Shown one piece after another: positions 1 through 64,000 of a DNA stretch of 64,000 nt (position 1 is the stretch's first letter; the number at the start of each line of letters is the position of its first letter). The stretch comes from Aptenodytes patagonicus (Eukaryota > Chordata > Aves > Sphenisciformes > Spheniscidae), in the NCBI RefSeq assembly GCF_965638725.1, contig NC_134958.1, positions 22,632,336-22,696,335 on the forward strand, read 5' to 3'. Under the pieces are notes generated by a model. The model saw only the letters and a program-made list of their open reading frames with translations, was not told where the DNA came from and made no database searches. Made by a program: the position numbers and the translations under genes.

Positions 1-872
1 TTAAAATTCTGAACCTAAGTTTAAAAAGTCTTTCAGAGGGAAGCAACAGCACAGTGTCGATTAGAAGTTCATCTGGCAACTAACCAGTCCAAAAGGAAAA
101 GCTTTTGCATTTTGTTCTATCCAGCACTCGGTCTTCTCCAAGAATTACTCCCAAGATTCAAGCTGGTGCGAATCTAGGTCAGCTTTCTCTAACGTGGGTC
201 TAACTGCAGAGTCACGGGAATGGTATGAATTCGGCAAGTCTTTTTTATAGGCAAAGGCCATTTCAAAAAGATACTGAACACACACACAATGTTTACGCTG
301 GAGAAAGGAGGTGAAATAGGGTATTTTGCTACCCACACACTTTCTGGGGCACTCTTACACGCTTGCCCCCAGGGCAGTGTGAGCTAAGATAGTAACTCCC
401 TGTGCGATGCAGGGGTGTTAGATGCAGACACCTCTGGAGATGATTCAGAACATGAGGTACTTACTGAGGTCATATGAGTTGCCTTGTCAAGTTTCCTGCC
501 TCTCTCCGTTGACTGTCTGAGGAGCTTGTGCTCCTGCTCAGACTCCTGAGTTAGGAGCCGAACTAAGTTAGCGTGAATGCTCTTCTCGTTCTCCTCCCCC
601 GATGGCGTTCAACCGTGCCACAAAACCCCTGCAGAACCAGGTGGACTGAGCAGATCCTCTGGCCTCCACAGTTGCTTTCTGTTGGGCGAGTCATGAGGAG
701 ACGCGTGGGGACACTCGGTGAGCTCTGCTGTGCTGTGTCACCATTGTGTATCTAATTTTCCGCAGCAGCGCGGCGCGTGGGGAAGAGAGGTGGTGGGACA
801 GGGGAAGCACGTGCCTCGTGCTGTCTCTGTGGGACCTGGATTTCACCGTGTGGTTTTGCTCTTACCCTGCAG
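1..872 (+). other. PPCDC: Last intron of PPCDC (partial)
   Basis: No coding similarity was seen in this stretch. It ends in a pyrimidine-rich tract followed by AG at 871-872, directly before the terminal PPCDC exon, so it is read as the 3' part of the last intron. The penultimate exon, which would encode the core of the flavoprotein, lies outside the window. Confidence 0.7.
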
Positions 873-958
873 GTCGAGGTGCCATGGCAGAAGTGCGGAC
901 CATTGTGGCGAGCGTGAAGAGGATCCTTGAAGAACGGGACTTGCCAACGCAGAGCTGA
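873..958 (+). CDS. PPCDC: Phosphopantothenoylcysteine decarboxylase, last coding exon (partial)
   Basis: PPCDC decarboxylates 4'-phosphopantothenoylcysteine to 4'-phosphopantetheine in coenzyme A synthesis. It is a cytosolic flavoprotein. Only the C-terminal 28 residues or so are present. The exon follows a clear acceptor (cttaccctgcag) and reads GRGAMAEVRTIV, then a helix and a terminal QS before TGA at 956-958. Vertebrate PPCDC ends with a nearly identical G-x-GAMAEVxTIV block and also ends in QS, so the match is specific despite its shortness. The next gene on the same strand is C15orf39, as in human, which supports the call. The catalytic residues are encoded outside the window. The helix after the conserved block is more diverged, as expected for the extreme C terminus. 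Confidence 0.87.
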
Positions 959-3025
959 TGGTTTGGCATGTAAATTGTATTTGTGTGCCTCCCTGATGAT
1001 TTGAAGATAAAACCAACAGGAAGCCGAGTCGAGGTGGCACGCGCACCCATAGCGCGCTCTTCAACCGAAGGAGCGAAACGGTTGTCTTCCAGCTGGTGCC
1101 AAACTGAAATGTGGTACATCACTGCAGACTTTCAGAAACCAAAGCCAAGAACATGCTTCTTTAGTGTGGGAAAACTCTGTGGTATCTCTCAGAGAGGGAG
1201 TAACGTTCCGCTAGGCCACTTGGCCCCCAGTGTTTCACATGCGCTCCTTTCTGAGGAGGCTGCAGAAGGAATTGCCAATGTATTTCAGGTCCAGTGGTTC
1301 CCCCAAGAGATGCTAGAGAGGAAAGTGCTGTGCAAGTCCTGGTGACGGGGATAATGCCAGCCCCTTCCAGCACGTCGGTGTGGGGACATTCCTGCTCTCC
1401 AAAGCCTGGTCCGTAGCTGTGCTGGCTTCCCCTTTCCAGCAGGAGTCACTGTCCAAAAAGCATTTCCCCTCCGGGAACTTAATAATATTAAGAGCGCTTC
1501 TAATTCTGCCCCTGAAGAATTGCCTCTTGTAGCTGCTCGGGGGGGGGGGTGGGTGTTAGCACCTAACGTCATTGCTAAATCGTTGTGTCTGCGTGCGGTT
1601 TTTATCTGAGATGGGAAAAAAATTGACCGAAAGAAGCTATCTAGTCCCTGAATCAGCCTTTGCCCTTTTGTATCTGTTGACTGGATAGGGATGCAGACGT
1701 CAGCTGTGAACCAAAATGGCACCTGCCCATCGGGGTGCTCCAGTCAGGAAATGAACAGGCTGGGCCCTTGTGGAAGGCCAGGGTGGGTGTTTCCCAAGGG
1801 AGTGGAGTCAAACTTCACCTATCGACGATCCTTTTCGGCTTGAAAATTAACCGACGGGCATGCAAAAATTGGGAAATCCTGTGACCCCGTGGGCCAGACC
1901 AGCCAGGGCTCCCCCAGTCCAGCCCTTCCTTGGAAAACGTGATCCCGCTCCTGAGGGGAATGGGAGCAAACCGGGGCTGTTGAACACGTTGCTGTAGCAG
2001 AGCGCTGCTGACCCGGAGAGTTTATTTTTAACTAGAGCCAGTCAAATTTAAGGCCTTCGGTACAGAATGTGCATCCTGCCCATGGGGGCAACCTTCAGAC
2101 TGCTGCGCACGAGGAAAGTGGTTATCGGGGTATGTTTGCTTTCCTTATCTATTCCACACAAATAAAAACCTCTGAACTTTCCCATTTTTGGCTCTTCCAC
2201 TGCCAGAGGAATCCGGGGATTCAGAGCTTCTGGGGATCAAGTCAGAAGGATCCTCGTGAGAGCAGAGCTTGTGGCTCACGCGAAGGGCCGTGGCGGTACC
2301 GTGGCCAGGAACTTTGCGTTTTGCCGGTGAAGCCTGTGGTGTGACCTGCAGCGTTTGCTCACGTTCTTAGCATGGTGAAAGCCATCCACCTATCGGAGGA
2401 TCTTACTTTAAGCTTATCGAAGGCAGTAGAAGAGATGCTTCTTGGTTTCCATGAGTTCTGTAGTGAATGTTGTTTCTCCTACTTACGGAGAAATATGTGT
2501 TCTGGCAGTTGCAACTGTAACTTGACCTTGGGGCTCTGCTCCGGCTCCACCGTGGATATCTTGTGTGGTTGGAGTTGCTTATCCTTCCTCCTAGTCCGTG
2601 ACTTGGCAATGCAGAAAATCCGACAGTAAGGTTCCTCATATCAGGTCAAAACACCATGTCCTTGATAAGAGCGTTCATCTGTTACAAGTCTGGTTCGCTG
2701 GCTTAAGCTGCTCCAGAAACGTCGGCAGGTATCGTCTGGCTTCTCCTGGCACCGGAGAGTGGGCAAGAAGGTGTACAGCGTGCGCTGCAGAGCGCAAGCT
2801 CTGCTAATTCAGCAGAAAGGGGGTAACGTGGCATTTTCGGATCCAGAACTTATGCCGGGTCGCCTGATAGCACACGGAGCTGACACCAGTCTTAGTGGGC
2901 TGATCTGTAAGGCAGAAAGAAACGCTACGACTACAGAGTTGCCTCTCAGGCTTGTTGAGAGGCTTAAATTAAGGCTTGCAAAGAACTTACAGATCCCTGA
3001 ATAAAGGAAGCTGATTCTTTGTCCT
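959..3025 (+). other. PPCDC: Probable PPCDC 3' UTR and downstream sequence
   Basis: No open frame here looks real. Canonical AATAAA hexamers on the plus strand occur at 2161-2166 and 3000-3005, and either could end the PPCDC transcript. The extent of the UTR is an inference; transcript data would fix it. Confidence 0.45.
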
Positions 3026-5434
3026 GCAAATATATAGGGCAGCAGTGGGAACGTAGAGCTGAGCAGAGCCTAGGGGAGTGAGGGGAGCACTTCACAGCGG
3101 CCAAAAAACCCACAAAGAACACTCCTCCGCAGAGGACACCGCTCCCGCTCTGTCTCATCTCTGCTGCAGAAACAGATAGTAACTGTGCCGCTAAATGATC
3201 CTCTGCTAACTGCTGTGATTTCTAATTGGAGGCAGGTCGTGATAGTGTTACAGGTTGGGATAAACCCGTGCCCAAACCACCTTTCCTTCAGGGCAAATAG
3301 AAGAAACAGTTAAGTTCCTTTTCGGAGGCGGAGGGCTGAAGCAAGAGCAGCTTCCACCCCTAGCACAGGCACGCGTCCCCACCCACGGCGAGGTAGGTGC
3401 AGGCAGCCTGCGGGCAGGAACGCTTCGCTGGCTGCTTGCTGTGGAAAAGCGGCAGAAAGACAAGCCGGGGGAAGCCCTGTCCGCTGTCGCGCGAGTCGTT
3501 CGGCTTTAGGAGGGGACTTTGGGACGACGCCTTTCGAGGACGAGGCTCGGGGCGATGAGTAAAGGACCTGATTCAAAACCAGGGCTTTGGGCAGGCTCGG
3601 TAAACAGGCACTGCCAGCCTTGCCGCCGCCAAACCAGGGCGGCCGGGCTCCGCTTAGCCACCGAGGTCGCCAAGAGGTGTCGAGTGATGAATTCCTTGAG
3701 GCAGGCAGACAGACTGACATCTCCATCCCGTGCAGTTTTGTGCGTTTCAGGTTCGCAGGGGAGGCCCGAGATGCTGCCTGCGTGCTTTTTCTTTTCCTTC
3801 AGCTCTTCTTTTTAAGCTGCAGGCTGATTTTTTTGTTTCGCTTTCCTGTGAAACTCTCTGATGACCGAGGCAGCATCCCCGTGAAACCTGCTGCGTTGCA
3901 GTTTCATTCATGCTGCTTAAAACTGTTTCTCTCAGCACGGGCTTGGGAGCAATAAACAGCTGGGACAAAAGCTCAGCTAAGGCAGCAGCCCTCCTCCTTT
4001 CCTGCGCTTAGACCCAGCCTCGCCTGGGCTCGGACGTGACTCTGAGCATCCATTTCTCCGGCTGCTTCCCCCCATCCCAAACTTGATGTGATCCCTTTGC
4101 TGCTTGGCTTCGTGGGGCACTGGAGGAGGATGGAGATGCCGTGGTGCTGCTTTGCATCCGGCTGGTCTGGCTCCGAGCGCGGTGCTTTTGGTCAGGAGTT
4201 GGCTCCCCAGGTGTCAAGTCCCTCCGCTGTCACTTGGGATGGGAGGTGCATCGTCCTACGTGCCTGTCCCATCCCACGCCTTCGTCCTGGGAGCCTGCAG
4301 CAAGAGTAAAGGCACACGAACAGATTGCAGAAAAAAATCAAATTTAAAAAAAAAAAAAAAAAGGTGTTAAAACCTCCCCGCTTTTAGACTTCAAGCAGTC
4401 ACGTCTCCGTGACGCGCCTCGTTTTGAGAGCCTGCGTGCGGCGGCTTCGCACCCCGGGGCTCCGGATTTGACACCTGCCTGCAGCGAGCCGGGCGGCGGG
4501 GTTCGCACCTCCGCGGCGCTGCCGGCCGCCCTGCCCGTCCGGCGAGCGGGGACGCTGCCTGCTTCGTATCTTCGAAAGCGCGGGGCGGCAGGAAGTGTTT
4601 TTTCTTCCCCGACCGCAGCGGGGCCGGGTGCTGGGAGAGGGCGGTGGCCGCCGGAGGGTGATGAATTGGTGGTGGTGGCAAGTGAGAACGTGGGGGTGCT
4701 GGTGCAGGTGGGCTTTCCCTGCTCCGGCAGAATTAAAAATACCCAAATAAAGCCCTGATAAGCGAATCTTCCTTCTGTAAAGTGATTGCAAGACTAGTTA
4801 TTGATTATGTAGGGATTGCAAGACTACGGCAGCGTGGGATTACTGTCACGCTCTTGCAAAGCTGGACCGTGGTGAGCTTGGCGAGCTGCAGGGTTCGCTG
4901 GCGCTGCAGCCCCCAGCCCTGCCCTGCTCCCCGTCCTCAGCCTAGCGACTCGCAACCTCTCTTTGAGTGATGGGCAAGTACTTTTTCAGTGGAAAAGGGA
5001 GGTGGTTCCTAGGTCTCGGGCTCCAAACCGCTGCTGTTAGCAAAGGAACTGCTGATTCACCTATTTGTAACCTGTTGTGTTATAGAAAGCCGGCTTTGGG
5101 GTTTATCCTGTCCACCCCGAGCTCGTAGCGTGTCCCATTCAAAGCCACCCCATTACGTCTGTGGCAGGGCCAGGGGGCTGAGAAAGATGCAGGGTAAGCA
5201 CCGGGCCTGGGAGAGAGGTCACTATAAAATCACATATATTTGATTTTAACCTGCCCATCGGTGAGTCGGCACCTTTGCGGAGCCTTTCACAGCGTCAGCC
5301 ACCGTCTTGCTTCCCCGTTAACCCTCCCTTGATTCGGACATAGGGCAGCGCTGCCTCACCCCGACGGGATGGTATCGCGTGGACGGCTGCTTGCATCGAA
5401 CTGGTGCAAACTTGCTTGTGACAGATAGGAGCAG
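3026..5434. other. Intergenic, with a CpG-rich block near 4.4-4.7 kb
   Basis: No gene was recognised. A short A tract lies at about 4345-4362. From about 4400 to 4650 the sequence is GC- and CpG-rich and could be a small CpG island. A plus-strand AATAAA is at 4745-4750. A 13-bp direct repeat (GATTGCAAGACTA) occurs at 4784-4796 and 4814-4826. Confidence 0.5.
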
Positions 5435-7341
5435 CCTCACGCTCCCAAGCCCTGGTCCTCATGGGGGACTTCAACCACCCCGACATCTGTTGGAGGGACA
5501 GCACGGCAGGGCATAAGCAATCCGGGAGGTTCCTGGAACATGTCGATGATAACTTCCTTCTCCAAGCAGTAGAGGAGCCAACGAGGAGAGGTGCTATGCT
5601 GGACCTTGTTCTCACCAACAAGGAGGGGCTGGTGGGGAATGTGAAGCTCAAGGGCAGCCTGGGCTGCAGCGACCACGAAATGGTGGAGTTCAAGATCCTT
5701 AGGGCACCGAGGAGGGCGCACAGCAAGCTCACTACCCTGGACTTCAGGAGAGCAGACTTCGGCCTCTTCAGGGATCTGCTTGGCAGAGTGCCGTGGGACA
5801 AAGCCCTGGAGGGAAGAGGGGCCCAAGAAAGCTGGGTAATATTCAAGGATCACCTCCTCCAAGCTCAGGAGCGATGCATCCCAACAAAGAGGAAGCCAGG
5901 CAAAAACGCCAGGAGGCCTGCATGGATGAACAAGGAGCTCCCGGACAAACCCCAACACAAAAAGGAAGCCTACAGAGGGTGGCAGCAAGGACAGGGAGCC
6001 TGGGAGGAATACAGAGAAATTGTCCGAGCAGCCAGGGATTGGGTTAGGAAAGCTAAAGCCCTGATAAAATTCAATCTGTCCAGGCACATCAAGGGCAACA
6101 AGAAAAGATTCTATAGGTACGTCAGGGATAAAAGGAAGAGGAGGGAAAATGTGGGCCCTCTCCGGAACGAAACAGGAGACCTGGTTACCCAGGACACGGA
6201 GAAGGCGGAGGTACTCAATGACTTTTTGCCTCGGTCTTCACTGGCAAGTGCTCGACCCTCACCGCCCAAGCTGCAGAAGGCAAAGGCGGGACTGGGAGAA
6301 TGAAGAGCCGCCCGGTGTGGGAGAAGATCAGGTTCAAGACCATCTAAGGCACCTGAAGGTGCACAAGTCCGTGGGACCCGATGAGATCCATCCGCAGGTC
6401 CTGAAGGAACTGGCGGATGAAGCTGCTAAGCCACTATCCATCGTATTTGAGAAGTTGTGGCAGTCCGGAGAAGTTCCCACTGACTGGAAAAGGGGAAACA
6501 TAACCCCCTTTTTAAAAAGGGAAAAAAGGAAGACCCGGGGAACTACAGGCCAGTCAGTCTCACCTCTGTGCCTGGCAAGATCATGGAGCAGACCCTCCTG
6601 GAAGCTATGCTAAGGCACATGGAGGACAGGGAGGTGATTCGAGACAGCCAGCATGGCTTCACCAAGGGCAAGTCCTGCCTGACTAACCTGGTGGCCTTCT
6701 GTGATGGAGTGACTACTCCATGTAGTATGGAGTAGTTACTATATCATACTATGTCCATCATGGACGTGGGAAGGGCTGCAGATCTTGTCTATCGGGACCT
6801 CTGTAAGGCCTTTGACACGGTCCCCCCCAACATCCTTCTCTCTAAACTGGAGAGGTATGGATTTGATGGGTGGACTGTCCGGTGGGTGAGGAATTGGTTA
6901 GATGGTCGCATCCAGAGGGCAGTGGTCAACGGCTCAATGTCCAGATGGAGGTTGGTGACGAGTGGCATCCCGCAGGGGTCCGTATTGGGGCCGGTGCTGT
7001 TTAATATCTTCATCAATGACATAGACAGTGGGATCGAGTGCACCCTCAGCAAGTTTGCAGGTGACACCCAGCTGAGAGGTGGGGTCGACACGCCAGAGGG
7101 ACGGGATGCCATCCAGAGGGACCTGGACGAGCTTGAGAAGTGGGCCTGTGTGAACCTCATGAGGTTTAACAAGGCCAAGCGCAATGCCCCATCCCTGGAA
7201 ACATTCAAGGTCAGGTTGGACGGGGCTCTGAGCAACCTGCTCTAGCTGAAGATGTCCCTGCCCACGGCAGGGGGGTTGGACTAGATGACCTTTAGAGGGC
7301 CCTTCCAACCCAACCTGTTCTATGATTCTGTCATTCTATGA
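5435..7341 (+). mobile_element. CR1 LINE, 5'-truncated and internally deleted
   Basis: A chicken-repeat-1 non-LTR retrotransposon copy in plus orientation. It enters within the endonuclease domain at an [12 protein letters not shown] block, continues into reverse transcriptase, and ends in the typical CR1 3' region (GTTGGACTAGATGACC followed by the terminal tandem octamer ATTCTATG around 7324-7341). CR1 insertions are normally 5'-truncated, as here. The left boundary is approximate. The copy supports an avian source (CR1 also occurs in other sauropsids). Confidence 0.96.
5461..7245 (+). pseudogene. Broken CR1 ORF2 (endonuclease-reverse transcriptase)
   Basis: The reading frame is carried by several broken pieces. 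The first, from 5461 to about 6225, covers the end of the apurinic-like endonuclease and the linker. A one-base loss near 6225 shifts the frame, and a second shift near 6510-6530 lies in an A-rich stretch. A short foreign-looking insertion with stops sits at about 6711-6755. The last piece (6751-7245) has the RT block around [20 protein letters not shown]. The catalytic FADD motif reads FAGD, so one aspartate is lost. After MRFNKAK the frame jumps directly to the C-terminal [17 protein letters not shown], showing an in-frame internal deletion of several hundred bases relative to a full CR1. It cannot encode an active protein. Confidence 0.93.
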
Positions 7342-10030
7342 ACAGGGGAACGATGCCCCCATCTCCCCAACATCTCTCCCCAGACTAAACCCGGGGTAGC
7401 TGCAAATCCTCCTCCCTGCGAGTCTCTGGTCGCGTTCAGCAGGTCCCGTAACCCCGCGGGTGCCCTCGGCAGCCCCGAGGATCTCCCGGGCTCTCTGAGG
7501 GGTCAGCGCTGTATCTCTGCCGCGGAGATGGTTTGAGGTTTTTGGATTCAGTCTCCTTTCTGCTGGTTCATCGAGGCTCCTGCTCCGCTTCCCCTTGGGC
7601 GTCGGGTGTTTCTGCTGCAAGCAGAGCCGGAGGAAGGGATCCGAAGGGATCGTGGCAGTCCCGGCCTCTGCCCTCGTGGTTTTGCTTTCCCTCTGCATCA
7701 GTTTTCCTGCCTCTCCAGCCCTCCTGAGTCGGGGGACGTTAGAAAGCAGCCGAGCCGCCCCCCCTGCGATAAGGAGGGTGCTGAAGGACCCGGCACCGCT
7801 CGGCACAGACTCCTTGGCACCAACGATGCTGATAGCTTGGCTTCGGTGGTGACAACCTTGCAATTAAAACTTGCAGGTGCAGTGTTCTTGCCCTGGCCAG
7901 CAGCCTCGGTGGATAGTTTACGAATTGTTTCCAGGAGTAATTGAGCTTAATTAGAAGCTTGAATTCCCCGGGGCTGTGCTGCTCAGTGGTTCTGTACTTG
8001 TCGGGAGTCATGCGGGGGCTGAAGATGCTCAGAGATGCACAGAGAGGGGGGAGAGGAATAACGCGATCGGGGCAGTCGTTCCCTGCTAGGTCTCACCCTG
8101 TTTGGGTTTTTGTTCCTGGCATGTCATGTTGTCCTTCAGATGGAGACTGGGATTTGTTTCTCTGGGAATCCTGGCTTTGGCGTTGTACCTCGCTTTTCCG
8201 ACTCTCCGGGGAGAAAACAGAGGATAAAGGGGACAGAACCCAGCAGAAAGCCTCCGTGCTGGCCAGGGGGATGAAGAATAAAGGCGACTTTTGGGCGTGT
8301 AGTCATCGCGGTTAAGAGAAAATCAATCTGCTCCTGACCTGGGCTCCTGGGCTCTCTGGAGGCAGCACAGAGAGATGGGCTCTGCCGTGGGGACTCATAA
8401 AATCGGGCTCCATCAAGTGCGATCGCAAAGAAACCCCAGTCTGAAAGCCGGGAGAGCCCGGTGTCCTCCCAGCCCCTGGACAGATGGCGTGCAGCCTCCG
8501 GCAAGTCACCGACGGCCGGTGCCAGCTCCGGGCTGCCCGCACGGGGCTGCGGAGGGACGAGCATCCCAGGGACCCGCTCGGCCCCCCTAGCACCAGCCCT
8601 GCTGATGGCAGAGGTAGCCAGAAAATCCCCCCGCGTCCTCCTTCCAGCGCCGCTGGCACGGCGGGCGAGCGTGCCGGGGCAGGCAGCATGCCGCCCCGTG
8701 TTCCTGCCGCCACCACCGAACCGAGGGAAAGCAGAATACGTGGCCTGGGGCGGGGGGGGGAACCAAGCGCCGTGATAAAAGCTTTATGGAAGGGATTTTC
8801 GCATGGCTCCTTGCGCGCCTGGAAGAGCCTTTCCCCAGGAAAGCCGTGCCCCCGGAGCGGCCCAGACCCCCTCGCCTGGCTCTGCTTTCTATCTCGCTTG
8901 ATTTACACGGGTCGCTTGGGTGGTTTATAGCTTTGGAGAAATATGATTCACGAACTCGAGCGTGATAAGGATGGGGGAAGAAAGAAAAGCCACGTCAACC
9001 CAAAGGAATGCGGCCGGTGGAGAGCCCAGCCTGCGGCTGGCAGAAGCCCCGGGAGGGGGGGATCGGGCGTAAAAAGGGGCAAAATGGTAACACGTGCCTG
9101 AAAAAATAGCTGGAAACCGCCCATCCCTGCTGCAGGAAGGCACAGCTCGCTTTGCCCGGGCTCTCGTCCCCCAGATCTGCAGCTCTGAGGCCACGGGCCT
9201 GGGTCGGCCGAGCGGGGGGATGCTTTGGAACAGGGAATAATTTATGACCTGAGCCGCCGTGTTGTGTTTACACGGTGCCGACTGTGCTCCGCGGGGGCCA
9301 ACCCCCCCCTGCCCCGGGGCTGCAGCCGCCCTCCAGACCGCTGCACCGCTTCCCCGAGGATAAGGAGCCGGCCTGGGGTCTGGGAGCCATCTTGCGTGAG
9401 CGGCGGGCGAGGGAAGCGTCGTCCCTTTGTCCCCGCGCTCTGCTGGGCAGAGCCACGTGCCTGCCGGACGCGTGGCTGGGGAAGCGGACGCTGCGCCGAG
9501 GCTTCCTCCGACGATGGGTGGTGGGGGCGGCGGGGAAAGCCCTGACCCGGTGGCTGCCGGCGGGGAAGGTTCCCGCTGCCCTCGCGAGCGTCGACCCCCC
9601 CGTGCAAACGCGTCTCCACCTGGCAAACGCCGCCCCTTTGCAAAGGCAGCACGATTTGGCTGCTCACCGCCGCGAGGGGAGACCGCGGCCGATGAAGCCG
9701 TGGGCTCGCGGGGTGGGTTTGCGCGTCGGAGAGACCTTCGGCTGCGGGATGGGGGTGCCGAGGTGCAGGCAGACCTCTGGCCCTTGCTCCGCTTCGGGGA
9801 TAACCTCTTGGCCCTGCCCGAGGGCGAGGGAGCTCCCGCCTGCGGCCTGCCCTCGCAGCATCCCCGGGGAACCCCTGCCTCCTGCACAGCCCCGCGGCAG
9901 GTTTGGCTCTCAGATGCCCCGGGGCTGGGGGGGGACACACACGACATTACGCACGGCAGCGTTTTTGCATTGATACGAAATTGCTTTTAAATGGAAGGAT
10001 TTTCACAGCCAGGGCAAAAGCTCCAGCCGT
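7342..10030. other. Intergenic, GC-rich with CpG-bearing block 8.45-9.95 kb
   Basis: No gene was identified. From about 8450 to 9950 the sequence is very GC-rich with frequent CpG, and several long frames stay open on both strands simply because stops are rare. The longest (8925-9947, minus) has Ala/Pro/Arg/Gly-biased composition and no domain. A CpG island serving an unannotated transcript is possible. Confidence 0.5.
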
Positions 10031-10107
10031 GCGGGCAGGGTGCGGGCAGGGTGCAGGCAGGGTGCAGGCAGGGTGCGGGCAGGGTGCAGGCAGGGTGCAG
10101 GCAGGGT
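10031..10107. repeat. 11-bp tandem repeat
   Basis: About seven copies of GCGGGCAGGGT or GCAGGCAGGGT in direct tandem. The two variants (CGG and CAG) are mixed along the array. Confidence 0.95.
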
Positions 10108-10944
10108 GCGGCTCGGCGCTGGAGCGCCCGTACGCCTCCAGTCAATGAACCCTGCCGGCTGCTTCAGCAGAAAGCCAATGTTGACCCTTCGCCAGCGTTT
10201 GCATGCTTCGACACTAAAATTACCAAAAGCGGAACAAAGCCCCACGCTCCCCTCCAGCGCCAGCTTTGTTCGCTGATTCTTTAAAAAAAACCATAATAAT
10301 GAAATAATTGTATTTATTGGGGTTTTACTGGAAGTCAAAGATCTGGGAAAAGCCATGGAGAAAGAGAGCTCCACCTTCTGCTCTGCTTCTTATTTCCCAC
10401 CCCTCTCTTCCTCCCCTTACCCAGCATCCATCCTCCCCCAGAGCATCCATCCGAGCTGGACCACCGCGGAGGGAGAGACCCTGGCACGGCTGCAGCACCA
10501 TCCCCCCTCCCCGCCGTGTCCCCAGCTCCTCGGAGGGGACCGCGGCTCGGGAGCCGGGCAGAGACCGGCGCGGGACATGGGAACCGGCGGCACCCTTGCG
10601 GTTTAGAAACTGGAAACAAAAGCTGAAGCGGTTCGAAGGCTCGGCCTCGAAATGGGGAAGGTGGCAGGGGAGCGGAGAGGAACCAAAACCCACCAGCGGA
10701 GGAACAGGCTGGGGGGCGAAGGAGAAGTGAAAGCAGCTGTGATTACTGAAAGCCCCGATGTGAAAGAGTGGGAGCGCTATCTTTGGGGCTTTCACTTCCC
10801 TGTCTGGGCAGGTTTTCTTGGCTTCGGTCTATTTTTCCCCCTACCCCGCTCTCTGCTCATAAATTCCTCCCTGGGGCAGGTGGGGTTGGTGCTGCCGGAG
10901 GTGGGTGCCCCATCCGCCGCAGGGGCTCGGAGAGGACCGAAGCT

Positions 10945-11505
10945 GGGGGCCGCCGAGCATCCCTGCGGCAGTGGGGTTTGGGGGGTACCACCGAGCATCC
11001 CTGCGGCGGTGGGGTTTGGGGGGGGTACCACCGAGCATCCCTGCGGCGGTGGGGTTTGGGGGGGAACCACTGAACATCCCTGCGGTGGTGGGGTTCGGGG
11101 GCGAACCACTGAACATCCCTGCCGTGGTGGGGTTTGGGGGGGGTATCACCGAGCATCCCTGCTGCAGTGGGGTTTGGGGGGGAACCACCGAGCATCCCTG
11201 CGGCGGTGGAGTTCGGGGGGGTACCACCAAGCATCCCTGCGGCGGTGGGGTTCAGGGGGTACCACCGAGCATCCCTGCCGTGGTGGGGTTCGGGGGGAGT
11301 ATCACCGAGCATCCCTGCTGCAGTGGGGTTTGGGAGGGAACCACTGAACATCCCTGCAGTGGTGGGGTTTGGGGAGGAACGACTGAACATCCCTGCGGCA
11401 GTGGGGTTCAGGGGGTACCACCGAGCATCCCTGCAGTGGTGGGGTTTGGGGGGGAACCACTGAACATCCCTGCGGCGGTGGGGTTTGGGGGGTACCCGCT
11501 TCCTG
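10945..11505. repeat. Minisatellite, about 39-bp unit
   Basis: About fourteen copies of a unit containing CCGAGCATCCCTGC followed by GGCGGTGGGGTTTGGGGG. Units vary by point changes and by the length of the final G run (4-6 G). Some copies read CTGAACATCCC instead of CCGAGCATCCC. The unit is close to a multiple of three and lacks stops, so open frames of over 200 codons appear on both strands. These are not considered genes. Confidence 0.95.
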
Positions 11506-11511
11506 CCGGAG

Positions 11512-14500
11512 GTGCGGACGTGTCCAAGCTGCATCACCAGCTGCCGTCCCCTCTCCGGAGAGGGACAGCCGCCGGTCCCTGCTGCACGGGCTGCATCTGT
11601 GTGTTTGGCCTCTAAATAGGGAGATATTTTAATATTTTCAGCAGACTGCATCTCCCGTTGGTCCCTGCCCCCAGATATTTCGTGCAGGACCAGAGGCCTG
11701 GTAGCGGGGCGCAGCGGGGTGCTTTGGTAGCTGCCCCGGTTTACACCAAGCACCTCAATAAAAGCCATTTTTATTCCAGATGAAACGCTGTCACTGAGGG
11801 TTGAAAGAGCTTCCAGCAAGTGCTTTCTTTCTGCAAAAATAAACAGAGGTGAGGGGTGGCCGAGACCCGATGCGCTGGTGGTGCTGAGAGGCTCTGGCAT
11901 CGGGCTGATGTGGAAAATCAGTGTTCAAGCCGCGAAAAGCAGCCGTGGTCCCCAGCTCCCCCTCAACGGTCCTTATCGCTGCGGCCTCCGCGCTTAGTTT
12001 TGGGCAACGGAAGCCTGCAGGTTCATGGATTTAAGCCCAATTAGCAACCCTAATTAAAACAGTGCATTCCCCCCCCCACCACCACCACCCCCGGGAAGGG
12101 TCAGCGTAACTTGGCCATGACCTCGGCTGGAGCGTTTGACTGTTCTGCCCAGGGTGAAGCCCACTGTCCTCTGCGGGACCCGAACCCGGGCTTAAAGTTA
12201 AGCCTGGGATTAGAGGCCGCGTTGAAGCCGGCCGGGGCGAGTCCCCCGCTGTCCTGAATCAGCAGAGCGGCTGCACGGGGAAGATCAAGAGCGGACGAGG
12301 GGTCTGGCGGCTCCCGGGGAGCGGAGTGTTGGATGCTGAAGGGAGGGAGCTGGCTGCGGGGCTCAGTGAGGAGCCGTGAGCTGGTCCCCTGCATCCATCA
12401 GCCGAGCCGTAGGGGACGGAAACCACGGTAAAAATCTTTAGGGTAAATCTTTAGGGTGGCGTCACCGTTCACAGGGGGCCGGGCCGAGGCCTCAGTGATG
12501 GAGGACGCAGCCCTCCAGACGGTCAGGTTTGTTTTCTCTCCTGGGCGCTGGGGAATTATTATATATTTATTATTAAATACACCCGCCAGCATCAGGACAA
12601 GCACCTTGGAGTGGGTCAGAAGCCCCGAGCCTGGACCCTAACCCTCACCTCCCAGCACGTGGCTACCGAGCGTCGCCCTTGGCTACCGACTAAGTGAACG
12701 ACGCTTATTTCGGTCCTGCTGCGGCGGGGGCTGTTTGAGGGCTGCTCACGCTGGCCCCGTCGTTACAGATGGGGACACGGCGATGGCGAGGGGCGAGCAG
12801 CTCTGGGGGGGGGATGCTCCAGGACGGCAGAGCCGTGAAGCTGCGCTCCCAGCTTGCCCCGCCTGAACGCGAGTTTTGCAAAATACGCTGCTTTTCCTTG
12901 GTGTTTTTCCTGGCTCCTGTTGTAGACGACGGCTCCTTGCTCGCTCTGTCCTACCAGCGTAAGGCGTGAAGGCCAAACCACCCCGAATCTTTAAGGCGAA
13001 GACAAGCATTCCCCAAACACAGGCCTTGGGGGAAAAAAAAGAGAAATCAACATCCCTCCCACATACACCCATCGTTTTTAGCCTGCTTCGGGATTTCTGA
13101 CTTTAAAACGCCCGGGGCCTGTCCTGCTGTGGAAGGAGCATCCTCATCCCTGCAAAACCTCGTGCTGAGCTCTCCCCAGGGATGTCTGCCCTCCATTTAA
13201 AGCCTTGCTCTTCTCTTCCCACTCCTCCATTAACGCTGCTGGGTTAATTTGGCCTCTGCGTTTCCTATATACCAGCCTTAAATTCCGTAATTAACAGGTC
13301 AACGCCGTCAATCCTATTCCACAGGCAGAGGAACCGAGACGGGGAGGGGGGCAGCGACGTGCCGGGTCCTGCTCTGCACTGGGAAGGGGGTGCAGAAGGA
13401 AAGGGGCTGGGGGCTTTCCCTCTGAATTAAACCAACACAAGAAAGAAAAAATAATATAACTGGGGGGGGGGAGTTAAAGCCACTCCCTGAAACTCAACCT
13501 CTTTCATCCCGCGGGAGCTCGGCAGATAGATCACAAGCGTCGCTGGGTCAGATGCTCTGGAGCTCTTCCAGGCCTGGCCGGTGTTTAAATAGAAAGGTTA
13601 TGTACCTGGGAGATTTATTTCATCTTTTAATTGGTTGTTTGTTTACACGACTTGGGAGCTCTTTGCTAATGTTTGCTTTGCTGGCTCACTCAGCTGCTGA
13701 AAATCCCGGCCGGCCGCGTCCCAGCCGGGCCGGTGTGCCGGGGGAGGTTGCCTTTCGGCTCCGGCTCCTCGGCTTCGCCCGGTGAGCCCCGGTGGTTCGC
13801 CGTGAGCCCTTCCCAGCCCCGCTCCGCAGGCATCACCAAACCCCCCCCGGAGCCGGCGTCTCTCCCGTCACACCCTCGCAGGCGTGCGGGTGGGATGGTC
13901 TAGATGAGGGTCCGCCACCCCAACGTCTCCCTTTCCCTTCCCTCGTGGGCAGGCTGACGGAAAAGAGGAGCGGGGGCCACCCTGGCCACGGAGGTGGCGG
14001 AGATGGACCCCCCTCAGCTGGGCTTTGGGGCTCCCCCTCTCCCGAGCATCCTGCCGGGCCCAGCAGAAAACGAGGTGCAGAGCACCACGGTTACGGGTTT
14101 GGTTTTTCCCAAGTGTGTGGTAAGGTCTGGGTCCTCCGCTGCTCTTAATCTGCACAAAGCTTTGGAGGAAAATCAGTTTTCTTCCACTGCGGCTCTAAAG
14201 AAAAGCGCTTTGGAAACGACTGGCGAGGTGCAACGCTTCTCTCGCGCCTCCTCTCTTGGTTTTATCTCATTTTGTGTTAATTTTCACCTTTCCACGAGCC
14301 GTGGGACTGCCTTTCAGCAGGCGTGCCCGGGCGATGGGCGCCCGACAGCCACGTAGGCGGATGGCTGCGGCACGAGGTGCCTTCGGGCTCTCTGGCAGAG
14401 CAGGTGTCTGACGGCAGATGGTCTCCTCCAACCCCCCCCCTTGGGGGGCCACTCATGTGGTTTGGGGTGGTGGTGGGGGGGGGGGGGGCTCTTTCCCTCC

Positions 14501-17500
14501 CTGCCCCAGCGTTGGAGCCGGTGGATCCTTACCGCGCTTGGCGTGCCTCCCCGGAGGGGAGACGGGAAGCGATGCTCCCTGGCCCGCGCCGATAAGGAGC
14601 AGCCACCCAGCCGGATCGGCGGGGTGAGCTTGGAAGGAGCAGCCTCGGGGGTGATGGGGAAGCCGCAGATAAAGGCCGGGGGTGGGGGGGTGGGGGTGGG
14701 ATCACGCCCAAGATGAGCTGGCGTTGGCAAGAGCCCTCTAAAATTAGGAAGGCAAAGGTGGGTGTTTCCAAGGCGGGAGGGTTCGCTCCAGAAAAACCTC
14801 CCAGCTTCTGCGGCTGATGGCCATCTTCCCGGCGGGGCGGCTTGCCCGCTCCTCTGCCAGCTCCTGCCCGTGCTCATTGAACCGATGTCAACAGCAGCCG
14901 CGTGCGTTCGGGAGGAGCTGATGGGTGTCACTGCAGGAATGTGGGGGTTTGGGTTTTTTTTTTTTTTTTCCATGGTTTTTGGGTTACAAATGTGTTAACG
15001 TCTGCTTTGCGCAATCAATCCGTTTCTCAATCTTTGCTCTCTGCAAACAACCGGAGACAAGCACGCGTTGCTTAACCGGGTAAATCAGAGCTACCTCTGC
15101 TCCCCCAGCCTCGCCAACCACACACGGCCAGCTCTTCTTTTCTCCTTCCTCCCATCACAGTCTGCATTAATAATGATAATTAAAACCGTGTTTGGGACCA
15201 GTTTCCTGGTTTATCCTCTGGGATTTCTTTTTTCTCCTGGACTTCCGAACTGCTTCTCACTGGTGGTACCAAGATGTGTTTCCAGGTGACATGGAGGAGG
15301 ACCTCCCCAGGTCCTGCTCACACGTTTTTGGGGGGGGAGGAAGACGATGGGGTTATTGGGGATGGCACCATCTTACGACCATCCCATGCCTAGCGTGGAG
15401 GCCATGATGGTGTCTCCAAGCTTTGGTCCGTGTGGCCATGAGGTTGGCTACGGGGCATCCTGCGCTGCCTCCCCAGCCTGTCCTCAATCCCTGGGAGGCA
15501 AAGCCAGCAGGGCATGGCGACCCAGCCCCAGGCCACCCGCTGACCCACTTGGCTTGGCATGTGCGGAGGAGATGTATGGAGCAGCGAGGAGGTCAGACCG
15601 GCCATCCAGGAAGCCTCCGAGGCGGCGCTGCCCTGAGGTAAGATGGGAGGACCAAAGGCGACGGGGAATTTTGCCCTCTTGCTGCAGGGCGTTGGGGAAA
15701 AAATGTATCATGAAGAAGTGGCGGGACGGCCACTGCTACGCTGGGCAATGGAGCCTTCTCCAAAAAAATCATCATCGCTTGGGGCTGAAAGGGCCTGTTG
15801 GGGCTAGAAGGTCCCGTGGAGGCCAAGGTGGTCTCCTGAGATGGGAATCACTTTCTGGAGAGCAGATGGGACCACGCGCTGAGCGTAGCTCTTCTGCTGG
15901 TGCTGAGCTTTGATGGGAAAGTGCTGGGCTTGGTGACCGTGGAGAACAGGGAGAGCTCACCCAGGATTTCCCTGGGCTGGGATTTACGTACGCCACCGGC
16001 CAAGTGATGAAAGGTCTGGAAAACCCAGGACCTGCCATGTCTTGCAGAGTCACCGGGCTTCTCCAAGCGGCATAAGCAAAGCTCAGCCCACTAATTGCCT
16101 GCCTGAGGACAAAGCTTGTGCATTTGGGTTTTGTTAGCATCTAGTCCGTGGAAGTCCCCATCCCGGGTGGCACCACGGTACCCAAGAGTGCCCCAGGGAT
16201 ACCTGGTGTCCTTCTGGTGGCAGAGAGTGCTTCTGCCCTGGGAAGTCCCTGGGGACTTCGGTGGCATCGAGGCCGGCTGCCAGCTGGGGCCGGGGAGTCA
16301 CCCAGCCTGGGGGGAGATGCTGAGCCGGGGCCAAGCTGTGCTTCCCTGAAGGCATCGGGTGGGAAGGGCTGATCCAGATGCTGGAAATCAGACGGCAGCA
16401 GGTTTCCCCGAGGGAGGGCTCAGCCAGGGGTAAGCCTCCTTGTAACTGGTTTCCATGGCCTGTAAGATGATGAGGACGTGGGTACCGGGAGGGGGAGATG
16501 CAGGGCAGAGGGTCATTTCAGCCCTAAGCCCTGAGCAGCTGTCCCTCTCCACTACCCAGGGTGGTAAAGCCATCCTGGCACCAGGAGCACGGCTCCACCA
16601 CCACCTCCTTCCCAGCCATCTTCCCCGAGGGTTTTCACAAGAAAAGCGCTGCTGAGGGAACCCGGGGACCATCAGGTGAGCCCTAAAGTCCCCATCCCAG
16701 TAACAGAGGGATGGAGAAGGAAAGCTTGAACTTCAGAGCAGCTGGCTGGTGGGACCTCGTCTCCCGTACCAGGCTGGAGAAGGTCCCACAGCCCCAGCTT
16801 CGGGCCTGCATCCAGAAATGCCATGGCGGGCACGGCCAAGAACTTCACTCATTTATTATTATTTTTTTTTTTCCTTTCCAGGCACTGAAAATTGCTGCGT
16901 GGGAAGACGGGGATTTGGAGGTGATGAATGGCTTTGCCGTGTTTACCAAACAGATGATTTCATTTTATGGGCACCAAACACCTGGGCTTGCCCTTCCTGG
17001 CTGGAAGAGCGAAATCCCACAAAACTGTTCACTAATACCGGCAAAAATTGGTAGCTTCAGAAGAAAACTGGGGAGGCTGGAGGTGCAGAGCCAGAGGAGC
17101 GGAGGGGAGAGGCCAGGCTCAGCCCTCCGAGGTATGTGATGTCCACGTGCTGCTGCTGGCCCAGCCAAGGGGATTTTCCAGTGACCTGGATGTAAGCAGG
17201 GCACGCTCCAGCCCTCCCGCCGGTCCTGGCTCAGCCGCCCTGGAGCCCTGCGGCATGGGAACCGGCTTGGACGAGCATCCCTGAGCCCAGAAGAGTCCAC
17301 TCAGCCCTTGCAGAGAGCCCAAGGGGGTCCCACACCTTCCCAGCCGCACCTTCTAATGAGGAAAACGCCCGCAGAGAGGCATTGGGAGGCATCAAGGGAC
17401 GCGGGTGCAAGTCCCGTCGGGGAACCGCACTGGGAGGGATGCTCCCGGGTCGCGGGGAGGCTGCACCTGAGCTGAGAGCAGCGCCGAGGTCTCGGCTCCT

Positions 17501-17666
17501 CAGTTGGCGTGTTGAAATCAGGGGTTTCCCGTAACAGGAGGATTGCGATGTTCCCCTCCGCGTCCTTGGAGGAGCAGCGTCTCGGCTGGCTGGCCTTGCT
17601 GTCCGTGAATCACGCCCTGCTTAGCAGAAAGGAGATCTTCAGGGCTTACTCCCGGCTCCTGCAACA
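11512..17666. other. Intergenic, no recognised gene
   Basis: GC-rich unique sequence with short G runs (for example around 14470-14490) and T runs (14956-14970). No frame shows a recognisable domain, and no convincing exon chain was found. Confidence 0.5.
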
Positions 17667-17714
17667 ATCCATCCATCCATCCATCCCTCCATCCACCCAC
17701 CCGCCCATCCATCC
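17667..17714. repeat. (ATCC)n microsatellite
   Basis: Imperfect ATCC tetranucleotide array with CTCC, ACCC and GCCC interruptions. Confidence 0.95.
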
Positions 17715-20700
17715 CCGAGTCGTTGCACCAAACCCGGGCGGTCCCTCTCACCCCGAGCTCTCTGCCGATGCTGCCGTCCTCCCTCTGGGTGGGGTGTCTG
17801 CTTTTCTTTCCCAGCGTGTACATCCCCTTCCCGATAGCAACACCAGCCACGTGCTCGCCTGGAAAACCTCTTGCAAAGCCTGAGATCGCAGGTCGAAACT
17901 TGACGGCTTGTTTGCTCCTCGGCTTCGAAGCATTTCTTTACCGTTGCTGTTTGCAAAGCCCTTGGTTGGGTTTTCGGGCTGTTGGTGTTGATGCACATCG
18001 TTTCTCTCGATTTGCCTTGGTTCACCTGTTGCTTTGTGCCATTTGGGATGTATTTGTAGTTTTTTGTGCTACCTCTGAGGAGCAAGCCCCAGGCTGCAAA
18101 AACCCCTCTCCCGTGGGCTGCGACGTACAGATCTCTCCAGAGAAGTGTTTCTGATCAAAAATAGATGTATTTGTTTTTAATAGCTTTCTGTTTCTTTTCC
18201 TAAATGATCTAGCTGCTTCTTCAAGGCATTTCAGCCCCAGCAGCATCCCGCGGCGAGGAGTTCCCCAGCTGAACGCGCAGCCTTAGCTCACCTCTGCTGG
18301 GGCAGGGACCTGGCACCGGAGCATCGCCAGTAATTTTCCACCCGACTCCGCGCTGTGGAAATACACCCAGGCACGGAAAAAGCCTGGAAGGGAATAAAGA
18401 AGACACTTGGCCAACACAGCTTGGCCAGCTCCCAAGTCAAGGAACGGCTTCAGGTTCATCTCCAGCTCCCCGGCAGCTTGGCAGGCAGGGCTGCCTCGGC
18501 TCTGCGTGGGCTGCGGGCTCCCCGGGGCCGGATCCTGCGCCACCCCCCCGCGCTATATATGGGACGGGCCAGCTGCGTTTCACCGGGCGGCCGCCGTGCC
18601 AAAACCCCGAGCGCTCCTGCTCCGACAGCTCCCTGCGCCGGCGGGTTCGGTGCAAGATGAAAAGGGGGGGGGGGGGGGAAATGGCCTTTTTGTGGGCTTT
18701 TGGTTTTTTTCCTTCATTCTCGCTGCAGAGCGAATGGGCTCGGACGCTGCCTTGGGAAGGAGAAGGAAAAAACTTGGCTCTTCCCGCAGCCAAGCCCCAC
18801 CAAAGGCCACGGTGAGGGCAGAGCGTGCAGAAGGCTTGGGGGCAGCGGGGATGTGGCGGTGGGAGGGAGGTGGCGAGCGGTCCCTTTATGAGACTGTAAT
18901 TGCCTCAGCTAAAAAACGCATTAGCCCGATGAGTGAAACGAGGTTTTTACGAGGGCAATAAGGCATTCCAGCGTGCCGGGGCGGTAATTGCCTGCCCGTG
19001 GCCCCAGGGTGCTGCGAGGAGCTGCTCATGCTCCTGCTGCGATACGGCCCCAGCCCGGGCAAGAGGGTCCAGGCTGTTTCCCAACCTCCCTGCGCTAATC
19101 CAGCTTACCTCACCCGTATGGCAATAGCCATCGGGAGCCATCCCCACCTCCCATTGCCAGCAGCTGGAGAGCACAAGATGTTCCCAGACAAGCCTCCCCA
19201 CACCCTGCACGCCCCCGGCAAACAAGGGAGGCTTCCCAAATCCCGCGGGCATCCTTCCCCCCCGCCCCGGTAGCTCCCTGTGACAAACGCCCTCGGAGAG
19301 CCGCAGTCCCTTGCCCACCTCCGTGAAAACTCGAGCTCCTGTGCAACGGGTGATGACACAGGCTGGGAAAGAGACGCCGGGGCAGACATGGCCGAAGTCT
19401 GTAACATCACCACGAGTCCAGAGAAGATGAATGAGGGGGCGACTACTCGCTGCCTCTTGTTGTGTAAAAACTAGGGCCATCAAACGCATCCAGCAGCCGG
19501 CGGGTTCAAAGCCACCCAAAGGAGATGCTTCTCCGTACGATTAAGCCGCGGAGCCCTTTGCCGTAGGGCAGTGTGATGCGGAAGGCTGAGGACGGCTTCA
19601 AAAAGCAATTCCTGGAAGAGAAAGCCACCCGGGACACAAGGAGCGTCACCAGCTCAGTTTGCTGGGTGCCTCAAGGAGTGCAGAAGTAACTTCTGTTCGC
19701 CCAGGTCTTACGTTTTCTCCCGGCCATCTGCTCCAGCCGATGGCTGGGGAGCGAGGAACGCCACCAGCGAGGTGGGGTTTTTTTGAGGCTCGGCTGGGGC
19801 ACATCTGCTCGCCCGCGCCGATACCGTGGTCCGAGACCTGAGGGCAGGTCGGCCAAGGGTGGGCTAAGCCCTGGGTCAGGGCTTGCAGCCCTGAGCGGGG
19901 TCAGGAGCAGGGGAGGGTTATTTGCTGCTGGTGGGAATGAGGGAAAGAGGATGTCCCCATTCCCAAGGTGGCCGGAGGGAGCTGGAGCCGCCGGGATTTC
20001 GCCCCAGCAGGAGGAATGACTCAGTAGGAGCCAGTCACAGGAGCAACCACAAGGATCGGTTATCAGTGGAAAATCTGTCTAGTGAGGGCATCAAAGCAGC
20101 TCCTTGTATGCCAAAACGAAGGGGGAGGGAGGGGAAAAGAGAACAAAGAGCTGCTGTGCCGGGCGAGTAGGGTTTTGTGGCCACCAGCCCCCAGCTGGGA
20201 CGGTGCAGAAGGGGGTTGAGAGCCCCATGTCCTTCCACTTAAGAGCTTCTTCTGCCCATCCTGACAATCCAAGAGCTGGGTGAGCCGGGAGGGGAAGGTC
20301 TCGCTCTCTGACAGCCCCACCAAAGTCAAGCCGGAGCCAGGCTATGTGTGCGTTATTCACCTTAAAACTATGTGAGTAAACAGAGAAGTCTCCTCTTCCT
20401 GGTCCCACCTCAGCAATTAAGCTGCATTTCTGCAGGCTGGAGGAGGCAAGCCCTAATCCACCCCAGCAGATAAAGGGGATGGTCTTGCTCTTTCCTCTGG
20501 TGAGACCTCGAGCCAAACCGCCCAGGAGAGGAAAAACGTGTAGCTCCAGTTAGTCTCCGGTGACATCCCCTCCTGCGTGGAGCTCCTTGAAGACGTCCCA
20601 CCGGGAGGAAGGCAGCCCTTTCCCACCAGCTCCGATGCTTTTATTGCCTGCGTCACACGCGGTTTTGGTCGCTCAGGAGCAGCGATGCTCACGACTTGCT

Positions 20701-21695
20701 CTGTGGTGGAGGGGAGTGGAGCAAACCGGTAAAAGCCCGGCCGAGAGACCCAGCACCAGCCGGGAGGAAGAAGAAGAGATGATCTTTGCAAAAGAGGGGC
20801 CTCCCTGCTAGCACAGCAGAAGCCTCTGAGCTCCGGGGACTTGGTGGCCACCACCGCAGCCGTGAGTCCCATGGGATGCTGCACCCTGACACCTTCCACC
20901 CCTGTCCTGGGGGGTTCCCGCAGGAGCTCTCGGGAGGCCTCCAGCTCCGTGGCTCAGTGCTGCTGGCAGCAGCCAAGCTTGGCTCTTCTCCAGAAAAGCC
21001 TTCATCCCTCTTGGTGTCCTCTTCCCCATCAGTGCCACGTGCTGAGGATTCCCAGTGGAAGAGGAGAAACCACCCTGGACCGTCCTAGAGGAAAGAGGGC
21101 ACCCTCCAGAGTGGGACCAAAGCCAGCCCAGAGCCGGGAAGCCTTGCAGAAGACTTTGAAGGGTTTCCAGCTCTCCTGAGACAGCGGTTTCTGCCAGCAG
21201 AAGGGGAGAATAAAGTGCCCGAACTCACCACGGAGCCGTGCGGCTGCCTGTCCTCCCACACCGAGTAAAGGAGGGTCAGAGGCGCCGCAGCAATGCCATG
21301 CGAACACCCTGGAGAGGTGAACCCACCTCCGAGCCCAGCCAGGGGTGAACCAAAAGATGGTTTAAAGACTTTGGGAGCACCTTTAAAGACTTTGGGAGCA
21401 TCTTGGTGCGTCCGTGGGCGGTCTGTGCAGGCTGGACTGGTGGGAGGCAGCTCATGGGTTGATAGCTGCGGGCTGGCCCCAATGGGCGCCCGAGCACACG
21501 GCTATCAGAGGTAACTGGTGGAGAACAGAGTCCAGGGGTTACAGAGTCTCGTAGCCATTCCCACAGTGGGAACCACATAGAAATAAATCAATAAACCGCT
21601 CCTGGGCTTCAGGTATACGCAGCAGCGTATGTGCCACCCCCCGTGGCACAGACACGACTCGGCATCCTCCGCGTTTGCTGCCGGAAACCACTTCT
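17715..21695. other. Intergenic, no recognised gene
   Basis: Unique sequence with no recognisable coding exon. A long G run lies at about 18663-18679. Confidence 0.5.
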
Positions 21696-21785
21696 AAACC
21701 AAACCAAACCAAACCAAACCAAACCAAACCAAACCAAACCAAACCAAACCAAACCAAACCCAACCCAACCCAACCCAACCCAACC
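21696..21785. repeat. (AAACC)n followed by (CAACC)n
   Basis: Thirteen perfect AAACC pentamers (21696-21760) change abruptly to five perfect CAACC pentamers (21761-21785). The complementary strand reads GGTTT then GGTTG, superficially telomere-like, but the unit is a pentamer and not TTAGGG. Confidence 0.98.
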
Positions 21786-22410
21786 CAGCGAGTAAGTCCC
21801 ACCTGGCGGGTCTGCTGCGCTGGCTGCAGACTACACCGGAGTTGGAAACTCCGTGGAGTTGGAAATCAGCCCCTTTTTTTTCCCTCTTGCCAGCTGATCT
21901 TTCAGCCGGATCAGTTCCTGGGCATCTTCACCCCCTAATCTCACCGATTATCACCGGTGGAAGGGAAAGGGCAGGAGCAGATGGGCAGGGGCAGGTTGGA
22001 GGTGGGAACAGGGCAGATGGGTCTGGGATGGTCTGGAGCTACTGCGGAGCAGCTCCTGGGCTGGGGAGCGTAAAGCCCAGGCTGTTGGTCAGCCCCCAGG
22101 GGCCGTATTCTGCCCGATCGACTTCTGCCTCCATCCCCGTGTCCCATGGTGCCCGTTCGGTGGCTCCGCGTGAGCTGCCGTCCCCTGTTTGCCCCGGCTG
22201 CGTAAGCCGGGCTGCTGGGGTGCAGAAGGCACCCGTGTTCCTGCTGCTGGTCGGGAAGTGCCAGAGGTGCTCCCACCTCCTCCGTGCTCCTCCACCTGCC
22301 TTCCCGGAGGAGGTATCGCCGTCCCCAGTGCCCTGAAGGCAGCTGAGGAGCTGAAAAGCCTCCAGCCCGGCTGGCGGAGGCCACCTCCATCCTCTGTGAT
22401 CTCAGAGCCC

Positions 22411-22510
22411 ATGGAGAAAGCAACCGACTGCTTGCTCTGGACCCTCGCGAGCCTGTTTCTCCTTGCACTGAGCAGCAGTCCCGCCTGGGATGAAGGAGCC
22501 TCCATTCTCG
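22411..22510 (+). CDS. Possible orphan first exon with signal peptide
   Basis: An ATG in fair context (cccATGG) opens MEKATDCLLWTLASLF and continues LLALSSSPAWDEG, which has the charge, hydrophobic core and small-residue site of a signal peptide. After 100 bases comes CTCG followed by GTGAGG, a good donor, leaving phase 1. No downstream exon could be linked to it and I do not recognise the protein. It may be chance, and it is listed only because signal peptide plus donor is an uncommon pairing in this stretch. Confidence 0.2.
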
Positions 22511-25500
22511 GTGAGGACGTTTTGGGCTGTGTTGTGGGGTCTGGCCCAGGTAAAGGGAGGATGTTCAGCTCCATCAACTCGACGGAGAGGCCGGTCCCTC
22601 GGTCCACCCGTCCTCTCCCAGCTCCTTCGACAGCAAAAAAAATCCCAGGGGCCGTGCAAGCCAGAGCTGCCTCCTTAGTCATCGCATCAAGTTCATTTGT
22701 GGCTATAGGTGGCATTTCTGAGGCAGCCAAACCACAAGTTTAGCAAGAAATGCAACCCCCAGTTGCTCTTGAGAGTGCGGAAAGCGTCAGAGAGGTCGAG
22801 GGTTTCTCTTTGGGAGCGAGCTGGGCGGGCACGCTGCGGCCACAGGTGGGAGGGGAAGGGGAGGAAGGTCCATGTGTTGCTGAAGTTCAAACCGGGTGAC
22901 CTCAACCAGAGCCGAAAAAAAAATAAGAAAAAAAAGAGGTAAACAAATCTGACAAAGAAACTGCAACTTCCTCAGGCTGATCTCTTGCAAGGCTTACCCA
23001 GAGTTACATCATGGTGCTCATCAGGCGCCGGGAGCAGAGTTCACAGCCCCAGCCCAGCCGGCAGCCGGCTCCGGCAGCGCCCTCCCGGGACCCCTCCAGC
23101 CTCCTGGGGTGCTTTCCCTGCTGCCTCCTGTGCTTCCCCTGCCCGGGGGGCTGCAGCCGACATGCGCAGGGGATCCCATAGGTAGCCATCCTCACCCCAT
23201 CCCTTGGGGATCCCACAGAGAGACGCGCCCTCCCCCCCCCCCCGGCTCCTTTGCCCTGGGGAGGCATGCACAGCACCCCATAGCCCCCCCACAGCACCCC
23301 ATGGCCGCCACACAGCCTGGCCACTGGTGTACACTGGTAACCGAGCCCCTTCCCCTCCGGGAGAGCAGGTCCCTGGGGATGGGTGTTGCTCTCTCTGGTG
23401 GAGAGCCTGGCACCGGGACAACTCCTGAGCATCGCCGTGACCCTAAACCGCTGACATGGAGAGTGCTGTGGGGTAAGGGACGGCGGCTGGAAGAGCCTTC
23501 GAAGGTCTGCACCTTCAAAGGATGCAGTTTCTTAGCTCGCTGCCAGCCTCCCTGGCAGCTAGGGCTCCAGAGCCCTCCGAGGCGTAGAGGGAAGGGGCTG
23601 GACAGCACCCATCCCCGGGGACGTGGGGACCCCCAGGCCAGCAAGCCGGGCCAGGAGGGGATGGTGCCCCAATCTCAGCAGGCTCCTGCAAGCAAACAGC
23701 CATCACAGCCGTGCTAGCGAGGCCAGCTTCTCAAAAATCTGGAAAGCCTGCAACCCGTTGTCCCTGCCCAGCCCCTGGCTGCCCGTCCCAGGCAGCCCTG
23801 AATCAGCCCGGCTTGGGTGCGGGAGCAGCCCAACGCCATGCCAGCCGACGAGGGGTGGCACTGAGGTGCCCTGCCCTGTGCCACCTGTGCGATGTTAGGA
23901 ATTGGGGCCAAACGGGGGGATAAAAGACCGGAGCGGTACTGGGGGCAGCACTGGGGGAGGATGGGGAAGCGGCTCCATTGACTTGCAGGCTGCAGCAGAG
24001 GAGGGGCAGGGTGATCGACTGAGCTCCGCGGGGCTTATCCCCCCTGGCTGGGGGCTCAGGGCTTTGGGAGGCTGTGCTGGCCAGGCTGCTCCCTGCTACG
24101 GGAGGAGGAGAGGGGTCTCCTGCTCTCTGGGGGCTTTGGGAGACAAGCTCTGGTGCCATCCCTGGAGGGACACAGTGCTGGTGCGTGGGAGAGCGGTGGG
24201 AGCAGGTCCCGCAGAGGGACCTGGCTTCATTTTGGAGCCCAGGCAGGTGTGGGGTGCTCAGGCATGGGCCTGGCTTCTACATGTGGGTGCTCATCCTGGT
24301 GCTCCCGTGGCCGGGAGCTGCACGGCCGCTGCTAGCCGGAGCAGAGGGCAGATGGCCAGCTTCCCTGGGCTCGCCTGTTGCCACATCCAAGCCTTTTTCA
24401 AGACCACAGATTTATTCCTCACCACGAAGCACTGAGCAAGGTAGTTTCCCTGCCCTGCCTGCTCCCCTCTTCTTCCTCCAAAACAGCCTTTGGGGAATGC
24501 TGGGGGTGTTCCCGGAGGTGATGGGAGCTGGGTGCCCAGGGAACAAACCCCGGGCAGGGGGCTGACCTCTGGGCTGGAAGGGCGGGTTGAGGAGGTGGCG
24601 AAAGGAGGGGAAGCTCACAGGGGAACCCCGGCCCGGGGATCTCTGCTCCTGGGCGTGGGATTCCTGCAAAAGCCCTTTTCTCATGGCCCGGGAGGCTCTT
24701 CCGCTCCCGTGCATGCCGTGGTGCTGGGGAGAAGCCGTGCCATGGGGCTGCCTTGGATATGTAATGGGTCGCTGGGTTTGGGGCTGTTTCCTTCCCGCAG
24801 GCGGGGAGCGGGCGAGTCACCCCAGCGCCCGCGTCCTGCCCTCCGAAAGAGCAGGGAGGGTGTCTGGAGCACCCCCGAGGCTGCCCCAGCCCCGGGACTT
24901 CCCGCGGTCGGAGCATCCAAACACTCTGAGGCCAAGCAAGACCGGCTGCCGGGCTTCAGCGCCGGAGCCATGGGCTTTCAAGCCCACGGCATGATGCAAG
25001 AGTGATTTTCCTCGGCTCCTGATGAGGCTTTGGATGGGTTTCATCAGCCTGTGAGCAGCTCCGAGGGGCGAACGGTGGCTCAGCTGCTCCGGCCGCCTCC
25101 TGGGACTCACCTGGGAATATCCCAGCGGGAGGATTTTGGGCACGGCCTGGAAGCGGGGCGCTTGGCAGCCTCACCCCAACACGGATGCGGCCGGGCTCCT
25201 GCCAGTCCCGCTCCAGGAAGCCTCCCCTCCGCCGAGGGTGCGGGGAGCTGTCAAGAGCCCTAATTCATCGCCTCCCCAACCGCCAAATGGTGGCTTTGTT
25301 TTTGCACTCGAGAAAGAAAAGAATAAAGCAGGGGAGAGGCTGTGTTTTGCAGGACTATAAAATAATCCCGCTGCAAGCTCCATCACCCAGGGAAAGGTGG
25401 CAGCGGCAGGACCAGGCACCCCGGGGGCTGCTCGGCTTCTCCCTCCCTGTGTCCTTCCCAAGGGTTTCGCAGGGCGAAGCCTCCCGCGCTGGGAAACAAA

Positions 25501-28500
25501 AGCAAAAAGAAACACCAGGGCTTTTTTTTTTTTTTTTTTTTTAAAAAAGTGGAGGAACAGCATGTGAATGCAGAAGCAATAATTCAAGCAGGGACACGGA
25601 GCTGGAGAGCTTTCAGCTCCCAAACTGTACCCGAGCCTCAGCAGTTTGCTTTGTGCTGCTCATTCATCCGCAGGGTTATTTTTGTTTTCCTCCCCCTGGG
25701 AGAACAGGATTCGTTTTGTTTTCAGAGTCCCTTTGAGAGCAGCTTGCTGAGGATATGGTTTAGCAGAGAAAAACCCTCTTGGCCGGTCGGGTTTGCTCTC
25801 ACCCCGTCTGGGGCAGAGAAGCAATGGCAATTCCACTGCCATCGCGTAGGTGTTGCCCATCTTCTGGGTGGGAAGGTGATGGTTTGTGTCCCTTGGGAAT
25901 TTATACCCGCTCCACTGTTGCTGGGGTTTGGATATCTCGTTACTACGGATAATTATCTAGAGATAATGAGATACCTACATCTGTGGTTTACAGGGTCTCG
26001 TCTTTATTGCTTTCCTGGGGCAGAGAGTTGTGCAGGTTGTTTTATTTTATTTACAAATAACTGGAGGCCCTGATGTGCTATAAATCACAGTTTTGAAGGA
26101 GACAAAGCTGGCACGATGTTGGGCAAGCGACCGGACCTGCCTGCGCCTTATTTTCTCCTTAAATCCTCCTAAAAGGTCATCTCACCCTGGGTGGAAGGAG
26201 CTCCAGAACGAGGAGGGGTGGGAGAAGCTGTAAAGCTGTCCCCTGCCACCAAACACCCCCCCTCCGCCCCCGGGGAGCATTTCCAAAAACTCCCAGCCCT
26301 CAGAACATGGGGTCTGACTTCCAGAACTGAGAGAGATGCAGGAGCGGGCGCCTCGGAGGATGCTCGGGTCTCCTCCCCGCACAGCCAGCGCTCGCCGGGG
26401 GCTCAGCAGCTCTCAAGCCTTCAACCCCCTCTTGGCACCGAAAGAAATGTGCAGGAGGAGGAAACCCTGGCCTTTCTTCTCGGTAAGCGTATTTTCAACT
26501 CAAGCACCCTGGAAGCTGTTGGGAGCCCTCCCCCACAACCCTCCATCCTCCTCCCTCTGGCTCCCCTGCCACCGCATCCCTTCATCCCTGTTTTCCTTCG
26601 CTCGCCAGTGTGATGCGAGACCCAGCCCCTCTCCTCCGGCTGGGCTGAGCGTGGGGAACAGGCAAAGTGTAAATTAAGACCGTCTGTACAGCTCTCTTAC
26701 TCCAATTAGCTCAATAATTAGAGCCTCATCAAAGACGTTGCTGCCTCCAAAGATGTCTCCAAGGCGAGAGCTGCTAACAAGGCTGGGAAAGTCCCCGGCG
26801 GGAGCCCTGGGTGAGGTGGGACGGGGTTAAAGCCACCTCTTGTCTGCTTGGACAACGTGATGGGTGCCGGTGTCCCAAATTCCCCGCGGCACCCAAGGGA
26901 TTGGCCTCCATCCCATACGGGACGCTCTCCGGATGCAGAAGAGGACCCGGTCACCCGTTCCCTTCGAAAACAGCTCCCGAGCCAAAAAAAAACCCCAAAC
27001 CATCGCGTCCTGCGGCGGGGGAGGCCGTGCAGCTGCACAAACCGAAACGTCACCCTGGAGCCTCCCGAGCTGCCCCGGCCCCACTCCTGGCAGGCAGGCT
27101 GCCTGCGGGCAGGGGGATGCTGCCCCCGGGGAGGGCAGGCAGCTGCCAGTGGGAGAGAACCCGGCCCGGGGGGGGAGCAAACCGCCCGCCGCCTTCCCAC
27201 GCTCGCTTCGGTTGACACCGAGTAGAAATCAAAGAAATTTCCAGGAAACCTCCTCGGGCTTTTGAGGAAACCGGGGACGAGTGCTGCTGAGACCCTAAAA
27301 TGGTGGCGAGCTCCTCTGCAGGCCCCACGGCTGCTTCCCGCCGTCCCCCATGAAAGCATCCGCGGGGACGCCGGTCCGGCAGGCATCTCTCGTTCTCCGC
27401 CTGGGCTCCGTTCGGATAGTTTGGGGGTTGCTAGATGATTTGAGGAGGTGAGGGGGATTTTTCTCAACGCTGCGTAAGCAGCCGGTCCCGCTTCAAAGCC
27501 TGGCCGGGTACCAGGAGCAGACCCGTGGCCTTTTCGGAAGGATGCTGTATTTAAAAACTTGGTAGCTGTAGTGTTTGTGGGCGGTGGATGACCTTTAAAT
27601 CTCCCCCCTCCTTGTCGCCGAGAGATCAGCTAAAGCCTACCTACCAGCTCTCCAGAAGCTAGAGCACAACTTTATGGGGAAAAAGGAGAGGGAAAAGGAA
27701 TAAAGGCAAGATGCTCCTGGACCGATCTGCCACGGGAAGAGGAGAGGGGCAGGGATCTGTCCCCTGGCCACGTCTTTGCCGTGTCTGGGAGCTGCGTACC
27801 CCGGAGCCACCCCCCCCCCCCCCTTCCTCATCACTTGGGCCCCTGGTCTGCATCGCTCTGGGTACTGCCCTCCTAAAGGGGGTAAACTCCCCCTGAGGGG
27901 CTCGCTTAGCACCAGGACAAATCGGGGAGACCAAGCCGGGACAAGAACCGACCCTCTTTGGGGTACGGGAGAAATGGCATGGCTGGGGAAGCGGCGACGA
28001 CTCGCACTCAAAACGCTGCCCGGAGGAAGGAGCCTGATGCCCAAGCTCCCGCCCTGAGCCCCCTCCTCCCCGCGCCTGCAAGGGGTGAAACCCGGGAGCG
28101 GGTGCCCCACCTCAGACACGGCATTTGGGGACCCGTCCCGGGAGCCGGCGCGCTGGAGGCAGCGGCAATCTGAAGCCGGCAGGTTTCCTGAGCGCTGGGA
28201 GGGAGCCCGAGCACGGCAAACCACAGATCAAATCGCCCAAGCGATGAACCCGAAGATAGACGCCATCGCTGCCGAGGCTGAGAAGCCTCAAAAAGAAAAT
28301 TGAAAACCACATGGCCAAAATTTGACTAATTCAGTCAAACCCTCACCTCCCCGGGCTCACGTCAACCCCGCAGGGGCTGCCTGCGCTGCTCCCCGTCGGC
28401 CGGGTCCCCGAGCCCCCCTCCACCCACCCCCCGGCTGCTCGCCCGCCACGGAGGATGCTGGTGGCTGGAGGGGCAAAGAGTTTCAGCCATGCCCCGGGGC

Positions 28501-28560
28501 GCGGCAGAGCTGGGAATCACCACCCACCTTTCCCCAGAGGCCATTTTCCCAAGCGCTTAT
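22511..28560. other. Intergenic, no recognised gene
   Basis: Unique GC-rich sequence. A T run of about 20 lies near 25520-25542 and C runs near 23227 and 27812. Long frames such as 26718-27467 (minus) show only biased composition. No exon chain is supported. Confidence 0.45.
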
Positions 28561-28630
28561 GTCTTAAAAAATTTAAAAAAAAAAAATAAAATAAAAAAAA
28601 ATTTTAAAAAATTTAAAAAATAAAATAGTG
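28561..28630. repeat. A/T-rich low-complexity tract
   Basis: Nearly pure A and T, with the words AAATTTAAAA, AATAAAATAAAA and AATTTTAAAA. Confidence 0.95.
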
Positions 28631-30250
28631 GTTTCTTTTGAGGCCGGTGTCTCCTGCGCTCACGGTGCTGGCAGGTTTGATGCCTCAGCAAGGAGCAGGT
28701 TTGTCGTCGCTCAGCCGATTTCAGTTGCTAATGAAGAGATGAATCACGCAGGAAGTCGAGAGAGAAGGAAATTCACAGCAAAAAGAAGAAAACAGAGCAG
28801 GTATTTGCTTAGAGGACAGGTAGAAACCCCCCCCCCCCCCGCTCTAGAGAAATGTAAGACTGAGCTATTTCAAGAGGGAGATTATATGGGAAATAATGTG
28901 TGGTTTAGAATAAGTCATCATAAAAACAAAACACCCTCTAGAAATTAGAGGAGGCTGCCGTGCAAACCTCGTGCCACGCGTCACAGCGCTTAGAAGTCTT
29001 TTTAGGAGGAAAAAGATATTACAGAAATTACAGATTAAAAAAAAAAAGGCCCCGTCAGACCGAAAACCGGGGAGATTTCGGTGAGATTTAGTTTTAAGAG
29101 TTCAGCTGAATGACTGGCAGCAGAGATGTGTCCAAATCCGGATGAGGAAGGGTGCTTCTGGTGTAAAGTTAAGCAAACGTCTTAACCAGCTCAAGCTTAA
29201 AGGGATTATCTGCCACGTCGAGTGAATTGCAATTCTGTCCAGCGAGGTAAAAATTAACACCGATATTTTCTTTTATGACCGTAACTCCAAATAATAAGCT
29301 TTACTATCCTCCCACTTGCTCATTTTAATATATAATAACTATTATAGATTACCTACTTATATATAACATCTAATAATTAAATATATAATAATTATTATAT
29401 AATTCCATTACAATTTGACCAAAGAAAATATTACGGCAGCACATGATCGATGAACTCCAGACAAAGCAATCATGTGTAAACGTCAGAGCTAAGGGACTGG
29501 AAATTCAGAGCCGGCTCCTCCCGGCTACTTATTTTCTTCGCAGGAATCAGGTGCTGCTGCCACAAAACTGCTATAAATTAAATAAAGCCGCAAGGGAAAA
29601 ATGATGGTTGTGAGGCCAAGGAGAGGAGAATTCAAACACTGGCTTCTCGGTCTTTGTTCAATACGGCCCTCAATCACCCGTATTCATAATTAGGCACATT
29701 CCTAAGCCCTGTGCTGAATTGGGGCCAAAAAGAGCGTGAGCGGCTTCACACATCTCGGCGAGCTGGGGCTGGGGTAGACCCCTTCCTGAAATAACCCATA
29801 TAGCCCACTCCCCGTCAATAACCATCGCATTGCCTTTACATTTGGCAAATGTAAAGCTCATTCTCTTGGGAAACCTCCGAGGGACCCGTTTTCCTCCCCT
29901 TTCTCCCGCCGCCTTGCCATCTGAAGACGCTCGGAGGTGTTGGTTTCCAATAAAACCGTGCTCAGAGGACGGCGTTTTGAGGCGCCTCCACGCTGCACAA
30001 GGAGCAACTTGGATTACATTGGGAGAAAAGGCTATTCGAAAAGTAGAAATCGTTATTTCTCACTTAGAAATCTTTCGTTCTCGCGCCCGGTGGGAGCTGA
30101 GCCTCTGCCACCACTTCACTCCGTGGCCTTAGGCAACTCACTTAATCTCACGGCATCTGTGTCACTGGGTTAATCGTCTTTACGGGCCTTTTACGAGGGT
30201 TAATTATTAGTTGGGGAATGTTTGCGTGGACCTTTTCAGACGCGACTCCT
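28631..30250. other. AT-rich noncoding block
   Basis: This block is clearly poorer in G+C than its surroundings, with ATATATAA-type stretches around 29320-29400. No gene was recognised. It contains an 11-bp-arm palindrome at 29834-29856 and a C run at 28831-28840. Its unusual composition makes it a candidate for conserved noncoding DNA. Confidence 0.5.
29834..29856. promoter_or_regulatory. Perfect 11-bp-arm palindrome with CAAATG E-box
   Basis: The sequence CTTTACATTTG, one G, then CAAATGTAAAG is a perfect inverted repeat with a single-base centre. CAAATG fits the CANNTG E-box pattern. Any binding function is inference. Confidence 0.45.
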
Positions 30251-30559
30251 TGGACAAACGCTAAATGTTAATGCCGGCAAATAGACTTGGGGATCCCCTG
30301 TGCGGGGGGGGGGGGGGGTGGGGTGTTAAATCCAGGAGGAGAGCCTTTTCTTTGGGGTGGGGGGGTGGCCGTGAGGGGGGACAAAGAAACGGTCCCCAGC
30401 CCGCCCCAGGCCGTCAGTGGATCCCTCGGCTTCCCTCTGTCCCTGCGTACGAGATGGGAAAGTGCTTGTGCGCGGATGGATCCACGCCTGCCTCCAGCCC
30501 CCGATCCTGGCGGGCTCAGGCTGGGGGGGCATCCCTGTGCCGGGGTTCCTCTGCAAGGG

Positions 30560-31000
30560 GGGGGGGTCTCCCTGTAATGGGGGCTACTCTTTAACAGGGG
30601 CTCCCCACGATCCAGGGGCTGCCTGCAATGGGGGCTCCCCTTAAGGGGGGCTCCCCCCTAATGGGGACTGCCTGCAATGGGGGCTCCTCCTTAATGGGGG
30701 CTCCATACAATGGGGGGCTCCCCTTAATGGGGGCTCCTCCCTAATGGGGGCTCCGTACAATGGGGGCTCCCCTTAATGGGGGCTCCTCCCTAATGGGGGC
30801 TCCGTACAATGGGGGCTCCCCTTAAGGGGGGTTCCTCCCTAATGGGGACTGCCTGCAATGGGGGCTCCTCCCTAATGGGGGCTCCATACAATGGGGGGCT
30901 CCCCTTAATGGGGGCTCCTCCCTAATGGGGGCTCCGTACAATGGGGGGCTCCCCTTAATGGGGCTTCCCCCCAGCGTAGGCTCCCGATACGGCTGCTCCT
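30560..31000. repeat. Higher-order minisatellite, about 50-bp unit of three 16-17-bp subunits
   Basis: The core word is AATGGGGGCTCC, preceded in rotation by CTCCCT, CGTAC and CCCCTT. A trimer of these subunits repeats with near identity from about 30660 to 30970, with more degenerate single subunits on the left and right (TAACGGGG variants near 31000-31080). It lies just upstream of the C15orf39 CpG island. Confidence 0.93.
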
Positions 31001-31242
31001 CCGTAACGGGGGGCCTGCTGCAACGGGGACCCTTCCATAACAGGGTCTCCCCGCTGCGGGGGTTCCCCGTAACGGGGGGAGGGGGGGGGATTGCCCCGTA
31101 CCGAGGGTCCCAGGTCCGAGCGCGCCGGGCAGAGCGGGGCAGAGCCCCGACCAGCTCAGCGCACATGTGGCGGGCTGGGCTGGGCTGTCCCATCCCGTCC
31201 CGTCCTGTCCCCTCCTCCGGCCGGCCCACACGCACACTCAGC

Positions 31243-31280
31243 CCTCCTCCTCCTCCTCCTCCTCCTCCTCCTCCTCCTCC
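31243..31280. repeat. (CCT)n microsatellite in promoter/5' UTR
   Basis: About twelve CCT repeats directly upstream of, or inside, the inferred first exon of C15orf39. Confidence 0.96.
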
Positions 31281-31409
31281 CACTTCCTCCGCACAATGCA
31301 GGCTGCCGGCCGAGCGGGGCAGCGGCGGCAGGCTCCCCCCCGCCGCCGAGCCCCCCGCCCGGCCCCGTAGAGATGCTCCGGGGGAGGCACCGCGCCGCCG
31401 CCGCCGCAG
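31250..31409 (+). other. C15orf39: Inferred noncoding first exon of C15orf39
   Basis: The exon ends at GCCGCCGCAG followed by GTGAGTG, an excellent donor (GT at 31410). It lies in a CpG island 6 kb upstream of the only clear acceptor before the C15orf39 start codon. The mammalian gene also begins with a noncoding exon, as I recall. The transcription start is not defined and the left edge is approximate. A short ATG-initiated frame at 31373 (MLRGRHRAAAAA) enters the donor and is probably not used. Confidence 0.55.
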
Positions 31410-34400
31410 GTGAGTGCGGGGCCGGATCCGGCCCCCGCTGCGCCCCGGGCTTGGGGGAGGACAGCGGGTACGTGCCGGAGCCGGAGGGATGCGGGGCGGC
31501 AGCCGGGGTTCCGTCCCCCGCCGAGCCCGGCGGGTGGCGGGGGGGGGGGGCGCCGGGGCCCCCTGGCCCTCTGCCTCGCCCCGTACCCCGCTTGCCTTTG
31601 AGCTCCCCTCGGAGGGTAACGCTGCCGGCCGGGGGTGCACCCCGCAGGAGGGTTTCCCCCCCCCCCGCTTCCCTGTGCCCTGTACTAACGTCTTCCTCCC
31701 GATCATCTGTTTCTCGTTGAGCGATGCAGGGGAAAAACGGGCTTCAGGCTCCCGTTCCAGGGTTTTTACCCATTTATGGACACTTTAGATCACGCGGCTG
31801 ATGCACGACGTGTCCGCGGGGGCCGGAGGCGCGTCCGGCTCCCCCCGCGAGCGCACAAACCCCGCCGCGGGTTATTTTGGCGGTGGTCGCTCCCGGCGTC
31901 GCCTTCGCGCAGATGCTCGGGGCTGTGGCCGCGCGGAGGGGACGGAACGACGGACGGCGGCCACCCGGCCCTGGCCGGCTCCGCGCCCCGCGGGCGGGCG
32001 AGGAGCGCGGGGTGCCGCGATGCTGCCGTGCCCGGGGTCTGCGAGCACGGGGCGGGGGGGGGGGGGGGGGGGTCTGTGTGTGTGTGTGGGGGGGGACCCT
32101 GCCTGACCGCGGCCGACCTGGGGGGGTGACACTGACGGGCCGGGGTTGGATCGGTGCCTTCGTACCTCTGTATCGGCGGGGTTTTAATCCCCTCAACATT
32201 CAGAGGTCGTTCCGGAGGCGGTCGCTCTGCCCCTCTGGTGGCTGCTGCGTGCTTAATTAAGTTGGTTTTTTTTTTTATAAAAGTGAATATTGCTGGGGCT
32301 TTTTCAGGGATAACAACCTAATTTGCAAGACAAGCAATGGCTTGCTGCGTGTGTTCGGTGAGGATACTGTCTTAAAAAGCAGCTGGCTTGGTCCGGGTGA
32401 AAGCTCCGGCTGGGCTTTTGCCTACCTGGGAAAAGCTTGGGAGCTGCAAACTTTTTTGAAGAGGGATAAGGTATGAAATGAGGGAGCTGGGACCGCGGAG
32501 GCCTCTTGTTTGCTCCCCCAAAGGACCTCAGCTGGGGGAGCCTTGCCGGCGATCGCATCCAAGCCCGCCGGAGCGATGGGAAAGGTGACCTCCTCAGCAG
32601 GGACCCAAGGTCCCTGCGATTGTGAAACCGGTATTGCAGCCAGACGGGAAACCGCCTTCTTACCCGGGGAGAAGTCCACCCGCTTCGGGGTGACACGGGG
32701 AAAGCCCCCTCCGTTAGCAGCCCTCTGCCGCAGGACCCCGGGGGGGGTGTCTCGGTGGGGGCTGCGGGATGGCCAGGGATGCCCAGCGCCGGCGGGCTTA
32801 GGAGATTTGGGGTTTTATTTCTTGATAGCTGCTTCCTGCGGGCTGGCTGGGAGTTGGCGGCTGTTTCTTCGCATCACGTGGCGATGGAGGAGGCGGGAGG
32901 CTGCGATGAGAGGCTCCCGCTTATTACTGCCGCGTTAGGGCATCGCATCCTGGGGAGGAAATGCCGGGGAGCCGTGTGCTGCTCCTGACCGCCCCAGCGA
33001 TAACAGACACGGCTGCGCTTGTTTGGAGCTGTCGGAGCAAAAAAAGAGACGTCTGAGCCAACCCCGGCAGCCTCGGCATGCCAAGGAGCCCCGGCGGAGG
33101 GGGCACGGGAGCCCTCCCGTGCCCTTTCCACATCTGAAATGCAGCAGATAAAGCTGGCTGTGGCCCGCGAGTGCTTATCGGGCAGGTTTCGCCTGCACGC
33201 AGCGGGGCGGCACGTGCTCCTTTTCATTTGGTTTTACTTTTTTCCCTCCCGGCCAAATGGCCCCTTCTGGGAAAAACCCCTGCGAAGAAGAGGGAGGGGA
33301 AAACAAAAAAATAAAAAAAAAAAAGAGGAATAAATCGGTTGTGTTTAATCCGCCCACTGCTTTCCCCAGCCGTGGAGTTTCAGTATTGCAAGCGCTGGCT
33401 GCACGTGTTAGCGTTCACCCAGGCGTGTCCCCCCCCGGGTGCCCCTCTCTTCCCCACGGACCCTGGCCCCGGCGGCTCTCCCGCGGCCGGGGGGAAGGAA
33501 GGAGGACATCGCCGCGCCGGCTGCAAGGGGATAGTCCCGGAGGGGAAGGGCTGATGGCGACAGCAAATGCAGAGCTGTTTTCTTGGGTCTCAAATGGCGC
33601 AGGTGTAGGGACGGCACCGGCCGGGGCAAAGCCCCAGTGTCCTTCATGGAAAGAGGGAGCCCATTAATGCGCTCACCCTAATGAGGTTAATGAGCTCATC
33701 CCCTATCAGACATCAGAGAATCCACGTGGCTGGCTCGAGCCACCGCTGTGGGATGACTTGCTCTGTACTGCATCCCTCCAGCGAGGCTGGAAGTCGGAGC
33801 TGGCTGCCCGCTTTCCCACTGAATCGATGGGAAGGGGTTGGGGTGTTCCCGAGGGGAAAGGTCTCCTTGTAATAAAGGCCTTTTCCTTCCTCCCCCCCCT
33901 CAAGAGGGGTCTCCACTGCTGCGGTTGCAGGCGATTTGGGAATGGGGCGATTGCATCGGCGCTGCCGATGTGCCCGGCGGCATAACCCGGTCCCGCGGTG
34001 ACGGCAGAGCCGGTTGCACAACGTCCCCGACGTTGCGGCTTTTGTAGATCGACGCATTACGGGGAAAGGGGAAAAAGCAGCGGGGAAATGTTGGAAGTCA
34101 CAAGATCCCGGGTTTCTGTCCCAGCTTGTCCACCCCGAGCTCCGTCACCGCGTGGAAGGGATCCCACGCCTGCATTTCCCTCCCACGCAGCATCTCCTGG
34201 GGAGACGGATTTAAACAGCACCCTCCCGGGAGATCCCTCTCAGGCCGCTGGTGGGTGGGGAGAGCGGTCGGCTGGAAAGGAAAAGAACCCAGTTTGGGAC
34301 CCCCCGCCCGGCCGGCCGAGGCCCCTTCCCGCTTCACATCCTCCCAATCTGGGTGTAAGGAAAGCCCGTGGCTCGGTTTGGGTTTTTTTTTTTGGGGGGG

Positions 34401-35480
34401 GGGGGGGGGACGTGGCAACGTGCAGCCGACTTCTCCTCCTGGGCACGGGCCCCCAAAATATCTTGGCCGGCATGTGGTGATGGGGGAGCCTGCAGCAACG
34501 CCCCCGGGCCGGGGCGATGAGGGACCAGTGCTGGTCGACCTCCTGCCTCGGGCCAGGGTCTCGTGTGGAAAGCAGGGGGTTTGGGGGCTTTTGGGGGTTT
34601 TCTCCAATCTTCTTCAATTTGAGGGGAGCATTTTCCGTGGATCTAAGTGATGGCAAATTTAATTGGTACTGGATGTCGTGGAAATACCCTGAGGCTCCCG
34701 AGGATAAAGCTGTTGGAAATGATGCCGTCGCCCCACGACCCCTTTCTTTGGGGAGCTGCTTCTGAGGGTGCAGGCGGGGAGATGAGCTTCCTTCTCGACC
34801 GCAGGGAAGCGTCGCTCCTCCGAAAAGGTTTTCAGAGGAGCCCAGGGAAGCAGCATCCTCCCTGGAAAGCCAGAAATTGTTGACGTTTGGAGAAGAAACC
34901 CAACCCGAAGGAACGGCAGAGGGGCGCAGCCCGCTCGGTCATGCCAGAGCTGCTGTTTTGGGGAAAACCGCTGGGTTTGAGCTGGGGCTGGGGAGAGGCA
35001 GGTCTGCGCGGGGCCGTCCCCTGGTCCCCCCCAGGCCGGGCTGGACGTGCTGGGGGGGGGGGGGGCAGAGCCGCAGCTGGGCAGTGGCACCCGCACTCGC
35101 GGCTGGGTGGCCGGTGGACCTGTGACCCCTGTTTCCCCCTGTAAGTGGTCTGGCAGGGCCCTGCCTGCAGGGCAAGGAGCGCTGGCAGGGTGTAGCGTGT
35201 GGTTTGCCAGGGCGGGCTGTGTGCAGCTCGGCTCTGGACTCCAGCTGCGCTGCAGAGCAGAGCCACCGCGCTCCGGTCCCTTATCTACCCTCGCAAGTCT
35301 CCCCAGTTATCTGCTCCGTTTCCCCTTCTGTGGACAAGGCTTATCTTATCTTCACGCTCTCTTCCTCCGTTTCCTTCTTTGCTTCTCTGCTAACTCTTGC
35401 CACAAAAAGAAAAAAAAAACACAGGGGGGTGAAGAACAGAGACGAGATCCTACTGCAGTAAGTCCATCCGTGGGCTTGGG
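31410..35480 (+). other. C15orf39: C15orf39 intron 1, left part
   Basis: No coding exon was recognised. G runs lie at about 34391-34409 and 35051-35064, and an A-rich tract at 33300-33326. Confidence 0.5.
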
Positions 35481-36345
35481 GGATGCAGGGCCACGCTTGG
35501 GAGATGCCAGGTGATGTTTGGCCATGCTGGGAGGACACTGGGTGATGTTTGGCCATGCTTGGGAGATGCCAGGTGATGTTTGGCCATGCTGGGAGGACGT
35601 TGGGTGATGTTTGGCCATGCTTGGGAGATGCCGGGTGATGTTTGGCCACGCTGGGAGGACGTTGGGTGATGTTTGGCCATGCTTGGGAGATGCTGGGTGA
35701 TGTTTGGCCATGCTTGGGAGATGCCGGGTGATGTTTGGCCATGCTGGGAGGACGTTGGGTGATGTTTGGCCATGCTTGGGAGATGCCAGGTGATGTTTGG
35801 CCACGCTGGGAGGACGCTGGGTGATGTTTGGCCATGCTGGGAGGACATTGGGTGATGTTTGGCCATGCTTGGGAGATGCCAGGTGATGTTTGGCCATGCT
35901 GGGAGGACACTGGGTGATGTTTGGCCATGCTTGGGAGATGCCAGGTGATGTTTGGCCATGCTGGGAGGATGCTGGGTGATGTTCGGCCATGCTTGGGAGA
36001 TGCCGGGTGATGTTTGGCCATGCTGGGAGGACACTGGGTGATGTTTGGCCATGCTTGGGAGATGCCAGGTGATGTTTGGCCATGCTGGGAGGATGCTGGG
36101 TGATGTTTGGCCATGCTTGGGAGATGCCGGGTGATGTTTGGCCATGCTGGGAGGACGTTGGGTGATGTTTGGCCATGCTTGGGAGATGCCGGGTGATGTT
36201 TGGCCATGCTGGGAGGACGTTGGGTGATGTTTGGCCATGCTTGGGAGATGCCGGGTGATGTTTGGCCATGCTGGGAGGACGCTGGGTGATGTTCGGCCAT
36301 GCTTGGGAGATGCTGGGTGTTGTTCGGCCATGCTGGAAGGATGCT
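35481..36345. repeat. Minisatellite of alternating 31-bp units (62-bp dimer)
   Basis: About 27 units. Unit A contains GATGTTTGGCCATGC followed by TGGGAGGACGTTGGGT. Unit B shares the first 15 bases, then TTGGGAGATGCCGGGT. A and B mostly alternate, with occasional A-A or B-B neighbours. The array lies in C15orf39 intron 1. Because 31 is not a multiple of three and no unit contains a minus-strand stop, all three minus frames stay open for about 300 codons. These are not genes. Confidence 0.97.
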
Positions 36346-36640
36346 GGGTCATGGTCCAGCGATGCTCAGGCGGGTCCCGGGGCTTGCTTGGGTGATGTAC
36401 ACGATGCTTAGGTGACAGGCGATGCGGAGGGGATACTGGGGTGATGCTCTAGTGATGCTCTTGGGGCTCAGAGTGATGCTCAGGTGTCTCAGTGGGATGC
36501 TCAGGAGATGCTGGGCAGTACTGGGGGGGATGCTGGGTGATGCCAGGAGATACTGGGGGGATACTTGCGATGCTCGGGGGATGCGGGGCGATGCCCGGGA
36601 ATGCTGGGCGATGCTGGGACGGTCTGCCAGCTCCACCTGC
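36346..36640. repeat. Degenerate GATGCT-rich repeat
   Basis: Directly continues the preceding array with diverged GATGCTNNGG words (for example GATGCTGGGCGATGCTGGG). It looks like an older, eroded part of the same expansion. Confidence 0.7.
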
Positions 36641-37243
36641 TGGCATGCACCGCCTGACACTGTGGGCCAGCACTCGCAGCAGCAGCCCAAAACCGGGAGA
36701 CCATAAGGGAGAGGGTCCCCCCGAGCTGCAGGCTGCTGCGTTGGGGGAAAAGCCTCAAATTAGCTTGAAGGGTGTAATTGGTGGGGAATTTTGGGCAGTC
36801 TGTGTTTGTGGCTCGCCGCAGTCTGCTGGCTCTTCACCTGAGCCGACCTGGCTTTGCTCCCCGCTCCCTGCAACAGACGCTCATTGAGGCTTTGAAACCA
36901 AAGCGGCGAGAGCTTTTCAGGGCTTTTCCAAGGAGGCGGATGGAGAACCACTCGGCCGGCCTGCCAGGATCCCCCCCCCCACCGGCTTCTTGCTCTCACC
37001 CTGGCTCGTGCAGGGCCGTCCCAGCCAGCACCGAGGGAGGGGAGCGCCTGACCGGATCCCCAGCTTCGACGCCAAGGATCAAACATTGCTTCTCAGCTGG
37101 GATGGGGTTGGGTTTTTTTAGGATCTCTGCCAGGTGCCGGGAGGATGGGAGAAGGGAAGCAAGTCCCCGTTGCCCTTGGCAGAGGCTGACTGCGAGGCGA
37201 GTAGGGCTTTCCACGGCTCCCCTCCTCTCCTTTAGCCTTCCAG

Positions 37244-37319
37244 TGCGATGTGATCAAGCATCGCAAATGAATAAGGAAAAGCCGCACGTGAAAACCGACA
37301 TGCTTTCTCTGGTCAACAT
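37244..37319 (+). other. C15orf39: Possible optional 5' exon of C15orf39
   Basis: This 76-base segment has a good acceptor (ctctcctttagccttccag) and ends at AACAT followed by GTGAGC. It encodes a short frame MNKEKPHVKTDMLSLVNM that ends just past the donor. If spliced to the next exon it would not read into the C15orf39 frame, so it could only be UTR. Evidence is limited to splice-site quality. Confidence 0.3.
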
Positions 37320-37503
37320 GTGAGCAAGCTGACTTTTGGGGAGCTCCTGGTGGAGCCTGTCACCCCGTGCTGTTCCACCGCGGGCTGAGTGCTTGCCATA
37401 GGGACTTGCTTTGCTCATGATTTATTTTCTCTCTCCTGTTCAGGAAGGCCAGCTCACCTCTCCCGTCGCACGCCCCAGTTGGGACACCGGCAGCAACGTA
37501 TAA

Positions 37504-40500
37504 ATGGCTTCAAAACGGCACTTGGAGTCTCTGGACCCTGTGATTTTCAACAAGCTACCTCGGCTGGAGACGGAGCCCACCGCCGGCTTCCCCAACGGCC
37601 TCTGCAAATCCAGCCCTGTGCCCAACCCTGGCTCCGAAAACCATTTCAACTACAAGGGCTCCTACTTCGCCTGCCCGCTGCAAAGCCCCGATGGCCCCGA
37701 GCAGCCCCTGGTGCGCTGGAGCCCATCGGCCGCCTACCTGCACTATGGCACCGGTGCCGGCAGCCAGCCCACGCCGGCGGAGGGGTCGCTGGTGAGCTGC
37801 CTGCTGTACCGACCCGAGAGCCTGGGGACCGGGCTGCAGCCCCCGGGCGCCGAAAAGGGCAAGGACAGCCTGATGCGGGAGCTGCTGATGGCGAGGGAGA
37901 AGTGGACCAGCCCGCCGCCGGCTCCGGGGCACCCCTTCCCGGTGAAGAAGCCGGTGGCGGTGAACAAGGCGGCCCCCCTGGCCGTCCCCAAGCCGGTGTA
38001 CAGAGCCCCGGCGTGCTTCGTGGACCCCAGGATGGCCCTGCCGCTGGGACCCCAGGCAGAGAGCCTGCAGCAGAGACCGGGGGATGCAGACTGGGCTCTG
38101 CCTGCCGCCGCCCCCACCAGCCACCCTCTCCGCCCCGGCGAGCCCCGCAGCGGCACCGGGCTGCACAAGAGGGGTCCCCACTCCGACCCTAGCCTCCCGC
38201 CGCTGCACCCCAGCCTGGCGCTGCCCGCCAAGGAGAAGGTGGGCTCCCCCATCGCCTTCTCCCCCTACTACGCCGCCTTTGAGAAATACAGGGCCCCCCC
38301 TGGTAGCCCCTTCCTGGAAGCCAGCTGCCCCGCGGCCCACAGCCAGAGGAAGGTGCCTGAGGTCCCCAGCCTCAGCCCGGACCCCTGGCTCAATCTCCAG
38401 CCGCCCACTGCCAGCCCGGCGTACCGGGAGAGGCCACCATCGTGCTACCCGCACACCCACTACCCGCTGCCTCTCCATAAGGCTGCCCTCCTCTACCACC
38501 CCCCGGCTCCCTCTGTGGAGGCACAGCCCAGCACCCTGCCTGGCGCCTACAAAGGCTTCGGCTTTGCAGGAAGCGGGGAGCCCTTCCCTGGCACTTACCT
38601 TAAGCCCCAAGCCCCAAGGAGCTACTTTCCCGGCCCCTTGGACACCTATGTGCCAAGGGCAGCCGGTGCTGGTGTGGTGGCATCACCGCCTGCCAAGTCG
38701 GCGGCGCTGCCGAGGGATGCCGAGCCGCCGCAGCGAGCCGGCTACTTGCCGAGCCCCGGCTTTGCCTTCAGCCCCGGCGACACGGCCATATTCGGCACCT
38801 CCTTCGCTGGCACGGAGCCGGGCTGCCAGCAGCACCCGGCGGAAAGTCCCCGGCGGCGAGCGGCGGCAAGGCACAACAGCGCTTTCCAACCCGTCTGTGC
38901 CCCAGAGAAGGTGCCCGGGGGCTCCGGTGGGCTCACAGAGACCTTTCCCAAAGGTGAAGGGGGCTGGGTGAAACCCAGCCGGGGAGAGCAGGAGCCCCCC
39001 TACCCAGGGAGGAGGAGGGCCAGCCCAGCCCCCCAGGAGAGCCCCCGCGGGGGACCACCGGCTCCCATCATCGTAGGGAAGGGAGATACCTGCAAGGTCA
39101 AGGATACAGCCAAGGAGCTTGTCCCCCCTTCTGCGGCTGCCTCCCCCCCGGAGGGGCTGAAAGTCCCGAGGGACGGCGAGGTTTCTCCTTCCTCCCCACC
39201 CATGCCAGTGATCAACAACGTCTTCAGCCTGGCACCTTACCGAGACTACCTGGAGGGGACCGAGGGCTCAGCCCAGGTCCCCTTCTCCAAGGAGCATCTG
39301 CGGGGGAACACCCCACCCCGAATCGCAGGGAGCAGCTGCGAGCCCGCTGCCCTCGGAGACGTCTCGGTGATGTCCAGCCTGCTGCCCACGGGGACGGCGG
39401 CCGGCCGGGCGCTGAAGACAAGCAGCAGTGCGGTCCAGAGCCAAGGGGAAAACTGTTATGGAAGGGTCCCTGAAAAGCCAAAGCTTGTGCCCCAAGACCT
39501 GGGGTCTCAGAGGGGCAGCCCCGGCGGGGCAGGGAGCGGGGAGCCGGTCCCCGAGGATGTCGCGCTGGACCTCAGCTTGAAGAAGAGACTGGTGAAAGCT
39601 GGGGAGACCCAGGGACCTGTCGGACGCACGGAGGGGACGCCAGATGGGGAGGGTGCGGAGGAGGAGAAGGAGGGTCCAGAGGGGAAGACGAGGGTGGGAG
39701 AGGGGGCCAAGCCCCCGACACTGCCCTCGCTGCTTGGGGTGGGCTCTGGGGACAAGAGCAACTTCCAGAGCTCGGCCACCTTCATGTTCAAAAAATACAA
39801 GATCCTGCGCTCCCTCCCGCCCAGCACCGTGCCCCCCCGGCAGGCTGGTAGCCCCCGTGCCCCCCGGCCCAGCCCACCGCCACCAGCCCCCTCCGGCAGC
39901 ATCCCCACACCACTGCCGCGGACCCCCTCCGCCTCCCCGCCGGCCAGCAGCCCCCCGACCCCGCAGCCCGGCCCCCAGCCCAGCACCTCCGCTCTGCGGG
40001 GGGCTCGCCTGGACCTGCAGCAGCCCCCGCTGCACGAAGCCCCCCGCGCGTCGGGAGAGGAGAGCATCTCGCTGCCCAGGCAGTGTGAGGCCCCTGCCCC
40101 GCAGACCTCCGCCGGTCAGTATTTCGCCACCCTGCACACCTCGCTCTGCGACATTATTTCATGCTCGGTGTCCAGGTCCTCCCCGGAGCTCCTGCGGGAG
40201 TGGTTGAAGAAGGCAGAGCCGGCGGAGGAGCTCGGAGAGATGCCCAAATCCCCCCCCAAGCCCAAGAACGGCTCCAAGATCCCCGAACCTCAGAAGCCCA
40301 CCAAAGGCAAGGAGATCTGGCTGGCTTTCCAGGATGTGGCCGCTCTTCTCACCAACCTGCTCTCTCAGCTGGAGACCTTCATGTTCGCTCGCAAGTGTCC
40401 TTTCCCCCACGTAGTCCGGGCAGGGGCCGTCTTCATCCCCATCCACGTGGTGAAGGAGAAGCTCTTCCCCAAGCTCGCCGGAGCCTCCGTTGACCACGTG

Positions 40501-41858
40501 CTCCAGGAGCACAAGGTGGAGCTGCGCCCCACCACGCTCTCGGAGGAGAGGCACCTGAGGGACCTGGAGCTGAAGAGCTGCACGTCACGCATGCTGAAGC
40601 TCCTGGCGCTCAAGCAGCTCCCTGACATCTACCCGGACCTGCTGAACCTCCACTGGCACGACTCCATCAGGCAGCAGCTCGGTAGGTAGCCCCGGCATCT
40701 CCGGTGGAGGGCTGGTGACACCAGTGGGTCCCTGGGACCCTTCCAGGGAAGCTCCAGCCGCATCTGCCTCCCAGATGCTGCCGTTTGGTGGGAGCATCCA
40801 TTGCTTGCGTGGTCCCTCAGCATCCTTGTCCTACCAAGGGTTCTGCGGAGCAGAATATTTAGCTTTTCTCCGTGGGTTGTGGAGAGAGAAAGCTTGAGCT
40901 GGGGGGGTGGTGGTGGAGCCGGGGGGGGTTGTCCCTGCCTGCCTGGGTGAGAAAAGTCATCCCGGGGATATCGAGGAGGTGTCGGTCACCTCCAGGCCAC
41001 CTCTCCCCCTCCAAGGGCAGCGGGACCGGGTGGCTCAGGAACACGCTGGGAGCAGGGCAGCGTGCGCGCCGCATGCCGGACCTGCCACCCACGGCTGTCC
41101 CATCCCACCGGTGACGGTCCCACCACCCCTCCCTGTCTGGATGCCCTTTTGCCGCTGCTCGAGACCATTGCCAACAACTTTATTTCTTAACAGGTTCAAG
41201 CTCGCAGGCTGGCCAGCATCCCCCCAAATAGGTGACTCTTCTTGTGTGTGCGTTTATATGTATTTATAGGATTTGTACGTAGTTACGTGAAGGGGTGTGT
41301 GTATTTGTGTGTATTTGCCACGGGGACGGGGAGGGGGCTGGGGAGGAGCACACGAGTGGCTCCGCTGCCTGGGCTGGGCTGGAGGGGGGATTTGTGGCTG
41401 AGGGGGGCTTGTTCGGGATGGGGAGGTGAAGACCCTGCCGTCCCTAACCACTCTTTCCTCTCCCAGGTAGCCCTGATGTGCAGGCACTGAAAGCTGATGG
41501 CAAAGCGATAGCCACGGGTAGCACGAAGGAAAAGGAGGCGCTAAGGACCGTGTCAAGGGCAACAGCCGAGCCGCCCGCCCGCGAGGACGGGAAGGGGACG
41601 GTCCCCCTCGTCCCCAGAGCAGGGTCCCCTCCCGGCAGCGATGCGGATGCCGAGGGGAAGCAGGCGATCACCAGCAGACCTGCAGGGAGACGCTCGGCTC
41701 CCACCGGCGGGGAGCCTTGCACCCGAGGGTGGGGACAGCTCCTCCCGGGATGCCGGTGCCTGGAGGCCACCGGCACCGCAGGGACCCTCCGAGGACGATG
41801 CTCGGGGTGGAGAACAGCGGCAGGGACGCGCGACCCAGAGGTGCCCCAGGGGCCATGA
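37504..41858 (+). CDS. C15orf39: C15orf39 orthologue, uncharacterised Pro/Ser-rich protein
   Basis: Two coding exons, 37504-40681 and 41467-41858, give a 1189-residue protein (human is about 1050). The 5' UTR starts at 37444 after a strong acceptor (tttctctctcctgttcag). The donor follows CAGCTCG (GT at 40682, phase 1) and the acceptor ctctcccag ends at 41466. The N-terminal block KR-x-LESLDPVIFNKLPRLE and NYKGSYFACP match the human protein. Residues 563-583 carry SSPPMPVINNVFSLAPYRDYL-type conservation, residues 686-694 an ALDLSLKK motif, and 873-1060 the conserved C-terminal region (CPFPHVVRAG, SVDHVLQEHKVELRPTT, LPDIYPDLLNLHW). The rest is low-complexity Pro/Ser/Ala sequence. The last exon tail of about 130 residues shows no clear similarity to the human tail as I remember it. 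Molecular function is not established; ALDLSLKK resembles a CtBP-binding PxDLS motif. Confidence 0.93.
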
Positions 41859-43275
41859 GCAGGGATGGTTGGCGTGGTACCCTGGCCCCTTGCTGTCCCA
41901 CTCCCACCTCCATCCACGACCGCCCAGGCTGCCGCCGGTGAACTGGGAGGGAATGGCTGGAGTCCCAGCGGAGCTGGGGGGCTGGAGCAGCGTTTGTACC
42001 CACAAAAGGAGCGTGGACATGGCCACGCCACCGTCCCCAGCCTCGGAGAAAGGCTGGCTACTGCAGGGATGATTTACCACGTCCCCTCCCCTCTCCTCTA
42101 ACTCGTCTCTCCTGCTTTATACACCTTGTTCCCAAGAAACATCCCTTCCTCCTGGTTTTAAATCGTTATACAGAGACTTAACACAACAGTAAGGGTCAAG
42201 GGAATCGCAACTTCTGCAGTTACAGGACTGATTTTGTTGTTGTTTTAAATGAAGACATTTTAAAAATGTTACGAATTTACCTTTATAAGGAGCTGCTGCC
42301 TTCAGGTTATGTGGGTTTTTTTTTAAAAAAATATAGTAATTTATATTTGTCTTTTTATTTAAACTCACGGCTTCACCTGTTCACTGTGCTGGACCAAGGC
42401 GGCGGGAGCGATGCCGTTCGGGCTGAGAGTTTCAGTCCCGATCGTAGCTGAAAAAGGCTGCGAGAAAGATCTAAAGACTGTTAAAGAAAACCAAACCACT
42501 TGACAACACAGACCCCAGCTGTCCCGAACGAGAACGGGGGAGATGCACATTTGGGGATGACCTTGACGGAGACGGGGCGACCCTGACGTGACTGGAGGGG
42601 CAGGAGAGGGGAGCGATGCTGCGAGACCTTGGAAGGAGAGATTGCTTCCGTCCCGCGGGCACTGAAAGGTTGATGGGCATCCCGGGAGGGATCCCAGCAG
42701 CCGAGGACGGACGGACTCCCCCTCGCCCGGTCGGCAGCAGCGGTACACAGCAGAGGCCTTACAAACTCGATACTCAGGTGTTTTTCCAGCTGATGCAGGG
42801 CGTGGAGGAACAAAATGAGGATTATTATTATTTTTTATTTCACTACAGGAAATATTTATTTTAAACTAAGAAAACGGAGGGGGGGGAGGAAAAAAAAGCC
42901 CCACTCGCACTGTACCACAGACTCTTTTTTAGCTGAAAGGTGTGTTTGCCACCCGGGGAGGCAGCGGCCGCCGCTGCCGTGTGTCCTGCGGGCGCCTTTC
43001 TGGTTTCCCCCCGGGATGTGCTGGCCGTGCAGGGGACGGGGAAGGGGGGACTGCTGTTCTCCTCACTCTCCCTTGCCACGCTGGGTCTGTGCATAGCGTT
43101 GTAAAGTGATTCGGAAAGCAGTGTTTGTTAATAATATTGTAATTTTTTTTATATATATATATATATATATATAAGGTTGCAGGGAAGAAAGTTCCTTCAC
43201 TTTATTTAATATTTTGTAAGAATATGAATTTTAAGAGGTGCCTCGCCTGATTAAAGGCTTTGGCTCGTTTTCAAA
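41859..43275 (+). other. C15orf39: C15orf39 3' UTR with polyadenylation signal
   Basis: After the TGA the sequence falls in GC and becomes AT-rich toward its end. ATTAAA at 43250-43255 follows a TATTTAATATTTTG region, and cleavage is expected about 15-25 bases later. The UTR includes an (AT)n tract at 43151-43173. Confidence 0.7.
43151..43173. repeat. (AT)n microsatellite
   Basis: About eleven AT dinucleotides after an eight-base T run, inside the C15orf39 3' UTR. Confidence 0.97.
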
Positions 43276-44076
43276 CACGCCGTGCTTTGGTTTCTGCTGT
43301 CCCGAATCGGCACCCAGCACCTCCCAGCCGGCTGGGCGGACCAAACCCCGCTGGTGACGCGCTTGCAACAAGCCATGAGCGATGTGCCCAGCCCCTCCAT
43401 CCCATCATCGGAGGGCTGGATTCAGCGTCCGACCCGCCGTTGGTTCCCCGGGGGTGCGGGGAGCCCCGTGGGTCACCCGTCGGTAAAGGAGCGCATCCCA
43501 GCGCCCGTGAGGGGTACGTCCCGAGCCCCCCGGGGTGACAGCCCGGGAGGACAGTGCTGGTGGAGGTGGCTGTGCATCAGAGACAGGGCAGGAGAGTCGT
43601 GGGGTGCAGAGGGGCTGACGCCAGTCCCCCGGTGCTCTTCTGCTCGCTGCTGGGGTGATGCACCCTGGGCTGATTCAGCGGGGACCCCCGAGACGCCCTA
43701 GCCCTAGTGAGCCCCCATCAGAAGCACGAAATCTGCCTGATCCCGAGAGCCAAACACCCCAAGGCACGTTTTTCAGACCAAATCACTCGAGCCCGGCAGG
43801 GGAACAGCACTGCCACCACCCGCTCCCTGCAAAATAAGACATTTTGAGGAGCATCCGTGGTGTTTGGGGGCTGGTGCTCGGGGAACAACCTGCCTGGAGA
43901 AACAGGCACGCGCGCTCCGTCCTCTGCCAAGGGCTTAATGAGGAGCGGAGGGAAGCTGGGACCCCTCCAGCAGGGAGGGAGCTTCACCTGGGGGAGCGCA
44001 AATTAGTTTGTGTGTTAACTGGGAGCAGCTGGAATGGAACCACCCCCCACCCCCCACCCCACCCCCCGGGAAATGA
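43276..44076. other. Intergenic spacer between C15orf39 and the mucin-like gene
   Basis: About 0.8 kb. No coding exon was seen. A C/A-rich stretch (CCCCCCACCCC words, about 44041-44068) lies just upstream of the TATA box of the next gene. Confidence 0.55.
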
Positions 44077-44084
44077 GATAAAAG
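44077..44084 (+). promoter_or_regulatory. TATA box of the SEA mucin-like gene
   Basis: GATAAAAG lies about 30 bases upstream of an inferred start near 44110 and about 50 bases before a good donor. Placement, spacing and the spliced short leader make it a credible core promoter. No CpG island is present, suggesting a regulated, tissue-restricted gene. Confidence 0.6.
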
Positions 44085-44109
44085 TGCAGGGCTGGGCTGG
44101 GGGCTTGGT

Positions 44110-44135
44110 GCTCTCTTCTCCCTGGGTGCTGCCAG
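44110..44135 (+). other. Short noncoding first exon of the mucin-like gene
   Basis: The segment ends GTGCTGCCAG followed by GTAAGG (GT at 44136). The next acceptor, cctctctgcag ending at 44491, lies 13 bases before the likely start codon. The left edge is inferred from the TATA position. Confidence 0.5.
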
Positions 44136-44504
44136 GTAAGGGGTGCTGGTGGGGTGAAGTCTTGCTCTCCCCAGTGAGGCTATCTGAGACAAGGTGGATG
44201 CTTCGGGCAGGGAATGTCTGAGCCCGAGGCTGGCTGCAGCCCTGCTCTGCACTGGGGGCCTCCCCAGCTCCTCCTGGGAGGTGCTGAGGCTTGGCATGAG
44301 CTTTCCTGAGCTGGTGAAGCTGCTCGGTGCTGCTGGAGACCAGGGAGATGTTTTGAGAAGGGGCCTCCTGTCCCCAGCTCTGGTGTGTGGGATGCTCTGG
44401 GGATGGGCCAGCCAGTGTCACTGGGGTGGGCTTGGGGAGGGGGGGAGCTTGAAGAGACCCGGCCTAAAGTTCCTGCTGTACCTCTCTGCAGCTGGGCTCT
44501 CCCC

Positions 44505-47500
44505 ATGGCCTCTCCCAGGCAGAGCCGAGGGGTAGGACCACCGGACCCCACGGACATCGCTGCCCTACAGCTGAAAATGATGTTCTATGGTGAGAAGGAA
44601 GGGGCTGTGACCACGGCCCTGGGTCCTGCTGCCAGTGTGGCTGCTGCTGCCAGCAGGCTGTGGTGCAAAGCCTTCCTGGTGCTGGCCATCTGCCTGTCTG
44701 CCACTGCTCTCCCGTACAGCCTGGGGTCTCTGGCTGCTCCACCCCGGGCCCCCCTGGGCTCCCTGCCTCCTTCCCACGCTCGGCCGGGCTTGCCAGCCTC
44801 CCAGAGAGGGACAAGTGATGATCTGGTGGCAACACGTGGGGACCTGCTCAACTACCCAGTGATGCAGCAGCGTGGGAGGGCGCTGACGGGCTCTGTGGGC
44901 ACCCCAGGCTGCTTCCTGGGGGTTGAAGGAGACATGACCCATGGGACAGATGCTGAGGGCTGGAGCCTGGGGACACCGACCACGGCCACTGCCTCTCCCT
45001 CGACAGCTCAGACCTTACCACAGTGGCACTCTGAATCCAGGCATGGGGAAGGGCTCAGGTTGGGCACAGCAGCGGCTGTGACGCTGACCCCTGCACCGTG
45101 GCTTGGCACAGGGGTGCCTGCTACCTCGGCTCGGCTCCTCCAGACCACCCGTGGCCCCAGCCTTGGCTCCCGGCACCACTTTGCTCTGGGAAACCTCCAC
45201 GGCACAGGACCAGGCTCGCACAATCCAGCGTGGGTGCCTGCAGTGACCTCAGCCCATGGCCTCGGGCAGCCAGCGGGCACGGCAGAGCCCCAGAGCCCAG
45301 GGGGGAGGTCTGAGGGCACCCCTCGTGCTGAGGGTGAGCCAGCTGCTTGGGTCCCTGCTGCCTCCCCGGCACGGCGGCAGGCTCCCTCCCTGCCCACGGC
45401 TGTCTCTGGCCCCTCTGCAGCGGCTGCCTTGCTGGAGGTGGTGCCCACCCAGCTGGTCTCACCTGAAGGGGCTGCTGGGGGGGCTCGTGTCCCATCTGAT
45501 GCCCCAGCACATGCGGGGTCAGCATGGACATTGATGGGTACTCCCTCACAGAGCCACAGCACAGCGGACCAGCCCAGAGGTGACCAGATGCCGGCCCTTG
45601 GGGCATCCCCTGACCATCGGACCATGCCCCACAGAGCAGACCTCAGCTTGGCTGCGAGCTCTAAGCCTCCTGCTGTGGTCACAGCCAGCGATTCGCCTTC
45701 TTGGGCCAGAGTTGTGACAGCAGCACAGGCTCCCAGCAGCGTGCCTGTGTCTGATCAATCTACAGCCAGTGGCTTCTCTGACGTCCAGCATGGAGCTTCA
45801 GTTGCCGGAGCCACAACGAGGAGCTTCAATGGGCAGAAGGAAGAAGTGAGACCAAGCCCCGGCCTGCCTGACCTTGGTACGGGCAAGGACCACGCCGCTG
45901 CTCCTCACCTGGTGCCCCTTCCAGGGGTGACTTCAGCTCTGCCAACAGAAAGGACGTCCAGCTCAACCGAAATGCATCCCGGCACTGTGTGGGTGCCCTC
46001 TGCCGTGACACCTGAGATGCTCTGGGACACACAGCCTACTGGCACCTTCCTGCATGGAGAAGCTGCTCTACTGGTGGATGCCGTCTTGGCCAAGGTCCCA
46101 GGAAATGGCTCTGGACTTCTGGCCACCGTCTTGGCATCACTTCCCAGTGCTGCGTTGGCTCGTGATGTCAACCACCCGCAAGTGCTGGCTCCCTTCCTTC
46201 CTACAGCGGAGTCTGGGGGACCTGCTGTCACCTCGGGGAAACTGAGTGATCTGTCTTCCCCCCCTGCACAGCAGGCTCTGCTGACATCCACTGAAGCCCA
46301 CCCTTCCCCTGCTCAGACCAGAGCCCCCAGTGCTGCAGGCCCCACCGTGGCTGGGGTGAGCTCGGCAGCCCCTGATGCCATCCCAGACCCTGGAACAACC
46401 AAAGCCCCCTGCAAGGATGGAGCTGCTATGGTGGCTTCCCCCTCTCCGAGAGCTGCAGGTGTGACACATGGCTCCCCCCTGGGGTCACCTACCCAGAGGC
46501 CATCTCTACATCCAGATCCCTTCCTCACAACAGCATCCAAGGATGGACCTGCTGCAGGGCAACACCAGGCCATGGAGGTGGCAGAGATGAGTGTGCTGCC
46601 TGGACAGGTGGCTGTGGAAGAAGCTGGGCACAGTGAGCCCAGGACAGCATCGGTAGGACCCACCGCTGCTCCGGCAGGACCTCCAGGGCCCACCCATGCC
46701 AGCCCAGGCTCTGTGCCTCCTCCCAGCTCCAAGAACCCTGCTCCGGAGCATTGCTCTGAGGCTGTGCACCACACCGCCACCACGAGCTTGCCATCTCCAT
46801 CCTACCTGCTGACTTCCACTGGAGCTGTGCTTGCAGCCAGCTCCCCGCTCAGCTCTCAGACCCTGGCTGCACCAGCAGGAGCGACCCTTGATGCTCGGTC
46901 CACGTCAGGTCACCCCGTCACCTCCCAGCACCCCTCCGCAGTCAGAGAGCATCTCCCTGCAGCTGCAGGAGAGGCCTTCACCCCAGCTAAGCTGATGACG
47001 ATAGGCAAACCTGGCTTGCCGGGGGTGAAGCCCCCTGCATCCCCCTCCCCTGGGCTCCCCTCTCCTGCACAGCCTCTGCCCGCGCGTGTGCTGCCCTTGC
47101 AGTTCCGGCTGTTGGGCATTGCTTACACGGAGGCTCTGAGCAGCAGGGCTTCAGGGAGCTACAGGGAGCTGGAGGAAGAAGTGAGACTGATGGTGAGTGC
47201 AGGAGCTGTTCGGTGGAGGTATCGGTACTTCTGGGTGCAGGGGGTGCAGCTGAGAGGCTACTGCAGCAATTGCAGCAAGCCCTGCTGGGGTGAGGAGCCT
47301 GCAGGCTGCATCAGCCTTGGCTTGGTCTATCACCCACCTAGGCACGGTGGAGACAAGTAAATCCCTGGCACTGTTCCACTGGAGCTGGACTGGGGACGCT
47401 TGGCTTGAGGTGGGCCTGGCCGCCCCTCACCTCTAGCAGCTAACAGGGCCGTTGCATACTGTGTTGGTGCTGGGGTATTCCCTCCTGGGTGCTGTTTCTA

Positions 47501-50500
47501 GGCTGATGGGAGCCCTGGGTATGCCAACTCAGCCATGACCATCCCCGGAGGCCTGGCATACCCTGGGGTACCGGCATGCCCTACCCTAAGCAAACTGAGC
47601 TGACTTCCCTCTGTATTTATTGCACACCTCCTGGTATATGTCCCCTTTGCATGGGGGAGCTTGTAAAAGCTTCTCAGTTAACAGGCGCTTCTTTCTTCCA
47701 GCTAACCCAAATGCTGTCCACCTATGAGACCTTCCTGCAGGCAAATGTCCTCGGGTTTATGTGAGTATGCAGCTCTGCCCTGGGGCAACAGATGGAGAGG
47801 GGTGGGTTTGGCTTGGAGGGAAGGGTTTGCCCAGCAAAATGCCCCAGCCAGGTCTTGTGAGGGGCCATGCTCCCTCCACAGGGTCCCAAGGGATCCCTGG
47901 TTGAAAGTGTCTGAAGCTCCAGATGAAGCCACCTGAGACCTCTCTTTGGGTGGGGTGTTAATGTGAGGATGATGGGGCTCTAAAGCTGCTCCCGAAGGGG
48001 AGGTGGGCTGCCCATCATTTCATCTCCCTCCCAGGAACGGCTCGGTGGTCGTGCGAGGGGAGGCTCTGTTCCGGGGGGATGCTCCTGTTCCCACCAACTC
48101 CCACCTCATCCGGACGATCGTCACAGAGGCGAGCAGGGGAAGGAGCATCTTCAGCTGGCAACTGGATCCACGATCTGTCCAGTCCAGTGGTAAGCTGTGG
48201 AGATCTTCCCACAGCAGAGCTGCTGCTGTCAGGTGTCCTCCCTATACCTATATCAAAGCCAAATCCTGCCCAGTTCGGACTTCAGGCTTCACCTTCACTT
48301 AACATCCCTTCTCCTGACCCACGCAAAACCCTTTAGCGTTAAGGATGCCGGAGACCACATCTGCAGGAGTTGGAGCTGTGTGGTCCAGTGCTTCTGCTAA
48401 ACTATCTGGCTTCCCCTCCAGGACCTGCTTCTCCTGTCCTGGGAGGTGGTACATCCCCCGTCCTTCCCACCACAGAAGGTATTCATCTTCACTCAGCTGC
48501 CCTGCTGGCTTCCGCTTTCCGCGTGTGGCGGAGGATGAGCTCAAGGCTGACTGGTATCTCCCAAGGAAGGTGAAGGAACAGGTATGGGCATAACTGTCTT
48601 CTGAACTCTTTTAGGCTTCAGCCTGGAGAACCTGGACCCAGAGAAGCTGTCCATCTCTCTCACTGTCTTCCAGCTTGGGAGGAGCAAGACAGACCCCCTG
48701 GAGAGGCTGATCGGCAAGGTACGGCAAGCCTTGGCGGCTCTTCCAAAGGATGATGCTGGGAAAATGGGCACAGGCTGGCTGCTGCGCTGCCTGCACGCTG
48801 GGATAACGCGCACTAAAGCGGGCGCAGGGTTGAGAGCTCGTCTCCTCTTCCTCTAGGTGACTTGGTCTCTCAGTGCCCTCTACCGTGTGAGGAACTTCAC
48901 TTTTACCCGGCTCAGGTATGGGACGCAACTACCCCTCTCCAAAGCTCTTCGTTAAATTACCTTCACTACCTCTTGTGCGCTCTGCAGCTAATTAGCCATG
49001 CTGCAAAGATGGAGGGGACGAGTTGTGCAGCCCGAGGAAACCGGGGAGGGTGATGTGCAGCTGGTGGCAAACACTGTAACTGAGCACCTTCCCTGGGCTT
49101 GAGTAGTCATGAGCTGCTGGAAAAAAGACCAGCAAGGACGTGCTTGGTGAGCCTGGTCCCAGCTCTCCTGCCTTGCTTAGAGCCCTTCTCTCCCCTTAGA
49201 AACCTCAGTGGGGACCTGGAGATCACCGGAGATGTCTACCTCGACACGATCGTCCATGCTGATGTTGCAGATGTTCTGCAAGCCTTGACAGCTCTCGCAA
49301 CCTGCTCTGTGGACCTGACCTCCCTCTCGGTGGAGGGTAAGGACAGTCCCTGTGTGTGGTGGGGCTCGCTGCCAGCTCTGCTCACCCAGCACTCATGTCT
49401 TGCCTCTTCAGGAGCCAGGCTTCACCTGCAGGTTTACCCGGTCTCCTTCCTCATCACGAACAGACACTTCAGCGAGGACCTTCTGGATCCACTTGCTACA
49501 GAGCACCAGGAGCTCACCAGAGACCTTAGTGATGCGGTAGGCATGGCTGGTGGGAGGGGGCCAGGGTCCTCGCAGGGTGCTGAGAAAAGGAGGCTGAGGA
49601 CCACTGGAGGAAGAGGGACTGCTTTGGGGTTGCCCAAACCAGCCCCTCAACTCCAGTGCTGTGGCTGATACCTGCTGAAGGCAGGCACCGAGGCTTTAGT
49701 GGCAGGATGTTTTCTCTCCACTGACAGTGGTTCAGGCCACCACAATGCAGCCAGGGACCTGGAGGTGCTGCAGGACTGCAGCTGCCCTGTGTCCCTGCTG
49801 TAGTGGCTGTCCCAGCTCCATCATGGCCATGGAAGTGGTGGTCTGGCTGGGTGAAACACCCCAAAGGTTGGTGGGGAGCTGAGCAAAGCCTCTCTTCCAG
49901 GTGGCGAGAGCCCTGAGGGACCATAGGAGCTTCCTGCAAGTGGTGATAAGAGGATTCCTGTGAGTGGGAGCAGAGGGTCTGCTGGGGCAGGGGTGTACAG
50001 AGCCAGGGAGGTCTCCCTACAGACATCAACCAACAGGTCACGGCTGTCAGGTGTAGCATCTCAGCCACAGAAGGGTTTGCAGCAGGCAGCTGAGGTCAAG
50101 CATTTACCCACTGTCTCAGGAGTTGACTTGCCAGACCCCCAGGGATGTCCCTTCCATCCCAAAGAGCAGATGCAAAACCAATACCTCCCTGAGGGCAGAG
50201 GTATCCCCGTGGAGCCCCTCTGAACAAAACCAGCTGGGAGTCTGGCTGTGCCCACGGCCACAGCTCAGCACGTGGCTTGCGGGGTCACGGTGGGACTGGC
50301 AGCTGCTGGAGCTCTTCCCAACCCTGTCCACAGGCCTGGTTCCTTGATCTGCCATGGGGATGTGGTCTTCCAACACCCTGCTCCGACCAGCCTGGAAGTT
50401 TTGGAGGCACTTGTGCTCTCAGTTGGGCCAAACAAGGCTTTGGCTGGTTCAGACTTCCAGGTGGACCCGTACTCTCTTGCTGTGGGAGGTAAGCTTCCCT

Positions 50501-51553
50501 TTTGGGGTACGGGTATACAAGCTTCACCAACTTGTGGCTCCATGCCTGCAGTGTGAGCAGAGTAGATCCACAACCAATTAGATCCAGATCCCTTATGCGA
50601 AGGGAGAGTGAGATGTCTTGGCCGGTGAGGTGACCAGCCTTGCAATGGTTGATCTGAAAGTACAATTCCAGTAACAACCATGCCCTATCCCTCTGCAGGG
50701 ATTGGAGACAGAGACCCATCTGCTGCAGGCTGGCATAGGACAGGAGGGAAGGGTTACCTGGGAAGGGCATGGAGGGTGTCAAATAGATGTTATTGGCATC
50801 TTCTATATTGCCTCCTGTGTCCCGAAGGAGAGTGGGTGGCTGCAACCTCGTGGGGTAGAGCCCCTGTGTCCTACAGGCTGCGCTAACTGCTGTGCTCTCC
50901 TCCAGAGGACACCCTGGAGCCTCCCCTGCCCGAACCAGGCTTTCCCCAGTACGGTGTGGCCATCATGGTCGCGTGCGGCCTCTGCATCATTACTGCTCCC
51001 ATTGTCTTGCTGGTGGTAAGGGCGATGTCTGTCTGGCTGCTGGGGCAGACAGACAAGCTGGGGCAAAGCAGCCCCAGCCCCTGCGCAAGGGGAGCGCAGA
51101 GCAGAGGGACCGGCGTGGGGTCAGGCACGGCTGCAGCCTCTGTGCTCTCCTCCCTAGTGTCTGAGTACCAAGAGGCTCAGCTGGCGGGACATGGCGGTCC
51201 TCTGGGACAGAAGAGACCCTGAAGCAGGGACCCAGACCCTGGAAATGGATAACCAAGGGTTCTGGGCATCCTCTGAACAGGCAAGTGGCCTTTACAGTCC
51301 CTGGAATTAAGTTTCTGTGCCTCGGAGCTGGAGCCTTGAAGCACAGCTGGTGTTTCTGCAGGTCACAGGTCCCTGTTGTACCTGGTGATGGTCCTGGGCG
51401 ATGCCAGGAGTTGGAGAAACCCCTTGGAGGGGTGGGGGGGGAGGGAGACCTCACCCCCTGTCCTCGCTGGAGGCGGGCACAGTGACTTCTGCCCCTCTCA
51501 CTTCACAGGGCACTGAGGATGCTCATACACACTGGCAAAGTGACTCTGCCTGA
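44505..51553 (+). CDS. Single-pass membrane mucin-like protein with three SEA domains
   Basis: Thirteen coding exons: 44505-47192, 47702-47760, 48035-48189, 48422-48478, 48615-48718, 48857-48915, 49200-49336, 49412-49536, 49901-49959, 50334-50488, 50906-51015, 51158-51280 and 51509-51553; about 1291 residues. All joins keep frame. Residues 52-70 are hydrophobic (FLVLAICLSATAL), a signal peptide or anchor. M25/M26 are alternative starts. Residues 75-860 are Ser/Thr/Pro/Ala-rich with almost no Cys, so probably O-glycosylated. SEA1 is 865-967, with the autocleavage-type motif NGSVVV. SEA2 is 987-1086 and SEA3 1087-1199. A transmembrane helix lies at about 1216-1236 (YGVAIMVACGLCIITAPIVLLV type), followed by a 55-residue tail. 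Sequons include NGS, NFT and NLS. The last intron has a GC donor (CAG followed by GCAAGT); if it is retained, the tail ends QASGLYSPWN at 51310. I do not recognise a named orthologue; MUC1 and MUC16 are the nearest architectures. Confidence 0.85.
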
Positions 51554-51745
51554 TGAGAGAAGATGCAGCTGATGGGGTGGCAGGGGGAAGCCCAAAGAGG
51601 GGTTGGGGGCAGGGGGAGAGATGCTGAGAAGCTATCCCTGCTCGTTGGGCTGCAGCTGCCAAGTGCTCCTTGAGGATGTGGGCTCAGATGGATGAAGGAA
51701 TGACTTTGTATGTTGAACTTTATTAAACTGTTTATAGAATGCCAA
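51554..51745 (+). other. 3' UTR and polyadenylation signal of the mucin-like gene
   Basis: ATTAAA at 51722-51727 lies in GAACTTTATTAAACTG, about 170 bases after the stop codon. No nearer canonical hexamer is present. Confidence 0.7.
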
Positions 51746-54229
51746 ACCCGGCTGTGAATGGTGTTGAGCCCTCCTGCCCAGGTGGGCTCCCACCCACCAA
51801 GGTACAGCTCCTGGAGGGGGGTGGGGGGGTGGTATAGGAGCTGTAATGGGCAGCTGTCAGGCGGTGTGTGGCTTCTGCTTTACACCCAGGCTTGCTTAAG
51901 AGCTGTAAGCTCCCCCTGGCCAGACCCGGCTTTGAGCAGCCCAAGCCGTGTGCTGCTGGTCTAACTGGCAGCACTGAGCTGAGCTTGGTCTTCTCCAGCT
52001 CTTGACTAACTACTCACGGGTGCTAGGGAGTTAAAAGACCAAGGAAATGCATCCCTCTTTGGGGTGCTTTGGGGGAAATCAAGCCTTGGGCTGTTCCGCA
52101 GGTAAAGCAGCCCTTCCTGCTCTGCACTGGGTGCTTCCCTTCACTCCATCAGGCAAAGCACTCCACGATGGGGGCTGTTACTGCTGGCTACTTAACTACA
52201 AGGCAATGTGTTTTTTCACCTAAAAGCTTGTTTTTTTCCCTTCTTGTGGCACGCTTTTCCCCAGTGCGTGGGACTGGGCTCGGCGTGGAGGCAGAAAGCA
52301 GGCTCTACGTAAAGGTACTCACTTCAAAAAGCAATTTCAGTTGCTTTTTTCTTTAATCTATAATCAAAAGTCATCCAGTCCCGCTGTCCTCCAAACTTCT
52401 TCTCCGAAGCAGGCAGGGAAGAGCCTTGCTGCAGCGAGGGGCAGGGCTGACCCCATCCTGCTCTGGGGGTGCTTGTCCCCGTGCTGCTTGGCAGCCCTCG
52501 TGCCCCGTGAGGGCTGGTCCCGTGGGAGCAGAGAGCCTGGGTGCTGCCGGCAGGGATGCTCCCCTGCTCCTTTCCAAGGGAGAAGGGGGCTAACCCCAGC
52601 CTTTCCCTGTGCTCTGCAGGACAAGGAATGCACTTAGTGATCCTCAACTCCCACCCTCCCCTGCCGGCTCCTGCCTGGGAGTGACCCACAGGCAGCGAAT
52701 TCCTCGGGGGGGGGGGGGGGGGGGCAGAACCTGCTGCATCCCCAAACCTTGAGAAAATCAGAGCTCGGGCACCCGAAGGCATGAAGCAGCCGTCGCTGTT
52801 GCTTGTCAACTCAAATCTGTAGGGCTGGCTTTGCAAATCAAGGGCCACAAGAACTGACTCACCTCCTCTCTTGGGTGTCACTTACCCCCAGCACGTGAGC
52901 AAAGAGTAATAAGTGTAACTCAAAGCCCGACCAGACCAGTTCTGCTGCGCTTGGGAGGAAAAAAGGAAGCGATTCTATAGAAGTCTCTTTAAATGCCGGT
53001 TTTCTAGAAGTGATGCTTACCCGAAGGTGCAGGCAGGAACTACCCGACCTGCAGCGATGAAAGCAAGCGAGCCAAAAAAGGGGGAATCCCAACAAATGGG
53101 CTGAGAGAGTGTGAGAGTTAGCCTGGAGAGAAAAAAACAAACTGTAAGGAAGGAAAACAAGGCAGGGAAAAACAAACAACAACAAAAAAAAACCCCTGGT
53201 CTGTCTAGAAATGACATGGTGGGGCTGTTTGGTGGTGGGAGGTTGCTGGGGTGAATGACTGGGGCCCGGCAGCCGCCTTGCTCTGCCAGGTCTGTGGCAG
53301 GCGCTGGGGCCTTGCCTGATGCCCTTGAACCCCATGGTGTCCCTGAGGTCCCACCAGCAGCGTCCCCCCCCTCGCCTGGTCCCCGCCATGGCCCCACACT
53401 GGGAGCTGAGACTCATTGGGTTTTGCTGAGTGCCAGTAACTCGGATGCCACCACCGTGTCACCTTGCTCCCTGGGTGACCCAGCCGGCACCGGGCCCCTG
53501 CTCAGGGCCAGTCCCTGGGAAAGCCTTCGCGATGCCACAGGCTCTGGGCTCCTTCCTGTGCCTCTCCTCCTCCTCCTCCTCCTCCATTCCCCCAGACCCA
53601 AAAGTCGGCATCGACGTTAACACGGTTCTCCCCCTCTTCGGGGAAAGAGAAGGTGAAATGAGGGCAGGGCCCTTCCATCAGCTCTCCTGCAGGAGCAAAA
53701 CCCTCCTCATCCTTTTCCTCCTCCTCCTCCTCCTCCTCAGCAGGCTCTCCCTGGTGGGAGACGCGGCTCCCGGGGCATGGGGATGAGCAGCAGAGCGATG
53801 GAGCAGCTTCTGTGTCCCCTAAATGTCGGGGACCAGAGGGGGAGGCCGCATCCTGCTGCAGGGTGCTGTCTGCCTACTGAGCTTTCCTGGGGGGGGGGGG
53901 GGGGGAGGTCCCCGCTGGGGCATCATTCGGTGGTGGGTCCCTGGCTCCCCTGCCCCCCGCGTCGGGGGCTCCCCCTCTCTCACAGGGGTGGGGGCACCAA
54001 ATAGCCCCCTGCCCGACTGCCCCCCACCCAACTGCCACCAGCCTGGCCCCAGGCCCATCCCCAGCAGCCGTGGGGAGCGCAGGGGCGGGGGGCACCCGAA
54101 CTGGAGGGAGGGAGGGACACGCAGTGCGGGACCCCCCCCCCAGCGCTGGGGGCGCTGGTGCGGGCGGGGGCAGCGGGAAGGGGCCGTGCCCCGCGGGAGG
54201 GGCCTCCTCGCCCCGCCCACGCTTCATGC
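51746..54229. other. Intergenic between mucin-like gene and palindrome
   Basis: No exon chain was recognised. Features are a G run of about 21 bases at 52708-52722 and its flank, a C-rich/CTC-rich tract at 53565-53590 and 53705-53740, an A-rich stretch at 53165-53200, and a G run at 53890-53907. Minus-strand frames across 52324-53416 have no recognisable domain. Confidence 0.5.
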
Positions 54230-54231
54230 CC

Positions 54232-54285
54232 CGCCCCTCGCCCCGCCCATTTAAGTCCCGCCCGCCCCGTCCCCGCTGTCGCGGC
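54232..54285 (+). promoter_or_regulatory. Inward-facing promoter-like block, left arm
   Basis: Several CCGCCC boxes precede CGCCCATTTAAG, in which ATTTAAG (54249-54255) is TATA-like. A CpG-rich leader follows, with a donor at about 54700. The same boxes and spacing recur in the right arm although the intervening sequence has diverged. This is predicted from sequence only. Confidence 0.45.
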
Positions 54286-55109
54286 GGCTTCCGGCGCTGC
54301 CCCGGCTCTTCCCGGAGCGGCGGCCCCGGCTCCCTCCGTCCCGCTCCTTCCCCCGGCCGGCAGCGGGCCCGCCCGCTCCCTCCCCGCGCCCGGCCCGGCC
54401 CGGCCTCAGCCCGGGGAGCCCCAGGGCGGGGGAGCCGCCGTGTCCCCGCTCCCCTCGGTGTCCCCGCTCCCCTCGGGGCCGCCGCCCCCAGCCCCCGCCC
54501 TCGCCCTCCCGCGGGGAGGCGGCCCGGGCCCGGGCGGAAGGGGCCGGGAGCGGGAAGGGGCCGGGCCGGGGCAGGAGCCCCCGGGGCAGGAGCGGGCTCG
54601 GCGGGGCCCGGCCCCTGGTGCCGTCCCGGCCCGCCCGGAGAGGCCGGGGCCGACCGTGCCGCGGCCCCGGGGCCCGGCCTGGAGGACCTCGGCGGCGACG
54701 GTGAGTGGGGCCGCCCCGAGCCCGGGTGAGGGGCGCCGGGGGCCGCGGGGTGTCCCGGGCAGGGCCCGGCTGCAGCGGGGCCGGGCGGGCCGGAGGCCGG
54801 CGGGGGGCGGCTGCGGGCTCCCGGGGGCGGGGGGACCGGGGGGTCTCGGCTCGGCCGGGCCGGGCCGGGCCGGGCGACGCTGCTCGCCGACGGGGGCTGG
54901 GGCGGCCCGGCAGAGCCGGGGGACCCGGGCGGGGCGAGGCGGCCGGCGGGGCTGGACCCCACGGGCGGAGGCCGGGCTCCCTGCCCGCAGGAGGACGAGG
55001 CGACCCCGGGCTCCCGCCCGCACCGGCTCCTGGCTCCTGGCTGCGGACGGGCCCCGGCCCCCTGCCCGGCCCCGGCCCCCTGCCCGGCGGCGCTGGCCCT
55101 GCAGCCCCG

Positions 55110-56570
55110 GGACGCCCCGTTACAGCTCCAGCTCACGCACGCTTTGCCGCGGCTCCCGGCTGTCCCGGCTCCGCTGACGGACGCTCCAGCTCGGCAGCAG
55201 CTCGGCTCCAGCCCCGCCGTCGCCGGTTCGGCTCCGGCCCTGCAGCCTTTCGGGCCCTGCCCCGCGGTCTTGATCCCGGCCCCGGCGCCTTTGCTCCAGC
55301 TCCAGCACCGCGGTCGGTACGTCAGCTCCAGCTCCGCACCGTGTCAGCCCCGGCCCCACAGCATTTACTCCAGCTCTAGCCCGGAGGGATCTGTTTCAGC
55401 TTTAGTCCTGGCGCCTGTATGTCAGCCCCAGCCCTACGGTATTTCTTTCAGCTCCAGCCCCATCCCCAGAGTGTTCCTTTCAGCTCCAGCCCCAGGGTTT
55501 TTGTTTCAGCTCCAGCTCTAGTCTCCATTTCAGCCCCTGCCCTGCAGTCTCCATTTCAGCTCCAGCCCCTTCCCCAGGGTCTTTATTTCAGCCCCAGCCC
55601 TGTGGTCGGCATTTCAGCCCCAGCCCTGCAGTCTTCATCTCAGCTCTGTGATGTTTCAGCTCCAGCTCTATTTATTTCAGCTCCAGCTCTGCGTTGGTCC
55701 AGCCCCAGCTCCAGCCCTACAGTCTTTATTTCAGCCCCAGCCCTGCGGTCTGTGTTTCGGCTCCAGCCCCACACTCTGGATTCCGGCTCTAACCCTGCAG
55801 CGTTTATTCCGGCTCTAGCCCCTGCCGTACAATCTTTATTCCAGCTCCAGCCCTGCAGTCTTTATTCCAGCCCTACGGTCGGTGTTTCAGCCCCAGCCCC
55901 CGGTCTTTATTTCAGCCCCAGCCCTATGGTATTTCTTTCAGCTCCATCCCCTTCCCCCGAGTGTTTCTTTCAGCTCCAGCTCTGTGTTGTGTCAGCTCCA
56001 GCCTTAAGGTCGCTATTTCAGCCCCAGCCCTACAGTCTTTATTCCGGCTCCAGCGCAACGGTTGGCATTTCAGCTCCAGCCCTGCAGTCTTCATCTCAGC
56101 TCTGTGTTAATTCAGCCCCAGCTCCAGCCCTGCGGTCTTTATTCCAGCTCCAGCCCTGCGGTCTTTATTCCAGCTCCAGCCCTGCGGTCTTTATTCCAGC
56201 TCCAGCCCTGCGGTCTTTATTCCAGCTCCAGCCCTGCGGTCTTTATTCATTTCAGCTCCAGCCCCGCATTTATTCCAGCTCTGCGTCACGTCAGCCCCAG
56301 CCCCAGGGTCAGTGCTTCTGCCCCAGCCCCAAACTACGTATTTCAGCCCCAGCCCTCCAGCCCGGTGGTGGTTCAGCCCCAGCGTATTTATTCCAGCTCT
56401 GTGACCTCTCGGCTCCAGCCCCACACTCTTTATTTCAGCTCCAGGGTCCCTAGTCCAGCTCCGGCCCCGCTGTGTTTATGTCACCTTCGGCCCTACAATC
56501 TTTATTTCAGGTCTGGCTCCACCCTGACACATTCACTTCAGCACCGGCCCTACGGCCTTTAGTACGGCTC
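55110..56570. repeat. 26-bp minisatellite, left arm
   Basis: Degenerate array with core CAGCTCCAGCCCTGCGGTC followed by TTTATTC. The best copies are at about 56125-56250. Other units are variants with TTTCAGCCCCAGCCCT or extra bases. On the plus strand each unit resembles a 3' splice site (TTTATTTCAG). On the minus strand most units contain AATAAA. Long open frames here only reflect the lack of stops. Confidence 0.93.
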
Positions 56571-56672
56571 CAGCTCCGCATCCTTCCCGCAGCCAGCTGC
56601 TCCTGGGTCTCCCGGCAGCGCTGGGGCTGGTGACAAGGTCACAAATCAGTCACTGCCAGCACTGTCCCAGCA

Positions 56673-56684
56673 CTGAATAAAGCG
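56673..56684 (+). terminator. Poly(A) signal, outer unit, left arm
   Basis: CTGAATAAAGCG, with AATAAA at 56676-56681. It is followed by GTTGACCC and a pyrimidine-rich stretch. The mirror copy is at 60084-60095. Confidence 0.5.
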
Positions 56685-57363
56685 TTGACCCCCCCAGCCC
56701 CTTTCGCCCAGAGACTCTCTCATGCGTTGAGTTCGGCCTGGCGCAGGCCAGTGCCTGGGGGGCAAACGCCACCGGACCCCCACCTCCGGTGAGGGGCCCG
56801 CAGCCCTGCCCCCCACCCACCTGCCCACAGCCCTGCCCCCACCCACCTGCCCACAGCCCCCCCGGGGAGCCCCCACCCTGGGGTTTGGGGGCTGGGACTG
56901 GCCTCTTGGCCTCCCCTTCCCCACCCCAAAAGGTGGCACTCAGGCCGGTTCCGAGCCTCAGACCCGCAGCCCTGGGCCCCAACCCCCCCAGCTCGTGTTC
57001 GGGCCCAGACCCGCAGCCCTGGGCCCCAACCCCCCCAGCTCGTGTTCGGGCCCAGACCCGCAGCCCTCGGCTCCCTTTCCAGGCTCTGAAAGCGCAGCAG
57101 GCGCTTCGTCTTCCTTCTGAGCTGCCGAACCCCCGACCGAGCCGGGGTTTTCAGCCCCAAACCAGCCCCCGGGCTCATCCTCGGGCTCCGACACGCAGCA
57201 CTCGGTCCCCGCTCAGGGGGCTGCAGCCCCCGGGGTGAGGGGGAAGGGGCAGCGCGCCCACCCGCAGCCCGGGGCCCCAGGCAGGGAGCGCTCGGGGGCT
57301 GGGGGCACCTCCCCGGGGAGGGGCCGGCCCCGGGGCCGGGGCCAGCGTGGCTGCCCTCGGTTG

Positions 57364-57375
57364 CGCTTTATTCAG
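57364..57375 (-). terminator. Poly(A) signal, inner unit, left arm
   Basis: The minus strand reads CTGAATAAAGCG (TTTATT at 57367-57372 on plus). It faces the outer-unit signal, so transcripts of the two units in this arm would converge with 3' ends about 0.7 kb apart. Confidence 0.5.
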
Positions 57376-57930
57376 CTGTCGTTATCGCGCGTTACGCTTG
57401 CGACAGTGCAATGAGAGACGAGCGGCGGCTCTAGGATTATCCTTAACGGGGGTGTTATTCCGGGCCCGGGCCCCAGCCCCGCCAGCGCCCCCCCACCCCG
57501 CCCGGGAACCCCCCGCCCCCGGGCAGCGGCCGGTGCCCTTCGCCGCCCCCGCGGGCCCCGGGACCCGCTCGGCGCCGCGCCAGCCTCCGGGGCCACCGCC
57601 GCCGCCCGACCCCAGCGGGGAGCAGCCGGCGGGACGGGGCCACGCTCCCCCGCCGGGCACGGACCCGGGCACGGACCGGCACCCCCGCCCGGGCCGGCTC
57701 TCCCCCGCACCGCCTCCCGCCCGGGGCGCCCGGCCGCGCCGCTCCAGGCCCCGGAGCGGAGGCTCCGGCCCGGCCGGACACCGCGGGCCCGCGGCCGACC
57801 AGCGCCGCCCGCCCGCCGCCCCGCTCCCGGCGCTCCCCGGCCCGCGGAGCGGCACCACCGGCAGCACCCGCCGCGCCGCACGGCCGCCGCCGCCCGCCCG
57901 CGCACGCGCTCTACCGCCGCCGCCGCCCGC
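57376..57930 (-). other. Putative inner transcription unit, left arm
   Basis: It would start at the CCAAT/GC-box core and run outward to the poly(A) signal at 57372. Near its end lies a less GC-rich segment that can be read PPLRIILEPPLVSHC followed by TVASVTRDNDS and a stop overlapping AATAAA. The right arm copy has A for T at the one differing residue. The segment could equally be noncoding. No family was recognised. Confidence 0.3.
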
Positions 57931-57934
57931 CCCG

Positions 57935-58172
57935 CCCCGCCCCGCCCCGCCCCGCCAATCCCGACCCCAGGCAGCGCCCGGCCCCGCCAATCCCGGCCCG
58001 CCCGTTCCCGCCCCGCCCGTCTCCGCTCCGCCCAATCCTGTCACTCCCCGCCCCGCCCGTCTCCGTCTCCGCCCGTCTCCGCCCCGCCCAATCCCGGCCC
58101 GTCCCTTCAATCCGGCCCCGCCCCGCCTGTTCCCGCTCCGCCCAATCCCGGCCCGTCCCTTCACTCCGGCCC
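57935..58172 (-). promoter_or_regulatory. CCAAT/GC-box array, left half of palindrome core
   Basis: Several CCAAT boxes (CCCAATCC, GCCAATCC) alternate with CCCCGCCC boxes. It reads outward on the minus strand and mirrors 58515-58800. Such NF-Y plus Sp1-type clusters are typical of strong, often bidirectional, CpG promoters. Confidence 0.6.
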
Positions 58173-58514
58173 CGCCCCGCCCGGCTCCCCGGCCCCGGTG
58201 CCCCCGCAGGCCCCGATCCCGCCGCCGCCGCTCCGGGAAGCTCGGCCCGGCCGGAGGCGCAGGGACCCCGGTTCCCGCCCCCTCCCCGGAGAGCTCCCGG
58301 CCCGGGCGGTCCCGGCGGCGCGGGGCCGCTGGGGGCTCCGGTGCTTCCCGGCTCTGGGGGCTTGCACGGGGACCGGGAGCGGCCTCGCTGCGGAGCCCCC
58401 CCCGCCATCCCCCGGGCCCAGCACCGCCTGCCGGGACCCCGCGCCCTCCCGGGGCGGCGGCGGCGCGATCGGGGCCTCCGGGGGAGGGGGCGGCGGGGAG
58501 GAGGGAGGGGGAGG
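58173..58514. other. Palindrome spacer
   Basis: About 340 bases between the arms, extremely GC-rich and not self-complementary at large scale. It begins after the left CCAAT/GC-box array and contains GGCGGCGGCGGCGC-type sequence and GGGGGAGGGGGCGG runs. No coding feature is supported. Confidence 0.7.
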
Positions 58515-58800
58515 CGGGTCCGGATGGAAGGGACGGGCCGGGATTGGGCGGGGCGGGGATGGGCGGGGCGGGGCGGGGCCGAGAGTGTCAGGATTGGGCG
58601 GAGCGGAGACGGGATGGGGCGGGGCGGGTGCGCCGGGATGGGGCGGGGCGGAGACGGGCGGAGACGGAGACGGGCGGGGCGGGGAGTGTCAGGATTGGGC
58701 GGAGCGGAGACGGGCGGGGCGGGAACGGGCGGGCCGGGATTGGCGGGGCCGGGCGCTGCCTGGGGCCGGGATTGGCGGGGCGGGGCGGGGCGGGCGGCGG
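58515..58800 (+). promoter_or_regulatory. CCAAT/GC-box array, right half of palindrome core
   Basis: At least five ATTGG boxes (GGGATTGGGCGG, AGGATTGGGCGG, GGGATTGGCGGGGC) interleaved with GGGCGGGGC boxes precede GGCGGCGGCGGTAGAGC. With its mirror half it forms a back-to-back promoter-like core. Confidence 0.6.
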
Positions 58801-59380
58801 CGGTAGAGCGCGTGCGCGGGCGGGCGGCGGCGGCGGCCGTGGGGCGCGGCGGGTGCTGCCGGTGGTGCCGCTCCGCGGGCCGGGGAGCGCCGGTGAGCCG
58901 GGTCGGGGAGTGCCGGGAGCGGGGCGGCGGGCGGGCGGGCGGCGCTGGTCGGCCGCGGGCCCGCGGTGTCCGGCCGGGCCGGAGCCTCCGCTCCGGGGCC
59001 TGGAGCGGCGCGGCCGGGCGCCCCGGGCGGGAGGCGGTGCGGGGGAGAGCCGGCCCGGGCGGGGGTGCCGGTCCGTGCCCGGGTCCGTGCCCGGCGGGGG
59101 AGCGTGGCCCCGTCCCGCCGGCTGCTCCCCGCTGGGGTCGGGCGGCGGCGGTGGCCCCGGAGGCTGGCGCGGCGCCGAGCGGGTCCCGGGGCCCGCGGGG
59201 GCGGCGAAGGGCACCGGCCGCTGCCCGGGGGCGGGGGGTTCCCGGGCGGGGTGGGGGGGCGCTGGCGGGGCTGGGGCCCGGGCCCGGAATAACACCCCCG
59301 TTAAGGATAATCCTAGAGCCGCCGCTCGTCTCTCATTGCGCTGTCGCAAGCGTAACGCGCGATAACGACAGCTGAATAAA
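58801..59380 (+). other. Putative inner transcription unit, right arm
   Basis: It runs outward from the core to AATAAA at 59375-59380. It has a potential donor at about 58892 (GCGCCG followed by GTGAGC) inside a 23-bp insertion absent from the left arm. The terminal segment can be read PPLRIILEPPLVSHC, then AVASVTRDNDS and TGA within TGAATAAA. Coding status is unknown. Confidence 0.3.
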
Positions 59381-59383
59381 GCG
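59372..59383 (+). terminator. Poly(A) signal, inner unit, right arm
   Basis: CTGAATAAAGCG; mirror of 57364-57375. Confidence 0.5.
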
Positions 59384-60083
59384 CAACCGAGGGCAGCCAC
59401 GCTGGCCCCGGCCCCGGGGCCGGCCCCTCCCCGGGGAGGTGCCCCCAGCCCCCGAGCGCTCCCCGCCTGGGGCCCCGGGCTGCGGGTGGACGTGCTCCCC
59501 CTTCCCCGTCACCCCGGGGCCGGGGGCTGCCTCGGGGGGGCTGCAGCCCCCTGAGCGGGGACCGAGTGCTGCGTGTCGGAGCCCGAGGATGAGCCCGGGG
59601 GCTGGTTTGGGGCTGAAAACCCCGGCTCGGTCGGGGGTTCGGCAGCTCAGAAGGAAGACGAAGCGCCTGCTGCGCTTTCAGAGCCTGGAAAGGGAGCCGA
59701 GGGCTGCGGGTCTGGGCCCGAACACGAGCTGGGGGGGTTGGGGCCCAGGGCTGCGGGTCTGAGGCTTGGAACCAGCCCGAGTGCCACCTTTTGGGGTGGG
59801 GAAGGGGAGGCCAAGAGGCCAGTCCCAGCCCCCAAACCCCAGGGTGGGGGCTCCCCGGGGGGGCTGTGGGCAGGTGGGTAGGGGCAGGGCTGCAGGCAGG
59901 TGGGTGGGGGCAAGAGTGGAGAGCAGGGCTGCAGGTGGGTGGGGGGCAAGAGCGGGGGGCAGGGCTGCGGGCCCCTCACCAGAGGTGGGGGGCCGGTGGC
60001 GTTTGCCCCCCAGGCTCTGGCCTGCACCAGGCCGAACTCAACGCATGAGAGAGTCTCTGGGCGAAAGGGGCTGGGGGGGTCAA

Positions 60084-60095
60084 CGCTTTATTCAG
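60084..60095 (-). terminator. Poly(A) signal, outer unit, right arm
   Basis: The minus strand reads CTGAATAAAGCG; mirror of 56673-56684. Confidence 0.5.
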
Positions 60096-60189
60096 TGCTG
60101 GGACAGTGCTGGCAGTGATTGATTTGTGACCTTGTCACCAGCCCCAGCACTGCCGGGAGACCCAGGAGCAGCTGGCTGCGGGAAGGATG

Positions 60190-61500
60190 CGGAGCTGGAG
60201 CCGTACTAAAGGCCGTAGGGCCGGTGCTGAAGTGAAATGTGTCAGGGTGGAGCCAGACCTGAAATAAAGATTGTAGGGCCGAAGGTGACATAAACACAGC
60301 GGGGCTGGAGCTGGACTAGGGACCCTGGAGCTGAAATAAAGAGTGTGGGGCTGGAGCCGAGAGGTCACAGAGCTGGAATAAATACGCTGGGGCTGAACCA
60401 CCACCGGGCTGGAGGGCTGGGGCTGAAATACGTAGTTTGGGGCTGGGGCAGAAGCACTGACCCTGGGGCTGGGGCTGACGTGACGCAGAGCTGGAATAAA
60501 TGCGGGGCTGGAGCTGAAATGAATAAAGACCGTAGGGCTGGAGCTGGAATAAAGACCGTAGGGCTGGAGCTGGAATAAAGACCGTAGGGCTGGAGCTGGA
60601 ATAAAGACCGTAGGGCTGGAGCTGGAATAAAGACCGTAGGGCTGGAGCCGGAATAAAGACCGTAGGGCTGGAGCCGGAATAGCGACCTTAAGGCTGGAGC
60701 TGACACAACACAGAGCTGGAGCTGAAAGAAACACTCGGGGAAGGGGATGGAGCTGAAAGAAATACCATAGGGCTGGGGCTGAAATAAAGACCAGGGTCTG
60801 GGGCTGAAACACCGACCATAGGGCTGGAATAAAGACTGCAGGGCTGGAGCTGAACTAAAGATTGTACGGCAGGGGCTAGAGCCGGAATAAACGCTGCAGG
60901 GTTAGAGCCGGAATCCAGAGTGTGGGGCTGGAGCCGAAACACAGACCGCAGGGCTGGGGCTGAAATAAAGACTGTAGGGCTGGAGCTGGGGCTGGACCAA
61001 CGCAGAGCTGGAGCTGAAACATCACAGAGCTGAGATGAAGACTGCAGGGCTGGGGCTGAAATACCGACCGTGGGGCTGGGGATGAAATGACACAGAGCTG
61101 GAGCTGAAGTAAAGACCCTGGGGCTGGAGCTGAAACAAAAACCCTGGGGATGGGGCTGGAGCTGAAAGAAATACCGTAGGGCTGGGGCTGACATACAGGC
61201 GCCAGGACTAAAGCTGAAACAGATCCCTCCGGGCTAGAGCTGGAGTAAATGCTGTGGGGCCGGGGCTGACACGGTGCGGAGCTGGAGCTGACGTACCGAC
61301 CGCGGTGCTGGAGCTGGAGCAAAGGCGCCGGGGCCGGGGCCGGGATCAAGACCGCGGGGCAGGGCCCGAAAGGCTGCAGGGCCGGAGCCGAACCGGCGAC
61401 GGCGGGGCTGGAGCCGAGCTGCTGCCGAGCTGGAGCGTCCGTCAGCGGAGCCGGGACAGCCGGGAGCCGCGGCAAAGCGTGCGTGAGCTGGAGCTGTAAC
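60190..61500. repeat. 26-bp minisatellite, right arm
   Basis: Mirror of the left array. On the plus strand the unit reads GGAATAAAGACCGTAGG followed by GCTGGAGCT. About fourteen AATAAA hexamers lie between 60263 and 60970. The homogeneous block has TACGGTC (on minus) where the left arm has TGCGGTC, so each arm has fixed its own unit variant. Confidence 0.93.
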
Positions 61501-62343
61501 GGGGCGTCCCGGGGCTGCAGGGCCAGCGCCGCCGGGCAGGGGGCCGGGGCCGGGCAGGGGGCCGGGGCCCGTCCGCAGCCAGGAGCCAGGAGCCGGTGCG
61601 GGCGGGAGCCCGGGGTCGCCTCGTCCTCCTGCGGGCAGGGAGCCCGGCCTCCGCCCGCGGGGTCCAGCCCCGCCGGCCGCCTCGCCCCGCCCGGGTCCCC
61701 CGGCTCTGCCGGGCCGCCCCAGCCCCCGTCGGCGAGCAGCGTCGCCCGGCCGAGCCGAGACCCCCCGGTCCCCCCGCCCCCGGGAGCCCGCAGCCGCCCC
61801 CCGCCGGTCTCCGGCCCGCCCGGCCCCGCTGCAGCCGGGCCCGGCCCGGGACCCCCCGCGGCCCCCGGCGCCCCTCACCCGGGCTCGGGGCGGCCCCACT
61901 CACCGTCGCCGCCGAGGTCCTCCAGGCCGGGCCCCGGGGCCGCGGCACGGTCGGCCCCGGCCTCTCCGGGCGGGCCGGGGCGGCACCAGGGGCCGGGCCC
62001 CGCCGAGCCCGCTCCTGCCCCGGGGGCTCCTGCCCCGGCCCGGCCCCTTCCCGCTCCCGGCCCCTTCCGCCCGGGCCGGGGCCGCCTCCCCGCGGGAGGG
62101 CGAGGGCGGGGGCTGGGGGCGGCGGCCCCGAGGGGAGCGGGGACACCGAGGGGAGCGGGGACACGGCGGCTCCCCCGGGTTGGGACCGGGCCGGGCCGGG
62201 CCGGCCCCGGCGCAGCGAGGGGCGGTGGGGCGGTTCCTCCGGTCGGGCGAAGGGAAGGCGGGCGGGCGGACCCGCGGGGCCCGGAGCCGATCGGGAGCAG
62301 GGGCAAGACCGGAGCGGGGGCAGCCGCCGCGATGACGGGAACG

Positions 62344-62400
62344 CGATGGCGATGGGGCGGGCGGGGCTTAAATGGGCGGTGAGAGGGGCGGGGCACAGGG
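62344..62400 (-). promoter_or_regulatory. Inward-facing promoter-like block, right arm
   Basis: The minus strand reads GC boxes, then CGCCCATTTAAGCCCCGCCC, the same order as the left arm. Conservation of this block beyond the diverged leader suggests either function or a shared ancestral duplication edge. Confidence 0.45.
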
Positions 62401-62849
62401 CGGGGTCTGGGCAAAGGGGCGGGGCCTGCTGGCGACAGGGGCTAGCGGGGGGGCCAAGAGAAGCGGGGGGGGGGGGGGCCGGCAGGGGTTGGAGGTGGGG
62501 AGGGCAGGAGCTGATGGCAGGGCTGTGGCTCCCAAAAGCACAAAGGATGCCACCGAGAGGGTGGCTGTGTCCCACACCCCCTCCCCAGCCAGGGCCGGCA
62601 GCCAGGAGCACTTGGGGTGTCTTGAGGAGTGCATGCTGCCCCCCGCCGCCCCCTCCCCCCCCCCCCGTGTGTTGTGCCTTTTGCTCCCCAGCGTCCAGGA
62701 TTAAAGGTCAACATGAGAAAGCCAACGGCTTTCCCTCAGGCCACCTCTCGGGAGAGACCCCCATCCCCTTCGCGCCCCAAGGGACATCCCTCGGTGGGCC
62801 GCCACGGTGGCACCGCGGCCCCAGTTAAACACCGAACCCTCCAAAGCGA
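62401..62849. other. Spacer between palindrome and LOXL1 3' end
   Basis: GC-rich, with a G run at 62466-62478 and a C run at 62652-62666. No gene was recognised. Confidence 0.5.
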
Positions 62850-63924
62850 CGTGTTTTAATGATTTCTGGTTTTAAAGCTTGTGAAAATAATAATAATATT
62901 AATAATAATAATAACAATAATAATAAAACAAGACTTCCAGTCGTCTCAAGGGCTCCCTCCCTACTTTTAAAAGTTGAACAGAGGGAGCGAGCCCCCCCGT
63001 GAAGGTGACGGGATTTCCAGCACCTTCGGTCCCAAAAATAACCGGAGCGTCCCAGCGTGGCAGCTGCATCGAGAAGACGGGTCGAGCGTCCCTGCCAGGG
63101 CAGCACCTCCAAATTCGGGCTGTCTTCTTTGAGGCGGCATCGCCGGAGACACCCCAACCCCCCCCCCCAAAAAAAAAAAATGCCAGAGGGGTTAAAGACT
63201 ACAGAGCTCTCTATTGCTAATATGCGATTTACATCATTTATACAGCATTTATGGGCCCCTGCCTTTATTCCAGCTAAAACTTAGCGTCGGTTTCCCTTAG
63301 GAAACGGAAAAAAAAACCCCAAAGGTTAAAGAAAAGTTAACTATAAAAAAATATTTCAGAGAGTCATTCTCGCTTCCCCTCTTTTTAACGTGAAGAAATG
63401 GGGTTGGGTTTTTTTTTTGGGGGGGGGGGGGGGTGGGGTGTCTCGAGGAGCTGCTGATGGGCTCTGGGGTCTCCGGGGGGACTGAGGAGCCAGCTCAGGC
63501 ACTTTCTCGAGAGGGGGACAGAGGCTGGGGCAGGTGACGTCCCTCCGGCCCTGCTCCCATCAAGATCTGAAAGAAGACAAAAAAAAAAAAAAAAAAAAAT
63601 CCCAGGATTTGGGGAACGCGCTGAGGAAGACATTTAAAATCATTATTTCAAAGGCGGGGGGGGGGGGGGGTTCTTTCAAAACTCAGCTTCGTTCTTCCCC
63701 GGAATAACAAGGAAATTCAATATAAACAGCCCAAAAGGGAGCGAGACACCAGCCCCCAGCTCCACCACTGGCCCAATCCAGCTTTTTTTTGGACACTCGC
63801 GCAGAAAACTTGGATGAAGGGGAGGAAAAAAGGAATTAAACCGCTCGGGTCCAACCCCAGCTCTGGTTTTTTTCCTTTCCCAAGGGAAGGACAGAGAAGG
63901 ACAGACAGACAGACGGACGTCTCC
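62850..63924 (-). other. LOXL1: LOXL1 3' UTR
   Basis: Sequence downstream of the LOXL1 stop on the minus strand. Candidate poly(A) signals on minus are AATAAA at 63264-63269 and ATTAAA at 62855-62860, so the UTR is about 0.65 or 1.07 kb. It contains an (AAT)n tract (62885-62927), homopolymer G runs (63419-63433, 63656-63670) and an A run (63579-63599). Confidence 0.55.
62885..62927. repeat. (AAT)n microsatellite
   Basis: Imperfect AAT array on the plus strand, within the inferred LOXL1 3' UTR. Confidence 0.95.
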
Positions 63925-64000
63925 TTACTGGGAAATCTTGCAGTTTGTCGTGGCGACGTAGCGCCCGGTGTAATGGATGTTGCACCTCACCACGTTGTTG
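63925..64000 (-). CDS. LOXL1: Lysyl oxidase-like 1, C terminus (partial)
   Basis: LOXL1 is a secreted copper amine oxidase that oxidises lysines of tropoelastin for cross-linking in elastic fibres. The minus strand reads NNVVRCNIHYTGRYVATTNC followed by KISQ and TAA (63925-63927). The NNVVRC-x-I-x-YTG block is the conserved C terminus of the lysyl oxidase family. NIHYTGRYV rather than DIRYTGHHAY distinguishes LOXL1 from LOX, and the human protein ends almost identically. The rest of the catalytic domain (copper-binding His residues, LTQ-forming Lys and Tyr) lies beyond the window, so nothing can be said about it. The gene is transcribed toward the palindrome. Confidence 0.93.
   Translation of the reverse strand, partial: NNVVRCNIHYTGRYVATTNCKISQ

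Follow-up and report, generated by a model that had tools for sequence, protein, structure and literature searches.

Two palindromes of the same anatomy and with different flanks, P1 and P2, lie 480 kb apart on one contig (C10) of the Aptenodytes patagonicus genome. P1 is located in the window, the 64,000-nucleotide stretch analysed here (C10:22,632,336-22,696,335). Our best reading, to which we assign a probability of about 0.5, is that P1 and P2 represent a single low-copy repeat, an 8-kb palindrome, present in opposite orientations at the ends of a gene block, that they exchange sequence, and that they lie at the breakpoints of an inversion. P1 and P2 may be the hinges on which this block turned over.

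The inverted self-match of P1 (approximately 54,210-62,400 of the window; Table 1) gives arms of about 3.99 and 3.85 kb and a spacer of 351 bp, in agreement with the original prediction of a palindrome with arms of about 3.9 kb and a spacer of about 0.34 kb. The predicted origin by inverted duplication is also borne out: the arms differ from each other, and P2 provides a second, diverged copy within 50 kb of sequence without N that includes COMMD4, P2 and PML. A fold-back or read-through artefact is thereby ruled out. A mis-assembly joining two haplotypes is an unlikely source of P1, because 941 bases of its right flank have no match elsewhere in the assembly except at an AAT microsatellite (40 of 125 candidates scored). 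The intervening block, however, could owe its orientation to a choice made in assembly. A 100-N scaffold gap begins 1.6 kb to the right of P1, at C10:22,696,336. Pfam gave no match in six frames of the first 10 kb to the right of the window. For the 30 kb beyond this, and for the 13.6 kb that separate P2 from PML, coverage was by a codon scan alone, which used a human codon table to pick stretches for Pfam.

P2 was recovered by four separate DNA queries of the assembly and, among matches of at least 200 bp, the palindrome is the only sequence common to its locus and the window. A 5,048-bp alignment of P1 with P2 through the centre (92% identity) runs in opposite orientation, as do the spacers, which have 2 mismatches in 350 positions. 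Among the places scored, the spacer sequence was found only in P1 and P2, apart from partial similarities of the inner edges at these two sites. At the inner edge, 17 of 17 sites that divide the four arms two against two pair the left arm of P1 with the right arm of P2 (p = 8e-9). The palindromes differ in array length and in small indels. The gene block thus has a long copy at each end, the two being nearly identical and oppositely oriented, which is the arrangement of inverted low-copy repeats at inversion breakpoints. The DNA searches found the whole unit at two sites only (site counts are lower bounds), and a mobile element was rejected as its identity because it is not dispersed. An approximately 300-bp piece of the arm does belong to a dispersed family. 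Two loci of this family that were used as checks (C10:15.79 Mb and C4:86.50 Mb) contain no comparable palindrome, although the C4 locus has a 207-bp inverted pair. Neither locus had a direct arm match at the settings of a later comparison; an earlier search scored the C10 locus.

Outside the tandem arrays and the edges, identity is 98.9-99.5% in all six arm pairs. The outer edges are 69-89% identical, a figure that applies to GC-rich sequence that is hard to align (Fisher p from 4e-14 to 4e-53 for interior versus outer edge). Arm identity is thus far above edge identity, as in palindromes undergoing gene conversion, and we infer a later homogenisation for the cores than for the edges. Judged from the alignment, the outer edge is the part that escaped homogenisation. 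That the edges are shared at all implies that both sites held related sequence before the cores were homogenised. Among interior sites outside the minisatellite that divide the arms two against two, 6 pair arms of the same palindrome and 8 pair arms across palindromes (1 in one combination and 7 crosswise); the split is 8/5/7 if the array is included. Crosswise sites are the pattern predicted by an inverted copy. Thus, the 6/1/7 split does not demonstrate repeated free exchange in every combination.

P1 adjoins a DUF5525 gene, which we take to be the C15orf39 homologue, and P2 sits between COMMD4 and PML. A search of C10 did not find LOXL1, a gene expected to the right of P1, and Neogenin_C and HCN exons were used in its place as markers of that side. 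Compared with the human order, the order from STRA6 to C15orf39 is the same in the bird, and COMMD4/NEIL1/MAN2C1 and HCN4/NEO1 outside it are reversed. These landmarks and the human order suggest that a block comprising STRA6, CYP11A1, the CYP1A pair, two SCAMP genes and C15orf39 is flipped relative to human with respect to both flanks, and that P2 and P1 lie within its two breakpoint intervals. One breakpoint is bracketed by the COMMD4 exon and either the PML exon (23 kb) or STRA6 (71 kb), and the other by C15orf39 and the HCN exon (317 kb). Of 13 landmarks placed against the human order, PML (minus strand, beside P2) does not fit a single inversion, nor does its order relative to an SCP2-domain exon, presumably STOML1. 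The bird block corresponds roughly to the human 15q24 B-C interval. PML is inside the bird interval and outside the human one. Human SIN3A would be expected beyond COMMD4, but it is listed inside the B-C interval (PMC3275445).

Table 1. Features of P1 and gene landmarks (window positions unless given as Mb of C10, or relative to P2).
Feature	Position	Strand	Remarks
DUF5525 gene (presumed C15orf39 homologue)	37504..40686	+	Pfam E = 2e-106; landmark at P1 end of 480-kb block
Outer edge of left arm	54200..54425	+	six arm pairs compared
Left arm of P1, outer to inner	54210..58197	+	inverted self-match and four-arm alignment
TTTAAG (TATA-like) box of outer CpG island	54250..54255	+	mirrored at 62372(-); motif match only
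GGTGAGT donor-like site	54700..54706	+	mirrored at 61904(-); motif match only
26-bp minisatellite, left arm	55422..56355	+	AATAAA on outward strand
Stretch matching dispersed GC-rich family	56620..56900	+	73-78% match; family mostly on C4
AATAAA of putative inward unit	56676..56681	+	mirrored at 60092(-); 4/4 arms
AATAAA of putative outward unit	57367..57372	-	mirrored at 59375(+); 4/4 arms
Central CpG island	57895..58820	.	NRF1-like sites 57899, 58808; five CCAAT boxes each direction; motif match only
P1 spacer	58198..58548	.	
Right arm of P1, inverted copy	58549..62400	-	inverted self-match and four-arm alignment
26-bp minisatellite, right arm	60521..61191	-	
MAN2C1-type GH38C, NEIL1-type H2TH	left of P2		both below Pfam cut-off
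COMMD4-type COMM_HN	left of P2		
PML	right of P2	-	
STRA6 family	22.276-22.291 Mb	-	
CYP11A1-like P450	22.350 Mb	-	
CYP1A-like pair	22.506-22.519 Mb		
SCAMP gene	22.564 Mb	-	
SCAMP gene	22.607 Mb	+	
HCN-type exon	22.990 Mb	+	
Neogenin_C exons	23.12-23.13 Mb	-	

The arms had been predicted to carry a head-to-head duplication of two complete transcription units, with mirrored promoters, donor sites and poly(A) signals. The motifs imply a different layout, with a putative unit running inward from each outer CpG island and a putative unit running outward from the central island (by sequence, a candidate divergent promoter), so that the units would converge inside each arm. The mirrored poly(A) signals stand, as the AATAAA pair is present in all four arms. 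The promoters and donors are less regular: the TATA-like box is present in three of four arms (absent from the left arm of P2), the donor ACGGTGAGT in three (the right arm of P2 has GGTGACT there) and the inner donor in one. Outward AATAAA signals number 18 in the left arm of P1 (including one at 57372) and 15 in the right arm (including one at 59375). A 39-base stretch near the outward-unit AATAAA is identical in all four arms. The conserved 3' stretch gains no advantage in folding over its shuffled versions (z = -0.76; 37 of 200 of these fold as well) and has no exact match in viral contigs, so a viral origin was rejected, as was a structured RNA (no Rfam match at gathering scores). Pfam identified no family in three plus-strand frames across both arms, which cover both arm strands, and the longest ORF is not the same from arm to arm. 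Thus, neither protein-coding arms of the ampliconic type nor a GOLGA core duplicon (no golgin-type match) is supported. A simple pattern for the CTCF core found no match within the palindrome. These CpG islands and poly(A) signals may belong to transcribed sequence.

We propose that, once the copies existed, their cores were homogenised within and between palindromes, by one long exchange or several. The block could have been flipped, and could be flipped again, when an arm of P1 recombined homologously with an arm of P2 that has the opposite orientation; these are the least certain steps. Possibly, though we doubt it, the repeats are instead a consequence of the inversion: one palindrome at one breakpoint would have been copied by staggered breaks to both ends in opposite orientation, and later exchange would have kept the copies alike. 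This predicts two oppositely oriented copies bounding the block, as observed, but that orientation could also result from a spacer flip by arm-arm recombination, or from an inverted duplication that arose independently of the breaks. Opposite orientation is one bit of evidence and therefore cannot separate the three. It is improbable that the palindromes, though both real, enclose a block that is heterozygous or was placed in the wrong orientation by the assembly. Interior repeats about 99% alike would leave an assembler free to take either path, and there is the scaffold gap beside P1. However, COMMD4, P2 and PML are joined without N, P1 and P2 can be told apart by small indels and by the length of the array, and long reads would usually exceed the repeat, which measures only about 8 kb.

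A recent inverted duplication, or a single long exchange of the finished core between sites, with no continuing conversion, would explain the nearly identical spacers and interiors, and the crosswise sites that are as many (7) as the same-palindrome sites (6) outside the array. We consider it unlikely, given that the arms have diverged outer edges in common and that the 6 same-palindrome sites require exchange after copying or parallel change. Equally slim is the prospect that the palindromes are kept for function, as paired CpG-island promoters of divergent and convergent non-coding transcripts. The NRF1-like and CCAAT sites of the central CpG island, the two AATAAA sites and the unchanged 39 bases are consistent with this; the loss of TATA-like and donor motifs from some arms, the lack of Pfam matches, and of Rfam matches at gathering scores, and the unremarkable folding argue against it.

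Repeats are also found at both ends of apparently nearly the same gene block in humans. A 1.1-Mb B-C inversion at 15q24 is reported in people, and rodents show breaks of synteny at the repeat blocks (PMC4927142); both 15q24 deletions and inversions on chromosome 15 have been linked to GOLGA repeats (PMC6436712). LCR15q24B and LCR15q24C are large repeat blocks with GOLGA core duplicons, whereas the bird repeats are 8-kb palindromes in whose arms Pfam identified no family. The human X FLNA/EMD inversion (HsInv0389), among other inverted-repeat inversions, likewise involves a gene segment that is prone to inversion and has inverted repeats on its flanks (PMC3961182). In the bird, however, each flank is itself a palindrome, and every arm is matched, 480 kb away, by one partner in direct and one in inverted orientation. 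Deer-mouse inversions are flanked by inverted repeats of 0.5-50 kb, a range that includes the bird repeat, and are proposed to arise when such repeats recombine; those inversions are polymorphic and span 1.5-43.8 Mb (PMC9715431), whereas the bird block is about 0.48 Mb and known from one assembly. Interiors about 99% identical between unlike flanks recall sex-chromosome palindromes kept alike by gene conversion (PMC8981503), but P1 and P2 are autosomal and small, occur as two copies with a common core and spacer, and encode no protein family that we found. A short, partly bird-specific search of open-licence literature found no published report of P1 or P2.

A more tentative idea, which we think has perhaps one chance in a few, is that nearly the same block gained unrelated inverted repeats at its ends independently in bird and humans and flips in both, a long-lived amniote inversion hot spot whose bird hinges are paired palindromes that keep each other near-identical across 480 kb. 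If our main reading is true, a mutually exchanging pair of autosomal palindromes bounds an inverted block whose content is largely that of the human 15q24 microdeletion interval. One could then ask whether breakpoints are reused on account of the block and its setting and not of a specific repeat, and whether the hinges of an inversion stay sharp through sequence exchange across hundreds of kilobases.

The palindrome P1 lies where the original prediction had placed it (54230..62397, with 3.9-kb arms and a 0.34-kb spacer). Self-BLAST of the window returned four collinear inverted matches from ~54,373 to ~62,225 (E from 0 to 3e-99), and shorter homology pushes the arm ends out to ~54,210 and ~62,400. 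BLAST identity between the arms is 86-98%, a value that understates their likeness because a 26-bp minisatellite and the arm edges pull it down. With these left out, the arms are identical at 1607 of 1617 positions. The main minisatellite array has 21.0 copies in the left arm and 18.0 in the right. Large minisatellites occur elsewhere in the window, at 35489-36353 and 10953-11496 (62-bp and 39-bp units), as do retrotransposon fragments (5422-7242), in which an endonuclease domain (Exo_endo_phos_2, 5422-6300) is followed by frames that by eye are reverse-transcriptase-like. Other inverted pairs in the assembly (L010:9329-9984, L010:4976-5510 and L012:3525-4179; 97% identical over ~656 bp and 96% over ~539 bp) lie near reverse-transcriptase-like open frames and are presumably CR1 retrotransposon copies.

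The genome (1.35 Gb, 618 contigs), in which the window sits at C10:22,632,336-22,696,335, was searched with DNA probes. A probe of 121 bases taken from the inner arm identified four places: the two arms of P1 and two, one per strand, 480 kb to the left on the same contig (C10). This site, P2, was also recovered by outer-arm, mid-arm and spacer probes, and self-comparison of the surrounding 40 kb revealed a full palindrome whose spacer is about 350 bp long. Beyond the palindromes, this 40 kb and the window have no sequence in common (matches of at least 200 bp). An alignment of the P1 core with the P2 core extends over 5,048 bp at 92% in opposite orientation, and the spacers, likewise opposed, differ at 2 of 350 positions. 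The existence of P1 and P2 as a pair in the assembly is well supported. The 50 kb spanning COMMD4, P2 and PML is free of N, as is the join between P1 and C15orf39; a 100-N scaffold gap (C10:22,696,336-22,696,435; L009:1-100) begins at the first base past the window, 1.6 kb beyond P1. The 941 bases immediately to the right of P1 have no other match in the assembly except an AAT microsatellite (40 of 125 candidates scored), and thus are not a duplicated flank. Near-identical inverted repeats are places where an assembler can orient a block wrongly, so the orientation of the genes between P2 and P1 (STRA6 to C15orf39) in the assembly is provisional.

In an alignment of the four arms, each read from its outer end inwards, all six pairs have 98.9-99.5% identity over 1,598-1,628 positions (three minisatellite-free interior blocks), versus 69-89% in the outermost ~225 bp (Fisher p from 4e-14 to 4e-53). 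At the inner edge, 17/17 two-against-two sites group P1-left with P2-right, a mark of the opposite orientation of the cores. The 20 interior sites of this kind divide into 8 that join arms of the same palindrome and 5 and 7 that join arms across palindromes (p = 0.70), although six fall in the minisatellite, where the alignment is least sure; without these the split is 6, 1 and 7 (p = 0.11). The high interior identity, the divergent edges and the site splits indicate that, in this one individual, homogenisation of the cores probably followed divergence of the edges. The splits are compatible with exchange within palindromes as well as with a single long exchange, or several, between P1 and P2; they fall short of proving that every combination of arms exchanged repeatedly.

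Each arm contains an outer CpG island and the minisatellite, along with two AATAAA sites that face each other; it also supplies half of the central CpG island, with its NRF1-like site and CCAAT boxes (motif match). A 39-base stretch and the NRF1-like site are kept in all four arms, as are both AATAAA sites; a TATA-like box and an exon-1 donor are each present in three, and an inner donor in one. On its outward strand the minisatellite contains AATAAA, giving 18, 15, 10 and 12 outward signals per arm versus one inward. No Pfam or Rfam family was found in the arms. It is possible, judging from these motifs, that the arms are transcribed.

Within a stretch of about 280 bp, the arm has 73-78% matches to a dispersed family. 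A 301-base probe from one family member gave 30 rows, some of them pieces of one copy: 21 on C4, four in the arms, two on C21 and three single rows, at C10:15.79 Mb, on C6 and on C266. The layout of one C4 member is similar to that of the arm: a CAGCTCC-rich array precedes the matching part and CpG-rich DNA follows it. Two other members have no comparable palindrome and no direct match to the arm at the settings used. The arm thus includes an ancient copy belonging to a low-copy family, loosely similar to a core duplicon. GC-rich copies of ~300 bp or more, related to the arm middle, occur at C4:61.5-66.9 Mb and 82.5-86.5 Mb (L028-L035, L041-L044), some of them at intervals of 14-15.5 kb (82.468-82.527 Mb) and some oriented oppositely.

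Landmark genes were called from Pfam domains, and the specific gene names are our assumption.

Landmarks and the P1 spacer (C10, left to right)
Feature	Position	Strand	Evidence
MAN2C1	left of P2	+	GH38C, below cut-off
NEIL1	left of P2	-	H2TH, below cut-off
COMMD4	left of P2	-	COMM_HN, above cut-off
PML	right of P2, 13.6 kb off	-	PML_C; coiled coil and B-box above cut-off, RING below (these three scanned in the three minus frames)
Probably STOML1	beyond PML, right of P2	as PML	SCP2 domain exon
STRA6 family	22.276-22.291 Mb	-	
P450 taken as CYP11A1	22.350 Mb	-	
Divergent P450 pair taken as CYP1A	22.506-22.519 Mb		
SCAMP gene	22.564 Mb	-	
SCAMP gene	22.607 Mb	+	
C15orf39 homologue	in window, then P1	+	DUF5525
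P1 spacer	window 58,198-58,548		
HCN-type exon	22.990 Mb, right of P1	+	
Neogenin_C exons	23.12-23.13 Mb, right of P1	-	

P2 is 1.1 kb from the end of the COMMD4 exon, and PML and the SCP2-domain exon lie at C10 ~22.228-22.241 Mb (L008:6831-7706 and L040). Between C15orf39 and P1, at window 44310-49665, a 1016-aa open frame, mucin-like by eye, is followed by a weak SEA domain match below cut-off. Contigs C33 and C34 both have exons for Neogenin_C (~2.0 Mb), Ion_trans_N (one exon) and lysyl oxidase; we take them to resemble W and Z with much sequence in common, as in palaeognath birds.

The human order is NEO1(+)-HCN4(-)-LOXL1-STOML1(-)-PML(+)-repeats B-ISLR2-STRA6(-)-CYP11A1(-)-CYP1A1(-)/CYP1A2(+)-SCAMP2(-)-SCAMP5(+)-C15orf39(+)-repeats C-COMMD4(+)-NEIL1(+)-MAN2C1(-). 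Against this order, STRA6 to C15orf39 in the bird keep both order and strand, whereas COMMD4/NEIL1/MAN2C1 and HCN4/NEO1 are reversed and at opposite ends. PML aside, a single inversion would give this difference. One breakpoint bracket, from the COMMD4 exon to PML (23 kb) or STRA6 (71 kb), contains P2, and the other, from C15orf39 to the HCN exon (317 kb), contains P1. PML, reversed just inside P2, is the misfit in a block that elsewhere follows the human order, and it requires a second local change, in either lineage. Judged from the human order given here, the brackets around the breakpoints and a single assembly, the palindromes probably coincide with the ends of the inverted block. Recombination between P1 and P2 is a plausible cause of the inversion; a live rival is that the breaks were staggered and placed copies of one palindrome at both block ends.

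For human SIN3A, the order used here would put the gene beyond COMMD4, at odds with its published placement between repeats B and C. That source lists STRA6, CYP11A1, CSK and others, including SIN3A, in the LCR15q24B-C interval (PMC3275445). The minimal deletion interval, according to another report, includes GOLGA6, ISLR2, ISLR, CCDC33, UBL7, ARID3B, CLK3, CYP11A1, CYP1A1 and CYP1A2 (PMC2907565). A third describes a B-C inversion of 1.1 Mb in humans and, in rodents, synteny breaks at the repeat blocks (PMC4927142).
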